Origin: Tetraselmis striata
Taxonomy: Eukaryota > Chlorophyta > Chlorodendrophyceae > Chlorodendrales > Chlorodendraceae
DNA: 64,000 bases
Reading direction: 5' to 3'
Assembly: GCA_006384855.1 (NCBI GenBank)
Contig: VCJN01001527.1
Location: forward strand, 124,001-188,000
Shown in pieces: positions 1 to 64,000 of the stretch. Numbering within the stretch: position 1 is the first letter of the stretch; every line of letters starts with the position of its first letter. Both the position numbers and the translations under genes were made by a program. The notes under the pieces were generated by a model, which saw nothing but the letters and a program-made list of their open reading frames with translations, did no database searches and was not told the DNA's origin.

Positions 1-1585
1 AAACTGCGGGTGACCCCCCCCCGCAACACACACACACACCCACACCCACACACCCACACACACACACAAACAGCAGCTCGCAGTTCCTGGTTAATCGTAG
101 TTCCGCTTGATGCGTTCCGCGTCAGCACCATTTCAAGAACAAGCCGGTTACCGTCGACGAGTTGCGACTTGCGAGATGTTGTCACCTCATCCGCGTAGCG
201 TGTCGGCAGAGCGTGGAACCCAGGAAGAAAGTAGTGAGAATCGTGCAGAAATCCAGGTTGTTGCGACTGGTAGCAATAACACTGGGCATCGCTGGTTTGG
301 GGGCAACATGGCTTGGGGTTCTCGCACCTTCCGGAAGCGATATTTGGTGCGCTGCTATTTCCTTGAGAAGTACATGGGGAGTGGTCAGTAACCACTGAGA
401 CGTCAAAGGAACCAATGCGTGTGTGTGTGTGTGTGTGTGTGTGTTGGGAGGGGGGGGGGGGGGGGGTCTGTGATCCATTCGGGTAAAAGTGGATTTGTTT
501 TAAATACTGAGGGCAGCCTTGCTACTGCTGCCGCGAATGCTGTGGATGGACGGTGGCGGCGGGTACGACGACTGCATTTCACACGTTCGCTGATCGGTCC
601 TCTACTGATTTACGGAAGATTCACGGACGGTCATTATTATTATACTCGTATATCTCTGAGTAATCCTTATGATACTGGTACCCACCGGCTGCAGGCGGTA
701 TAGTCAAGCCACCTTAAAAATAAAACATGCGCTGGTACCGTGTACCAATGGTACACTAGCTAGGTACATAAGGCGAATATCATAAAAATATCATAAAATA
801 CCACCTGGTACAATAGTACGGGTGCAGGTACCCGTAATAGTACGTCGTACCGCCCGCGGCGTACCCGTATACATAATACACACGTATTATATTATCCTGA
901 TTCACCATTCCTGCCTGCCCTGTCATTACATGGGGGGGGGGGGTGGGGGGGGCAAGCATTACAGGGGGGGGGGGGCTGGTTACATTCGCATAACGTGAAT
1001 GAGGAAGCAGACAGAAAGGCCCGAGAAGAGCACGCAGAGAGAGCAGCCAGGGTAGGTCGACCCCGGCTTAACTCCCCCTTCAATACCCCACTGCACTTAA
1101 CCCGTCAGGACAACACCCCTGCATGAAAGAAAAGGAGGCGGCATGCGCGTAAAAACACCGCACAGATAGGTGACCACCGTGCCGATGCGCAAAGGAGACC
1201 ACCGCCAACTCGACCCTGCCATGCCACTCAGATTTCAAATGAGGACAAAACTCTAGCGAATGGGTGTCATCGGTTGCCAGCACGGCCGGCCACTTTGAGA
1301 CTTACTTCAAGGGAACTTACCCGCGTTATATAGGGATATTATTACTATTACACTATATAAGGCTGCCAACGCACATATGAGGGCCCATAATGTAAGCCTC
1401 AAATTGGGCCTGCATGCATGCAGCCTGGAGGATCGTTTGCAGCAGCCCCGCTGTGGGCCGAACTACATTTGGCCTCCAACAGACAGGGCATGTTGTCATT
1501 CGCACTGTCTGCAGTCCCACGCCGGCGCCCATGTGCGTGCAATAATGGCAATTGCATTCAGCTAGCGACATAGGCATGGCTGAGC
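1..1585. other. Non-coding stretch with simple repeats
   Basis: No gene is recognisable here. The stretch holds a (CA)n tract near 28-70, a (GT)n tract near 419-444 followed directly by 17 G (450-466), several interrupted G runs (about 932-975), and AT-rich sequence with repeated GGTAC motifs around 730-860. The open frames over the G runs only encode poly-Pro or poly-Gly and are not credible genes. The last part presumably contains the promoter and 5' UTR of the RING gene that starts at 1586. Confidence 0.6.
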
Positions 1586-3247
1586 ATGCCGGAGCTGAGC
1601 ACAGGGGCTGCCTGGCAGGAGTACCTGGGCGCCTGCACCGCGGCCCTGGGGGACGAGGCGGAGCAGGAAGGGCCCGCGAGGCGGCCCGCCGGCCGGGGCG
1701 GGTTTCTGTTTGAGGGGCAGCTGTCGTCCGGGGAGGAGCGGGCTGCGGCGCGCCCGGCGGACATGCTGGAGGCGATGCTGGCGCGGGCGATGGTGGGCGG
1801 GGAGGCGGGGCTGCTGGACGCGGGGGCGCTGCAGGCGGGCGCTGAGGGCGAGGAGCAAGGTGCGGCGCCATCCAGCAGGATGTGGCGGTGTGGGAAGGAG
1901 GGGGTGGCGTGTGTGGGGGGGGGGGGGGGGGGGGCAACTGCCTGTTGCGCTGCCATCATGGCCGCCACAGTCGTGGGCGCCGACATGGCAATAAGAACGC
2001 TGCAAATACAGTCCGGTCCCACCTGTGGGAGATCAAATGTGGACAAAGCAACTGCAGAACCATGGCGGATGTTCTTATAGGCTGTTAGCAAGCCCGGGTT
2101 GAGGGTTAGAGTAAGTGGGGTTCTTAGCGGTGAGTAGGAACTACCGCGAAAGCTCCTGTCTGTTGCAACACAAGCTCGGGCTTACACTGCGGGCTCTGAT
2201 AGGTGTGACGGCGCCCGCAGGCTGGGGGAATTGCCAGCGCTAGACGACAGTGGGCGGCAATGGTGTTGACGAGGAATGGGCAGCATTAGCAGCTGCGCGG
2301 GATGAGCCGCCATGGTGCCAAGTCCAGTCATCGTGTGCCAGGCAAGCTGCTAGGATGCGGCAGTGCTAATGCGTGTGCGCTGCTGCTGCTGCTCCAGGGC
2401 TGCAGGACCTGATTCAGCAGGTGCTGGAGGTGTCCGCGGAGGAAGCGGCGCAGCAGCCCTCCGGTGCACCCCCGGCCCACCTCAAGTTTGCAAAGCATGC
2501 GTGTTTGTAGGTATTTGTACGTATGTATGTACATTGGTGGTTATTTGTATAGAATGGACAATATCCGCACTCTCAACACGGCGCAGCCGTGCCGTATAGG
2601 GTTTACTTCAAAACGAGTCTCTTGTAAGAGTCAATGGACTTTGCCATGAGTCTCTTGCACTGACTCCGTCTCCCTCTGGGTCGAATGTGCATGTATGTAT
2701 GTATGTATGGATAGATAGATGGATGGATGTGCATTTTCACATCTGTATATGCATATATAGTTTCATTTTGCAATGCAGCCGGTTACCATAGATTGGCTGG
2801 GGGCCGGGGGGGGATACTCGTGAGTGATAAGAGTATCTAGGACAACCCGGCCAAAGTCGACTTCCGGCCATTTCTGACCCCCTGCTCCCATGCGGCATCA
2901 TCCCAGGCCCGCCGCCCGCATCCCAGAAGGCGGTGGCATCGTTGCCGGTGGAGGAGGTGACGGCGGAGCAGCTGGAGGAGCTGGGCGGCGCTGGCGTGGA
3001 GTGCCCGGTGTGCCGCGAGAGCATCTCAGTGGGCGACAAGCTGCAGCGGCTGCCCTGCAAGCACGCGTTCCACCCGCCCTGCCTGGCGCCCTGGCTCAAG
3101 GAGCACAACTCGTGCCCCATGTGCCGGCACGAGCTGCCCACGGATGACTGGCGCTACGAGACCCGCAAGGAGCGGGCGCGCGAGGAGGCGGAGGAGCGCC
3201 GCGGCAGGGACAATGCGCTCTCCCACTCCGAGTTTCTGTACATCTAG
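1586..3247 (+). CDS. RING-H2 E3 ubiquitin ligase, AIP2-like, three exons
   Basis: Exons 1586-1859, 2398-2463 and 2907-3247 join in frame (phases 1 and 1) to 226 aa, all with GT-AG introns. Exon 3 carries a complete C3H2C3 RING: C146, C149, C164, H166, H169, C172, C183 and C186, including CKHAFHPPC and the CPMC end. Upstream is the PPPASQ-KAV-LP segment, and downstream the LPTDDWRYE segment followed by a basic/acidic helix ending in EFLYI. That order matches the plant AIP2/BTL family of cytosolic RING ligases, which pass ubiquitin from an E2 to substrates; the protein is shorter than plant AIP2 (about 310 aa). The start is the first in-frame ATG. Intron 1 contains a run of 20 G (1915-1934). 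A TGTAA lies 93 bp after the stop. The substrate cannot be inferred. The exon 2 donor (2464, GTGCAC) was chosen because it alone keeps frame into the PPPASQ segment; exon 1 is less certain than the RING exon. Confidence 0.87.
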
Positions 3248-3339
3248 CAAGGCCCTGTGCAGCATCGGCCCCGACCACAGAAAGAAGGCCATATTGATGT
3301 GGAGCTTGCCGGCACGCAGGTTGGGCTGCCATTTCCCTG

Positions 3340-3344
3340 TGTAA
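3340..3344 (+). promoter_or_regulatory. TGTAA polyadenylation signal of the RING gene
   Basis: TGTAA, the usual chlorophyte nuclear polyadenylation signal, lies 93 bp downstream of the RING gene stop codon on the coding strand. Confidence 0.5.
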
Positions 3345-3419
3345 TCGTACATGCCGTGCAATTTAACCGAGACCACAAATCCTACAAATTGTGGTGAATA
3401 GTCTTGCTGCATCGACCTA

Positions 3420-5230
3420 GAAGCTGGCGCAGAGGAGCGTAGCCACAGTCCCGCTGCGCGGGGTCCCAGCTGAGCTGTCGCTGCATGGCGACGACGACGC
3501 GCACGGCCGCATTAGCGCCAGGTCTGGTTTCGGAGGGATAGGGGCTCGGAAATACTTGTACTGGGCGTGTTCAGCAAATGAGTGAAAGCGCGCCGTGGCG
3601 CGCCGACGACCGGAATGCTGGCGTCAAGGAGCCTGGCAATAGCGGCTGCGCGGGGCCCCGGCCGTGCAGCCGCTGTGCGTCGCGACGACGGCGCAATGGC
3701 ACTTGGTTTCGGAGCGAAAGCTGCTCGGAAACTCGGAAGGACTGGTCGACGTGCTCGCCGTCTGCGTAGTAGTCGCTGCGTGCCGTGCCACGCTGCCGCC
3801 CGAAACTGATATCGAGGAGGCAGCTCAGTCTGAGACCTGCTGCTTGGGGTCTCCGATCGAATAGCCGCCACTGTGCGCCGCGACGGCGACGACGCCCACA
3901 CTGCCGTGTCGGTGCCAAGTCTGGTTTCGGAGCGAAAGTTAGCTCAGTAACTCGGAAGGCCGCGACGTGTTCGTCAACCGGCGCGCCACGCGGTGCCGCC
4001 GACCCCACAGCTGGCGTCGAGGAGCCAGGCCATAACCCCGGTGCTCGGGCTCTCGCCTGAAGAGCTGATGTGCGTCGCAACGACGCACGCGCGCACGGCG
4101 GCGTAAGTGTCAAACATGGTTTCGGAGCGTTTCCGCGGCTCGGAAACTTAGAAGGCCGCGATGTGTTTCGCAAACGGGGTAACAGAGCGCTGCGCGCCGC
4201 GCCGCCGACCCGAAGGCTTGCGGCGAGGAGCCTAGCCACAGTCCTACCGCCCGGTGCGTGCCCCACCCGATCAACCTCAGTAGTACAACGCGACGATCGG
4301 CACACGGTGACGTCGGTGCCAAGCCTAGTCGCAGAACGGTAGAGAGTTTGAACCTCGTATATGCTGGCCGCAACCTATCTTTAAACGCGACACAGCGCGC
4401 CGTGCCGTGCTGTCGACCCAAATAAAGCCGGCGTCGGGGAAGCATGCTCCAACTCATCCTTGTCACACCGGTCGTGCAAAAGGCTGAGCAGCCGCTGTGC
4501 GTTGCGACGACATGATGCCCACGGCCAAATGTGGTTTCGGAGCGATAGCGGATTTGCGGGTAGGAAACTCAGAAGGCGGCGACATGTTCAGCAAACGCGG
4601 TACTGCCAGCGCAATAGCGCAACTTGTCGTGCCATCGACGACCCGAAAGCCGGCGTCGATTAGCCAAGCCACAACCCTAATGCTCAGGCTCCCGACCAAT
4701 TGGCCGTTGTGCGTCGCGACGACAACGACGCGCGCTCGGCCACGTCGTTGCCGAGCATGGTTTAGGAGCGGTAACGAGAAGTATGAAACTCGGAAGAGTG
4801 GAAGACCGCGAAATGTGCAGCAAACACGTCACAGCGCATCGCATCTTACCATGCTCAAACGCTAAAGCCGGGATCGAGGGGCCCAATCACAACTGCTTAG
4901 GGGCGCTTTGCGTAGTCGCGACGATGTGACGACGTACACACGGTGGGCGACGTCGGTGTCAAGCCCAGTTTTATTGGAGCGGTATAGCGGCTCGGAAACT
5001 CGAGATGCTGCGGCGGCATGTTCGTCCGCGACCGCGTATAGTACCAGCTCGCCGTGCTGACATGATCGCCGGCGCGTCGAGGGGGCCAACCACATCCAAC
5101 CCCGATGTGCACGGTGCCGGCCGAGCATCTGCCGTTCCTTGCGTCGCCACACACGCGGCGGTTTCGGTGCCAAGCATCGCATGGTTCTGGAGCAGTATCG
5201 ACCCGAAATATCGGATGGGCGTCGTTATGA
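3420..5230. repeat. Degenerate tandem array, ~212-bp unit, about nine units
   Basis: A landmark close to TGGTTTCGGAGCGAAAG recurs near 3526, 3703, 3921, 4119, (4317, eroded), 4532, 4757, 4970 and 5182. Spacing is 177-225 bp, mostly 198-218. A second landmark close to CGCTGTGCGTCGCGACGAC precedes it in most units, and CTCGGAAACTCGGAAGGCCGCGA follows it. Open frames through the array are interrupted and differ between units, so it does not look coding. It is best read as an old minisatellite or satellite block directly downstream of the RING gene. Confidence 0.8.
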
Positions 5231-8200
5231 CGCGCTATATATATACATATGTATATTTACGGGTTGCATGGATGTAAGGAGGAGGATCCCTCCGTGCTGG
5301 GCAAACTGACGGGCAGTGCCCCTCAAAACTTTCCAACCCAAAACTGGTGGATGGATGTCCGGGGCCGGAATTTAGTGATGTAGATGTTAAGTCCACGAGA
5401 AATCACTATGCCAGCTGCTAGGACTGGGGGAGGATTATGGACTTGGCCTTCATAGGGATACACGCTATACGATCTAAATAAGTGGACTACCTTATGCGGG
5501 CTCGTGCAGCTGGACCGCAAAAACATGTTGCATGATAAGCTTCAAAAACTAAGCAAGAAAAGATGTACTAGGAATTTGAGAATTGCAACTTCCTTTATCA
5601 GTGATGTTGATGATGGATGGTAGTAGACTCACACCCGTTCCGCAATATATTGTATGATGATATTAGTGTTATACTACGGTCGTCGTCGATTTATACGGCA
5701 TCGCGAGTTTGGAACTGCTGATATGTTGACAAGCACACACTATTGAGTATTGTTACCCTACACGTTATGCCAATAAGGCACTATATGTGCGCTTTGTTAT
5801 CTAAATATTATATCGTTGGGGCGCCCGCCACCAGGCAGCAGCCCACTAGGAGCGGAGGATCATGAGTGCGGCAAGCATGGCGGGACCACCCCCGCCACCT
5901 CCGCGTTGTGGGAGCTGGTAACCCCTAAGACCCGTGCCCAGCTGGGTGCGGTAGGGGGTTGAGCGGAGTCTGTGGCCGGCTGTCGCTGAGCCTCGGACCT
6001 CGCGCCGACCGGGGAGCCCAGCGTGGGCTTTTCAAATAATACTCGGTAGTCCCGGACGGGCGGCCCACTAGAAAGCCGCCCTCGGACGGTGACCTCGGCA
6101 AGGAGCGTGGGTAGGTGGCTGCCGCGCATCTGGCGATCCAGCATTGGTGTCTTGCACAAGATCGGAGAGCATACGGCCAGCGGTGCAGGGGGGTTGTTTC
6201 CTCCGCCTTCGCCTCCGACCCTCCAGGCGTCCGATGACACCGCTGGCAGCAGCTCCAGGCGGGGGCCGATCTCGGCAGCGAGACGCCCAGGCGGCCTAGC
6301 TGCTTGGCCGCCGGCGGTTGAGCGCGGCGCTGAAGCGAGCTGCGAGATCCGGGGGCATAGAAACGATGGGAACACGCATATACGGGCGGACACGTGGTCG
6401 CGTGTTAGTACGGACGTGCGTCGTACACATCCGTTGCGGGTGGGGCATACAGGCTGGCGCCATATGTACGCGTGTCATCACCCCCGTATTAAACACTAAG
6501 CGTGTATTCGTCCATTCATGATGATTAGTACCACTGTACTCCAAGATAGCCACGTGGCCTACAGAGGCCCCGCCCCGCGCGCTTTAATTAGCGGACCCTA
6601 CAATGCGGGGTGGTAAGGGGCGTGCCCTTCCCCAATGTTGGGTAAAAACAGCTTGTCAAGCCGAATAAAACTTGATAAAGCAGTAGTAGTAACAAAATTC
6701 AAATTTCTTAGCCCGGGTAGCGCCTGCTCGCTGATGTAGGTAGTGTTATATTTATTCTGATAGATGTGTAGTTATTGAGATGATATTGCATGTATGTGCA
6801 CTACTACTCATTTCTATACTACAGTTCCATATACGTGTTGCTATGATGTATCTTATTATTGCCGGCAGCGGGATCAATGCCACCCGCCGTGCATACAACG
6901 CTGAATGCATGCGCTATCACATATACATGTGGGTACACATCGAGTTGGCGTCTTTGCTTAGCGATATGGCAATCACTTCGAATAAGGGTACCAGTGTATA
7001 ACAATGAACTTATTCTATACTGATGGCAGCGCGGCAGCAAGCTGTTGTAGCATAATGCTGCTTCACAACAAGTTCATGATAAGCTAGAACCATGTTTAAG
7101 TAGACGAAGTAAAGCAAATATAGTCATACTCCTGCGTCGGCTGACTTGTCTTTTCGCGTTTCATCATTGAGGCCGGGTCACGCCACTGACCATGCGGGCG
7201 CGACTACCACAAATAATCCCATCACGCTTTGCCACCTATCGAGTCATTATGTTTTAATCATTACACTTATGACATGTCAATATGTGCTGATCCGGTTGGC
7301 AGCTGTAGAACCGAACAGACAACATTTAAAAGAGCGAAGTTTAAGCCTTCCTATGCCGGTGCAATGGCGCAAACAACAAAGGGTGAGCACCAAGCGGCTA
7401 CTTGGTGCATTTCGACGCCATTGGGCAACAACGGAGACGAGCGCCATTTGATCTGACAGGAGTGCGGCATGGGTTACAATCCCGCGTATATCCCGTGGTA
7501 ATGCCAAGAACAGGACGGCCCAATGTGGCCATGTGGGTGCCTGATTGAACGACAGAAACGGCCGCAGCCGGTGGCTGCTTGGCCTGCACACGCATGTGCC
7601 ATGCGGCTGAACGCTGACTGCAAACCCTTGTGAGTCTAACCGGAACCCTAATAATTGCCGGTGGCGTGCATAGGGCATGGATGCGACGCTGGTCAAGCAA
7701 GATGTCAGTGCAGCGCATGCGGCAACATTGCAAGCAACCCGTTCGCATGACTGATACCTGCTGCAGCAGACGACGCGGTGGAGGAGTGGCGTGTGGGGCG
7801 GGGACGCGGGGGGGGGGGGGGGGGGGGGGGGACACAACAACACCCGTTAGATGAGGAAAGAACAGCTGATGCAGATGGGCATGCTTTTTCAGGGCGAGGA
7901 CGCCGGGATGGGTATAACGGGTGCCGGCGCGGATCTATCAACAACACTGCGGATGTGAACCCGCCCGGCCTGCCAGATGTGGCCGCAGCCAGGTGCAGCT
8001 AAGCGAAATCATGGCCAATGTCCTCATAGTAGGTTGCATGCAGCCCCAGATTAAGACTTCTGGTTAAGGGTTCTCATAGGTGAACGAGCTGGTGGGACGG
8101 ATGCTGTTGATGTTTTCCTCCCATGCAAACGCTCTAATACAAGGGCGAGAGGGGGGGGGAAGGGGGGGGGAGTCACCTGCTACTGCGCGATGCCGCTCTT

Positions 8201-9054
8201 GAGAAAGGAGGTGTGAGGTAGCTGACCTGTGTCGGCGATATCACAATGGCATTCCGTTTTATCTGCCAATGACGACATATCGCGGGTGATGGGCGCGCAG
8301 CGCATGCGGCGCAGGCGGCAGAGTGACGAGGGGGGAGGAGGCACTGCATTGCAAAAGAGGCGTTGCGGCGACTGAAGGCAACCTGGCGTGGAGGCCGGCA
8401 TCTGCCCGGGCCCATGCTCCGGCACGCAGGCGGGAATAAGGGGGAAGGCGGCCGCTCCCGTGCCACATCAGTGTGCGTGCCCCCGTCCAGCCGGCGAGAG
8501 CGGGCCCATGCCGGACAAAAGCCACCGTGAGTCAACGGATCCACGCCCGCACGGCCGCCCAAGGCAGGGTGCTACTAGGTGCTTGCTAAGGCGCTACAAA
8601 TATTGATGCATTACCGCATCCGGAGCATGGATCTTGGCGGCGAGGCATCGGCATGTTGTCGCCGTCTTCTTGTCGTCTTGTTGCCGCGGCCACCAAGGGC
8701 GGGAGATGTCTCCACCAAGTGGCCTGGTCACCAAGCTACATCGCACCAGAATGGCCGACGGGGATGCCGAATCCAAGGAAAGGTGGCCGGAGTAGTCAGT
8801 CCGGGGGGCACGGCACAGGTGGCCTCGCCGTGGCGCTGGTTTCGGAGCGCATGGGGTAGAAGGTGGTGCTACCCGTGCTGCGTCGGTGCCGCTGGTGAGC
8901 TCCGGTGGAGCCCTTCAGGGCGCGGCGATCTTCGGGGGTCGATAGCAGGGTGCCGCTTCCCTAGCGAGGGTTCAGCCACAGGTCACTACGCTAGGTTGGG
9001 CGGGTGTCATGAGGGGAGGGGGGGGGGGGGGGGAGGGCGCGAGGCACGAGGGCC
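5231..9054. other. Gene-poor intergenic stretch
   Basis: No coding region is supported. Sequence is AT-rich around 5300-5850 and 6600-7150. A run of 24 G lies at 7808-7831, and shorter G runs at 8151-8170 and 9018-9033. The block 7690-8060 loosely resembles the G-run neighbourhood of RING intron 1 (about 1870-2100), suggesting a shared old repeat. The minus-strand 3' UTR of the PRP4 kinase gene must lie at the right end, but no clear TGTAA was found there. Confidence 0.5.
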
Positions 9055-10128
9055 TCATTTCTGCTGGCGCGCCGCGGCGGCCGCGGTGGAGTTGATGAAG
9101 GGGTGCTGCAGTGCCTGCTTGGGGGTGATGCGCTTCTCGGGGTCCAGCGCGAAGCACTTGTCCAGCAGGTCCGCAAACGCCAGCAGCCGCTTGCGCGTGT
9201 CGGGCGTGCTGCCCAGCAGGCACACGTCCGCAAACGTCTTGCTCTGGATCTTGGCAGTCTTCATGAGGCGCCGCACCTGCCGGGCCACAGGCGCACTCCG
9301 CAGTCAGTCGGGCGGCACCATGGGGCATCCCATTGTATACAGCGCCGGGCAGGGTCACCGCCCACTTCGTACGGAATCAAAGTGCCCATCCAAACACAGG
9401 TGCTCGTCACGTGCATTGGGGTTTTGCAGCGTGCGGATGAGGAAGCGACGAGATCATGGATGCGAATCCCTTCAAACCCACCAAACCCTGGCAAACCCCT
9501 TTACCGGCATTATCACTGTCAGCCGCGGATGACACCAATACTGCGTTTCATCAGGCAGTGTTGTCGTGCATTATCACTGTGCTTCATTTGCCACCCGTGC
9601 CGCATGCAACATCATAGATTCCGATGCGAGGCCAACTTGCCCATTTGCAAGGAAGGGGGTGGCGCAACAGCCGGGGAGGGGGGCGGGGCGCCCACCGGCT
9701 GCTTGGTAACGGGGTCCTCTTCCAGCAGGCAAAAATCATCCAGCGTCTCGCCCTCAAAGTGGTTGGACGTAAAGGAACCCTACGGCCGCGGGGGGGGAAG
9801 GTCAGGCCTCGGCAATGCGGCACAATCATGCACCCTCAGACACTCCCTAGCTCACGCGCGCGCGCACAGGCCTGCATGCATGCATGCATGCGCACAAAGC
9901 GGACCTTGCGCAGCATCTTTTTGGGGAAGGGCCCCTTGATGGCCATCATGTGCTTGAGCATCTCGTTGTTGGTGCGCCCGGGGAACAGGATCTTGCCGGT
10001 GAAGAGCTCGTACAGCACGCAGCCAACGCTCCACATGTCCATCGCGCAGTCTGTCGGCACGGAAAGTAGAGCTGTCGGTTAAGCCTTTGCGGACGACCTA
10101 TATCTGCTATATCCATATACATGTATAT

Positions 10129-10162
<34 letters not shown>

Positions 10163-13100
10163 CGCATCTCACCGTATTTCAGGCCGAGGATGACCTCCGG
10201 GGCGCGGTAGAAGCGGGACACGAGGTAGGGCGTGACGTCGTTGTCACCCGCGTACATGGCGGAGCCAAAGTCGCAGAACTTGACGATGGTGTGGCGGTCG
10301 TTGACGAGGATGTTGTCGGGCTTGATGTCGGCGTGCAGGATCTTGCAGCGGTGCATGTGGTGCAGGCCGATCATGAGCTGCTCCGCGTACTTCTGCACCG
10401 CTCCGATGTTGAGCCCCACGTCGCGGCCATACTTCTTGACCAGCTCGCGCAGGTTCATGGCCATTGACTCGAAGACCAGGCACAGGTGGCTGCGGTACTC
10501 GAAGGACGACAGCATCTGCACGCAGTGGCGCTTGCCGTCCTTGTCCTCGCGCGACAGCAGGTTCAGGATCTCCTTCTCCAGCTGCCCCGCCTTGTACATC
10601 ACCTCGTTGTTCCGGATGACCTGCGGGCACAGCGGGGCGCTCAGGGCCAGGCAGCTGGTGCCTGCAGCGTACCCTGCCCAGCCACACTGCAACAGGCACC
10701 TCGGGTAAGCAAATCTGAAAAACTGCGATCCTTCGGCCGCATCGAGTCGGCGCTGCCCTCTGATACGTTTCCAGGCAAAAGCATGGTTTCCTCCGTCGCG
10801 AGGGGGTCGAAGGCAATGTCATATGGCAAGCCCGCAGCGTGGACGCGGTACACTCCCGCCCGCTGGGCGGCATGTTGACCAATTCTAATGGCATGTGGAC
10901 CGGTTCCGGGGTACGCGCGGGCGCGCTCACCTTGATGCAGACCTCGACCGGGGGTCCGTCCTGCTGGGTGATGTCCACGGCGCGGAGCACGCTGCTGAAG
11001 ACGCCGCGCCCCTGGGCCTTGCTCACCTTGTACTTCTCCAGCAGCACCTCACCGGTCTGCGGCGTGATTGGGGGCGAGGTGAAAACGGAGAGAGGGGGGG
11101 TCAGGGACCTGTGCTCGTGCGAGGCGGGGAAAGACCGTACTTGTAGACCATCCAAGAGAGTGGCCATTTCCCGGATTACAATGCACATCTCATTATTTAG
11201 TGTAAACTATACGGATAATACTGGTAGCGGTGCTCATGTAATGTGACACGTGAATACAAGTCACGCCAACATGAAACGGATACGAGTTCCGTGACACGTC
11301 GGCGGGTAGTGGTCGCATTGAAACAGCGGCAGTTTCACTACATAATCCTCACTCGTACCGAACTCGTCAACAGGGATGTGGCCTGCATCATTACAGTACA
11401 ATACATGATACTGACAGACACACTGTTATCTGCCTCAGCCAAACTGTATCTGCCAAACTGCCTGTATCATTAGCCTCTGCAGAAGCGCTTAAGCACAGCA
11501 CGCCACACTGAGGCCATGCATGCCATCCCTTTCATGCTGCACCGCTGCACTTGAGCAGGTGCGAGAGACTACCGTATCTTCGCAGTCCAACAACACTCAA
11601 CTGAGCTGGCATGAGTGCAAAATGGTACGGAAAGTGGCAGCTGGTAACACGTGGTGCAGCCAGCAGCATAGGCACGATACTGAGCGCGGCTGTGCTCGGT
11701 CATCGGCAGGAACAGAGCCTATTTCATCCGTGAAATGTTATATATGACGATGTTTGGGACCCCCCACACAACCGGTCATCTGCATCCGATATGGTTTCAC
11801 ACATATGTATCTACAAATACAACATATACGGTGCCTCCCTCAATTTGGTACACTGTGTTCCACGTCCCTGCTTGCCACCGCCCTTCCAAATAAGTGTACA
11901 CAAAAAACCCCGACGTTTCGAGGGAAAACAAGGACGCCTGACGATACACCGGACTCAAATCTGGTTCGCGGGGCATCGAATGGCGCAAACGTCAACACCA
12001 AGTTCAGTCCATTCGGACTTTTTGACAGCCAAGCCTGTATCCAAATCATGTCCAAATGGCCAAAACTCGGTGCCGCCTTGACTACAGTTCAATTGGGATG
12101 TTCCATGCCTGAGCTGTATAGTCTGAATTGCCCTTGTATTATTGTCCGAAGGCGTGCGTTGGTAGGTAGGACGGAGGGTCTTAGACAGCTCGGGGACTGT
12201 CTTTGGTGTCCTCACTTCGTACGGCGACTCGTCAGGCCATTCCCGGTCAGTGCTATTGAGGACAGGACGGCGGGGGTTTGGGAAGAGGGGGGGGGGGGGG
12301 GGGGCACAGCTTGCAGGCTGCGGCAGGGGGGGGGGGGGGGGGGGGACCTTGAACTGGTAATACCCGTCCGCGTCGTCCCAGTTGTCCAGGAGCCCCTTGG
12401 CCGCATACACCTCCGCCTTGGTGGGGCCATCCGTGCCTGTAGTGGGCGTCTTAGCAAACATGTCGTCCGCCTCGTCATCCTCTGCAAACATGTCCGGCAC
12501 CGCCTCCTGCGACCGCGGCAGCTATCTGTCAGTGTCAACGCAGTGAAGAGCGCTAACCGTCAACATCCACCGCCACATGATCGAAACGCTCCCAATGGAC
12601 GCCTGACTATGTTGTATGTTGTCACAACTAGTTTTGCACTTTGGCACCATCACTCGCGTGCCCAAACTTTGCGGCGCATCACACGCAATGAGCAGTTGGC
12701 AAGCATCCTAGATAGACATATATATACATATATAATGTATATGTATGTATGTATGTATGTACATATATACATATATATACATATATACACACATATATAT
12801 GTACACATGTGGATGCCCTATAAGACCCCATAAGACGCACCTAGAAGACCCTACTTTTATGAGCCTCACACATTGGGCTAGCATGCAACCCACAAAAACA
12901 CTCGCTACATTCCCGCTACAGTTTCGCCTACATTTCACCTCTGGCAGGCAGGGCAATTTCTCATTTGCTGTGTACTTACTACCGCGTCGGCACCCATACA
13001 TACACGCATTCATAGGCCTGTACGTGCAAAAGATAGTGCGCGGGTATGGGTGTGGAGCAGAGGGGTTTAGAGGGAGAGATAGAGCACGGGAGGATTTCCT

Positions 13101-15087
13101 GAGAGCAACAACATGGTTGCAACAACAACTCCAATGCACACAGAAAGCCCCAAAGCCGCGGATACACGGACATGAAATGCTGGGAATGAGTTCATTATAG
13201 CAGGCAGCAATCAAGAAGTACAGGTATGCTTGTATTTGGTGACGTCCCGTAGGCAGACGGGCCTACCCCACGCGGCAATTCTTAGGGTCTTGGGTTAGGT
13301 TAGGTTTTGGGGTGTGACCCTCTGCGGCAACCGATGTCTTGGAATGCACCCACCTTCTTGGCCTCTGCAGGCTTCAGGCCGCTGCGCACCTCCCCGGAGA
13401 ACATGCCCTCCGGCCCCCCGCCCAGCTGCCCACCATCCTCCTCCTCCTGCTCCTCCGCGCCGCCCCCGCCCTCCTTCACCAGCTCCACATCCTCCGCGCT
13501 GTCCTCGTTGTGCCCTGCCACATCATCCTCTTCCTCCTCCTCTTCCTCCTCCTTGCCGGTGGCGCCTGCGGGCGTGTCGGCGTCCGAGCTGTCCACCGCT
13601 TGATCGCCGCCCAGGGCCTCTGCGGCAGGCGGCGCTCCGTCGGCACCGTTTTGCTGCTGCTTTGGCTCCTCCTCCTCCTCCTGCTGCTGCGTGGCAGCGT
13701 GCTTCTCCTTGATGGCCTGCAGCCGGCGGCGGCGAGCCTCGATCAGCGCGTCCTCGTCTTCCTCCTCCTCCTCCTCCGCCACCACAACCTCCTCCTCCTC
13801 CGGCTCACTCTCCTGCGCGCACAAAAGGGGCCGAGAGTCAGACAAATGCTGCCCCCCCCCCCCCCCCCCCCCCAACCCTACCTGCCACAGAGCAGGGCAG
13901 CTAGCATGCGCCCAGGGGGTTTTTCCCGAAAAAGGCATGTCATCTGCTCAAAAAAAACATACCTGACAACATTTCGGGGTATCTGAGATCTGTGTGATGG
14001 CGCTAGGAGAGGAAGGCCAGATGGGGGTGGGGATGCAGGTTCAGGAGGCGATGGGACTCACCCGGCGCTCGCCATGGGCACCTCCCTCCCTACCGCCCCG
14101 CCCCCTCAGGCCAGCAAAGTCCTCCCTGTGGTGCCGGTCACGGCCGCGCTCTGCACTGCGGCTGCGGCGCTGGCTGTCACCCCGCTCCCGCTCCCGGGTG
14201 CCGCCGCGCCGCCCACGAGAGCGATCTTGCGAGCGGCTGCGCCGCAGGCTGCTGCCCCGCCCCCTGTCGCGATCCTCCCGCCGGCGTCCATCCGAGCTGC
14301 GGCTGCGCCGGCGGCCGACTCCTGCGTCCCTGTCGCGGCCGTCGAGCCTGCGCCCCGACGGGCTGCGCGTAGGCCGCCGGCTGCTGCCCCGCTCCCGCTC
14401 CCGGTCGTCCCGCCTGCGCCCGCCCGGGCTGGGGCTGCGCCGGCGGCTGCCCCCCCTCTCGCGCCCCCGCTCCCTGCGGCCTCGTTCGCGGCTGCGGCTG
14501 CGGCGGCGGCTGCCACCCCGGTGCGAGTCGCGCTCACGGCTGTGGCGGCGGTCGCTGGAGCGCTCGAGCTTCCGCCGGTCGCCCCTTGTGCCATCCTTCC
14601 CCTCCTTCCTCGGGGTCAGGTCTGCCTCACCCATCTTTGCCGGCAGAGGGGAGGCCTCGCCGGCCTCCATCCCTCCCGGAATCTCGCCCGGCTCTGGGCT
14701 CTCGGCCTTGCTCGCGGGCGGCGCCTCCCCGCCTCCATCCTTCGCGTCGCCTGCCTCGTCGCCCACAACGGCCTTCGCCGCCGTGTCATCCTCCGCCACG
14801 CCCGCCTCCTCCTCCACCTCCTCCTCCACCTCCGGCGCCTCCTTCTCCTTCTCCCTCTTCTCTTTTTTCTCCTTGTGGTGCTTCTTCTCCTTGTGGTGGT
14901 GCTTCCTCTCGCCGCGCTCCTCGCGCTCCTTCTTCTCCTTGTGGTGCTTCTTCTCCTTGCGCTCTTTGTGCCCCTTCTCCTTGTGCGCCTTGTGCTTCTT
15001 CTCCCTCACCTCCGCTTCGCCATCCTTCCGGACCGCCGCCGGGTCCCTCTTCTCACCCACCGCCGGCGGCGACCCGTCCGAGGTCAT
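9055..15087 (-). CDS. PRP4: PRP4 (PRPF4B-type) spliceosomal serine/threonine kinase, eight exons
   Basis: Exons on the minus strand: 15087-14062, 13812-13354, 12506-12348, 11056-10931, 10620-10173, 10050-9905, 9779-9696 and 9276-9055. All join in frame to 889 aa. Residues ~27-83 are Lys/His/Glu-rich, ~190-342 Arg/Ser-rich (RS domain), and 343-495 very acidic. Then come DMFAEDDEADDMF (about 500-512) and NWDDADGYY. The kinase domain has the Gly loop GRGVFS (564-569), VCIK lysine (K590), HADIKPDN catalytic loop (686-693), DFG (707-709), activation segment VTPYLVSRFYRAPE (APE 730-732) and a C-terminal HPFI motif. The Ala in HAD instead of Arg, the 'YLVSRFYRAPE' segment and the RS tail are typical of the PRP4/DYRK-like kinases, which phosphorylate tri-snRNP proteins (PRP6, PRP31) during B-complex formation in the nucleus. 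ATG 15087 is the first ATG of the frame. Intron 3 (12347-11057) starts GT followed at once by about 20 C. Confidence 0.95.
12711..12808. repeat. (TATA/GTAT)n microsatellite in PRP4 intron 2
   Basis: Compound AT-rich microsatellite of ATATAC, GTAT and ATAC units, inside the 847-nt intron between PRP4 exons 2 and 3. Confidence 0.85.
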
Positions 15088-15391
15088 ACCTCCCGCGTCC
15101 TCCAAACGCCGCGTGGGAGCACTCGCGGTCTACTGCCCTCTTGGTCGGCCCAGATCTGTGCACAACCCGCCCGCCACGTAAACGGACAGTACTCCGCACC
15201 GGACGACTCGAGCAGCGCTAACACACCTCGCCCCTCACCCAGCTCAGGACTTCCAGGCGGATGCAAAGCTGCCGTGTGGCGACTTGTGCCAGCGGCGAAT
15301 GGGCGTAGCTGCGGGGTGTTGCAGTCTGTTGGGCTGGCTGACTACTTCGGGGCGGCCGCTGATGCGGCGTTGCTGATTATGGCCGGCGCAC

Positions 15392-15556
15392 CTGGTTTTT
15401 TTTCGCCCCGGGCCGGGACAGGACGGGCATCGGTGAAACTGGTTCGGGTTCGAGCGCAGCATGAGTTAGATCAAGGATTAATATCGGTATATAAATAAAC
15501 AATGTATTATATATAAACGGAAGGGATAAAGCAGTCCTGTCCCGGCGGCGGGAAAA
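15392..15556. repeat. Two divergent copies of a dispersed short motif (inverted pair)
   Basis: Two copies of the dispersed motif whose core is CAGTCCTGTCCCGGGGGCGG followed by an A run. One is on the minus strand (about 15392-15445, seen as a T run then GCCCCGGGCCGGGACAGGAC) and one on the plus strand (about 15530-15556). Six further copies lie at 34351, 51036, 51272, 51706, 58590 and 59753. Confidence 0.65.
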
Positions 15557-15919
15557 AACTTCTGTTGTCGCTTTCTCTACTACCTCGCCGCCTCGGGGAC
15601 ATTTTGCCCGCCTAGCCGCCTCGGGGTCGCTATGTGCCTCGGGGATATTTTGCGGATTGCTACAGGTAGAAGAGTTCTTGGGGCAATTAAATATATGTTT
15701 AAAAGTCCTAAATAAAGGCGGAGGTTTGGTGATAGGGAATTTATAACCCATGGCCACACAGTTTTTTCAGGACATCGCTGATTACAGCTGACAGGGACTG
15801 TGTAACATTCCAAATATGTTCTCAGGCCAATCCAAGTAAATGCCCTGTTTAAGGAACATATTTCCCGAAAAAATCGGGGGAAGTGGGGGTCGCGGGGGGG
15901 GGGGGGGGGGGGGGGGGGG

Positions 15920-16070
15920 GGAATTAGCCAGCCCCCCGCCTGGAACTTTGTCAGTCCGTCCGCAGACGGCCCTAGTACTTTGTGGACAATATTGTTCACT
16001 CTTATAGTCGTATCTGAGTGCCACGCGGCACAAATATCGCATCGCATCACATGGCACTGGCCAAGGACAA
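15920..16070 (-). pseudogene. Possible copia RNase H tail remnant
   Basis: Read on the minus strand, this stretch gives VHKVLGPSADGLTKFQ, preceded at a suitable distance by MRCDI. Ty1/copia RNase H domains end with a segment of the form 'KHI(D/E)-R...V-ADGLTK'. No other copia domain is visible next to it, a run of 28 G (15894-15921) follows, and the frame is open only briefly. The match is a short motif, so this may be chance. Confidence 0.3.
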
Positions 16071-16631
16071 GCTGCGGGGCGCCATGGAGTCCGCCATCTT
16101 CATGTGTAGCAGGGCATCGCCGGACTCTGACGACCCGTGATTCGACATCTTCCAATGCATGCGACCATTCATTGGACTGCGACACACATACATAGTCTCC
16201 CCGACTGTTTAAATTACATCGTAATTGCCCGTAATCGCGATTATCCCAAGGAATAGACTCGTAATCCCCGTATCTACCCTGTAATCGCCACTTTACTGCT
16301 AGGCTCAATAGTCGCAATGACTTGCCCGGCTCGCCCGCATCCCGTAAGTTTACCTCCTACCCTGTTATGCCATCCCCATAGTACGTTGGACCCACATCGC
16401 GCCTCGCGCGTGTACCCGTAATGGCTCCGGGTTTCGCCACGTTGTACTCAAACGCCTCCCAAGCTCCGTGACGACGCAATGCCCAACGGTACCGTAGGTC
16501 TCAAGCCACGCTCACGCGGCTGAGTTGCAGTTGTGCGGACTTGACCATGCATCGCAACAGACGGAGCACCAGTCGCTAGCCCCTACCAACCCCCGCCGTT
16601 GCAAGCCACCGGCGCCGATTAGTGGTATGCC

Positions 16632-17405
16632 ATGGGGCGTAGCAACTCCAAGCGCCGTATTCCTCCGGGCAAGGAGCGTTAGACCGCTGCCGAGGGGATT
16701 CCGTTACAGATGTCCAAGAGAGACCGCCGCCGCGCGTGTGACGCATGCTTATTCACGAGAACTCTGTTCTACGACAACAGATGGGCGACACAGATGGACG
16801 TGCGCCGAGCCGTATCCGCCCACCGCCGCGCATGTCACAACCGGTGGTGATGGCGCCCATGCGGTAGCTGCTGCACCGTACGGCCGTCGCGCCTCTGCTC
16901 CGTCCGGACCAAGTCAGACCAAAATCCGGGGCGAGCCGGGTGCATCGATACCGTCGCCGCCCGCCGGCATCGCTCCCACTGCCCTCTCCGCTGCTCTCGT
17001 CTCCCCGCAACGAATCAGCGAGCTCCGCACCCAACGGCGGGGAGGGGCGTTCGGTGTCGTCTGATGGTGGCTTGGCATCAAGCATGGCAACGCATGAGAT
17101 GAATGCCGATCTTCACGTGGGCGTTGTCATATCCAATAAGACGGCGTTCGGGAAGCGGGGGAGCTTTCTCGGCCATGTCCCCCCCCACCCGGTGCCCTCC
17201 CTGACATCCCGTTACACCTGCCATATAGGCCCACCGCCGCCATGTGATAGCCACCCGTGTGTATCATCTAGGTCGTCAGTTTATGGACGATAACGAGGGC
17301 GCAGACCCGGCGGATAGGGAGTTGGTAATGAAGGTGATTTACGACGACGGCGACTCGGAAGAGCTAACTGAGTCGGATTTACAACCGCTATACTTGACGA
17401 CATAG
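16632..17405 (+). pseudogene. CACTA transposase N-terminus: C2HC finger and Tudor-like module, broken
   Basis: ATG 16632 opens MGRSNSKRRIPPGKER, then hits TAG at 16680. The homologous copy on the minus strand (32218-31922) stays open here and shows a C-x2-C-x12-H-x5-C finger. Further on, about 17050-17180 gives GEGRSVSSDGG and LHVGVVISNKTAFGKRGSF. An ORF from ATG 17283 to 17405 gives the acidic stretch ending YDDGDSEELTESDLQPLY. The two halves together look like a Tudor/Agenet-type fold (VG..I.K.F....F.G.V followed by V.YDDGDSEELT..EL), split by an intron whose donor is followed by a C run. Function in the element is inferred to be chromatin or DNA binding by the transposase. Confidence 0.55.
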
Positions 17406-17639
17406 CAGCTGAGCGATTTCACTCGTAGGTTGCCTCAAGGCGCGCCATTCACGACCTCCCGCCGGCGGTGCGCTCCTTGCGCACCCATCGCCAATGCTTC
17501 CAGGGGGTGCTTGCCCGCGTTGTTGCCCCATAGTTTAGGCATTGGAGAGAGTACCGCATTAGCAATAACGTGCAAACGATGATTTGCTTTGCTTCCTTAC
17601 ACGCGCACCTGACATGACCTACGCAAACATCTCGACGCC

Positions 17640-20600
17640 GACTATAGCGACGCCGACCGCGACGCCGAAGGCATTGTCACGGGGGTTGTGGAAGGCAACC
17701 CCTCCGACGACAGCCGCAGCGACAGCGATAGCGACGGAGACGATGGCGCGAGGTATGACTTCAATACCGGGACCAACAGCGCTCGAGGGCAGTACGACGA
17801 CGGGAAGAGGTGAGCATGTATCGTGTCGACTCTCCCTCCCTCAGTGTGGCGCCTACTAGTCCGTTGCAAACACCTGCTCCTTCAACCCCTTTGCAACAAA
17901 CGCCGTCAATTGTACACCCGTGCCGAGGCCACACTGACGGAGGCCGCGCTCAATCTCTGCGAGTGGAAGCTGAATATGCATAATAACATCAAGACGGCGG
18001 CGTTCGAGGGGCTGTCCTGCTGAAGAAACACATGCTACCGAAGGACGAGTCAGAGCTTGCAAAGACGTGGTTAGTACAAGGTGGAGCAGTGCATGAACTA
18101 CGTCCCGGACACAAAGAAGTATATATCGTACACTGCTGCCCGTGCGACGAGCATCGGAACGGCCACTTCATGGATGGTGACTAAAGTTACGACGACCGCT
18201 GCTCTAGCTGCAATATGACACGCTGGACACCCGAGTTACTGCGCCACCCGCGCCCCGCCACGCCTGAACCGCGCAAGTTTTACTACGACTTCAACGTTTT
18301 GTGAGGTGATGAACCCCCCCTTCCGTTTGCCCCCACTCGACGGCATTGTCAGCGCATAGCGTAATTGAGTTTTTTTTGCACGAAACACGTTGCATATGGT
18401 GAAGCAATTCGTTTGGGGTGAGAAGTGGACTCGTATGCGCAAAGGCATATGCATAGACCAATCCATCAGTGGGTTTTGAAACTCTGAAGCGTGCAAGGCC
18501 ATGGATGCTGCCACCAACGGGCATCCAGTTTTCTCATTAAGACAACGGGGAAGTATGGTTTATGTGGAAATGGAGTGGAGCTGCACTACAGCATAGCATA
18601 TTCTTGCTGGATATTTGGCGTTAGATTCGTACCCCAATGTTGTTATATGCTGCCAGACATATGAGTATAATTACAGTTCGGTGGATGTGACCTGCTGTGC
18701 GGTGCGACCTAAAACTGCATGTGTCAAGACATGTCATCATTAAATCGGGGGGAGAAGCGCAACAACAAGGTGTTACTCATCATCCTAGGCCCCTTTTGCA
18801 CCAAAGCACGTTGACATATATGTGGAGGAGACACTCAAGGCAATTGCCAGCACGCCGAGCCCGGAGGGCGCACTGACTGTTCAGGATGTATATGAGGTGA
18901 CTGACAACGATGGCAAGAAGTCTAGAGCGAACCGTGACTTGCAGTACGAGGTGTACTATCAAGTGGAGATGTTGGCCTGCGATTCGTTGCTGCTAACATC
19001 TGACATTGATACGCACAATGTGGCATGATGGAATATAGATATACATTGACGCCTTCTTTGCTGACATGCATGGACGCTTAAAGGCTATGAAGCGTGGTGG
19101 AGTTACATCGTGACACGGCTGCTCCTATTGTCCGCTACAGCGCACAGAGGGCAGGGGCAGCAAAAAAGGTATGACTGTGCATGTTTTATGTGTCTGCATG
19201 CAGATAGCGTGTTACTGCTCTGGAGGATGCTGATCATTCATGGGCGGCTTTGGGTGCGGGCAAGTACTACTTCTGAGTCTGCCGTTCAGACGCCACTTAC
19301 TGCGACGGCTATAAGACGGCGTGCACACGGTGGTGATGGACGCGGCGCAGGGAAAGACTGCCGACGATGACTATGAACCCAGCATTGCCTACTGCGGGGA
19401 TGCCCACCTGCAGCTGTCCAGCGCAGATATATGCGATATTTGGCAGTAGAGGTCGGCGCAGGGCGCATCGTGAAAACGATAGCGCCGGTACTACATGCAT
19501 GTCTCCATTTGTGCGTTGGCTGCCGTATATAAGCTATGTTGACTATGTTGGCCGCTGCCGATAGCACATGCACTAATGATGGGGGTAGTCAAGGACTTTT
19601 GAGAGTATGTCGGCACCGTGAAGGTTAGTGATCTTTTTCATCGATGTTGTTATTGCCTGCCCGTGGTGTCCGTTCTAATGACCGTTGCTGAAATAATGTG
19701 TGTGCCCTCACAGGATACGCGGCCCAAGGTGTAGAAGATGGAAAGGCGGATGGCGCTAGTCACCTTGATCAGTGACTTAGGCAGGCCGGTCTGGCCGATG
19801 CTGCCGTCAACCGTCACTAGCGGTGCGGTGTGTGCCAATTTGACATGCGAGGACTTTCTGCACTTTACGGAGAATGTGGCAGTGCTGGTCCTTGGGTGAG
19901 GGCCCCTCGCTGCTAATAATGCTAGGAGTAATACAGCCTAGCTCCGATGTAGGTGTGTGATGTCTACTGAGTACGTGGCTTGCGTGGCAATTCCTGCAGG
20001 GATATGTTTGACAACGCAGAGCATCAATACATGCCCAGTCATGTGGCATGTGCTGCAAGGAACGGTCATCCACTACCTCATGGACTTAAGGAGTGTGACG
20101 CTCCTGCTGACTGTGAGGAGTGCCAACGTGTCAACGAGTACATCAAGAAGCAGCGGGAGGGGGCTCCGACTGCTTGCTGACCTATGCGGAGATGTGCATC
20201 GTGTATTTACATGATGAGATGATGAAACTGAACATGCACAATCTGGTCTGCCGAGTCAGAGATCCAAGAGGCGGCCAGGGGCAGCACTGCCCGCAACTCG
20301 GAGCTATGGATGGAGCGTACACTGCGCCCTTCCGCCTGCCCTCATACGCATTGTATCTGGGCCGTTGTCATATGAATACATGGCCTATCTCATGTGCAGA
20401 TCGATGCGGGACGTGAAATACGTGGCCAGAGGCAGAGGCACCACTTTCACGTAGCGGGCATACGGGCGGCAGTTCTTACTAGAGGCACGCATCATGTTCT
20501 TGCGTACATGTGTGGACCCAAACTTCCCTAGCCTACCTCTATGGCGGCCGTGCTTTGTGGGACAGTGGCAGGCCCCATGGGGCAGACGATGTCGGAGATA

Positions 20601-21635
20601 TGTTTGTGGGCACGGGACCATGCTACACGGGGCGCCGCCGTGAAGCCAAGCACCTCAGCCGCCCCCGCCAACGAGGCGGCATGCGCAGAGGCGCTTGACA
20701 AGTACAAGTACTCTCAAGGAACTGGTACAGTGGAGCTTGAACCGGCATGGAAGCGCGCGTGTGAAGCGGGACTCGACCCACAGGTCATCGAGTGACCCCC
20801 CCCCCCCCCCCCCCCGCCCCGCCCCACGTCCCCTCTTCCCCTCCCTCGCTGGCATGCTCATGTATATGTGGATAATATGCGCCGACAATGGTGGATGCCT
20901 GGCTGCTGCACTATTTTGTACGTTCAACTTGTATCACCAGTGTAAGATAGGGGAGGGGACATCATTCATGGTTACCTATGTATCGTGCCCTATAGGACAC
21001 GAGGACGGAAGCGCAACTTTTGGATATAGCCCCCCCCCCTTCCCCCCCCGCCTCACACACACACGCCCTACTCCAAACTGCCTACAAAGTGTTGCCATAT
21101 GCTGCTGCTGAGTTTTGGTATACACACACATGCAAATTATGTATATGAGAAGGCCGAGACACGGAAGCATGCGGTAGTTGTGCAGAATACATGGGACGAG
21201 CAGTGGGTGCCCACTTATGAGTACGGCAAGCATGCCACACTGCGAGAGGTGCGTGCCGAGGTAATTGAGCAACATGACAACCACGTGTATATATGTTGGG
21301 GAAGTTCAATACTTCCTGGAGATGACCCACAGCAACCTTTGGTGCCGGACCTCATCCTCGCCGTGTGCCGACTGCCCGCAGATGAGCGCATGCATGGTGA
21401 TAGGGTCCCCCTCGACACTGGTGTGTGGCAGAGAAAGGCGCACCTTCGGCCAAACACTCGCAAGGGTCAGCATGCCTTCCATGTAGCGCTTAAGCGCATC
21501 GAGGAGAAACCGTGTTGCTTGTATGGTGATCCGGACATAGTGACAGACATGCACTTATCCCGGTTTGGCATGTCCTCACATGATGTGGGGCAGTATGTGT
21601 GGTGCACATATAACACAATGACCCTGCACTACTAA
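17640..21635 (+). pseudogene. TNP2-like (CACTA/Plavaka) transposase, eroded exons
   Basis: Pieces in order: an acidic Ser/Asp stretch (17635-17812); a TNP2 zinc-binding segment with LPKDESELAKTW, then VHCCPCDEH and, after an in-frame stop, CSSCNMTRW (about 18019-18240), matching the CACTA pattern 'LP-DNE-PK ... HCCPNDC ... CP-C--SRW'; an 18790-19025 segment around ETLKAIAS-PEGALTVQDVYEV; a Cys-rich piece at 19990-20180 (LKECDAPADCEEC); 20541-20795; and a C-terminal block (21099-21635) with WDEQWVPTYEYGKHATLREVRAE. The C-terminal block is about 80% similar to 39610-40145. Frames change at about 21290, where copy 2 reads HVGEVQYF-EVTH straight through. TGTAA occurs downstream in both copies (21811 and 40328 areas). 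Confidence 0.6.
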
Positions 21636-22020
21636 TTGAATTCCAGTATGTTAGCTAGTAAATGTAATCGATCAAAGCAGTTATGTTGCCCGGCAATTAA
21701 GGCCCAGCGCCCCGGCGCCGCTGTCCTGCGCACCCAACGCCCGAAATCTAGCCCCTTTGCGGTTTTGATCAGCGGCGGTTGTGAGGTCTCCTCCATCTAA
21801 ATCGACGGCGGTGTAAAACCGCCTCTGCGGGCAATCTGTTGGGTGGGACTGCCAAGGGAGGTGACACAATTGGGACAATCATGCGGGAGCCTATAAGCCT
21901 TATAGGGATAAGGCTTGTCATACTGTCACACCGTGCTAACACTTCAGAACTTCTGCGTGCTGCTGCTCGCTACTTTACTTGCTATGGACAACTAGTCGTT
22001 GCAAAACGCGGGGTAGTGGC

Positions 22021-23277
22021 GGGGGGGGGGGGGGGGGGGGGGGCAAGGCACCATGAGGCGTCACAAGATCGCCTCGTTTGTATTTAGGCACATATGGTCG
22101 CCGGTGCCGGATTGTGTGCTACTCAACCTGCCAACTTCTTTTGAATGTTGTGTGCTCTTGGAGGGGCAGCCAAGCCTTGGACCACGTGCGGCTGCTCACA
22201 GTCCTTCGAGGGAGCCATTCCTTTAGGGTGCCAAACACTGCCGGGCATTTGTTAGCAGCCTTTTCCCGAATGTTCGCCCACATGTCCTCAGGTAGATCGT
22301 CCCACGGGCAGTGCAACACCTTGTCGGATATGGGCGCGGGGGCTGACGTTCCCCCCACCGGCTCGTCGGGTACGGGTCCGTTTCGCCACGGCATGTGGCT
22401 TCATGTCCGGGACTGCATCCATCGCGCGCAGTTGGGCAGTAATTGTGTTGTGACCTACCCCACCGTCGGCAGCCCCGACGTAGTCCACATCGCTTCCCGC
22501 GGTAACCCGTACGATATTGCAAAAACTGCCCGAATATGTTATACTGGTATGCGTTCGCACCGTTGGTACACTGTGCACCTGCGGCATCGCGACGCGTACG
22601 TCGCGCGGCCCATTGCCCACGCTATAGCCCTAGCCAGCCCACGACTCTCAGCCCCCGACACCGCAATCACCCGTAGTGCCAGCGATGCCCCATCATGCGG
22701 CGATAGTGGGCGGGTCGCGAACGCCATAGCCGCGCATGCGGCGTGTTGCGGGATCCCCGTGACGACCCCGCAGTAGCCGATATGCGCGCCGCCCCAATCC
22801 ACCAGCTTCGACCCGATGCCGCTGGCTTTGTCGGACGAGCTAGGGCACAACGTGCACAGTCTAGGCTCTCTATTTTGACTATGCTACCTTTTTGTCCGAG
22901 CGGTTTCGGCCTTAGTGGCGTACGGTGTCAGCAAATAAAACGCGAATCCGTGATGGGGGGTGGTCAATCGAGCGGCAGTCGCGAGGGTGGACCTCGCGGC
23001 CGCTATCCCGGGAAACTCGCGCTCTCTCAGCCCGCCATGACCGCTCTATGTATTCGAAGGGGGCAGGGGATATGCCTACGGGGTGGGCAGGAGTTGGTGG
23101 GGTTGCCAAGGGTGTTCTAGCGGGTGCGTGATGCGCCGCCCGCGGTGCCCAACAGGTACCGCGGGCGGCGACGCAAACGACCCCGCGGCGTAGGGGCGCG
23201 TGCGGTGCGTGCGGGCCGATTCTTCGTACATTATTCGGATCGCGAACTATCGTACGGGTTCCCGCGGGAAGTGATGT
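22021..23277. other. G23 tract and unassigned spacer inside CACTA copy 1
   Basis: A run of 23 G (22021-22043) follows the end of the transposase block, as an 18-G run does in copy 2 (40573-40590). The next 1.2 kb has GC-rich open frames mainly on the minus strand (for example 22850-22539 and 22394-22119, the latter with LPEDMWANIREKAANKCPAVFGTLKEW) but no domain that I recognise. It shows no visible similarity to the spacer at the same place in copy 2. Confidence 0.45.
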
Positions 23278-25690
23278 GTCAGTCGCTTGTCTCACTGTTT
23301 GGGCTTGTGTAGACGCGCACCGTCAAATTACAAGCTCATTACGGGACCCTTCTCCGTTAAGGGGTAGCTACGACATACTTCCGACCATGGAGCAAGTTTG
23401 TGTCATGTGGCGACACATGTGTCCTCATTCATAGGCTAAATACGGGCGCCATACGGGATATGGCTCAGTACTTAACAAATATACGGGGCTATTACGAGAT
23501 GGATACGCAGCAAGCCGGGTTTACTCCTATTGCAACGACCTGCGCTATATTAAAGCGGAGCGCGAGTGGTCCATGCGCAGTGCCGGACTTAGTTTTTGAA
23601 AGCAGCTGCGTCTATACCGGACGCGCACTCGCACACCCGCCAAACGGTACGGTACCTGCTCGTCCTCGGCATCCTCGACCATGGCCAAGCAGGCCAGCTA
23701 CTTCAATGCGCGACCCCTGGGCAAAGCTTCGAGGCCTGACCATACCACTCGGTCGTCTGTGCAGCATGGACCGCATCCATGCGGGCGTGCGGCAGGCACG
23801 GTTCCCGGGCCGGGCGATCGACAACGATATCCGGATTTACGTAGCGCAACCCCAGGGCCGCGACGCTTTCGGTTGTGCTGTCACGGACATACTCGACAAC
23901 TGCATTGAGCGGAAGCAGTACGACGATGATGGGAAGGAGAACGTGCGTGCTGCATGTTTTCAAGTGTCCGATGATGCCGTCTCGATGTATTTTACCTCGT
24001 CCGTACCCGACGCGTTGCGTGTCTAGATCTTGAACCCAACACCCGAGGCAGCGCCACCCCCCTCCCCCCCCCTCCCCCGTCCCCCCCCCCCCCCCCCCCC
24101 CCCGCCGCGGCCCCGCGGGATCTTCCATGGGCACTAGCGTTAAAAACGCCTCCGTCGACGGTCCATGCCATATTCCCACAAACCGGGGGCTTGAGTCCGT
24201 CCTGAAAGGTAGTACAGTGACTCGGTGCGTGGGTGGCTGACATGAGTACATGACTGCGTAGAGAATTTGAATTTCAAAGACGTTGACCGCCTTTGCCCTG
24301 CGTTTTTATTGTTGCTCTTGCAGATGAGGAAAAGTCGTTGCTGTCGGCCGTCTTTGACGAATGCTGGCCGCATGACACTCAGACGGGGATCCTTTACCTT
24401 ATTATGAAGAAGACGCCGAGGTATCCCATCGCCGCGCCCCGGTACACCGAGCGGATATGCTACGCTACCTTCAACTTCCGTGCCGGCTACGCGGCCAAAA
24501 CTCATTTCATTGTTACGTCAAGGAGACCGTCATTGCCGCGTTCCGAGAGTTCACCCCTCCCCTTTCCTCCCAACCCCACTGCGACCATCCTTGTAGGTTG
24601 TGCTGGCGGCTGTGCACCTTGTGCTATCCATGACGCACGCGAATGTGAGGAGCTACCTCGCTCCGCACTACTTCCCGGATGAGGGCAAAGCCACCCAAGC
24701 TAGGAAGTAGGGACCATTGCCGAGCGGCGACCGACTCGCGAAGGCCCTCCACCTGGCAGCGGCATGGCAAGAGAGAGAGCTCGGGAGGTACAGCTACAAA
24801 GCCGGCGAGTGCCCCTTTCTAACGTGGTGTTCAAGGGCGAGGAGGAGGTCTGCGAGGTGACGCCGCACTGGGATGAAGCCGCAGGGGAGTCGCGTCTGTT
24901 TTCGCACTTGTTCGATTATTACACAGCCACCGCCGAGACAAGCAGTCGACACGCATACTAACTTTCGCGATTGCTGTGGCACTGTGGCAGACCCCCTCCC
25001 AGTCCCTGCGTTTGGCGGCAAGCCGATGGTATCCAGTGTTTAGCGCTCGTCGGCTACGCCATGTCCGGCCGCGGTGAACCGGATCGTGGCGCTGCCGCTA
25101 TAGCGGGCACCGCTGCATCGCCAAAGCTCAACGGCATGGTGGGCGTGCTGAGGCAGCATCAGAAGAAGCCGGGCGGCATCATCAAGCACAACACCAACGC
25201 GGTCAAAAACTTGGCTGCCACGCAAGCCTTCACCGGCGACAATTACCTAACGTCGACGAGGGCGGCAATAGCGAGGATCCCCCGGCCAAGACGGCCAAGC
25301 AGCCCGCCAAGCCAGCGGATGGAGTGCCGGCCCATCCAGGGCCGGGGTGATGCCGGGGCCAGGGCCAGGGGCGGTGCTGGGGCCAGGGCGGCCGGTGGGC
25401 CGTTAGGGACGCGGGGCAGCCGCTAGGCCGCCATGCGCATGGCACTATCTAGCAATAGCCGCTGCCGCCACCCGCGAGCAGGCCCGCCGCGGCACGACCA
25501 GTGGCGGCCGCCGCCGAAACCGGATTTAAATATTTTATTCAGCGTGCGCACTGCGCTGCTCGCCGCCCACTACCGCGCATTATCGCGTTATTGCGCAGCG
25601 ATATACATCATCATGACGCGAGATTGTCGGGCTTATAGAGCCAACAGCAAAATAGTCCACCGCGGATTAGCGTCGCAATGACGTAGGTGT
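23278..25690 (+). pseudogene. Second CACTA-element gene (unassigned spliced protein), copy 1
   Basis: No known family is recognised. Copy 1 and the copies at 47112-49071 and 49172-50200 share conserved exons and splice sites. One exon contains DAFG-AVTDIL--C-ERKQYD (about 23820-24025). An acceptor follows a C23 tract (24081-24103). An exon ends at NRGLESVLKG (about 24120-24205). The next starts after TTGCTCTTGCAG with DEEKSLLSAVFDECW-DTQTGI (24324 on). A further exon has GPLPSGDRLAKALHLA and EEEVCEVTPH (24700-24960), and the last a Pro/Ala/Gly-rich tail (24975-25427). Frame changes and stops (for example after 'ATQARK') suggest decay. Its steady position after the transposase suggests an element-encoded accessory protein, comparable in place to TnpA/TNP1; that role is inference. 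Confidence 0.5.
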
Positions 25691-25717
25691 GATATGCGCC
25701 TTATGGAGTTTATCATT

Positions 25718-25749
25718 ACTCGTATGTCATGGAACGACTACATACGAGT
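25718..25749. repeat. Conserved subterminal hairpin of the CACTA family
   Basis: ACTCGTATGT (25718-25727) and ACATACGAGT (25740-25749) are perfect 10-bp inverted arms around a 12-nt loop. The same motif, slightly eroded, lies at about 50179-50210 in copy 2, at the same distance from the right end of the element. Confidence 0.6.
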
Positions 25750-25822
25750 GTCATTAGAGTATTCAGATTACATGGTATTACATATTTACATGCCAATCAC
25801 AAGGTGGCCCAGTAGACTAGTG

Positions 25823-27526
25823 ATGTCGAGGCTGATTTTTACACATCAACAATGTGTATATCCAACCAGAGCGTGTCAATATGTTGTGTTGCCATTGTGT
25901 TGGGCAGTGATATCCCCTTGTCATGCTACACCCATCCCTAAAGCCTATGTCGGACACTAGTGAGAGTGGTATGATGCTAGACATGCTCGCAGGAAGTCCG
26001 TCTAGGCGGAGAGCCCGGACGTAAAACTGAGACCAACGCAGCCAAAAAGGGCCGCGACACTTGCTTACTTGCGCACCCACATATAACGCGCAAACCCGGA
26101 CGCTGGCTGCCATGATGCCACGACCGCCATGTACGGGCTCCCTCATCGCCAGTTGCCACGACGCCAACGTCTGCCGCCGCTTGCAGTTCCCGCCCGAAAA
26201 GTCTCTCGGCTCAGCCGATCGGAAAATTTGGGCACCAATGCTCGTCGACTAGTAAGAAAGTTATATGCGAAGCTCGGCACACCAGCGCCAAGGAGAAGTG
26301 GTCACTCGCGACTTTTATCCGCTCGACGGCCAACGCAGTCAGACTCCCTAGAGGGCCAGCCCCGACCCACGCCGAGGTCAGGGCATGCTGGCGGGCGGCC
26401 TCTCATCTAGGCTAGCGACTAATGGCGTTAGCAGCCAACACCCCTACTTGGCGCATCCCCTTGCGACATTGGAAGGAGGTGTTGACATCAGTGCAGCTGT
26501 CATTGTTGTATACCAAACAATGTAGCTAGGCGGGTATTTGTATTAGTACTTTAGCACATATCTGTGTGATACGAGCACCGCGCTACGCACGCGCCGCGGG
26601 CACCACATTGCGTCAGTCATGCATGCGCTTGGCGCCCCAGGCCTGCTCACTTCTTTGTATCTATACAATCTCCTGGCTAGGGGCTTCCGCCTCCCATCCC
26701 CGGCTCATGTCGTGACGTGCGATATGGACCAGCACGTCGATTTCGGGGAGGTTGCACACAACATAGATGGTTCTTCGTATTTACAATACAATGTATGTGT
26801 GTGCCATTTTCACATGGCACAAGAGACAAAAGGCGGCGAACAACTTGTTGGCCGTGTCACTATGGCTAGAGCACGAGGCAGGGGCAGGCGTTCAAGGCAA
26901 CACTATATGCTTGTATGCGGTTTCGCAAGTGCATGCTCACCGCAATAGCACGTGCGAGCTCGCATTTTTTGCTAGGGTTTTAATTTTAGCCAATCCTATC
27001 ATCATTTCTCTTCATGTGGCGGGTGGGGCTGGCAGCGCTCACGCACACAACAACGTTATAGCATTTTTTCCCCATAAAATGTGCAACCTGTCTTCACATA
27101 TGTGTTGTCTTCATTGCCCTGTGTAGCACAGCATATGCATTGCATCTGCATGGTGCATGGCATGGGCAGTGTTGTTGCTTGTGCATTGCATGTGCAACAT
27201 GGTGGTGTTGATGTGCTGGCATTGCATGAGCAGTGTTGTTGTAGTGCATTGCATGGGCACTGCTACTGTGCATTGCTTTGCTGGAATAAGGCAGAAATGA
27301 TTTTATTTTACCTACTGTTAATTAAGGGCTGATAAAAGTCGGGGGGGGGGGGGGGGGGGGGGGGGGGGCGCTAAAAATCGGGGGCTGCGTGCCTAAAACA
27401 GATTATTAAATTGATTTGGCCTTACAAATAATTCCGCAAAACCATTACCATCAATATAAATTCCGCGGCCTTCAGGGAATCTTCAAGGGTGCGCCAGAGC
27501 CCCAGAGGAGGGGGTGATGGGTTTAG
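25823..27526. other. Gene-free stretch
   Basis: No supported gene. Open frames are short and not domain-like. Around 27120-27290 there are degenerate repeats of TGCATTGCATG/GGCAGTGTTGTTG, and a run of 28 G lies at 27341-27368. Confidence 0.5.
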
Positions 27527-27531
27527 TTACA
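27527..27531 (-). promoter_or_regulatory. TGTAA polyadenylation signal of the 2H-like gene
   Basis: TGTAA on the minus strand, about 120 bp beyond the stop codon at 27651 and on the same strand as that gene. Confidence 0.4.
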
Positions 27532-27650
27532 CGGGGTGGAGTCGGGTGAAGGCAGAGTACCACGGGCGGCAGGCAGGGGGGCGGGGAGCCGGGGAGGGTC
27601 AATAAGGCACTAATGGAGCGGGATCTCCCTCTGGCAGCTGTGAAGGAGGG

Positions 27651-28226
27651 TCATGGATAGAGCTGCGCCGCGTCTGTAGCGAATCGGACCACTTCACCGG
27701 TGACCCGCTCGTCCAAGACGGCGATGCACAGCGTGTAGCTCGTACTGGCGTCCAGCAGAACCTCCGCAAGGCGAGTGGCGTCAGCGTCGGGCCCTATCGA
27801 CACGTGCCAGCGGCCGGTCGCCTTGACCTTCGCGAGCCCGGCCTCGGTCGCAACGCCACCTAAGGCGTCGAGAAACCCTGACGCGACGTATATCTCCTGG
27901 TTGCCGATGCGCAGGTCCTTGGCATCGTGTGGGTGCCAGAGGCCCGACCTGAATGCGGCAGCGCGCGCCGCGCCCGCCCGAACCACGCTCGCCAAGCTGC
28001 CCCTGTGCACTTGGAGCGAGGGCTTCTGCCCCTGAAGAGCCGCGTTCTTCTGGCGTAATGCGAATCCAGCTATGGTGATGTGGAGCCCGCCCCACCGCGC
28101 CTGCGAAGTCACAGCTCGTTGCACGTCTGGGTCGGTCATCGCCGCGGCGGATGGCTTTACTTTGATGTACAGTGCATGTGACTCGAGTGGTCCTACTGGC
28201 GGCGCGGACTGTGCTGAGCGGGCCAT
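27651..28226 (-). CDS. 2H phosphoesterase-like protein, 191 aa, single exon
   Basis: ATG at 28226 opens a 191-aa frame. Two H-x-(S/T) motifs sit in hydrophobic strands: GGLHITIAGF (H49, T51) and GRWHVSIGPD (H141, S143), about 92 residues apart. This is the signature of the 2H phosphoesterase superfamily (LigT, cyclic phosphodiesterase, AKAP18 central domain), which act on 2',3'-cyclic or 2',5' phosphodiester RNA or nucleotide substrates. No signal peptide or membrane segment is seen. The open frame extends upstream to 28262 without an ATG, so the chosen start is the first ATG. The gene lies alone, with a copia element inserted 360 bp upstream. The substrate is unknown; a pseudogene or element-borne gene cannot be excluded, but the frame is intact. 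Confidence 0.6.
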   Translation of the reverse strand: MARSAQSAPPVGPLESHALYIKVKPSAAAMTDPDVQRAVTSQARWGGLHITIAGFALRQKNAALQGQKPSLQVHRGSLASVVRAGAARAAAFRSGLWHPHDAKDLRIGNQEIYVASGFLDALGGVATEAGLAKVKATGRWHVSIGPDADATRLAEVLLDASTSYTLCIAVLDERVTGEVVRFATDAAQLYP

Positions 28227-28589
28227 TGTCGAGCCTGTATGCTGGATGGGCGCAGCCGCCACTTATCCTTAAATGTAGAGCGCGGAATCTAATACCGGCT
28301 CTTGCGTGCGCGCGAGGGCAGGGGCTGCGAGTGATGGTGAATTGCTGGAAGAAAGAAGTGAAAACAAGCTCCGCTGAGGCTCTGCAGCTACCTGTAGTCG
28401 CTACCGGTGCAGGTCACGGTTTGATGCTCACGAGTACCGCGTAGCGACTACTGGTGTGAATTACGAGATATAAATACATCAAGGCCAGCAAATCCACAGC
28501 TAAAATCAGTAGTAAAAGATCAACCGAGCAAGCCGCCTAAAAGCGGCCCGCATCCCGCACGAGGCGGTACGGGTAGTCGATGGATGAGT

Positions 28590-28825
28590 TCTTATAGCCC
28601 TGGTGCAGGGCACGGGCGTGAGCCCCTGACGAGGGGCAGCCGAGTGGGAGGGGCAGGAGGATGCGGTGAGTTTAAAGGAAGTGTATGGCGCCCGCAGCGC
28701 CCGCGCCGCCAAGTAGCGGCGCGCGCACCTGGCGGGCGCCCAGGATACTGCTGTCGCTGTGCACATTCGCACACTGCACACTGCACACTGCTGGCACACT
28801 GCGCTAGTACTGCTGTACTATAATA
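28590..28825 (-). repeat. 3' LTR of the copia element
   Basis: 236-bp direct repeat, 3' by the orientation of the internal ORF. Contains an internal pair of TGCACACTGC motifs. Near identity with the 5' LTR indicates recent insertion. Confidence 0.85.
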
Positions 28826-28981
28826 GCACCTCTCAAGCATAGGCCGGTCATACAGTTGACTAGTGCCCATGCTTGTCTAAGCAACAGGGTGTGAGTAGGT
28901 TCTGGCAGGGCTTTGATGATGGGCACCATTGAGCATGCTGATGTCACCGGACTGAGAGCGCCGGTTGCTGGTGTCAGTTGC

Positions 28982-29757
28982 TCAGTTGGAGTCTGAGTAG
29001 ACTACGAGGCGAGCCCCCCCCCGGTTCAGTGGCCCCGTAGGTAATGCCCATGCCAGGGGTGCCTCTGAGATGGCAGAGCACGCATGAGGTGGGTCTTCTG
29101 CGGGGCAGACTGAAACCTTCTGAGCACGATGATAGCGAAGGCGACGTCCGGTCCGGTGCACATCGTGAGGAAGTTGACAGAGCCCTGGAAACCAGCACCG
29201 ATACGTTTCATGGTCCTCTCGGGGGAGCGGGGCCTTGTCGGTGGCGATGGCGCTGGCAAGATGGCGGCGACTGAAGGGATGGCGGTGTGCGGGATAGCGG
29301 CGGGCGCTGAGGTGACTGCGGCAGGTACGGGCTCCGGCTGCGTGGGCGTGTGCGGCGGCGGCGCGGGGGCTGCAGGCGGCGGAGGCACGAGCTCCGGCTG
29401 CGCGGGGGCGGCAGGCGGCGGAGGCACGGGCTCCGGCTGCGCCGTTTCGTGCTGGAGAGAGAGCCGGGGCATGCCATGTGCCTGCAGAACCGCGCGGACG
29501 GCGGCCGTGGCAGCATCGTGCGCGATGTCTCGCATCAGCGCGAGCAGCTGAGACATCTGCTCGGCTGAGACAGCTTGCTGGATCTGCACGGCGTGCTGCG
29601 CCGCTGCAGAGCTGACTTGTCCCCAGGAGGCAGGGGATAGGAGGCCAAAGGGTTGGTCGAGTGCGGGCCACTGGTCGGAGGATCCGCCGGCGCCTGGCGG
29701 CGGCGGGGCATGCATGAGTTCGGACATACAAACGCTCACGGAGAAACCGGGCGACAT
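28982..29757 (-). pseudogene. Copia gag-like/RT fusion ORF remnant
   Basis: ATG 29757 opens a frame with a helical segment (AVSAEQMSQLLALMRDIAHD), then many repeats of QPEPVPPPPAAP. It runs into NFLTMCTGPDVAFAIIVL-RF and SAPQKTH, which matches the end of copia reverse transcriptase ('YL-M-TRPDIA-A---LSRF...P...H'). The matching continuation LCHLRGTPGMGITYG is in another frame, and RLVVYSDSN in a third, so there are two frame breaks before the TGA/TAA region near 28982. Confidence 0.65.
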
Positions 29758-29851
29758 GGCCAGGAGGGCGCGCCGTGCAGGCGGGCGCGGCGCATCGAGA
29801 CGGAGCACACATCGGGAAGCGACGCTGTGAGGCTAGGAGGGCATCATAACC

Positions 29852-30091
29852 TCTTATAGCCCTGGTGCAGGGCACGGGCGTGAGCCCCTGACGAGGGGCA
29901 GCCGAGTGGGAGGGGCAGGAGGATGCGGTGAGGTTAAAGGAAGTGTATGGCGCCGGCAGCGCCCGCGCCGCCAAGTAGCGGCGCGCGCACCTGCCTGGCG
30001 GGCGCCCAGGATACTGCTGTCGCTGTGCACATTCGCACACTGCACACTGCACACTGCTGGCACACTGCGCTAGTACTGCTGTACTATAATA
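29852..30091 (-). repeat. 5' LTR of the copia element
   Basis: 240-bp direct repeat, 5' by orientation. The base next to it inside the element begins GGTTATGATGCCC on the minus strand, the expected primer-binding position, but no tRNA could be matched with confidence. Confidence 0.85.
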
Positions 30092-30096
30092 TGAGT

Positions 30097-31619
30097 CATG
30101 CGCGCATGGTTCAGAGTCCGGGCCACACGTGCACGTACTACGTGCACGTACTCGTGCGAGAGCCGTACGAGTACCGGACTGGTGTGAATTACAAAAGGGC
30201 AGTACGAGTACTGGTATGGATTAGTTTATAGATATCTTAATACTGGCCTAATTTCTATTTGAATTCTCACGATAGTTTTATGTGAATTAATACAAAAAGG
30301 CCAGTACAGGGTAGGAAGAAATCCATCGCTAAACGCAGTATTGGTGTGAATTACAAAACGGGCAGTAAGAAATCCATCGCTAAACGCAGTGCCAAAAAAA
30401 AACCAACCACTGCAAGAAGTCGCCTAGAAGGCCAGAAGCAGCCCGCACTGCACTGGCGGTAGGTCCGTAGGTGTGGGTACAGTACATAGTAGTCACTCAC
30501 CCGTAGTTGCTTGTTCACTGTAAATAAGGCGTTAAGGATTATATGTTGTGGTTTCGGAGACAACGCCCACTGATTTTCGCTGTCCACCGACTTCGTTAGA
30601 CCATCAGTTATATCACTGGTTTGGGCATTTACATGGCTGCAAATGCCCTGGGAGCGGCTAAGCATGCTTCAAATATTATGAAGTAACTTGACAGTTGAAT
30701 CAGCGATGCGTCGATTTTTCAGAAAATTTTAAAAGAACGGGTTCTATATCCCTGGCCTACAGTTCCATGAATTGCATCGGATCTCGGCTTGCGTGCATGG
30801 TACCTTGGGCGGCATTCTCTCTGCCGGTGTGCAGATGGCCAAGTCTGATGCACGTGCTCGTGCCCATTCTGCGTCTTCTCATGTTACTGCTTCCACCCCG
30901 CAGTCGTTGTAGAGGACCTTTCTGATTGTCCTTTTCTTTTTGGTGATTTCCGATATCGCCTTCTGCTGCTATCTCATGTAAATAATAATGAATTGCATTG
31001 CCAGCGCTTTGAAGTAGTCGCTACCAGCAGCGAGCGTTTGCATTGCCAGCGCTTTGAAGTACCAGAGTTTTTTTCCATTACCAGCAGCGAGTAGCGAGTA
31101 CCAGTACCAATACCAGCAGTACCAGCACCAGCAGTACCAGCAGCGAGTAGCGAGCACCAGTACCAGCAGCGAGCGTTCGCATTGCCAGCGCTTTGAAGTA
31201 CCATAGTTTTTTTTCCATTACCAGCAGCGAGTAGCGAGTACCATTACTCATAGCCTCCCAACCGTGAGATCGTAATCGGACGGCTGTGTAATTAAGGACC
31301 GTGGGTGGGTGGGCGGGTGGGTGGATTATAGTACTTAGTAGTACATGCCAGTAGATAAGCGCTTTAGTCATGCACCTATAGGCCCGATCCGCTGCACTAT
31401 ACGGGTACCCGTACGGCAATAAAGCTCACCGCCGAAAAATCGACGCTTCGCTGGATAAGGGATATATATATGCAATAATATCCAAAGGGCACATGCATTC
31501 AGAGCAAAAAAATCCCACTGGTGGATTTGACCTCCCCCCACCCCCTCCGGGGGCCGCAGAAAATCGGTGGGCAACACCTTGGTATATGGTACGATGGGTC
31601 GGAAAACACTGCATCATGG
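30097..31619. repeat. Gene-free stretch with short tandem repeats
   Basis: No gene is seen. About 30120-30400 repeats ACTGGTGTGAATTAC and AAATCCATCGCTAAACGCAGT. About 30995-31245 is a compound array of CGCTTTGAAGTACCA, TTTTTTTCCATTACCAGCAG and CGAGTAGCGAGTACCAGTAC units. A related ACTGGTGTGAATTAC also lies left of the copia element near 28450. Confidence 0.6.
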
Positions 31620-32660
31620 CTTCTTTCGTGTCCTTTGCCGCCCTCGCACGCTTCCTACGCGGGGGGGGGGAGGGGGGGGGGGGGCTACTTGGCCGAGAAA
31701 GCTCCCCCGGGTCCCGAACGTCTTGGCTATGACCGTGCCCACGTGAAGCTCGGCATTCATCTCCTGCGATGCCATGCTTGCTGCCAGGCCACCATCAGAC
31801 GACACCGAACGCCCCTCCCCGCCGCTGGGTAGTGCGCGCGTGGCTCGCTGATTCATTTCGGGGAGACGGGAGCGGCGGAGAGAGAGGCGCGGGGGATGGC
31901 GGCGGCGACCGCATCGATGCATCACCCGGCTCGCCCCGCGTTTCGGTCAGACCGGGTCCGGACGGAGCAGAGGCGTGACGGACGTGCGTGCGGTGTAGCA
32001 GGGGCGCCATCACCACCGGCTGCGACAGGCGCGGCGGTGTCCGAAGGCTCGGCGCACGCCTCCCTCCATCTGTGCTTGTCGAAGAAATAACTCCTCGAGA
32101 TAGAAGCGCCACACGCGTCGCAGCGCAGTCTCTTGATCGCCGCTTTCCAAGTCCCCGTGGCAGGCGTCCAGCCCTCCTTGCTCTCAGGAATATGGCGCTT
32201 TGAGTTGGGACGCCCCATGGCACACCACTATTCGGCGCCGGCGGCTCGCAGGGGCGGGGTGGTGGGTAGGCGATAGTCACTGGCAAGGGTCGTCCGCTGG
32301 ACTTGCAGCAATTCAGCCGGCGGTTTGAGGCCGTTGGCCGTTGCGGCGTCGTCACGGAGCCTGTGCTGTTGAGGCATTACAGTACAGTGTGGCGGAAGTG
32401 CCACACGTTACGGCGGGTTGCCGCGCGAGCCGCGATGTGGGCCCAATGTATTGTGAGGATGGCACATGCTACTGGTAGCCTAGATACTGGTAGGAATTAC
32501 GGAATATAATGCAGGCCGGCGGGCACTTCATTGCGACTACCGAGCCTAGCAGAAAAGTGGCGATTACACGGTATATACGGCGATTACAAGCCCATTCCGT
32601 GGGAAAATCACGATTACGGGCCATTACAGTGTAATTACGGGGCAGTCTGGGAGGCTAGTG
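31620..32660 (-). mobile_element. 5' fragment of a CACTA element (inverted relative to copy 1)
   Basis: On the minus strand the fragment starts at 32660 with CACTAGCCTCCCAGACTGC and GTAATTACACTGTAAT, then follows copy 1 (16191-17180) in order: GTAATC-rich subterminal DNA, the MGR-NSKR start of the transposase, the C2HC finger and the first half of the Tudor-like module. It breaks off near 31620 inside an interrupted G/C tract (31661-31684), where copy 1 has its C run after the presumed donor. Confidence 0.75.
31922..32218 (-). pseudogene. CACTA transposase N-terminal fragment with C2HC finger
   Basis: ATG 32218 opens MGRPNSKRHIPESKEGW; the finger is C33-x2-C36-x12-H49-x5-C55 in a stretch with Arg, Trp and Phe. 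This is the better-preserved version of the piece that is broken by TAG at 16680 in copy 1. The frame stops at 31922, before the Tudor-like half (about 31860-31690, in another frame, GEGRSVSSDGG and GTVIAKTFGTRGSF). Confidence 0.55.
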
Positions 32661-33650
32661 CGAGCAGTGATGCTTGTTGCAGCCTTGTGGGCAGCCCTGT
32701 TGGCTGCAAGTTGTCAACATGCAACTGCTGACAACTTGCCGCCCTGGCCGCAGCCATCCTAGTGGCAGACTTGATAGGGTATGTGCCCCCCCCCCCCTTG
32801 CCTTGCATTGCTTGCATAGGGGCAACACATTGCTGAATGGAATGCCACACTCTACGATGCCAGCCTCACGAGTGATTCCATCACAGTTGGAGCAAAGTGT
32901 GTCATCATCAGCCCAAGAGGCCACAAGAGACCAAGAGGCCAATGCCTTCCTCGCTTCGCATAGTATAATATATTGCGCCTCTACATGCATGTGGCATTCT
33001 AGGTCATCAACACAATAGAATACCTTGTGGTAGGGTGGTCCTGTGGAAGGGGCTAACCTCCACATATGTATTCAAGATTGTCTTGCGCCTCCTGAAACGC
33101 ATCATTGGCTGCCTGGCGGCATGCCCTCAGTGCCGCCACGATGTGTGGCTCGCCATCCGCGGCGGTTTGGAGGCGTCATGTTGCTGGCGGGAGCGCGCGT
33201 TGGGTAGAGTCTTCGGGGCTTGCAACAGTTCTTGCATTCCACAATCCCTCCGGACAATTGCTGATGAAGATGCCCACCGCCAAGCGTGATGATCTCCATA
33301 CAATGCTCCGGCAGCAACATTGGTACTGCAGCGCCTCTGCCTCGTCCTCGGCCGCCCCTGCCACCCCTTCTGCCTCTGCCACCTCTGCCGCCTCAGGGGC
33401 ACATGCAAAGAATCCGATCGCCAGTGCATAGATGAGTTGGGCGGGCCTTCCCTCGACCACGTCCTTTGTCACTCCACACAAGCCCTTCCTCCGCAAACAA
33501 GTCGATCAGCGTTTTGTACAACCGCTCGGGAACGTACTGGCGCTTCGTCCTCTTCGCGGGCAGATGGACTTTCACCCTCCTGACATTCACCATTAGCCTC
33601 CCATGCACTGTCAGTCGCAACACGCGGTGCCGATGACGACGATTGTTCAC
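32661..33650 (-). other. Unassigned minus-strand open frames, possible retroelement remnant
   Basis: Three open stretches on the minus strand: 33650-33393 (basic, with RQYVPERLYKTLIDLFAEEG), 33496-33176, and 33065-32655. The last contains EAQYIILCEARKALASW, which resembles the copia RNase H segment '(E)AEY-AL-EA-KEA-W'. None starts with an ATG that joins the others, and no catalytic motif is complete. Treated as a likely decayed element rather than a gene. Confidence 0.3.
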
Positions 33651-33771
33651 CGCCGCCCGCTTGCTAAGATGATGGTGATGGTGTCTCGACGATGAACCGC
33701 AAAACGTTGCTCCTCGTCGTTTCTAGCAGCGCGTGGAGCGGCAGCTGTTGGGCGTAGAAGACAGACGCACA

Positions 33772-34065
33772 TCACGCAACGGCGGCATCGTCGAAGCTCA
33801 GCAACCCACCATGTGAGCGCTCACGAAGGGGTTGCTGAGCCTCCAACCGCATCTCACAGGTACTGAGCAGGCCGGCCAATTCCGCGAGCTTGTGCTCCTC
33901 CAGCACCTCCTTCAGTAAGGGAGCGCTGTCGTTGTCATGCAGCCACGCCGAGATGCAGATGGTCCACTTGGTGTTCACCCCATTCTCGCCTCGCCGTAAA
34001 GCAGCTGAGATCTTGCGAACGCTTACCATTAAGGCCGCAATCTCGGGCCGTATGACGGCCGCCAT
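33772..34065 (-). CDS. Hypothetical protein, 97 aa
   Basis: ATG at 34065, stop at 33772. Composition is ordinary, with amphipathic helices around PLLKEVLEEHKLAELAGLL and a tryptophan-rich centre (KWTICISAWLHD). No domain is recognised. It may be the first exon of a gene continuing into the minus-strand frames at 33650-33170, but no splice pair was proved. Confidence 0.3.
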   Translation of the reverse strand: MAAVIRPEIAALMVSVRKISAALRRGENGVNTKWTICISAWLHDNDSAPLLKEVLEEHKLAELAGLLSTCEMRLEAQQPLRERSHGGLLSFDDAAVA

Positions 34066-34350
34066 GGTTGCCTGGTGGTGGTGACACGTCTGGAGGTTAC
34101 ATGCTGGTTGTGGCTCCCGGGATGCTCTACCGGGAGAGTAGACCTGCGCCGTTTGCCGCGCCGCCCTAGGTTCGGGCGCGGCGCGGCGTCAGCTTGAGTG
34201 CTCGGCTGGGTTGAGATCAGTACATTACACATTCCTCTGGGTGATAAACTAAATATACAGGGGTGGATTGAACGGTGCCCGCCCACCCACCGATTTCCCG
34301 GAGATCCTGGTCCCCAAAACACACTTCATAACGCCTGACAGAGCGTCGCC

Positions 34351-34440
34351 TTTTTTTTCCCGCCCCCGAGACAGGACTGGGAGCGTCGCCTCCCGGGCTT
34401 TCCGTAACTGGATCGCTGTCTACACGGCCGCCGTCGTAGA
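34351..34440 (-). repeat. Dispersed short motif with rearranged neighbour segment
   Basis: Minus-strand copy of the A-run motif (here T8, CCCGCCCCCGAGACAGGACTGG), followed by about 60 bp (GCTTTCCGTAACTGGAT...) that occurs at 51086-51148 in the opposite orientation relative to the motif. A run of 20 G follows at 34460-34479. Confidence 0.6.
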
Positions 34441-34650
34441 GAGGCTGTAAAGGGTTTCAGGGGGGGGGGGGGGGGGGGGCGCGCCACTCCACCGTCCTGT
34501 GCGCGCCACTATCTTTGACGGCCTTTCAAGGTCCGCTCCGCCATATGCGCTGGAGACTGCTGCTGATTGCCTACATGCCGCCCCACGAGGCTGAAGTCCT
34601 ACTCAATACCGCCGCAGTGAAAGTACCACGTCCCCTGTTTGCACGCCCAG

Positions 34651-34778
34651 ATGACTCGGCGGGCCCAGCACAGCCGCCTTGCGCTGTTTCCAAGGGGGCG
34701 CCGCTGCCTGACCGCGCTCCTGCTGGCTGCTCTGGCGGTGCGCTCCCGCCGGTGCTTTGCGACCGCAGTTGCGCGCGA
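34651..34778 (+). CDS. Candidate first exon of the fucosyltransferase gene (signal anchor)
   Basis: ATG 34651 encodes a short basic N-terminus, then CLTALLLAALAV, a single hydrophobic segment of the kind used as a type II signal anchor by Golgi glycosyltransferases. It ends at GA|GTGAGG (phase 2). The next well-supported exon (35129) needs phase 0, so at least one small exon between them is unresolved. An upstream ATG at 34549 in another frame is an alternative. Confidence 0.35.
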
Positions 34779-35128
34779 GTGAGGAATTTCTGAATAGTGT
34801 ATTGTTGGCCTTGCATGATGGCACATTCCAAACGGACCTGTTGGCATTCGGCCGCAGGTGTCAGGCCCATCCAGCGTGGTTCCCCGCGCTCACAGGTCGA
34901 GAGCCCCCTCCACGAATCAGGGGAGGTTAGTACTGGGCAGTGCTGAGGTGCGATTACACTTCTGCCCGCCTCCCGAGCTTTCTTGATTGCGTTTCGCCTC
35001 CGAGCGTCGCGCCTCAGGGCGGGGATCTTCGTGCAACACATCCTCAACCGCCAGGTCATATGGCTTGGTAGGATGGTCGCTTTGTCAACGATGCCGCCTC
35101 TCACACGACATGACCGCGGCCTCTCCAG

Positions 35129-37285
35129 GTGGAGGAGCTCGTCAGCGGCGCCCGCGGCCGATACGCCTCTCGACCAACAGTCACCCCCGACCTGCTAACT
35201 CCGCTCAGCCCGTTCCCGTCGGGGCGGGAGGACGCGGCATGCGCAGCGGGAAGCACGCCGTGTGGTCTGTGGCTGGAGTCGCTGGGGAGCGCAAGTGGCG
35301 CTGTGTGCAAGTGCGACGCACCCATTCACGACCGCCCCATGTTGGTGTGGACAGCAGGGAAGCGTACTGTCACCATCAGCCACATAAACGCCCAGGGTTA
35401 TCGAGCTTATAACGTGCACCACTGTGGCCGCGTTCAGGGACATCTGTCTTGACATTGAGTACCTGCCGGACCAGCTGCCAGGAGAGCCTCCGCACCGCAC
35501 CGCCGCGGACGCCGCTCGGTTGCAGCGCATGTTGAAGGCGTCGCAGTTTCCGCGGCAGTGTGCGCCTGCGCGGTTACACCCCCTGACCGGCCCCAAGGCA
35601 GGCCTGGGGATCACGCTGCACTACGCTGCGCACAGTCTGCTGGTGGCGCTGGCGACAGGTACGCCTTCCTCCAGGCCGGGGCATGGCGGCGGGGTAGGCG
35701 GCCAAGGGAGAGGGTTGGGTTAGATGTGGAACTGTGGACTTCAACCCATGACGGCCTGCAGGTGCCACCTACATTCCGCATCGGCAATCGCTGGAATTAT
35801 GGACCACCAAGCGGCTGTGCGGCGGGCAGCGCTCGCTGCATTGCTTTTTCCAGCCACTGAGCCACTGCCATATCCCCGGTGAGAATCGCTGCGAGCTTCA
35901 TCCTGCCCGCATTGACCCAGTTGTCATGATTTGGGTCGCTGAACTCATTGCTGCCTCCCATTGCGTCCGAGCTCAGAGGTCGGAATTGGGAAGGGCGCGA
36001 GCGAGTGGCAACTGGATGCAGAGATAGAGGCGCAGGTGGGCAACCGTGCCACGCCGTGGCCGGCCATGCTCCGCCCATTCCATGCTCCTCAACAGGCGGG
36101 AATCACATGGGTATGCTCGGATGTAAAAAATGAGACGTGCTGCGGATTGTGGACACTGCCGACCGCAGGCGCTTGGGCTGGGGAAGAGCGGCATCCGGGA
36201 TGACGTGCAGATAGAGCCGTTTGCGCCGCGGGGGTCAGTCTGGGCGCTCTCCCAGGCGCTGCGCTTCCTGTGGCAGCCGCAGCCGTGGCTCCAGCGCGCA
36301 GTGGAGCGAGCTCGGGCTTCGATGCCGCCAAGCACGGGGCCGATTATGGGCGTGCATGTTCGGCATGGCGACGCGTGCGCTGCTGGGCGGGAGTGCTACA
36401 CGTGGGGCCAGTACCGGCAGGCGGCACTGCGGATGAAGGCCAAGTATGGCGTGGCGCGTATCATGCTGGCGACGGATAGCCAAGAGGCAAGTCTCTGGAT
36501 GCCTTTGCATGCCATCGCGTCTTTACGTGGCTATAGTGCCTACGCTGTGCTCGCCTGACTCCCAACTGCCTTCTCCTCTACAGATTGTGCAGCAATGCCA
36601 GGAGGACCCGGAGTTCAAGTGTCATGCAGTCACGCACAACAGGTCCGCTCCCCGCCATCTGCACCCAGGCAAGGTTGCATTGTAGTTCACCCGGATACCA
36701 GGCCAGACATGACGTTCATCCTGACGCATGAGCATGACACCCTGCAGGTCGTCCCTCGCTCCCAGAGTAGGCGCACATGCTGCAGGCAGCTTTGGAATGT
36801 CGGAAGGGGCCGGTAAGAAGCAGCCGAAGTCGCGTCACTACATAGAAAACAGAATACGGTGAGTCGCTAGGAAGGGCGGGGGGACCAACATGGGGAGTGG
36901 CAACGGGGGGGAGTATCAGCACGAGACACGGCCACTGGTGATCTGTCTAACTTGATCATGGATTCAGGAAAGGGGAGCTAGATGGCGGACAGCTGGCAGT
37001 TGCAGCGCTTGTAGATCTAGCACTTTTAGGTGAGCACCCTGCTTCCACTCTGTCTACGCCCTCTGCGTGGCCTGCCCAAGCACACTCACGTGGCGTCAGC
37101 TGTGTGCAGCTGCGTTGTCAACATGCCCGTCCACTCGTGCAGGTGAATGCATGATGTTTGTGGGGACCTTCTCCTCGTCCTTTTCGCGGATGGCGCTTTT
37201 ATTGATGCACGGACGGACCGGCAGCCCTGTCCCGTTCATCTCGCTGGACTCTGCATGGGGCCGCAGAGATGGCGGAATAATATGA
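35129..37285 (+). CDS. Fucosyltransferase-like protein (GT23/FUT8 type), nine exons recovered
   Basis: Exons 35129-35310, 35438-35658, 35762-35878, 35977-36035, 36169-36486, 36584-36642, 36748-36858, 36968-37029 and 37143-37285 all join in frame (423 aa plus stop). Motifs: LGITLHYAAHSLLVALATG (nucleotide-sugar side of the fold), CFFQPLSHC, GVHVRHGDAC (about 254-263 of the recovered part), YGVARIMLATDS, YIENRIR, DGGQLAVAALVDLALL and FVGTFSSSFSRMA near the C-terminus, then SLDSAW. The H-x-R and VGTFSS-FSR motifs belong to GDP-fucose-dependent fucosyltransferases of the alpha-1,6/O-FucT fold, which act in the Golgi or ER lumen. The intron after exon 5 (36487-36583) uses a GC donor (GAG|GCAAGT). 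The N-terminus is incomplete; a signal-anchor exon may lie at 34651. Acceptor sugar is not predictable. Confidence 0.85.
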
Positions 37286-38539
37286 CCGATTATTTAAACC
37301 GCCCCGCACGAGCCGTGGCGCTCACATCAGGAGCATTTTATTTAGCATTACCCCCAAGAATATCTTTTCTGCCATTTTCCCTCAAGCTCCTTTTGATTCA
37401 TGAGGCGGGAAACCCCAGTCGATGCTCCGGAAAATAACTCAGCTACGGATCACATGATAGAGGGAATCGGGGCTTGGGAACGAAAGAGGCCGGCCGGAAG
37501 CTTGAGCTGCAATTACACTATATGGGTTCCCTACTATGGTTAAAGAAGGCAGGACCTACAAAAAACTCAGTCTGAGCGGTGGAGAGCAACATGCTAGCAC
37601 GTTGCAGCCAATTTCAATTTCAATTCCGGGATATCAAAGGGCAATCACACCAGGCGCACCTGGCCTTATACCATGACATATTCCTGATTGTGACACCCTC
37701 ATGTGCGCACAATATAAAAAGCTGGCATGCACAGTGTTTGTATGGAGCTTGTGCTTTGTATCCAATCGGAATGGCGTTGATTCCACTTGCCTGAAGGGTT
37801 GCAAGGGATTCCCCAAGAGATTGCGGGACGGGACTGATGATGGTCACGAGAAAAAAAGACCCAACAGGGCTCATTTCATCACATGTTTCGTTCGCATAGC
37901 CAGGCTTTGTTTCCGATTTTCCCTGCCTGGTAGACAGTAATTTTCAGGATGGCTACCGCACCATGGAACTGCGTTTACACCTAAGGATTACAGCCAAAGC
38001 TACACGTGAAGGCAATGCCGTTCACACCGTCGTTTGGCTCAAGCAGGGCGCTAGCTAGGTACGTTGACTCCCACAGGCACTGGAGCGGCAAAAAATGCGT
38101 CCCTAGCTACAGACTCCCAACAAATTGATAATTACAAGTGCTAGAACATAACCGATACTATACATCAGTAGTATGAATCGTCGTCCCAATAATACTGATT
38201 TAGGGTGTGAGGGTTTTAGGGTGACCTGCATATTCGATAGTCCACAACGGAACCAAGCATCAAAATGAAATAAGCATGGACAATGAATAGGAATCCGCGA
38301 TAGAACCCGGCGACCAGTCAATCGAGCTCATCCAGCCACGAGACAGTGCCCCCCACTCAGAGTACATGGAGACCAAAAACGCTTGGATCCCATCTGCCAG
38401 AAGCTTGGTTCCCACCTTAATAGTAGCCACAATCCGTTAACCCCTGGAAAGAAAAAGCACGAGTAATTCCTGAAAATTTTAGTCAACCCCGTGAAATAAG
38501 CCTCCCAGTGCTTGTGGAAAAAAATGAGAAAGTAAGCAT
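37286..38539. other. Gene-free stretch
   Basis: No gene supported. The segment near 37575-37625 (GAGAGCAACATGCTAGCACG then CAATTTCAATTTCAATT) is repeated imperfectly near 39275-39325, so the pair brackets the LINE fragment as direct repeats. Confidence 0.5.
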
Positions 38540-39060
38540 ATGCTCACACAAAGTAAAGTTCGCCCCGTGTCATCGGCGGAAGCCCTCCCAACAAGCATCT
38601 GTCCTCTTGCGCCAACTGCAGCCAACTGTCTGGCCATTACAACCATTATTGGTCATAGTTATGGTCTAAACCTGATCACCCCCTCGGACATCACCACCTC
38701 GGACAGAATCCACGGGTTGGAATTCATGTGGGGAACACACTCAAGCCAAATGAGACGCAAAAGCCAGCCATCCTTCACATGCGGGAAATGCGGGCAGCAC
38801 CTCAGCAACGGCCACATGGCAGGCAACTGCCCCTCCATGGCCGCCCTTAAGACAGACCGACACAGCAGCACGCTCAAACTTCTCCTCAACAAGCTGGAAG
38901 TCCTGAATGGTTGTCGCTGGCACGTACTATCCACGGACGCGGGCAGCAAAAATGAACAAACCTGTGGCTGACTTGCTGTCCTCCCCTAACTGAGACACCA
39001 TGATCTCCGACCTAACTGACAGAATCTCTCACACACACACACACACGCACACACACGCAC

Positions 39061-39119
<59 letters not shown>

Positions 39120-39240
39120 CCCGCGCATCAGCGTCCCCGATCGCCTAGCGGAAACCCAAGAAGGGGCAACCGACGGTCCCAGCGCCGCCCAAGGCCGGAA
39201 GCTGCATCCGGAATCCCTACAGTTTCCACAGCGGTTGGAT
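38540..39240 (+). pseudogene. LINE-type reverse transcriptase fragment, zinc-knuckle part
   Basis: ATG 38540 opens a 143-aa frame with CGKCG (C-x2-C), then H-x4-C and TDRHSSTLKLL. Non-LTR reverse transcriptases of algae and plants carry after the polymerase a 'C-x2-C ... H-x4-C ... RHN--L--L' segment of this form. After a stop and an (AC)n expansion, 39120-39240 continues with PRISVPDRLAE and RKLHPESLQF in the same direction. No polymerase motif is present upstream, so this is a 5'-truncated fragment. Confidence 0.45.
39029..39117. repeat. (AC)n microsatellite, about 44 units
   Basis: Dinucleotide array with three AC-to-GC interruptions near its left end, inside the LINE fragment. Confidence 0.95.
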
Positions 39241-39609
39241 AAAGCATGTCCTAAAAGCAACTCGGCTTGGGCAGCGGAGAGCAGCAAGTCAGCATGTTGT
39301 AAAATCAATTTCAATTTCATTTTTTAGCAAAGGAAATGCGGTTTGTGAAATCGACGGACAAGAGTCGATTCCACTCTTATTTGGTCGAAAATGATTTATT
39401 ATGATTGTTGATTATGATTAATGAGGTTGTTGCACTCCTCCACAGGTACAACCTATATCATCACCAGTGCAAGATAGGGCGGGAGGGGACATCATTCCTG
39501 GCTACCACTGCATCGTACACCAGGACACAAGGACGGAAGCGCAACTTCTGGATAAAGGCACCCCCCCCCCCCCCCCCCCCCCGCCTGACTCCAAGCTGCC
39601 TAGTACATA

Positions 39610-40145
39610 GTGTTGCCTTACTTGTTGCTGAGTTCTGGTATACACACACACATGCATGTTGTGCATGAAAAGCCCGAGACAAGGGGACATGTGGTGTTCA
39701 AGCACAAGACATGGGACGAGCAGTGGGTGCCCACTGATGAGTACGGCAAGCATGCAATACTGCCAGAAACGCGTGCCGAAGTGGAGCAACATGACAACCA
39801 CATGTATGTTGGGGAAGTACAGTATTTCATGGAGGTGACCCACACCAGCCCTTTGGTGCCGGGCCTCACCCTCGCTGTGTGCCGACGGCACGCAGCTCAG
39901 CGCACGGTGATAGGGTCCCCCCTCGGCACTGATGAGCGGCAAAGCAAGGCGCCCCTTCGGCCAAACATTCGCAGAGGCATCACTCCTTCCATGTCGCACT
40001 GAAGCACGTCGAGGAGAAACTGTAGTGTTGCTTCTATGCTGATCCGGACATAGTGACACATGCACTTCTCCCCGGTTCGGCATGTCCTCACGGGGTGTGG
40101 GGCGGTATGTGTGGGGCACATATAACACAATGACCGTGCACTACT
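39610..40145 (+). pseudogene. CACTA transposase C-terminal part, copy 2
   Basis: Homologous to 21099-21635. Reads WDEQWVPTDEYGKHAILPE, then AEVEQHDNHMYVGEVQYF and LVPGLTLAVCRR in one frame, where copy 1 has a frame change. Stops appear near 40002 and afterwards. The similarity continues to about 40497 in the 3' flank. Confidence 0.55.
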
Positions 40146-40652
40146 AGCTGAATTTCTGTATAGCTGGTAAATATAATTGATCAAAGTTATGCTACCCAGC
40201 AATTCCGGCGCAGCGCCCCGGTGCCGCTGCCATGCGCACCCAGCGCCCACCGCCCAAAACCCATCCCCTAGCGGTTTTGATCAGCGGCGGTTGCTTTTGA
40301 GGTCTCCATCATCAGAATCGAATGCGGTGTAAAACCGCCCCTCCTAGCAGTCTGCTGGGTACGTGGGACTTCCAAGGGAGGTGACACAATTGGGACATTC
40401 TTAGGGGCAAGGCTTGTCATATTGTTATACAATGCTAAAGCTACAATACTTATGTGTGCTGCTAATCGCTACTTTACTGGCTATATATGGACAACTATGC
40501 CTTTTATGTATTTTTCAGCGCTTTGGCTTGTGCCCCAACTATGCCTCATCTGTCCGCAGTCTACTCTCCCAAGGGGGGGGGGGGGGGGGGTGGAGCATCT
40601 CATGAGCTGGTCTCAATGCAAAACCTCGTGAGTCGACCAATATAATACGAAG

Positions 40653-41360
40653 TCATGGCCGCCAGTATCTATTTGCCCATCGCATGATGGGAGTCATTAC
40701 GGAAGCCGCTAGCCCGATGGCATGGTCCACGCCCCACGGAATGTTGGGGTACGGCAGGAAGGCTGTCCTGAGTGATCTAGCTGCACTTGCTGGGTGCGGG
40801 TAATCGAGGACGATGCCACCCGCCATGTCGGCTTCCCAATCCTTGGCAGCCTCCAGCATCAGTCTGCGCACATTGGTCGGCGTGTCACGGGGATGAATCA
40901 AGTGAATGTAGCGGGACAGCAAGGCCGTAGCCGCGAGCACCATTGCCGGGTGTACAGTCAGCTTGAACTGATCGACGAAGACTTTTCGCAGCTTTGGGTT
41001 GCCTAGTGGGTCCTTCTCGATGCACACCTTTAGGGCGCGGTACAGCTGAGCCCGCGCCGCAGCGAGCCATATCCCGCCGACTCCCCTAAACATGTCTCTA
41101 TCAGAAACCCGGGTATCCTCCGGCGCGTCTATGAGGAAAAACTTCCAGACCCGGAGACCCTCTGCCCGAACGGTGAGGATGCCCGGCCATGTCTGTTCCT
41201 TGTCGAGAGAGGCATACATGTTGGTGTCGGTCATGCGGGTTGGAACCCACCCCGGCTCGAGATGGATGCACCCCCTCACGATCAAATGCCGGGTGAGGTA
41301 ACTGCTCAACTCTGTAGGGACGCAGTAGTACGCTGCGTGCGGCGGGTAGCGGTTGGCCAT
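40653..41360 (-). CDS. Unassigned protein, 235 aa, in the CACTA spacer
   Basis: ATG at 41360; the frame is open from 41474. Composition is protein-like with hydrophobic helices (AMVLAATALLSRYIHLIH), Trp-containing segments (EGLRVWKFFLIDAPED, MFRGVGGIWLAAARAQLY) and conserved-looking turns. No domain is recognised. It lies on the opposite strand to the transposase and the second gene. The gypsy LTR lies 50 bp beyond the open frame, so the 5' end of a longer gene could have been separated by that insertion. Nothing similar is seen in the spacer of copy 1. Confidence 0.4.
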   Translation of the reverse strand: MANRYPPHAAYYCVPTELSSYLTRHLIVRGCIHLEPGWVPTRMTDTNMYASLDKEQTWPGILTVRAEGLRVWKFFLIDAPEDTRVSDRDMFRGVGGIWLAAARAQLYRALKVCIEKDPLGNPKLRKVFVDQFKLTVHPAMVLAATALLSRYIHLIHPRDTPTNVRRLMLEAAKDWEADMAGGIVLDYPHPASAARSLRTAFLPYPNIPWGVDHAIGLAASVMTPIMRWANRYWRP

Positions 41361-41524
41361 TGTTGGCGAGGCGAGGAACCGTAGATATGGTGGGTAACGC
41401 TGGGTGCCGGCGGCGGGTGGGTGTTGGTTGTGTGCTGCCAGGGTTTGGGATCGGTAGCTGGGAGAAGCCGACAACTTTGCTGCACCGTGTCCCTTGCGGC
41501 ACTACAAGCCGTGGGCAGCGCTGA

Positions 41525-41902
41525 TGTAAGCTTTAAGCAAGAGGCTTTAGCGGAGACAAGGGAAAAGGTTTGCAACAAAGGTAATTGTTACATTGTACCG
41601 GGGCGTGCACGGCTTTATACAACTATTGGCATGGCAGCCGGTTGCAAGCAGGTGCTAGGCTTGGAGATGCGATCTAGTCTTGAAGTCATCGGGGATTGCT
41701 GCAGGCAGCCTCGAGCATTGGTAGAAGCATGCGAGCGTAATGTGGCCGTACGTCGGTAAGACGTGTAATGGTAATGGTTGCGTGCGGGCAATGAGCATAT
41801 GAGTAGTACATGTATGAGTATATGTAGATATATGAGCATGCATGTGTTTACGAGTGTGATGGGTATGAGTATGCAGGTAGGGTTATAGTGGTAACCCTAA
41901 CA
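41525..41902 (-). repeat. 3' LTR of the gypsy element
   Basis: 378-bp LTR, 3' by coding orientation. The purine-rich tract lies immediately upstream of it on the minus strand (plus 41903-41920). Confidence 0.88.
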
Positions 41903-42309
41903 TTCCATCCCGGCCCCAAAAAGTATAGTTACCTGATACGCAAAGAAAAACGGGCGGGGTATTTTGCGGACATGGCACGATAATGGGTTGCAGTAAACAT
42001 TTGTCGAAGGGGAGCGGTTTACAGACATAATCGTGCAGCATATCAACAAGTATTTTAGTATATGGCTTGAATTTACGTTTCGTAGAATTTGGGATGGGAG
42101 GCCATAGCAGGTGGTAGGCGGAGTTTGGCATGCATGAATGGAGTATGGGCGATGGGGTATGGGCTGATGTAACGAAATTATCGAACCGGCTGATTTCGTA
42201 GCAATATGTATTCCGAAACAAAAAGCGTGGGCATCTGTATTTCTGTGCGATATCAATAATGCGATCCGCGGGGTCGACAGGTTGGCATAACAAGCTAGCT
42301 GACGTGAGC

Positions 42310-45300
42310 ATGTTCGTTCTTCATGCCGCCGGAGCGGCGGGCATCAAATGGAGTGCATTTAATGGCGGAATGGTTGGCATTGTTATATGTTAAATCGGCG
42401 AGGGATAAGCGGGGCCATTTGTCATTACATAACGAGCATTACGAGCGAAACATACTTTTTGCCAAAACCGAGGTGAAGCGGGGACCGCGATCTTCTACCT
42501 TTATGCCACAAACAGGGCGTGGCGGCGGAAAAAGATTGTCAATGAATAAGCGGGCAAGCTGAGGAGCGTCTACGTGGATACTTCACGGGATGAAGCGGGC
42601 TTGTTTCGTGAATGTGCGTACAAGTGTGGCTATAGTGGCAGTCACTTACGCAGAGGGCGGCATGCTAGTGATACACAAAGTTTATGGGAATAATTGCCTA
42701 GGAGCGGGTGCTTGTATGGACGGGAGACACGGAGCCTATGTGCTGCTGTGTGGAATTATATGTGTAGGTGGTCAAGGTGGGCAAGTATATTGCGAATAAT
42801 GGGTCACCATAAGTTTTCCGAATGGTGGCGAGAGTGCGTGCGCCATCAAGATGGCCGGCAGAGTGCGTCGAGTAATTCCGGAATGATCAGTTTAAGACGG
42901 GCTTTTATTTTAGGTGGGCAGGCATACGTTATTAGACATCTAGCATAATGAACCGTCGTTGGAATTATTGTATAACGCAATTGGGGATACGGTTACCTTA
43001 GTAGTTTGCTTTGGTAGTATAGCTGTGGCGAATCCGAGCAATTAATTCTATATTCACTTGAAGATGGTGGTAATGCATGGTATGAGAGAATATGGCTGAG
43101 CGTCATGTTTTGTTCAGTCGTGGCGTGAATCCGGGCGACGAGAACGGGGCATAGCCCTCACTCTAAGAGCTTATATTGCGGTAACTATAATATGCCGAGC
43201 ACGTGCTTCCGGTGCGGGGTTGGTTTGCTAGGTATGGTAAAACAATACGGAGCCATAGTGAGTGACGGCGGCTTAACGTTATTGGTTGGACGGGCAGGTG
43301 GCGTAGAGTGGCATGGGCGTGATCTTAAAACTATTTGCTATATAGCATCATCAGTTGGTCACATCGTAACCACGAGGCAAAGTTCTTGGGCGTAGGTGGG
43401 GTATCTGGTATGTGTAGATTGTGAAGCGTTCGGTCTAATAAGCGCACCGTCGGAGGTGTCCTTTTGCATTTTGCTGAAGTATCACGGCGCCTAAGGCGTA
43501 GTCAGAGCATATAATTATGGTGTAACCGCGTAAAAGGCAACGTACACATATATGTTCGCGATGTCTCCTTTAAACTCTGTATAATGGGACAAAATATATT
43601 ATAAAAGGGGTGCGGTCATGCGAGAGTATTTATGAAAACATATATTTGAAAGATAAATTTCTGACTTTGAGGGGAATCGTTGTATCTGCTGTGCAAAATC
43701 ACGCGGGGCTCAATTCGCGAAGTGCAGCAATGTTTTTATCGGAATGACGCGTGCCGCGTTGGCTATCTAGTGGCCCAAATATTCGAGTTCGTTCTTGGCA
43801 TAGGAGATTACGCAGTCGCGACAGTATGTGGTGTTGGCGAGTAAAACAAGCGTGGTATACGTTGTATTATGTGTTCATCGAGGAAGATACTAGATACCAA
43901 AACGTCATCAAAGTACACAAGAATAGACATGTTTTATGCGACTGCAAAACGTTACTCATCCATTGTTGAAACGCCGACGGGGCATTGAACATAATGCCAA
44001 ATGGCATGACTAGGAATTCGTACTAACCGAACTGAGTTTTAAACACTGCTTTTTCCGGCGTCCGTATTTTGTTCCAAGGTGGTGTTAGATGAAAATTAGG
44101 TCGAGGGCGGAATACGCGGCAGCGCCGGCGAGCATATCTAAGAATATGGCGGCGCGTGGTATCGGGATCGAAACCTATTCGGCGGGTATATCTATGCAAG
44201 TGACGATAATCAATAATGCACATGCGCATGCCCGCCATATTGTCATGTTGGGCAAATATGACATGTGCAGCAAAAGGCGGAAATAATTACCCAATAAATC
44301 CTTGTCTGAAACGGTGGTTTGATGCTTTTGTAATCCTCTAATTCAGCAGGTGGGTTGGTGGAAGGCAAAATATTTTGCCGGGTGGTACATGGACATCTTA
44401 GAGTAGTGGTATTTCAAAGTGAACGCCGGGTTTTAGATGTGGAACGGAATTCAATAGTTGGCATATATATGTATGTTTAAGTAGAAGGGTTCGAAATTGT
44501 GAGGTAGGTTCAACACATTGGTCGGTAGTGAAAGCGGTAATATCAGTATCAATGGATTGGGCACAATAAGTATTTTCTGTTGCGTCGTATTCGTGGACTA
44601 CGGCGTACAAGAAAACGGTGTAGGGATCTTTTAAGTAGTTTTCGAGCCTAGTGCTAGCTTGAATGGCGTCGACATTACCGGAGCGGGGTTCGATAGGGCA
44701 TGTGACGGCTTGGCCGTCGGGGGACGCGATGGAGCCGGCGGTCGAATTTTATTAATATTCGGATTCTTATTATAGGAAAGGTAAGCCGAGAACGGCGTCG
44801 GAATTAGTTTGGAAGCTGGTTATGATAAATTCAACATTTCTCGTTTGATATTCATTTATAATTATCTAATTTTAACCGCGGGACTGCGACGCTAGTGGCA
44901 CGCGGCCGTCTGCCATGATTACTCATAAATCTTTTGAGCGGCGCGGTTTTAATGGTTTTAATTTTGCGCAGGCGGACGAAGGTGTCACTTATAAATACAG
45001 CAGCATTGCGCCGGAATATATATAGTACTCGTAGCATAGTGGGCGGGAGTAGTTTTTATAATCGGTCAATTTGGTTTTTTTACCGACAGTAAATTGTTAT
45101 CGGACATAGAGGTTACGAAAGCTTTTTCGGTTTTAAAGAGGGACTGGTGGGGTTTTAGCTGCCCTATTTCGCACACGGGTCTTACCTTTAGACTCAAGCA
45201 AGCTCAAGAGCGTTCACGTGCTTTGCGCGCGTACCCGTATTGTCGTTGTGTGTAGTGGCTGGCCGCCTGCTTGTCGACAGTATTGTCGGCGAGGTAAACA

Positions 45301-46116
45301 TCCACGATCCAATTGGCCGGTGGCCATTGGCAAGTTGTCAATGGCAGTTGTGGCAGCGTGGAACAAATATGTTCCGGCTGGGTAGCGGTGGATGGGGCGG
45401 TATTTGGACTAGGTGGGGCGTCAGGACTTTCCGAGGTTAAAATGCCAGCGGGGTAAAACAATAATGGCACGGTATGATCTGGAGTGTACATGTAATCCCA
45501 AGTACATAATAATAGTGCTACGAACAATAAAATATAGTCGCTACTTTTACCCAACAACACCATGCATGCCTACGAATCCGTTACATGGCACATATATGCG
45601 TAATGTGCGAAGTAAATTAACACAGTATGACCGATAGCCGATGTAGTAGACATAGTATCGCGTGTACAAAACTCGGCTAGACCGTAATAAATGTAGCAGA
45701 AAAGCAGTAAGGATAGGCGAACTGTAGCTGTGGTCGCTACTTAGGTTAGTCATTAGTCATTGACTCGCTATTTAGCTAATTGCCGAGGCATGCACGGTAA
45801 GTCGATGATGATTGAAGCAGTGGAGGCGGGCGGGCAGGCAGTTGGCCGGGCAGGCTCGGATTTTTGCCGGTAGTGCCAAGGCGGCGTCGGTGTTATTTTT
45901 GGATAGCGGCACGTTTCGCGATCGCAGATAACGTGTGGCAACATCTGTGTCAGCTGGGATGGCAAAGCAGGCAGATGCTAGCAGGAACCGACGTTGCTCG
46001 CGCGAAGGCAACGAGTGCGCCGACTCGACAGGCAACGGGCATGGCGAGGAGGCCCCGTCATGCGCAGATACCGGCACGAGAGGCCCGGCCGCGCTCTCAG
46101 GAGTTAGCTCGCTCAT
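42310..46116 (-). pseudogene. Gypsy gag-pol remnant
   Basis: From 5' to 3' on the minus strand: an intact 114-aa frame from ATG 46116 (gag-like, MSELTPESAAG); a Pro-rich frame at 45563-45204; a protease region near 45010-44740 reading YSGAM and, after a frame change, FISDTFVRLRK, then DAVLGLPFL (the catalytic D of D-S/T-G-A is replaced by Tyr); RT near 44010-43700 with FGIMFNAPSAFQQWM, then VYFDDVLVSS in another frame and ELEYLGH; RNase H near 43520-43440 with CSDYALGAVILQQ; and integrase C-terminal part near 42420-42330 with YNNANHSAIKCTPF. The order and motifs are those of Ty3/gypsy. Every junction is disrupted. Confidence 0.8.
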
Positions 46117-46703
46117 TGGGGCATGTCAATAGGCATATTCTCGGGGATGGGGGATAAACTCGACCGGTAAGAAAGATGGTCGATTGATTTTCAATTCGAA
46201 ATCAAATCTAAGATTGCCCCAAACCGTCGTTAACCGGCAAGGCGGTGCGAGTTCAGCTGGGTAGTGCTGCCCTTAGCTGCCTTCTGACAGCCATTGTCTG
46301 GTGCCACGGTGGTGGCTTGCTCGTCCACGAGCATTTCCTGATGGAGTGACCCGTTCGGCAACATCCATCGCATATGCCGTCATATCGGTCAGTTGCCGAG
46401 GGTTGGTGGTAGTGGGATGCGTGGTAGCAGGTGGTGGGGGGGGGGGGGGGGGGGGGGAAGTAACGTCCGTTGGCGATGCATGGGAGATGTCCGTGGTTAG
46501 GGCGCGGGTCGTGGATTTGGCTAGCTCGGCCCGGATTAGACGAGCCACCGGGCGGTGTCGATCTGTACTTCGATGGTTAGCGGCGGCGGCGGCGGCGGCG
46601 GCAGTGAGCGGTAGGCTAGTCGACCACGATGGCAGCGGCGGAGGGGGGGGGGGGGGGGATTACCGGTCATACGCGGTGGAAGCGCGGCGAGGATCTTTCA
46701 CCA

Positions 46704-46720
46704 GAGCTCGAACGAAACCA
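46704..46720 (-). promoter_or_regulatory. Primer-binding-site candidate of the gypsy element
   Basis: TGGTTTCGTTCGAGCTC on the minus strand would pair with a tRNA 3' end GAGCTCGAACGAAACCA, which ends in CCA and contains TTCGA-type T-arm complementarity. The tRNA identity was not determined. Confidence 0.6.
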
Positions 46721-46721
46721 A

Positions 46722-47101
46722 TGTAAGCTTTAAGCAAGAGACTTTAGCGGAGACAAGGAAAAGGTTTGCAACAAAGGTAATTGTTACAGTGTACCGGGGC
46801 GTACACGGCTTTATACAACTATTGGCATGGCAGCCGGCTGCAAGCAAGGGCTAGGCTTGGAGATGCGATCTAGTCTTGAAGTCATTGGGGATTGTTGCAG
46901 ACAGCCTCGGGCATTGGTAGAAGCATGCAAGCGTAGTGTGGCCATACGTCGGTAAGACGTGTAACAATAGTAATGGCGGCGTGCGGGCAATGAGCATATG
47001 AGTAGTACAGGTATGAGTATATGTAGATATATGAGCATGCATGTGTTTACGAGTATGATGGGTATGAGTATGCAAGAAGGGTTATAGTGCTAACCCTAAC
47101 A
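46722..47101 (-). repeat. 5' LTR of the gypsy element
   Basis: 380-bp LTR, 5' by coding orientation, directly followed inward by one spacer base and the primer-binding-site candidate. Confidence 0.88.
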
Positions 47102-47111
47102 CCTGAAGTAG

Positions 47112-49071
47112 CCAGTCGCTTGTCTCACTGTTTGGGCTTATTGTACAGACGCGTACCGTCGAATTAAAAGCTCATTACGGGACCATTCTCCGTTAAGGGG
47201 TAGTTACGGACGAATTGCGACCCGGTCTGTGTCATCCGGCGACACATGTGTCCTCACGTTAACGCTAAATACGGTCGCCATACGGGATATGGCTCAGGGC
47301 TTAACACAATTCCGAGAATATTACGGGGTGGATACGCAGCAAGCCGGGTACTCGCACTACTGCTACGACATGCGCTATATAATAGCGGAGCGCGAGTCGT
47401 CCAGACGCGGCGCCGGACTAGTTTTGAAAGCAACAGCTGCGCCTACCTGATGCACACTCGCACACTCGCCAGACAGTACCGTAGTTGCTCGTCCCCGAGC
47501 ACCGTCCCTTCATTATGGCCACGCACGCCAAGTTAATTCCAGGCACCCCCTACGGCAAAGCTGTGAGGCCTGGAAGCATGAGCATACCACTCGGTGCTCT
47601 GTGCAGCATGGGCTGCATCGTTGAGGACGTGCGGCATGCATTGTTTCGGGGCCAAGCGACCAATAGTCATATCCGCGTTCGCCTAGAGCAACCGCGGGGC
47701 GAGGACGCGTTCGGCTATGCTCTCACGGACATACTAAACAAATGCACTGAGCGGAAGCAATACGACGAAGCCGGGAAGAAGAACCTGCTTGAAGTAGGTT
47801 TTCAAGGGTCCGATGAGGGTGTCGTCAAGATGTATCTTACCTCGTGCGTACCCAACGCGGCGCGTGCCCAGATCTTGAACTCAACACCCGAGGCGACGCC
47901 AACCCCCCCCCCCCCCCCCCCCCCCCGCAGGATCTGACATGGGCATTGGCGTTAAGAACGCCTCCGCCGACGGCCCATGCCAAACTCCCACGAGCCGGGG
48001 GCTGGAATCTGTCCTGAAAGGTACAGTGAGTCGGCGGGTGGCTGACATGATTGCGTAGAGGATTTGAATTTTACAGGCGTTGACCGCTCCGTGCTTCATT
48101 TTTTTGTTGTTGCTCTTGCAGCTGAGGGCAAGGCGGTGCTGTCGGCTGCCGTCGACGAATGCTGGCCGCGCGACACTCAAACGGGGATCCCTTACCCTTT
48201 GGAGACGCCGAGGTTTCCCATCGCCGCGCCCCCTTACACTGAGCGGATATGCTACGCTACCTTCAACTACCGTGCCGGCTACACGGCCGAGAACCACATC
48301 CATCTACGCCAAGAAGACCGCCATAGCCGCGTTCCGAGAGTATACCCCCTCTCCCTTCCTCCCAACCCCATTGCGACCATCCTCGTGGGTTTTGCAGACG
48401 GTGCACCTTGTGCTATACAAAGAGCAAGGGAACGTGAGAAACTACCTCAGCTCGGCACTACTTCCAATATGTGGGCAAGGACGTCCAAGGTAGGAAGAAG
48501 GGACCATTGCCGAGCGAGGACCGACTCGCGAAGGCCCTCAACCTTGCAAAGGCCTTGCAGCAGAGCGAGATGGGGAGGTACTACCAAGCCGGCAAGGACC
48601 CCCTTTCTAACGTGATGTTTAAGGGCGAGGAGGAGGTCTGCGAGGTGACGCCGCACTCGGGAGCCGCACGGGAGTCGCGTTTGTTTTCGCACTTGTTCGA
48701 TTACACAGCCACCGCCGCGACAAGCAATCAACACGCATACTGACTTTCGGAGTTGTTGTGTCAGACCCCCGCCCAGTCCCTACTTTTGGCGGTAAGCCGA
48801 TCGTATCGAGCGATAAGCGCAACAAGGCTGTGGCGCTGCCGTTGGCTGGCACCGCTACATCACCAAAGCTCCACGGCGGCTTAGTGGGCGTGCTGAAGCA
48901 TCAACGAAAGAGGGCGGGTGGCGTCACCAAGCACAACATCAATGCGGTCAATAACCTGCCCGCCATGGAAGCCTTCCCCGGCGCCAACGTCGACAATGGC
49001 GGTAGCTCGGAGCCCCCGGCCAAGCAGCCCGCCAAGCCGGCGGCTGGAGTATGCAACCGGTGGCCAAGCCA
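47112..49071 (+). pseudogene. Second CACTA-element gene, copy 2 (best preserved)
   Basis: Begins with CAGTCGCTTGTCTCACTG, shared with 23279. ATG 47515 starts a frame to about 47880 with GEDAFGYALTDILNKCTERK and KMYLTSCVPNAA. An intron ends with a C24 tract (47903-47926) plus GCAG. The following exon (about 47931-48020) ends GLESVLK|GTACAG. The next begins after TTGCTCTTGCAG at 48121 with AEGKAVLSAAVDECWP and contains YTERICYATFNYRAGYTA. The exon from about 48399 to 48741 has NVRNYLSSALL, KKGPLPSEDRLAKAL, FKGEEEVCEVTPHS and LFSHLFDY and ends in TGA. A last open part (about 48758-49071) is rich in Pro, Lys and Ala. The family is not recognised. Conservation of exon edges among three copies argues for a real spliced gene. 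Confidence 0.5.
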
Positions 49072-49171
49072 ATAGTTGTATTAAGCCGTGTACGCCCGGT
49101 ATACTGTAACAATTACCTTTGCTTCAAACCTTTTCCTTGTTTCCGCTAAAGCCTCATGCTTAAAGCTTACA
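49072..49171 (+). repeat. Gypsy LTR fragment (about 100 bp, opposite orientation)
   Basis: Reverse complement of the first ~100 bp (plus coordinates) of the gypsy LTRs at 41525 and 46722, ending GCTTAAAGCTTACA at 49171. It sits exactly between the two partial copies of the second CACTA gene. Confidence 0.75.
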
Positions 49172-50222
49172 GTGCACCTTGTGATATACAGAGAGCATGG
49201 GAACGTGAGAAACTACCTTAGCTCGGCACTACTTCCAATATGTGGGCAAGGACGTCCAAGGTAGGAAGAAGGGACCATTGCCGAGCGAGGACCGACTCGC
49301 GAAGGCCCTCGATCTTGCAGAGGCCTTGCAGCAAAGCGAGCTCGGGAGGTACTACCAAGCCGGCAAGTACCCCCTTTCTAATGAGATGTTCAAGGGCGAG
49401 GAGGAGGTCTGCGAGGTGACGCCGCACTCGGAAGCAACACGAGAGTCGGGCTTGTTTTCGCACTTATTCGATTACAAAGCCACCGCCGTGACAAGCAACC
49501 AACACGCATACTGACTTTATTCGCAGTTATTGTGTTAGTGTGCCCATTCCCTACGTTTGGCGGTAAGCCGATCGTATCGAGTGTTCAACGCAACAAGGTT
49601 GTGGCGCTGCCGTTGGCTGGCACGGCTGCGTCGCCAAAGCTCCACGGCGGCTTGGGGGGTGTGCTGAAGCATTAGCAAAAGAGGGCGGGTGGCGTCATCA
49701 AGCATCACCAACGCGGTCAAGAACCTGGCCGCCATGGAAGCCTTCCCCGACGACAACGTCGACAATGGCAGTAGCCCCGAGCCCCTGGCCAAGCAGCCCG
49801 CCAAGCCGGCGGTTGGAGTGCCGGCCCGGGGCCGGGGCGGTGCTGAAGCCAAGGCGGGCGGTGGGGCGTTCGGGTCGCGGGCCGGCCGCCGGGCCGCAGT
49901 GGCATCAGTAGTTGCTGCCGCCACCCACGAGCAGCAGACCCGCCGCCGTGGCGGTCCCGGCGGCCGAAACCGGACGCAAATAATGTATTCCGCCCGCCCA
50001 TTGCCGCGCGCCTCGCCGCCCACTGCCGCGCGCCCGCTCACTGGCACTACTGCCGCGCGTGCTATCGCGGATTAGGCAAGCGCACGAGATTGTCGGGCTT
50101 CCATAGCGAGATGCAAAAATAGACCACCGCGGATATAGCGTCTCGATGATGTGTGACACGCGCTTGATGCTGTTTACTACGAGTATGTCACGGAATGACT
50201 ACATACGAGTGTCATCATTATA
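49172..50222 (+). pseudogene. Second CACTA-element gene, partial duplicate
   Basis: Starts abruptly at GTGCACCTTGTG, inside the exon that begins near 48399 in copy 2, and is close to identical to 48402-49070 through KKGPLPSEDRLAKALDLAEA and FKGEEEVCEVTPHSEA. It then continues into the Gly/Ala-rich tail and the 3' sequence down to the conserved subterminal hairpin (about 50179-50210). It contains a TAG in the C-terminal part (near 49674). Confidence 0.5.
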
Positions 50223-50289
50223 TTGGTAAGATTACGGGGTAAATACAGGGTAGTACAGGGTAATTACGAGGTTGTCCGGGAGCCTAGTG

Positions 50290-51035
50290 TATATGGGCCG
50301 CCGTTGCATACCTGGCTTGGCTACCCCTGCATCCCCCACTGCTTGGCGCGCCGGAGATGGCTACATACTACATTGCCAACCCCCCTTCCCCCGTCCGCCC
50401 GCCCTTCGCGCGCCCCGCAGTGCGACGGCCCCCTTCCATTTCTTTGAGGCGGTTGTTGCTCTCCCGCCCGGCCGCTGCCCAAGATCGGTGTTGGCAATAT
50501 GTATGCGCCCCCCTCTCTCTCGCTCCTTTGAAATGGTTATTAGTTGTTGTTGGGGTTCCCTCTTCCCTTGTCTACTTAGCATGCGCGGTACGGCACCCGT
50601 ATCCACGTGTATCCACGTGCCGTGCCCAAGCATTAACCTAGCAGCAACTCGGCATTTTCATCGTCGACGCAATGCCACAGGCGAAAGCTGCCGTACGCCC
50701 GTACGGCACCACCCCGCACGCGGTTCCCGACTGAGCCCTCCCGGGTAGCGCAGCTCCCGCATGATGCTTCGTCATGTGGTTGAACACACCAGGGGGGCTG
50801 CCTGTTCCCATCTTCCTTTGTCGCTGCGCACCCACCATGGGATTGCGCCGCGACAGCCACACCCAACCTCCCCTCACTTCATTCAATTTTCGCGGGTCTG
50901 CCCCTTGGACTTTTTAGCCCCTCCCAAAAGCTTGTATTGAAACCACAGCTTATTTTCGGCAATTTGCCTGCGCCTCCCTCATCTCCTTTCCATTAATAAA
51001 CTAGTTCGCGCAGCACGACTATTTCGCACCTGGCG
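50290..51035. other. Gene-free stretch right of CACTA copy 2
   Basis: Pro-rich open frames on both strands but no domain. Contains CCCGTATCCACGTGTATCCACGTGCCGTG (palindromic CACGTG twice, near 50595-50620). Nothing else is supported. Confidence 0.45.
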
Positions 51036-51325
51036 TTTTTTCCCCGCCCCCGGGACAGGACTGGCACCAGTGAAACCCTTGCAGCGTCTCTACGACGGCC
51101 GTTTAGGCAGCAATCCAGTTACGGAAAGCCCTGGGTAGGCGACGCTCCGTTACAGTCATCAAGCAAATTGCCGAAGCATTCTGCAAGACTAATTGAAGGC
51201 CAGTGACGTCTAAAACACTGCCATCAAAATACCCGGCGCTGACCACGAAAGGTCCTGGCGTACCATGTCAAAAGACGCTGCAAGGGTTTCACTGGTGCCA
51301 GTCCTGTCCCGGGGGCGGGAAAAAT
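51036..51325. repeat. Inverted pair of the dispersed motif (52-bp arms)
   Basis: 51037-51089 and 51272-51324 are near-perfect reverse complements, covering AGACGCTGCAAGGGTTTCAC, TGGTGCCAGTCCTGTCCCG and the GGGGGCGGGAAAAA end. The loop is about 180 bp. The 51086-51148 segment within it is inverted relative to its copy at 34381-34440. Another plus-strand copy is at 51706-51745. Confidence 0.8.
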
Positions 51326-52261
51326 ATCAAAAGGGAGCACGTGATCATCGCGGTGTTTGGCATTGGCGAATTAGATATCAAAGAACAGAACCCACCAGAC
51401 CAAAAAGACAATCTTGAAAATGCCAGCATGGCACATGAATCTTACCCTACATCCGTTTTTCCTAACACCTCGAGACAGTAGTTAAGTCTTGATCTCAGCA
51501 GGATATGTAGTTATATTTTATGTTTTTATATATGTATGTACGTAGCACCACTGCACCAGTAAAAGTTGTAATATTAACAACCTGTACAGGTACATGAAAT
51601 ATTAGCGACTTCTGGATGCTGTCATCCATCCCGCGCTACTCTTCGTGGGTAATCGGTCGAAACGAGCGGCGGGCGACGCAACGACGACGACAAGGAGACG
51701 ATGCCAAGACGACGCTGCGGGGGTTTCACTGGTGCCACTCCTGTCTATCATCCAGGCCGGGGCCCGCGAATATTTATATTAGTATTATAAATTATAGAAG
51801 GTATGCCGCCAATGACGGGGGCGTACTCGTACCCGTAGGAGTTTCCCAAACAGCAAATACTATATACTGTACTGCTAGCGCTGATGCTGGTACCTATACC
51901 GGTACTGTACAGGTGCGGGTGTTGACTATCCAAAATAAGGACAGGACCGCGAGTAGAACAACAGCAGATGAACAAGCTCAATGGGCGGACGAAGGCCGGC
52001 ATGCAATTATTCGACGATGCCAGTGATGACTTCTAGCCACCCTGGCATATCTCAGATTTTTGTTGGTTGCCACGCTGTGATCCCATCTTGTACTGGTCTC
52101 GCGCGCTCTGGGTTACGACGGGTCGTGTGTACTGACGTACGACACCAGGGTGTAGTACTGGCACCAGTACTGCACCACAGCGTGTACCACGCACTAGTAC
52201 GACAGGTACCTGTACCGGCACGAGGATTGTACGAAACACGACCCCACTACTCCAGAGCCAG

Positions 52262-52322
52262 AGCTATATGAGTACTTGCTATATGAGCATGGGTACTGGT
52301 ATAGGTACTTGCTATATGAGCA
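52262..52322. repeat. Short tandem repeat
   Basis: Three imperfect copies of TACTTGCTATATGAGCA, just left of the 840-bp TIR element. Confidence 0.6.
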
Positions 52323-52351
52323 CCGCGGTGCTGGTAAGGAATACCAGTAAA

Positions 52352-53191
52352 GGCCTGTATGGCACGGGACGTGATCTACCGGTAGACCGCTCTACAGCCG
52401 TAATTTAGACACGCACAGCGCGCCACGTCGCAAAAAGAAAACGGCGACTAGCCAATCACCATGTAGTATTTTCAATTTTTCAGTTCCTTTTTGAGCCCTC
52501 AAAACGATATGACACGGGAACAGCTCTACCGGTCAAACTAGCCGCTACCGCCCTACCGAGAATCGCAGGATCAGCCGCACTTGCTGCTCGGTCTCCTGGG
52601 CTCAAGTCGGCTGTGCGCTGTCCGCCCGCGACATGAGATCCAGATGGAGACGGGTCAGCGAGGCCAGCGGGGCGATGCCCTTCCGGTCGAAACATGCTAG
52701 GACGAGGCAGCGCCCCGCTAGGCGCACCGGATGGCGAGACATGCCGCTGGGACAACGGCATGGCGCCCGGCGCCCACGGCGCGCGAAAGGATCCAGACAC
52801 CTTGGCTGGCCGCTTGACCGGCCGCCCGTGGCGCCTTGCGGGGCGTATCCGGGCGCGCAGCCATGGCCGTGAGGCGTGGAGTCCGTGTACCGCCCGCGCG
52901 AAGTTTCGGTGGGACTACAGGGAGCGGCGGGCGAGGGGTAGCGCGATAAAGGTGGATTCGCCAGCGACAGGGTGCCGCGTTCAAAATAGAGCGGTAGAGC
53001 GGTGGAGCGGGGGGCTGGCATCGGTAGCTACCGATGCCACCCCCCCGCCGAAATGCTAGACCGTTCTACCGCTCTAGGGGTGACCGCTCTACGGCCGAAT
53101 TGCACTTTTTGCGACGTGGCGCGCTGTGCGTATAAATTACTACGGCGGTAGAGCGGTCTACCCGTAGAGCACGTCCCGTGTCATACAGGCC
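52352..53191. mobile_element. Non-autonomous DNA transposon with ~87-bp terminal inverted repeats
   Basis: GGCCTGTATGGCACGGGACG at 52352 and its reverse complement ending at 53191 extend inward as inverted arms to about 52437 and 53105. Both sides are flanked by TAAA (52348-52351 and 53192-53195), a 4-bp target duplication. The interior is GC-rich with open frames on both strands (for example minus 52800-52480) but no transposase motif. Superfamily not assigned. Confidence 0.75.
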
Positions 53192-53195
53192 TAAA

Positions 53196-53940
53196 TCATC
53201 CACACCCGTACCGGTCCTTAGTTTCTGCCGGTGCGGCGGGGCCGAAATAAATGAGGATTCGTAAAATGTATTTATGACCGTATTCCTGCTACACGAGGAC
53301 TGCTGGCTGCAGGCTGATTTATGTTTTACCGGTACCAGGTAGTATCCAAGTCGTGGCCTACTGGGTACCTGTACAACCTGTCCAACCTGTACAGCAGCAG
53401 GTACTGGCGGCAGTACCCAATAGTCTGCTGGGTATTTTAAATATTTTTACTTTATATTAGCACGACTGCATCACAAATTTACAATGTAGTACTTGTGGCA
53501 ATACAGTATCGTCATGACAGCACAGCAGATTTGCCGAATCTTCAGCCAGCCAGGCAGAGCATATGCAGCAGCGCGCACCCCTCCGACACCGCCGTCCCAC
53601 CTGCGGGCGCCTCTACCTGTGAGACGTTCCTCCTGCCTCTCACGCAGCCTGCACTGATGGCATAGTCGTTATTCTCCCGTTGTGCACCCTTCCGCCGCTA
53701 CCGGTACATTTCCGGCAGCTGTGGTGCAGGCCGTTGCTTTTTGACTGGCTGAGCAAGTCTTAAGGATAAGAGAAGCTTCGACGTCGGAATATCCACTAGG
53801 TGGTGACACTGCCGAGCAGTGTTTCATCTCGGAACTGATCCTGGAGAGTACGGACAGCGTGGCAACGCACCTTGCGGAAACTCCGACGGCAACCCCCCCC
53901 CCCCCCCCCCCCCCCCCCCGCGCGGCAGCACACGGCCACG
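53196..53940. other. Upstream region of the sigma factor gene
   Basis: AT-rich with several GGTACC/GTACTGG motifs (53320-53410). A run of 27 C (53893-53919) ends 21 bp before the presumed ATG of the sigma gene, so it lies in its 5' UTR or a 5' intron. A G-free polypyrimidine run followed by CGCGCGGCAG could act as an acceptor. Confidence 0.4.
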
Positions 53941-56300
53941 ATGTTGTCCTCTTCCGCGACAAGCTGCTCTGTGACACGATTCTCCGGGGTGTCTGCGAGT
54001 ATGTATTCCTCCACCGCTGCTAGCGGCGGCGCTTCCCGCGCGCGGGGCGGAAGCAGCCGCGGCAGCACGGCAGTATGTCCCGCGATAGCTCCGCGCCGGT
54101 CCAGCAGCCGCTCGGCCGCGTCTCGCCGGGCGCGCTCTACGTCACCCCCTCCCGCGTCAGTGCCAACCAGCGGCCATGCGGGGCCCAGTGCGCGGCCCTC
54201 TTTGGCGTCCAGCGCGCTGCACAGCCACTCAGCCGCAGTCGCAGCGGCGCTGCTGATAGAACGGCCTGCCTCGGTGCCCGCCGCTCACCGCGACACCGCG
54301 ACAGGAAATGAAATGACAGCGAACACCCGACGAAAGAGCAGCGAAGCAGTCCGGATAACCACGACCGACGGGACGCCCTCCAAGCCGAGAGTTCCGGCCG
54401 GGCCCGCTTCCGCAGCCTCGGCAGGCTACCTGGCGCTGGGCCATGTATATCATAGCGGCAATGCTGCTGTATCGCGAGATTTCCCCGAGGTGTGCGAGGA
54501 GGTGGACGAGGTGCAGGAGGCCGACCCAGACCCGTCGCGCTCCCGCGCCCGCGCCACGCGCCGATCCCTGCGAAAGGCCATGAAAGTCTCCGGTCACAGC
54601 CACAACGTGGTGCCCTTCCACGGTCTCACCCGCCGGCTGGCCAAGGTAACCGACTCCCCGGCCCAGGCCGCGCCTGAAGCGGTGAGCAGGCAGGCGCCAG
54701 AGGCTACTTGCCGCTCTGCCGCAAAGCCACCCCCTACGTCCCCTCCGAGGGCAGCCACCGCAGCCAAGGCAGCCGGCCGCCGCCGAGCACCGCGCTCCGC
54801 GCGCGGAATCAGCGCCCGCGGCATGCGCCAGAAGTCTCGGCCAGCGCCAGAGAACCCCCCGATGCTGTATTCCCCCATGTTGGAGGACTACCGCATGTAC
54901 TCTCCCGCCACGCTGGAGATGATGGCCCAGGTCTCCGAGATCAGGGCATCGGTGGAATCTCACGCGTCGCATAGCAGGTGTGTGTCCGAAGTTACACCCA
55001 CCCCTCAGCCTGAAGGCCCCCGGTAGTCCCCGTCAGCAACATTCAGCTCACCTGCGCATTCACTATCTTACCTTGCTTTATCATCACAATCTTTCTCACG
55101 CTGCCCAGCGTATTGCCCAGTGGTGGCTTCTCATGAATTGGCTGTGCGCTGCAGGTTTACCAAGCGCATGGGGAGGTCCTCAGCCAGCTCCGCCCAGCGG
55201 CTGCTCACGAGCAGGATCCAGCTGTCCCGGGAGCAGGAGTGGGCCCTCATTCGGGTCGTCCAGCACCGCCAGAAGCTGAAGGAGCTGGCAGACGCGCTGC
55301 GGGCGCAGGGCAAGGCGTGCAGCATGGGAGACGTGGCGGTGCTGGCCGGCATGTCCGGCGGGGAGCAGGAGCTGCTCATGCTCGAGCAGCTGTCACAGGA
55401 CGCTACCGACATGGTGATGTCGGCCAGCATGAGGCTGGCCATGTCGGTGGCGGGCAGATACAGCTGCGCGGAGGGCATGACGTACGAGGACCTTATCCCC
55501 TACAGCCTGAAGGTACGCATTGCCACTGTCTCCTGCAGCATCACTGTCATTCAATGCGCCAGCTTCATGTACCTACTCAGCGTTGCGATGCTTGCTATGG
55601 CTGGTACCTTATTGGGCTGGCTGGATGCCCGCTTTTGCAGGGCCTGGAGAAGGCGATGTACAAATTTGACACAAACAAGGGGATCAAATTCTCGACGTAC
55701 GCACACTGGTGGATCCGGCAGGCCGTCAACCGCGCCGTGAGCGTGGAGTCGCGAGTGATCAAGCTTCCCTCGCACCTGATTGAGACCATCGGCAGGGTCA
55801 AAAAAGAGATGGCGGCCGTTGCCAGTGACCCGGAGATCGGGGAGCGGGATGCCATCGAAGCGGTGGCAGCGCGGCTGAGCATGACGCCGGCGAGGGTGCT
55901 CGCAGCTGTGCAGTATGCGCAGCAGCCCGTGAGCATGGGTGAGGTCTACGGCGCGCAGGGGCAATCCGGCGAGGAGGCCCTCGAGTCTCTGGACGTGCAG
56001 CCCATCTCGTCCTCCCGCGAGGCGACGACGTCCGACAGGCTCAACCTCAGCAGCCGGGACTACGAGATGCAGGAGGTGGTGGAGCAGGTTCTCTGCAAGC
56101 TCACCCCCCGGGAGCGCCACATCATAAAGATGCGTTACGGCTTGACCAGCAGCAGTGAGAAGACGATGTCGTTCTTGCAGATCGGGAAGGCGTACTCGCG
56201 CACCCAGGAGCGCATCCGCCAGATCGAGTTGCGGGCCATGCGCAAGGTCAAACACCTGGTCAAAGAGAGGCAGGCGTCACTGATCCAGTACCTGGACTAG
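53941..56300 (+). CDS. Plastid RNA polymerase sigma-70 factor, three exons
   Basis: Exons 53941-54977, 55155-55512 and 55641-56300 join in frame (phases 2, 0) to 684 aa. The first ~50 residues are rich in Ser, Ala, Thr and Arg (MLSSSATSCSVTRFSG), like a chloroplast transit peptide. Residues ~50-340 are a low-complexity, basic, non-conserved region. Conserved region 2 starts in exon 2 (RIQLSREQEW, then MTYEDLIP) and continues in exon 3 as YKFDTNKGIKFSTYAHWWIRQ (about 472-492), the -10 recognition and promoter-melting segment. Region 3 follows. Region 4 has LTPRERHIIKMRYGL and the -35 helix ERIRQIELRAMRK (655 on). It guides the plastid-encoded polymerase to promoters. ATG 53941 is the first in the frame; the upstream open frame lacks ATG and contains a C27 tract. 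Typical of the single nuclear SIG/RPOD gene of green algae. Confidence 0.95.
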
Positions 56301-56436
56301 GCTGCAGCAGGCTGTGGCTCTCATTGTACATTATCGCCATGCCTGCCCCGCGAGTGGAGTTCAGCTAAATAATGCAGTGCAGCAGGGATCTGCGGCCATC
56401 CTGCGTGGGCCGCTGCTGGGCTTTGTGTGTATCTGT

Positions 56437-56441
56437 TGTAA
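56437..56441 (+). promoter_or_regulatory. TGTAA polyadenylation signal of the sigma factor gene
   Basis: TGTAA on the coding strand, 137 bp after the stop codon. Confidence 0.55.
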
Positions 56442-59400
56442 AAGTTACAGGTTGCTGGCGCGCCAACAGCCCTTTTCCGTCATGGCTTTCCAAACCCGCG
56501 CCGCTTGAAACCACTCACCGCGAATCACTGCACTGTGCAACCGACTGCACTGTGGAAGCGGGCACATGGGTTGCTGGCATGCACATCGAGGCACTTATCC
56601 GTAGCCAAGGAGTCAACTGTAGACGGGTGACTAGACTGTCTTTCAATGTCCATGTTGGAACACTGAGAAAGGAAGTAGCCGGAACAGCATCGAATCCGGG
56701 CTGGTACCGCCCCCTCATTTGAAACACAACCTGGTCATATATTTTGCTCACCCTTTCTTCAGCATCAGTCAAATGAGGATTATGCGGGGTAATAAATAGC
56801 CAGGGGATATAGACATGCCAGAGAATGTGTCCCCCCCTGCGGGATTGATGATGTCTGTGGTGAGGCTGCTCTGGCAAACACTTTGCGAGTTATTAATCAG
56901 CATTTGATATTGCCAGCTAGCAGACAACCATAACTACCACTCCTTATGATCCATATCAGTCAGTGACACATGTTGATGCACTTGTTGTGCCAAAAGCAGG
57001 TAGCAATGAATTCAGATCTGCGTATGAGTTTCAGTCCAAGGAGGACCTGTTTACTATATTTATGCTGCTATATGAATCAGTAGCTAGTGTCTTCACCTTG
57101 TCTTCATCTCTGCGGGTACCTGTAACTGTAAGAATACCGTGCGATGAGTCGACGACTGTTGCTTCTCAAATATTATTTTCCAATATGTCTACTGATCGCA
57201 AAGTACCAAGTTTCCGACGACTCGACCACCAGCACCATCGGCCGACGCCACTCCCGTACTCAGAGCAAATTGATTGCAAATTAAACTGCCACTGTCCGTT
57301 CGTAGCGCTACTTGTAGCAAGGTGCACTCGAAGGCCATCGACGAGCGGTTCCGGTGCTACTCTGTGCAGGTTGTGGTGGTTGGTATTCTTACATGATTTG
57401 TAGCGATGACTACGCCATCCAGAAAACCCAGGCACTCACAAGACTTATTCGCCGTCCGGTACCTAGTGCTACACCCTTCCACGTAAGTACACATGGGGTT
57501 TACGGATTAAATCGACAAGCCCATCAATGGTTACATTGAGTAGGCCGTGCGCGCATGCATGCATGTTTCAATTTCAAACTTTCAAAGGCTAGTACGCCTT
57601 GGGTAAATTGCTGTGATATAGTGTCTATTGTAGCTGAGGCGGGGTCACATGCGACCCCGTACGTACACTACTCGAATTTTCGAATAGGTATCGAAGCGCC
57701 TATAAAACATCCATTGTTCTTGCAGATCGTGTATCCGCCGCACACTTAAATCATCTGCGCATATGGTAGATACCCTGGGCCCGGCTTGCCCATGCTAAGT
57801 AATGGACGACAACAACCGCCCCCAAAATTAATTTTCTATGTTTGTCCAACAGGTTGACGCAGCAATAGGTCACATGTGACCTGTGCTCATTTGCCGCTTC
57901 GCAAGCTCCCATTCTCCCTATGTAGGTGCGTTTTGACCATTGGCAACTTCTCGAAGCAACATGTGAGGAACAATTGTCTCCAATACATCCCGATGCGGTA
58001 CCAAATAACGCCACAATAGCCAAAAACGCCGGCGATATGCAAAAATGACGTCAATAACCGCCGACCTCCAAGTGTGTTGGCACGCCCCACATACTCGAAT
58101 TCAATCTATGCCGTGCTCGACTATTTCCTCTATTTCCCAAGACACTACAGATTAACATGAGCCACCTCCCTTAGCCGTGGTGGTGGTGTGCACTCTTATT
58201 CAGCTAAACAGAAGGGATTAATGCGAGGAGGTCACATGTGACTTAAAGTTTAAGTTGACAAATAGCGTGTTAAACCCGATAGTATCGCGCTGTAGCCGCT
58301 CTTACCATCAACGATTTCATTTAATCATTTATGCCAAAACAATGCGTGTGGCCACAGCGCTGGAAAACCAGAAATTGCTCCATCCATGTCCATACGTAAT
58401 TAACAATTTAACACGGGCCACACTTGGCGCCGAGTTTCTACCACGTCTCCCTTAGTAATATACTATGCGAACTATTATTGGCAATGCATAATGCAGGGCG
58501 TTAAAATTAGGCCATTATGTATCAAGCCTTACTTATGGACTCTGTTGGTTTTGCAAATATTCATGCTGGCAAAATCTTGTTGCAATCATTGCATTGCCAG
58601 TCCTGTCCCGGGGCCGAAAAAAACAATGCATGCTCAAGCTTGACATGGTTCTCGCGGCCTCCTTGCTGTAGGGTGAAGCCTCTCTATGGTAGGGCATGGC
58701 TACGTGCCCGCAGGGCGTTTTCGCAGCCCGAGTGGCACGAGAATGGCGCGTGGCCTTTATATCGCCTCGATGATGATGGAAATAACGCTGTGAAAAGGAG
58801 GGGGGGCGACGCGTGGCGCTCATCCCCATAGTTAAAGGGGGGTATGAACCAAGCATGAGTGATTCACGTGCAAGTACATCCAATGTACGCACAGCCTCCC
58901 ACCGGGTATTGGGTATTTAGAAGACCCATGCACATTAACGTCCCACGCCCATGATGTGGCCACTTGTTGCAATGTGCGTAGTAGTCATGTTTCCACCTAC
59001 CACTTTAGGCCGTACTTAATAAAGGAACTTTCGGGACAAACTGTGCCTAGCGCTCCTGGATGCCCGCAATAGTGTGCCATCCGAGCCAAACTTTTTCGTA
59101 AAGATAATTATTGTCCGTATTCTTTACTAAGGATTCAATGAGCAATCCACGAGCCGCTATCACGCAAAGAATTTATGGTTGAATGTTGACGGTTGCTCGA
59201 CTACGAGGCAACACTGCAGTCGGAATGGTATCAAGCACATGTGACGTACATCGACTCGTCACGCTCACATGCTCCCACCCCGCCTAAACCTTGCCTAGCC
59301 CCTTTGTCAACAAGTCCCCTCACCCATCCAGGCCATCCTTGGCCATCATTCCACCATCCAGTGTTCTATGTATGCGCAGAGGCACGTCATGGGTGCCAAC

Positions 59401-59801
59401 CCATGTATTAAGGGAATAAGGGGTTACTTGAAACGCCTAATCTAGCTCCAGGACAGCTTGTGTGGCATAGCTAGTATAATGCTATTACAGTGGGATTAAG
59501 GATTATTTGACTGAGCCCCATTCTGATGATGACTTTACAGCATAAACGTGCAACATTCCAGGGTTTTAGGTCACATATTCTAGATTACGTTACACTACTT
59601 CTCGCAATCTCGTCGTATTCGGCGAAAAAGGGGGCAGAGACTTTAAACGGGGAGGAGTGTACTACAGTTAGATGTTAAATCATCAGAATTGTACTTATTA
59701 TCATATATTACACATTCGATAATATTTTAGTATCATGCATATATATATGTAGAGACGCTGCAAGGGTTTCACTGGTGCCAGTCCTGTCCCGGGGGCGAAA
59801 A

Positions 59802-59846
<45 letters not shown>

Positions 59847-60127
59847 CATATATATATATATATAGATATACAAATGTATCTCATCAATAAATACGTGAAC
59901 AGATGGGAAAATAAATGAGGCGATTTAATTACATAAGGGCTTTCACAAAAGCGCACTACAAACAGAACTAACGTCAACTGTGAAAGGTTGCCAGCAAAAG
60001 AGAGACATGAGCATGAAACCAAGGTCGAGCAGGAGGACATGGAGCCAAGAACCAAGAAGGAGCCAAGGGAACCACGAAATCACTTAGCTGCCAGGGACCA
60101 AAGGGACCCCCGCCCCGGGGTAAGCTA
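56442..60127. other. Gene-poor AT-rich stretch
   Basis: No gene supported; frames are short and lack motifs. Contains two plus-strand copies of the dispersed A-run motif (about 58590-58626 and 59753-59804) and an (AT)n tract (59806-59875). Scattered GTCACATGTGAC-like palindromes occur (near 57642, 57870 and 58230). Confidence 0.5.
59753..59804 (+). repeat. Dispersed motif copy followed by (AT)n
   Basis: GAGACGCTGCAAGGGTTTCA through GTCCTGTCCCGGGGGCG and an A6 run. The (AT)n tract at 59806-59875 starts directly after the A run, as microsatellites often do at retroposon tails. Confidence 0.7.
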
Positions 60128-61018
60128 TCAGCCGCGGCGAGGACGCTTGCAGCCAATGACCCGGGTCATAGCAACACATGCCGACGAGCGACGCGACGCA
60201 GGCGCAGGAGTACCATCACGTGCCGCACGCGCGGACGCGACCCCGCCAAGAACGTTGTCTGCATGTGCCATGTTGATGAGCAAGGAGAAACGGCGGCGCC
60301 ACGCAGACAAGAGCTGGCCGATTTTTTGGCCAGTGTGTGTGTGGCTAGCTTTCGCGAGCTCCACCAAGAAAGCCTCGGCATGCGGGGCCAGCGAGCCGAA
60401 CTCGGAAACGGCGAATGGAACAAAACGAAGCATGCCGGCGGCGTTTCGGACACCCTCGTCATACTTCTGGATTTTGTGGCGCTCTGCAGCCCTCAAAGCA
60501 GTCGTTGGATCCGAGCTTGACACGCCGAGGATGGGGGCAATGGTGGTATCGATAGCAACCGTGTTTCCGCGGATACCGCCATACCCGAAAAGCCCAACAT
60601 CGGCCGGCCGGCCGTCGCTGCCCTTCGGGAGAGAAACAAGCACCGACGGGTCCGTGAGGATCTGGACACCCACGCCCAGCGCGGACTTCACGTCGTGGCA
60701 AATGTCGGAAAGGCCATGTGCGGCCCACTCGTGTGCGGCGTGATTGGAGACGCCCCCAGAGCAACGTGCCACGTGATCAGCGTATGCGACCGCCCAAGTT
60801 GAAGGAGTGAACTCCACGCCAGCATCCTCAAAACGGGCCAGCATACCTTGTACCGAGAAGGAGCAAGAAGCACAAGGGCATGGCTTGCCAAGGGAGAGGA
60901 CAGGAGCCGCCGGAAGGCCAAATGGGCGGCAAGCGGCAACACGGAACATGGAATCGTAGTACTCAGGGGAACGCTCACGGACTTCACCAAGGCGACCCTC
61001 GCTTGGAGGATCAGTCAC
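60128..61018 (-). pseudogene. LINE-type reverse transcriptase C-terminal domain fragment
   Basis: Open on the minus strand for 296 codons; the first codon is GTG and the frame is probably 5'-truncated. Motifs in order: HVARCSGG, DGRPADVGLFG, NTVAIDTTIAPIL, TALRAAERHKIQKY and LRFVPFAVSEFGSLAPHAEAFL. This 'RPAD...-LDVT-...AAE--K--KY...F-PF--E-FG' series is a recurrent C-terminal domain of non-LTR reverse transcriptase ORFs in plants, algae and invertebrates, often regarded as nuclease-like. No polymerase motif is found upstream (61019-61450). Distinct from, but the same general type as, the fragment at 38540. Confidence 0.5.
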
Positions 61019-61495
61019 CAGGAACGCTCACGGAAAATAAATACGCCCACATAGCGCCCCTTTAAGGTCAACATAACGCCATGTAATACTAAATGAATAC
61101 GCCCACATGTGGGCGCCGCGGGCGGGCGGGCGGGCGGGGCCGGGGCGGGGTGCGTGGGGCCTGCTGTTTCCAGCGATGGTGGCGCGTCGTGCGACCACAT
61201 CGCGGCGGCAGTATGCTTTCAGCCATATCGTCGGCCCGCGGAAGTTCGCAAGGTAGCAACACCCAGACGCCCACAGAGGCCGTTTGCGCACGCTGTGACA
61301 GCTGCCGGAGTTTTTGCACACTGCAATTTCCAAACGCTGGCAGCAGAAGCAGTAGCTAGCCCGCCACCACATCACACCGCGCCGCCCTGCTTGCAACCGC
61401 TTCGGTAACGGGAAAGCCACACTGAGGGAAGGAGGCCCGTCCCGTCTGGTATGGGGGCGGTGGGCGGGCCGGCCGGCCTCGATGCCGCGGGCAAG

Positions 61496-63864
61496 ATGGC
61501 GCAGGCCCGATTGCAGCGCCTCGGTGCCGCCTGCCTGCTGCTGCACCTGTGGGCCGTGCAGAGCGGGAGCGCGCTGCCCGCAGGCGTCGCGGGCATCTCG
61601 GAGAGCGACGCGGGCGCCCTGACGAGGCCGTCCCTGGTGCTGTTCTACCACAGCGGGTGCGCGCCGGCCGCCGCCCCCCTCCCTCTGCCTTCCGACCGTG
61701 GCAAACCTGCGCGTGCAAGCGTCGCTGAGGTCCCCAAGTATGGAAGCCGTATCTGCTTACTCTGGTAGATAAGCTATGACATAAAGCGGCGCATGCACGA
61801 CATACTTACGTAGGGCTTATGGCTGAGCTTATTTAGTACAAGGATAGGCTTGTTTTCTCCCAAGGGGGGGAGGGCGTGAGCGCCGCCCCGGTCCGTTTCT
61901 TGCGGACAGGCATCCGGACTCGGCGGCGGCGCTGGAACGGCTGGCAGATGTCGGGCGCTGGGCGCGGTCTCAGGGCGTGGACGTGGGCATTGCGGCGATA
62001 CATCGGGCGGCGGGCGGCGAGGACGCGCCGCTGCTCCAGTGTCTCCACGCAGGCAGCCAGGCAAGACCATCCCTCCCCCCTTCACCGCCTTGCATGGTAT
62101 GCTGGTAAAGTCTAGACTGCTCCACACACTGGTGCCGACGTACCTATTGAGAACTACCTTTGTAACGAGCCTCAAATCTGGCTTGCATGCTACCCATCGC
62201 GTCGGCATCGGTAGAAGATACACTGTTTTTCCCACTGGACGCTTGTTGTTGTTGTAGCCAGCCGCCTTCAGCACAGCAAGGGGGCCCGCCATGTGTCCGC
62301 AGTCCCGGAGCCACTCCTTCTCCCTCGGCCTGCACTGAGCCTTGTGCCTGCCTCCCATGCCTCCTGCCCTCCTGTGCCACACCGCAGACATCGGTCTTCT
62401 CGGGCAGCATGGAGCCCAGCCAGCTGCGGGAGTTTGCTGCGAGGGTGCGTGCCCACCGGACCATTGGCGCCATGCCGAACCGCCGCCAAGCCACCCGCCA
62501 GCGCGCCCCGCACAAGCAGTCGGCAAGAGGAAGCAGCCAGGCAGGGGCAGGGGTAGGGCTAGGAGGGGCTCTCATGCAGATGGCCCCCGCTTGCGCGCAG
62601 AGCTGCCAGGTGAACGCGCTGGCGAGGGGCAGCTTCCCCGCGCTGGACAAGTACAGCGCGGACCCGGCGCGCCACGACGCCGAGTTCCTCCGCATGGCGC
62701 GCCCCGTCGGCGACGACAACTACAAGTCCATCACCCGTGAGGCCGCCGCGCCGCGCCCCAGCAGGGGGGGGGGGGGGGGGTCAGGCGGGTGGCTGCTGCC
62801 ATTGTGGGTGAGGGCGCTGCGCGGCTGTGCTTGAAGTCACGGCTGAGGGTGGCGCCGCTGAGTGTGCGGCTGTGCGGCTGCGGGCAGGGGGGCGCAACAC
62901 CCTCATCTTCGTGGGCTCCGGCATGTGCGCGCTCTGCAAGATCCTGCGCCCCGCGTACAACCGCATCGCCGCGGAGTCGGCGCTCGTGGCCGTGCAGAAG
63001 CTCCACATGCAGCTGGAGGCGGCGCAGGTGGGCCCGCGGGCGCGTGTGTGTGTGAAAGGGGGGGGGGGGGGGGGGGGGGGGGGGTCATGCAGAGAGAGGG
63101 AGGGGCATGCACGGTGGGCTGGGTGAGCAGATGAAGGGATCGTCTCGCAAAACGTCCAGCACTCTCGTCACCTGTTTAGGGTTTAAGTCGCTGCTGCACG
63201 GAGTAAACACATGTCGCCTTGAAGTGCTGCGCCGTCGAGACGATGCAATGCGGGGCGGTTCCCCCAGATTCCATCGATCGGGGACTGTTCCGCCGGGATT
63301 GCAACATCTGAGTTTTCGTGCAGGGTCATTGTAAAGCCTCGACAGGCAACCCGCTTTGGTCTTCACACTGTCAACTGCATTCAGGACATATTTCACATTG
63401 TATGTATTTGTATGAATGCACTGAATGAAATGGAAAAACCTGTGAAACCATTAACGGAAATGTTAGGTTTTTGTTCAAACCCTAAATCCTGTATAGTGTT
63501 CTGATTTGCCTCAATTAACGATGGAAGTATGATTATTTTGCCATTCACCTGCAGATTGCGCCCATGCCCCTGCAGCAGCGCGATAGGATAGGTCAACGAG
63601 GCATTGGCATGACCGTTCCGCCCCTCCTCCTCCCTCTCATCCCCCCCCCCCCCCCCCTGCATGCAGGCCACCCCGGCCGCCAGCCACGTGCGCAAAGCCC
63701 CCGCCGTGCTCTTCCTGCACGCCGGCACCGTCACGGCGCAGTTTGAGCTCAAGCCGTCCAAGGACACGGCGCAGTACGCGGCGCGCCTGGTGGCGTGGGC
63801 GCGGCGGATGCAGGCGATGAAGGGGTCGCCGGCGGAGGTGGACGCGGCGCGCGCACTCCACGAG
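61496..63864 (+). CDS. Secreted thioredoxin-fold (PDI-like) protein, six exons, 3' end outside the window
   Basis: Exons 61496-61656, 61910-62060, 62388-62444, 62601-62736, 62888-63027 and 63667-63864 join in frame to 281 aa. Exon 6 ends at CACGAG|GTGAGC, so the gene probably continues beyond 64000; otherwise it stops at 63894. Residues 1-25 form a signal peptide (RLGAACLLLHLWAV, then small residues). A first domain (LVLFYHSG...) lacks a CxxC. A second thioredoxin-like unit has TLIFVGSGMCALCKILRP with C182-A-L-C185. PDI-like proteins make or exchange disulfides in the ER lumen. The exon 2 donor is GC (CAG|GCAAGA at 62061); GT at 62097 is an in-frame alternative. The exon 4 acceptor may be 62600 or 62609. 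ATG 61451 is an alternative start. Identity as PDI is by fold motifs only. Confidence 0.65.
63028..63666 (+). other. Intron with opposed G27 and C17 tracts
   Basis: Intron 5 of the PDI-like gene. G27 (63058-63084) begins 30 nt after the donor and C17 (63641-63657) ends 9 nt before the acceptor AG. The two tracts are complementary and would bring the splice sites together if paired. Confidence 0.7.
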
Positions 63865-64000
63865 GTGAGCCCGCTGGACCTGCCCGGGGGGTAAGAAGTA
63901 AAAGGGTTTGGGGTTTTGGGGCAACTGAAAAGCAGGGGCAGATTTAGGTTAAGAGGGTTTTAGGGATTATCAAGGTTTTGGATCAGGGTTATTACTAGGG

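What the first reader, a model, noticed from the sequence alone, without database searches (positions are those of the whole stretch)
16191..25822. CACTA family carrying a second, unassigned spliced gene
Behind the TNP2-like transposase there is a second gene on the same strand (23278-25690) that also follows the transposase block in copy 2 (47112-49071, with a partial third copy at 49172). Exon edges, the splice acceptors (TTGCTCTTGCAG, C-tract plus GCAG) and motifs such as KGPLPS-DRLAKAL and GEEEVCEVTPH are kept among copies. I recognise no family. Seen: shared order and exons. Known: CACTA elements such as En/Spm and Tam1 often encode TnpA/TNP1-type subterminal-binding proteins. Inferred: this is such an accessory protein of new type.
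Basis: partly seen in the sequence, partly recalled or inferred. Interest (0 to 1): 0.75.

Follow-up and report, generated by a model that had tools for sequence, protein, structure and literature searches.

The report
Transposon family with unrecognised helper gene
A family of jumping DNA elements in an unnamed eukaryotic genome carries, beside its right-hand end, a second spliced gene that resembles nothing in the databases searched and probably helps the element move, while the slot in front of it can hold one of two interchangeable back-to-front genes.

Summary
A spliced second gene, here G2 (23681 to about 25529), lies between a transposase-like gene (G1) and a CTAGTG terminus (25822), and again in copy 2 (from 47515; terminus 50289). 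The 'third copy' at 49172 is a partial tandem duplication inside copy 2. G2 is coding: predicted frames hold 32 stops in 8024 codons against 460 in 16054 in the other frames, and exon 1 is conserved at 28% identity in a diverged family.
Genome-wide, order and strand are fixed as far as the capped lists show. Of 150 G2 places, 44 have G1 upstream on the same strand and none has it downstream on that strand.
The ends, a 2-bp target duplication (4 of 7 pairs) and subterminal GTAAT arrays fit CACTA elements. Pfam does not confirm the transposase domain.
New here: the slot between G1 and G2 holds one of two unrelated antisense genes (47 and 32 of 150 places, never both), exchanged at least twice on the G2 tree.
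Best reading: G2 is a TnpA/TNP1-like accessory protein without detectable relatives. DNA binding was not tested.

The parts
16191..16390 (+). left end of element copy 1 (CATAGTCTCCCCGACTG, decayed CACTAG end) with a subterminal array of GTAAT/ATTAC motifs
   Evidence: 5 GTAAT/ATTAC motifs in 200 bp; the CACTAG left-end pattern (up to 3 mismatches) occurs 380 times in the genome, control 0
16650..16775 (+). decayed first exon of the transposase-like gene G1, with a zinc-finger-like CxxC...H motif in better copies (motif read by eye)
   Evidence: tblastn 48% to the c5 copy, E 5e-5; better copy on the minus strand at 32200-32066, 58%, E 5e-16
19265..20260 (+). G1 core fragments (PIAHALMMGVVKDF in this copy), frame broken by stops and frameshifts
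   Evidence: tblastn to the c5 copy, E 7e-26 and 2e-27
20901..21640 (+). G1 C-terminal exon; frame ends in a stop after TMTLHY at 21635
   Evidence: ORF 21030-21635; genome family, 150 of 664 candidates scored; diverged family 43% identity over 88 aa
22122..22400 (-). antisense cassette gene 'FB' (93-aa open piece), unrecognised
   Evidence: tblastn family; stops 0.4 per 100 codons in this frame across 5 copies, 1.7-3.6 in the other five frames
22486..23277 (.). 792-bp non-autonomous insertion with inverted ends CACATC...GATGTG and a 2-bp TC duplication, splitting the G1-G2 spacer
   Evidence: sequence and inverted match; homology runs across the site in c984 and c2389
23681..25529 (+). second gene G2 of copy 1 (decayed): exon 1 from ATG 23681; exon 2 about 24119-24207; exon 3 24324-24884; exon 4 24991 to about 25529 (3' end uncertain)
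   Evidence: alignment of 18 copies, splice sites, stop depletion
25623..25822 (+). right subterminal region and terminus ...GTAGACTAGTG
39460..40497 (+). G1 C-terminal block of copy 2
   Evidence: 78% DNA identity to copy 1
40656..41501 (-). antisense cassette gene 'G3' of copy 2: open 282-aa frame, unrecognised
   Evidence: ORF; genome family, 153 matches, 138 of 670 candidates scored; no Pfam or NCBIfam match
41525..47101 (.). insertion inside copy 2 (edges by eye), flanked by 342-bp direct repeats 93% alike (41561-41902, 46757-47101)
47515..49050 (+). G2 of copy 2: exon 1 47515-about 47863; exon 2 47931-48020; exon 3 48122-about 48669 (frameshifted); exon 4 from 48765
   Evidence: ORFs
50085..50289 (+). 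right subterminal region and CTAGTG terminus of copy 2
31723..32660 (-). left end of another, inverted copy (CACTAGCCTCCCAGACTG...), 72% to 16212-17136

Best explanation
G2 is an element-encoded accessory protein of a CACTA-type DNA transposon. SHOWN: the elements have CACTAG...CTAGTG ends, a 2-bp target duplication in most of the better-preserved pairs, and reiterated GTAAT motifs in the outer 200 bp. They carry a transposase-like gene (G1) and, downstream on the same strand and next to the right end, the spliced gene G2. INFERRED: G2 works like TnpA of En/Spm or TNP1 of Tam1. It would bind the GTAAT arrays at both ends, bring the ends together for the transposase, and perhaps also regulate the element's promoter. 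The antisense genes FB and G3 that alternate in the slot between G1 and G2 would be optional extra functions.
For: Coding: predicted exon frames have 32 stops in 8024 codons, other frames 460 in 16054 (the best frame was chosen per exon). Exons together diverge less than upstream, introns 1-2 and 3' UTR together, 0.173 against 0.225, p 5e-17. A diverged family B encodes the same exon 1 at 28% identity, E 1e-8 (genome tblastn between families down to 2e-10), with the same G1-then-G2 order in the one copy seen. Linkage: 44 of 150 G2 places have G1 upstream on the same strand within 6 kb, 0 have it downstream on that strand. 21 of the 100 listed right ends have G2 within 4 kb upstream, and 1 has it in another arrangement. 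15 of the 100 listed left ends have G2 downstream, mirror control 0. Two of two copies picked by the transposase block also carry G2. Ends: GTAAT/ATTAC at 17.7 per kb in 11 ends against 1.5 per kb in the core. In one comparison each between families A and B, G1 keeps 43% identity over 88 aa and G2 28% over 117 aa, in line with fast-evolving TnpA-type proteins (PMC2613891 and PMC1636069, passages read).
Against: No DNA-binding domain is recognised: no Pfam, NCBIfam or PDB match above chance. The AlphaFold models are uninformative (pLDDT 35 and 39). Copies are decayed, and dN/dS in the predicted frames is 0.64-1.00, the lowest of the three frames only in exon 3. Exon 1 (divergence 0.201) and exon 2 (0.225) are not less diverged than intron 2 (0.175); the exon effect comes from exons 3 and 4. 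Shared indels are multiples of three in only 1 of 6 in exon 1 and 1 of 3 in exon 2. 67 of 150 G2 places show no partner gene in the capped lists. The ends of family B were not identified. The transposase itself has no Pfam match (and PF02992 over the genome).
Confidence: 0.55

Rival explanations
1. G2 is an element-encoded regulator that counters host silencing (the way VANC of VANDAL elements is said to work, recalled, or as TnpA activates its promoter), not part of the excision machinery.
For: Same linkage data. TnpA itself reactivates a methylated promoter (PMC1636069, passage read). The alternating antisense genes beside it suggest a slot for host-interaction functions.
Against: Nothing here separates the two roles; GTAAT arrays lie at both ends, not only at the promoter end.
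Confidence: 0.2
2. G1 and G2 are one transcription unit, and G2 is an alternatively spliced product or the C-terminal exons of the transposase, as TnpA and TnpD are in En/Spm.
For: Same strand, constant order, G1 found only 5' of G2 on that strand. Spm and SmTRC1 make several proteins by alternative splicing (PMC1636069, passages read).
Against: G2 exon 1 starts with an ATG in 13 of the 16 copies readable there. The G1 C-terminal frame runs to a stop after TMTLHY in window copy 1 and c1025. An antisense gene lies just upstream of G2 in 79 of the 150 places.
Confidence: 0.2
3. G2 is a host gene captured once and carried as a passenger without a role in transposition.
For: CACTA elements are known to take up genes (recalled); FB and G3 look like such cargo.
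Against: Kept in two families with only 28% identity, next to the right end, exons 3 and 4 less diverged than UTR and upstream parts.
Confidence: 0.1
4. G2 is not a gene; only a conserved stretch of repeat DNA.
For: Copies are decayed and dN/dS is close to 1 in several predicted frames; shared indels in exons 1-2 mostly break the frame.
Against: Stop depletion in the spliced frames and protein-level similarity between families.
Confidence: 0.03

Closest known systems
CACTA / En-Spm elements of plants (En/Spm, Tam1, Tgmt*)
   Same: CACTAG...CTAGTG ends, short inverted repeats of about 17 bp (by eye), subterminal repeat arrays, a transposase-like gene followed on the same strand by a spliced second gene next to the right end
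   Different: 2-bp target duplication here (plants: 3 bp, PMC4158355 and PMC8978399, passages read); no Pfam Transposase_21 match; second gene without detectable similarity; an antisense gene cassette between the two genes
TRC / animal and fungal CACTA-like elements (SmTRC1)
   Same: 2-bp target duplication (7 of 14 copies in PMC1636069, passage read); accessory proteins without similarity to plant TnpA
   Different: ends begin CCC there and CACTAG here; the Transposase_21 motif [LVI]-D-x-[LM]-H-x3-L-G of that paper is only partly present here (PIAHALMMG in the window copy, IAHALPLG in L010, PIAHALLLR in L036 and L020)
TnpA (En/Spm) and TNP1 (Tam1) subterminal-binding proteins
   Same: position 3' of the transposase, rapid divergence, subterminal arrays as likely target
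   Different: no sequence similarity found (Pfam scans); DNA binding untested

Membership tests
CACTA (En/Spm) superfamily | CACTA-type terminal inverted repeats | tested here: met
   CACTAGYCTCCCRGACTG... left ends (380, control 0) and ...CGGTAGACTAGTG right ends (146, control 2), up to 3 mismatches
CACTA (En/Spm) superfamily | 2-3 bp target site duplication | tested here: met
   2-bp match in 4 of 5 pairs with both ends found (C684 AC, C613 AT, C2354 AT, C178 TC; not C2330). Window copy 1 and c1025, with decayed left ends, do not match: 4 of 7 in all. Ten pairs were sought; for the other 5 no homologous right end lay in the stretch fetched
CACTA (En/Spm) superfamily | subterminal repeat arrays at both ends | tested here: met
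   GTAAT/ATTAC 12-fold enriched in 11 terminal 200-bp stretches, 1 to 7 per end
CACTA (En/Spm) superfamily | Transposase_21 (TNP2, PF02992) domain | tested here: inconclusive
   no match for decayed, exon-split pieces (E up to 1, up to 10) nor genome-wide, where the control genomes did not ring either; partial motif only
TNP1 (PF03017) or Ptta/En/Spm (PF03004) accessory proteins (accessions recalled) | Pfam domain match in G2 | tested here: not met
   no such family for pieces of exons 1, 3 and 4; spliced protein not scanned whole
TnpA/TNP1-type subterminal-binding function | binds the element's subterminal repeats | not testable with these tools
   needs protein and DNA
F-box proteins (considered for the FB cassette) | F-box domain | tested here: not met
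   resemblance by eye only (LPEDVW...VSRAWSKAW); no Pfam match for three copies at E up to 1 and one at E up to 10

The most novel reading that the evidence does not exclude
A CACTA-type lineage in which the accessory protein is a new family, and in which a fixed slot between transposase and accessory gene is a swap site. Two unrelated antisense genes (FB, 177 aa; G3, about 282 aa) replace each other repeatedly by exchange between elements, giving the transposon interchangeable functions toward the host.
Probability: 0.3. Interest if true: 0.65.

Novelty: new variant of a known kind. Interest (0 to 1): 0.45.

Why it matters
Why CACTA accessory proteins share no sequence between families is an old question. 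Here one genome holds two families whose G1 and G2 genes are still comparable (43% and 28% identity), with the same gene order, so once family B's ends are found the co-change of protein and subterminal motif can be tested directly. The alternating antisense genes, exchanged at least two or three times on the G2 tree, would be a case of modular gene exchange in a cut-and-paste transposon.

Tried and rejected
Read as a 16.4-kb long-TIR element 16191-32660 (repeats I1, I2, I4): rejected, because copies end at 25822 and 31723-32660 is the left end of another, inverted copy. Read 23278 as a module boundary: rejected, it is the edge of the 792-bp insertion. Read the retained intron 3 as a conserved alternative C-terminus: its conservation (0.138, like exon 3 at 0.152) is seen only within family A. 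In family B the apparent read-through in L037 lies in another frame than in L039 (a 4-base difference), so it was dropped (by eye). dN/dS gave little. Structure prediction gave nothing usable, so no fold search was made. Viral contigs: 50 pattern matches, no relative. PDB: best E 0.74 for exon 1, none up to E 1 for the exon 3 end and exon 4. Weak Pfam and NCBIfam lines (E 0.01-1.5, all below the curated cut-offs where shown, some for frames that are not exons) were taken as chance. No Rfam match in the window at gathering scores. Family B ends: looked for CACTA/TAGTG near its G2 copies, none identified. Searches for a printed account of CACTA elements with such genes in algae or unicellular hosts listed nothing whose title or abstract start describes it; the library lacks most subscription papers, and the host species here is unnamed.

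Rows dropped: in the cassette tree 9 of 20 copies had no label and were not counted. The label of c2354 rests coordinates, because the fetched stretch starts after its cassette. When I copied places into, I left out 45 of the 150 rows (FB) and 7 of the 150 listed rows (G3), second pieces at a place already taken or short rows; each had 3 further matches that are not listed. Only 100 of 146 right ends and 100 of 380 left ends are listed. The G1 tree does not reject a single clade for the labels (p-AU 0.10).
Full report
SETTING. The window is C1236:124001-188000 of an unnamed eukaryotic genome of 224 Mb in 2903 contigs ('eukaryotic' is my reading of size and introns).

THE OBSERVATION. A DNA search with 23278-25690 gave 56 matches; 40 of 864 candidates were scored. 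I fetched ten copies with about 18-20 kb each and six shorter ones. In the ten long copies and both window copies, G2 is followed by at least part of the right-end segment in 12 of 12, reaching its last bases in 8. The terminus is sharp: 6 of 8 copies lined up hold CTAGTG and then differ. Upstream, the G1 C-terminal block lies in place in 7 of 12; c221 has an earlier G1 part directly upstream, c443 a piece of G3, c1219 has G3, and c974 and c452 show nothing. Copies c984 and c2389 run straight across that point. Copy 2 is cut by an insertion flanked by 342-bp direct repeats, and its G2 3' half is tandemly duplicated, which explains the 'third copy'.

IS G2 A GENE. Aligning 18 copies gives a start codon (23681; 47515; ATG in 13 of the 16 copies readable there), exon 2, exon 3 and exon 4 with recurring splice signals. 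The 3' end is uncertain: the stop at 25527 is present in 4 of 10 copies readable. In the predicted frames 32 of 8024 codons are stops, against 460 of 16054 in the other two frames (the best frame was chosen per exon). Exons together diverge less (0.173) than upstream, introns 1-2 and 3' UTR together (0.225), p 5e-17; by part, exon 1 is 0.201, exon 2 0.225, exon 3 0.152, exon 4 0.165, intron 1 0.218, intron 2 0.175, intron 3 0.138, so exons 1 and 2 alone do not stand out. Indels shared by two or more copies are multiples of three in 3 of 3 cases in exon 4 and 4 of 8 in exon 3, but only 1 of 6 in exon 1 and 1 of 3 in exon 2. dN/dS in the predicted frames is 0.64-1.00 and the lowest of the three frames only in exon 3. 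The strongest evidence is a diverged family B. An open frame in the C5 contig (L036:7634-8095:-) matches G2 exon 1 at 28% identity, E 1e-8. A genome tblastn with it finds family B on about 20 contigs and family A at about 28-44% identity, E down to 2e-10. Family B also keeps the CEVTP motif, a phase-1 intron and an exon 4 (L037, L039, read by eye). The first intron remains uncertain.

ORDER GENOME-WIDE. Protein searches gave 153 matches for the G1 C-terminus (150 of 664 candidates scored), 150 for G2 exon 1 (150 of 549), 153 for G3 (138 of 670) and 150 for FB (150 of 242). Copied into a script (150 G1, 150 G2, 143 G3, 105 FB), 44 of 150 G2 places have G1 upstream on the same strand within 6 kb. 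None has it downstream on the same strand or upstream on the other strand, and 1 has it downstream on the other strand. 47 have G3 and 32 have FB on the opposite strand within 3 kb upstream; none has both; 83 of 150 have at least one partner, 67 none in these lists. The G1-to-G2 distance is 1.18-1.44 kb in 16 of 21 places with FB and 1.65-1.91 kb in 14 of 19 with G3. Seen from G1, 44 of 150 have G2, 44 have G3, 43 have FB, none both. In family B the C5 copy has the G1 C-terminus (43% identity over 88 aa, E 9e-21) about 0.6 kb before G2, with no antisense gene seen.

ENDS. Right-end pattern: 146 matches with up to 3 mismatches, reversed control 2. Left-end pattern: 380, control 0. Of the 100 right ends listed, 21 have G2 within 4 kb upstream on the same strand, 1 in another arrangement. 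Of the 100 left ends listed, 15 have G2 downstream within 20 kb, mirror control 0; G1 7 (control 0), G3 8 (control 1), FB 7 (control 0). Ends without G2 may be deletion derivatives or copies below the caps (inference). Ten left ends and their expected right-end stretches were sought (for C2354 the right end lay in L032). Five gave a right end; four of these show a 2-bp duplication and one does not. Window copy 1 and c1025, with decayed left ends, show none: 4 of 7 in all. The outer 200 bp of 11 ends hold 39 GTAAT/ATTAC motifs (17.7 per kb against 1.5 in the core; 1 to 7 per end), although left and right ends share little beyond about 17 bp by eye.

THE TRANSPOSASE. G1 has a zinc-finger-like start, a core reading PIAHALMMGVVKDF in window copy 1 and PIAHALLLRIVKEFW in c5, and a C-terminal exon. 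No piece matches Pfam, and PF02992 did not ring in the genome, where the control genomes did not ring either. The core resembles only in part the motif given for CACTA-like transposases in PMC1636069. So 'TNP2-like' is plausible but not shown.

THE SWAPPED CASSETTE. FB and G3 are not alike (best E 1.3). On a tree of 20 G2 sequences the 11 labelled copies need 3 changes of cassette, forced by well-supported branches; none of 200 bootstrap trees needs only one; holding the FB copies together is rejected, p-AU 1.6e-49; 144 and 151 of 500 label shuffles need as few changes, so the labels are not clearly clustered on the tree. With the 9 copies that also have G1, the G2 tree needs 2 changes (p-AU 1.7e-59); the G1 tree needs 4 but does not reject one clade (p 0.10). 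Either cassettes are exchanged or elements recombine next to them; three changes may be one gain and two losses. Chimeric copies in a decayed repeat family are a caution.

MECHANISM. G2 sits where TnpA/TNP1 exons sit in plant CACTA elements, differs more between families than the transposase does, and belongs to elements whose two ends carry reiterated motifs. The likeliest role is binding those motifs to help the transposase pair and cut the ends. This step is inference. No domain was recognised in pieces of exons 1, 3 and 4. Papers: PMC1636069, PMC2613891, PMC4158355 and PMC8978399 were read as passages found by search terms; others only as search listings.

VERDICT. New are its lack of relatives in the libraries searched and the alternating antisense genes.

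Noticed in passing
window 22122-22400 (-) and 40656-41501 (-): Two unrelated antisense genes (FB, G3) occupy the same slot between G1 and G2 in different copies, never both (0 of 150 places, capped lists), and change places on the G2 tree.
   Followed up: yes
window 22486-23277: 792-bp non-autonomous insertion with 30-bp inverted ends CACATCGCTTCCCGCGG... and TC duplication; a 27-bp piece of its end also occurs in the C2303 copy.
   Followed up: partly
window 41525-47101: Insertion inside copy 2 flanked by 342-bp direct repeats 93% alike, perhaps an LTR-type element; a 120-bp piece of it lies reversed at 49052-49174.
   Followed up: no
window 49172-49990; C2495:75781-76523; C379:19870-20259; C1958:138053-138437: Partial tandem duplications of the 3' half of G2 in several copies with different junctions; C379 has two right ends, 17783-17804 and 19748-19769.
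   Followed up: partly
window 24885-24990: Intron 3 of G2 is as conserved as exon 3 (divergence 0.138 against 0.152) and more than introns 1-2 (p 0.003); reason unknown.
   Followed up: partly
window 31723-32660 (-): Inverted left end of another copy with an intact CACTAGCCTCCC end; none of the nine element parts searched matched between 25823 and 31722.
   Followed up: partly
L036 (C5:6000-15800), first 2.2 kb of its reverse strand: A family A element lies directly beside a family B G1-G2 pair with open frames; family A's outermost left end is missing there.
   Followed up: partly
L037:5560-6200: RNase-H-like reading frame pieces (by eye) downstream of a family B G2 copy, probably a retroelement.
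   Followed up: no
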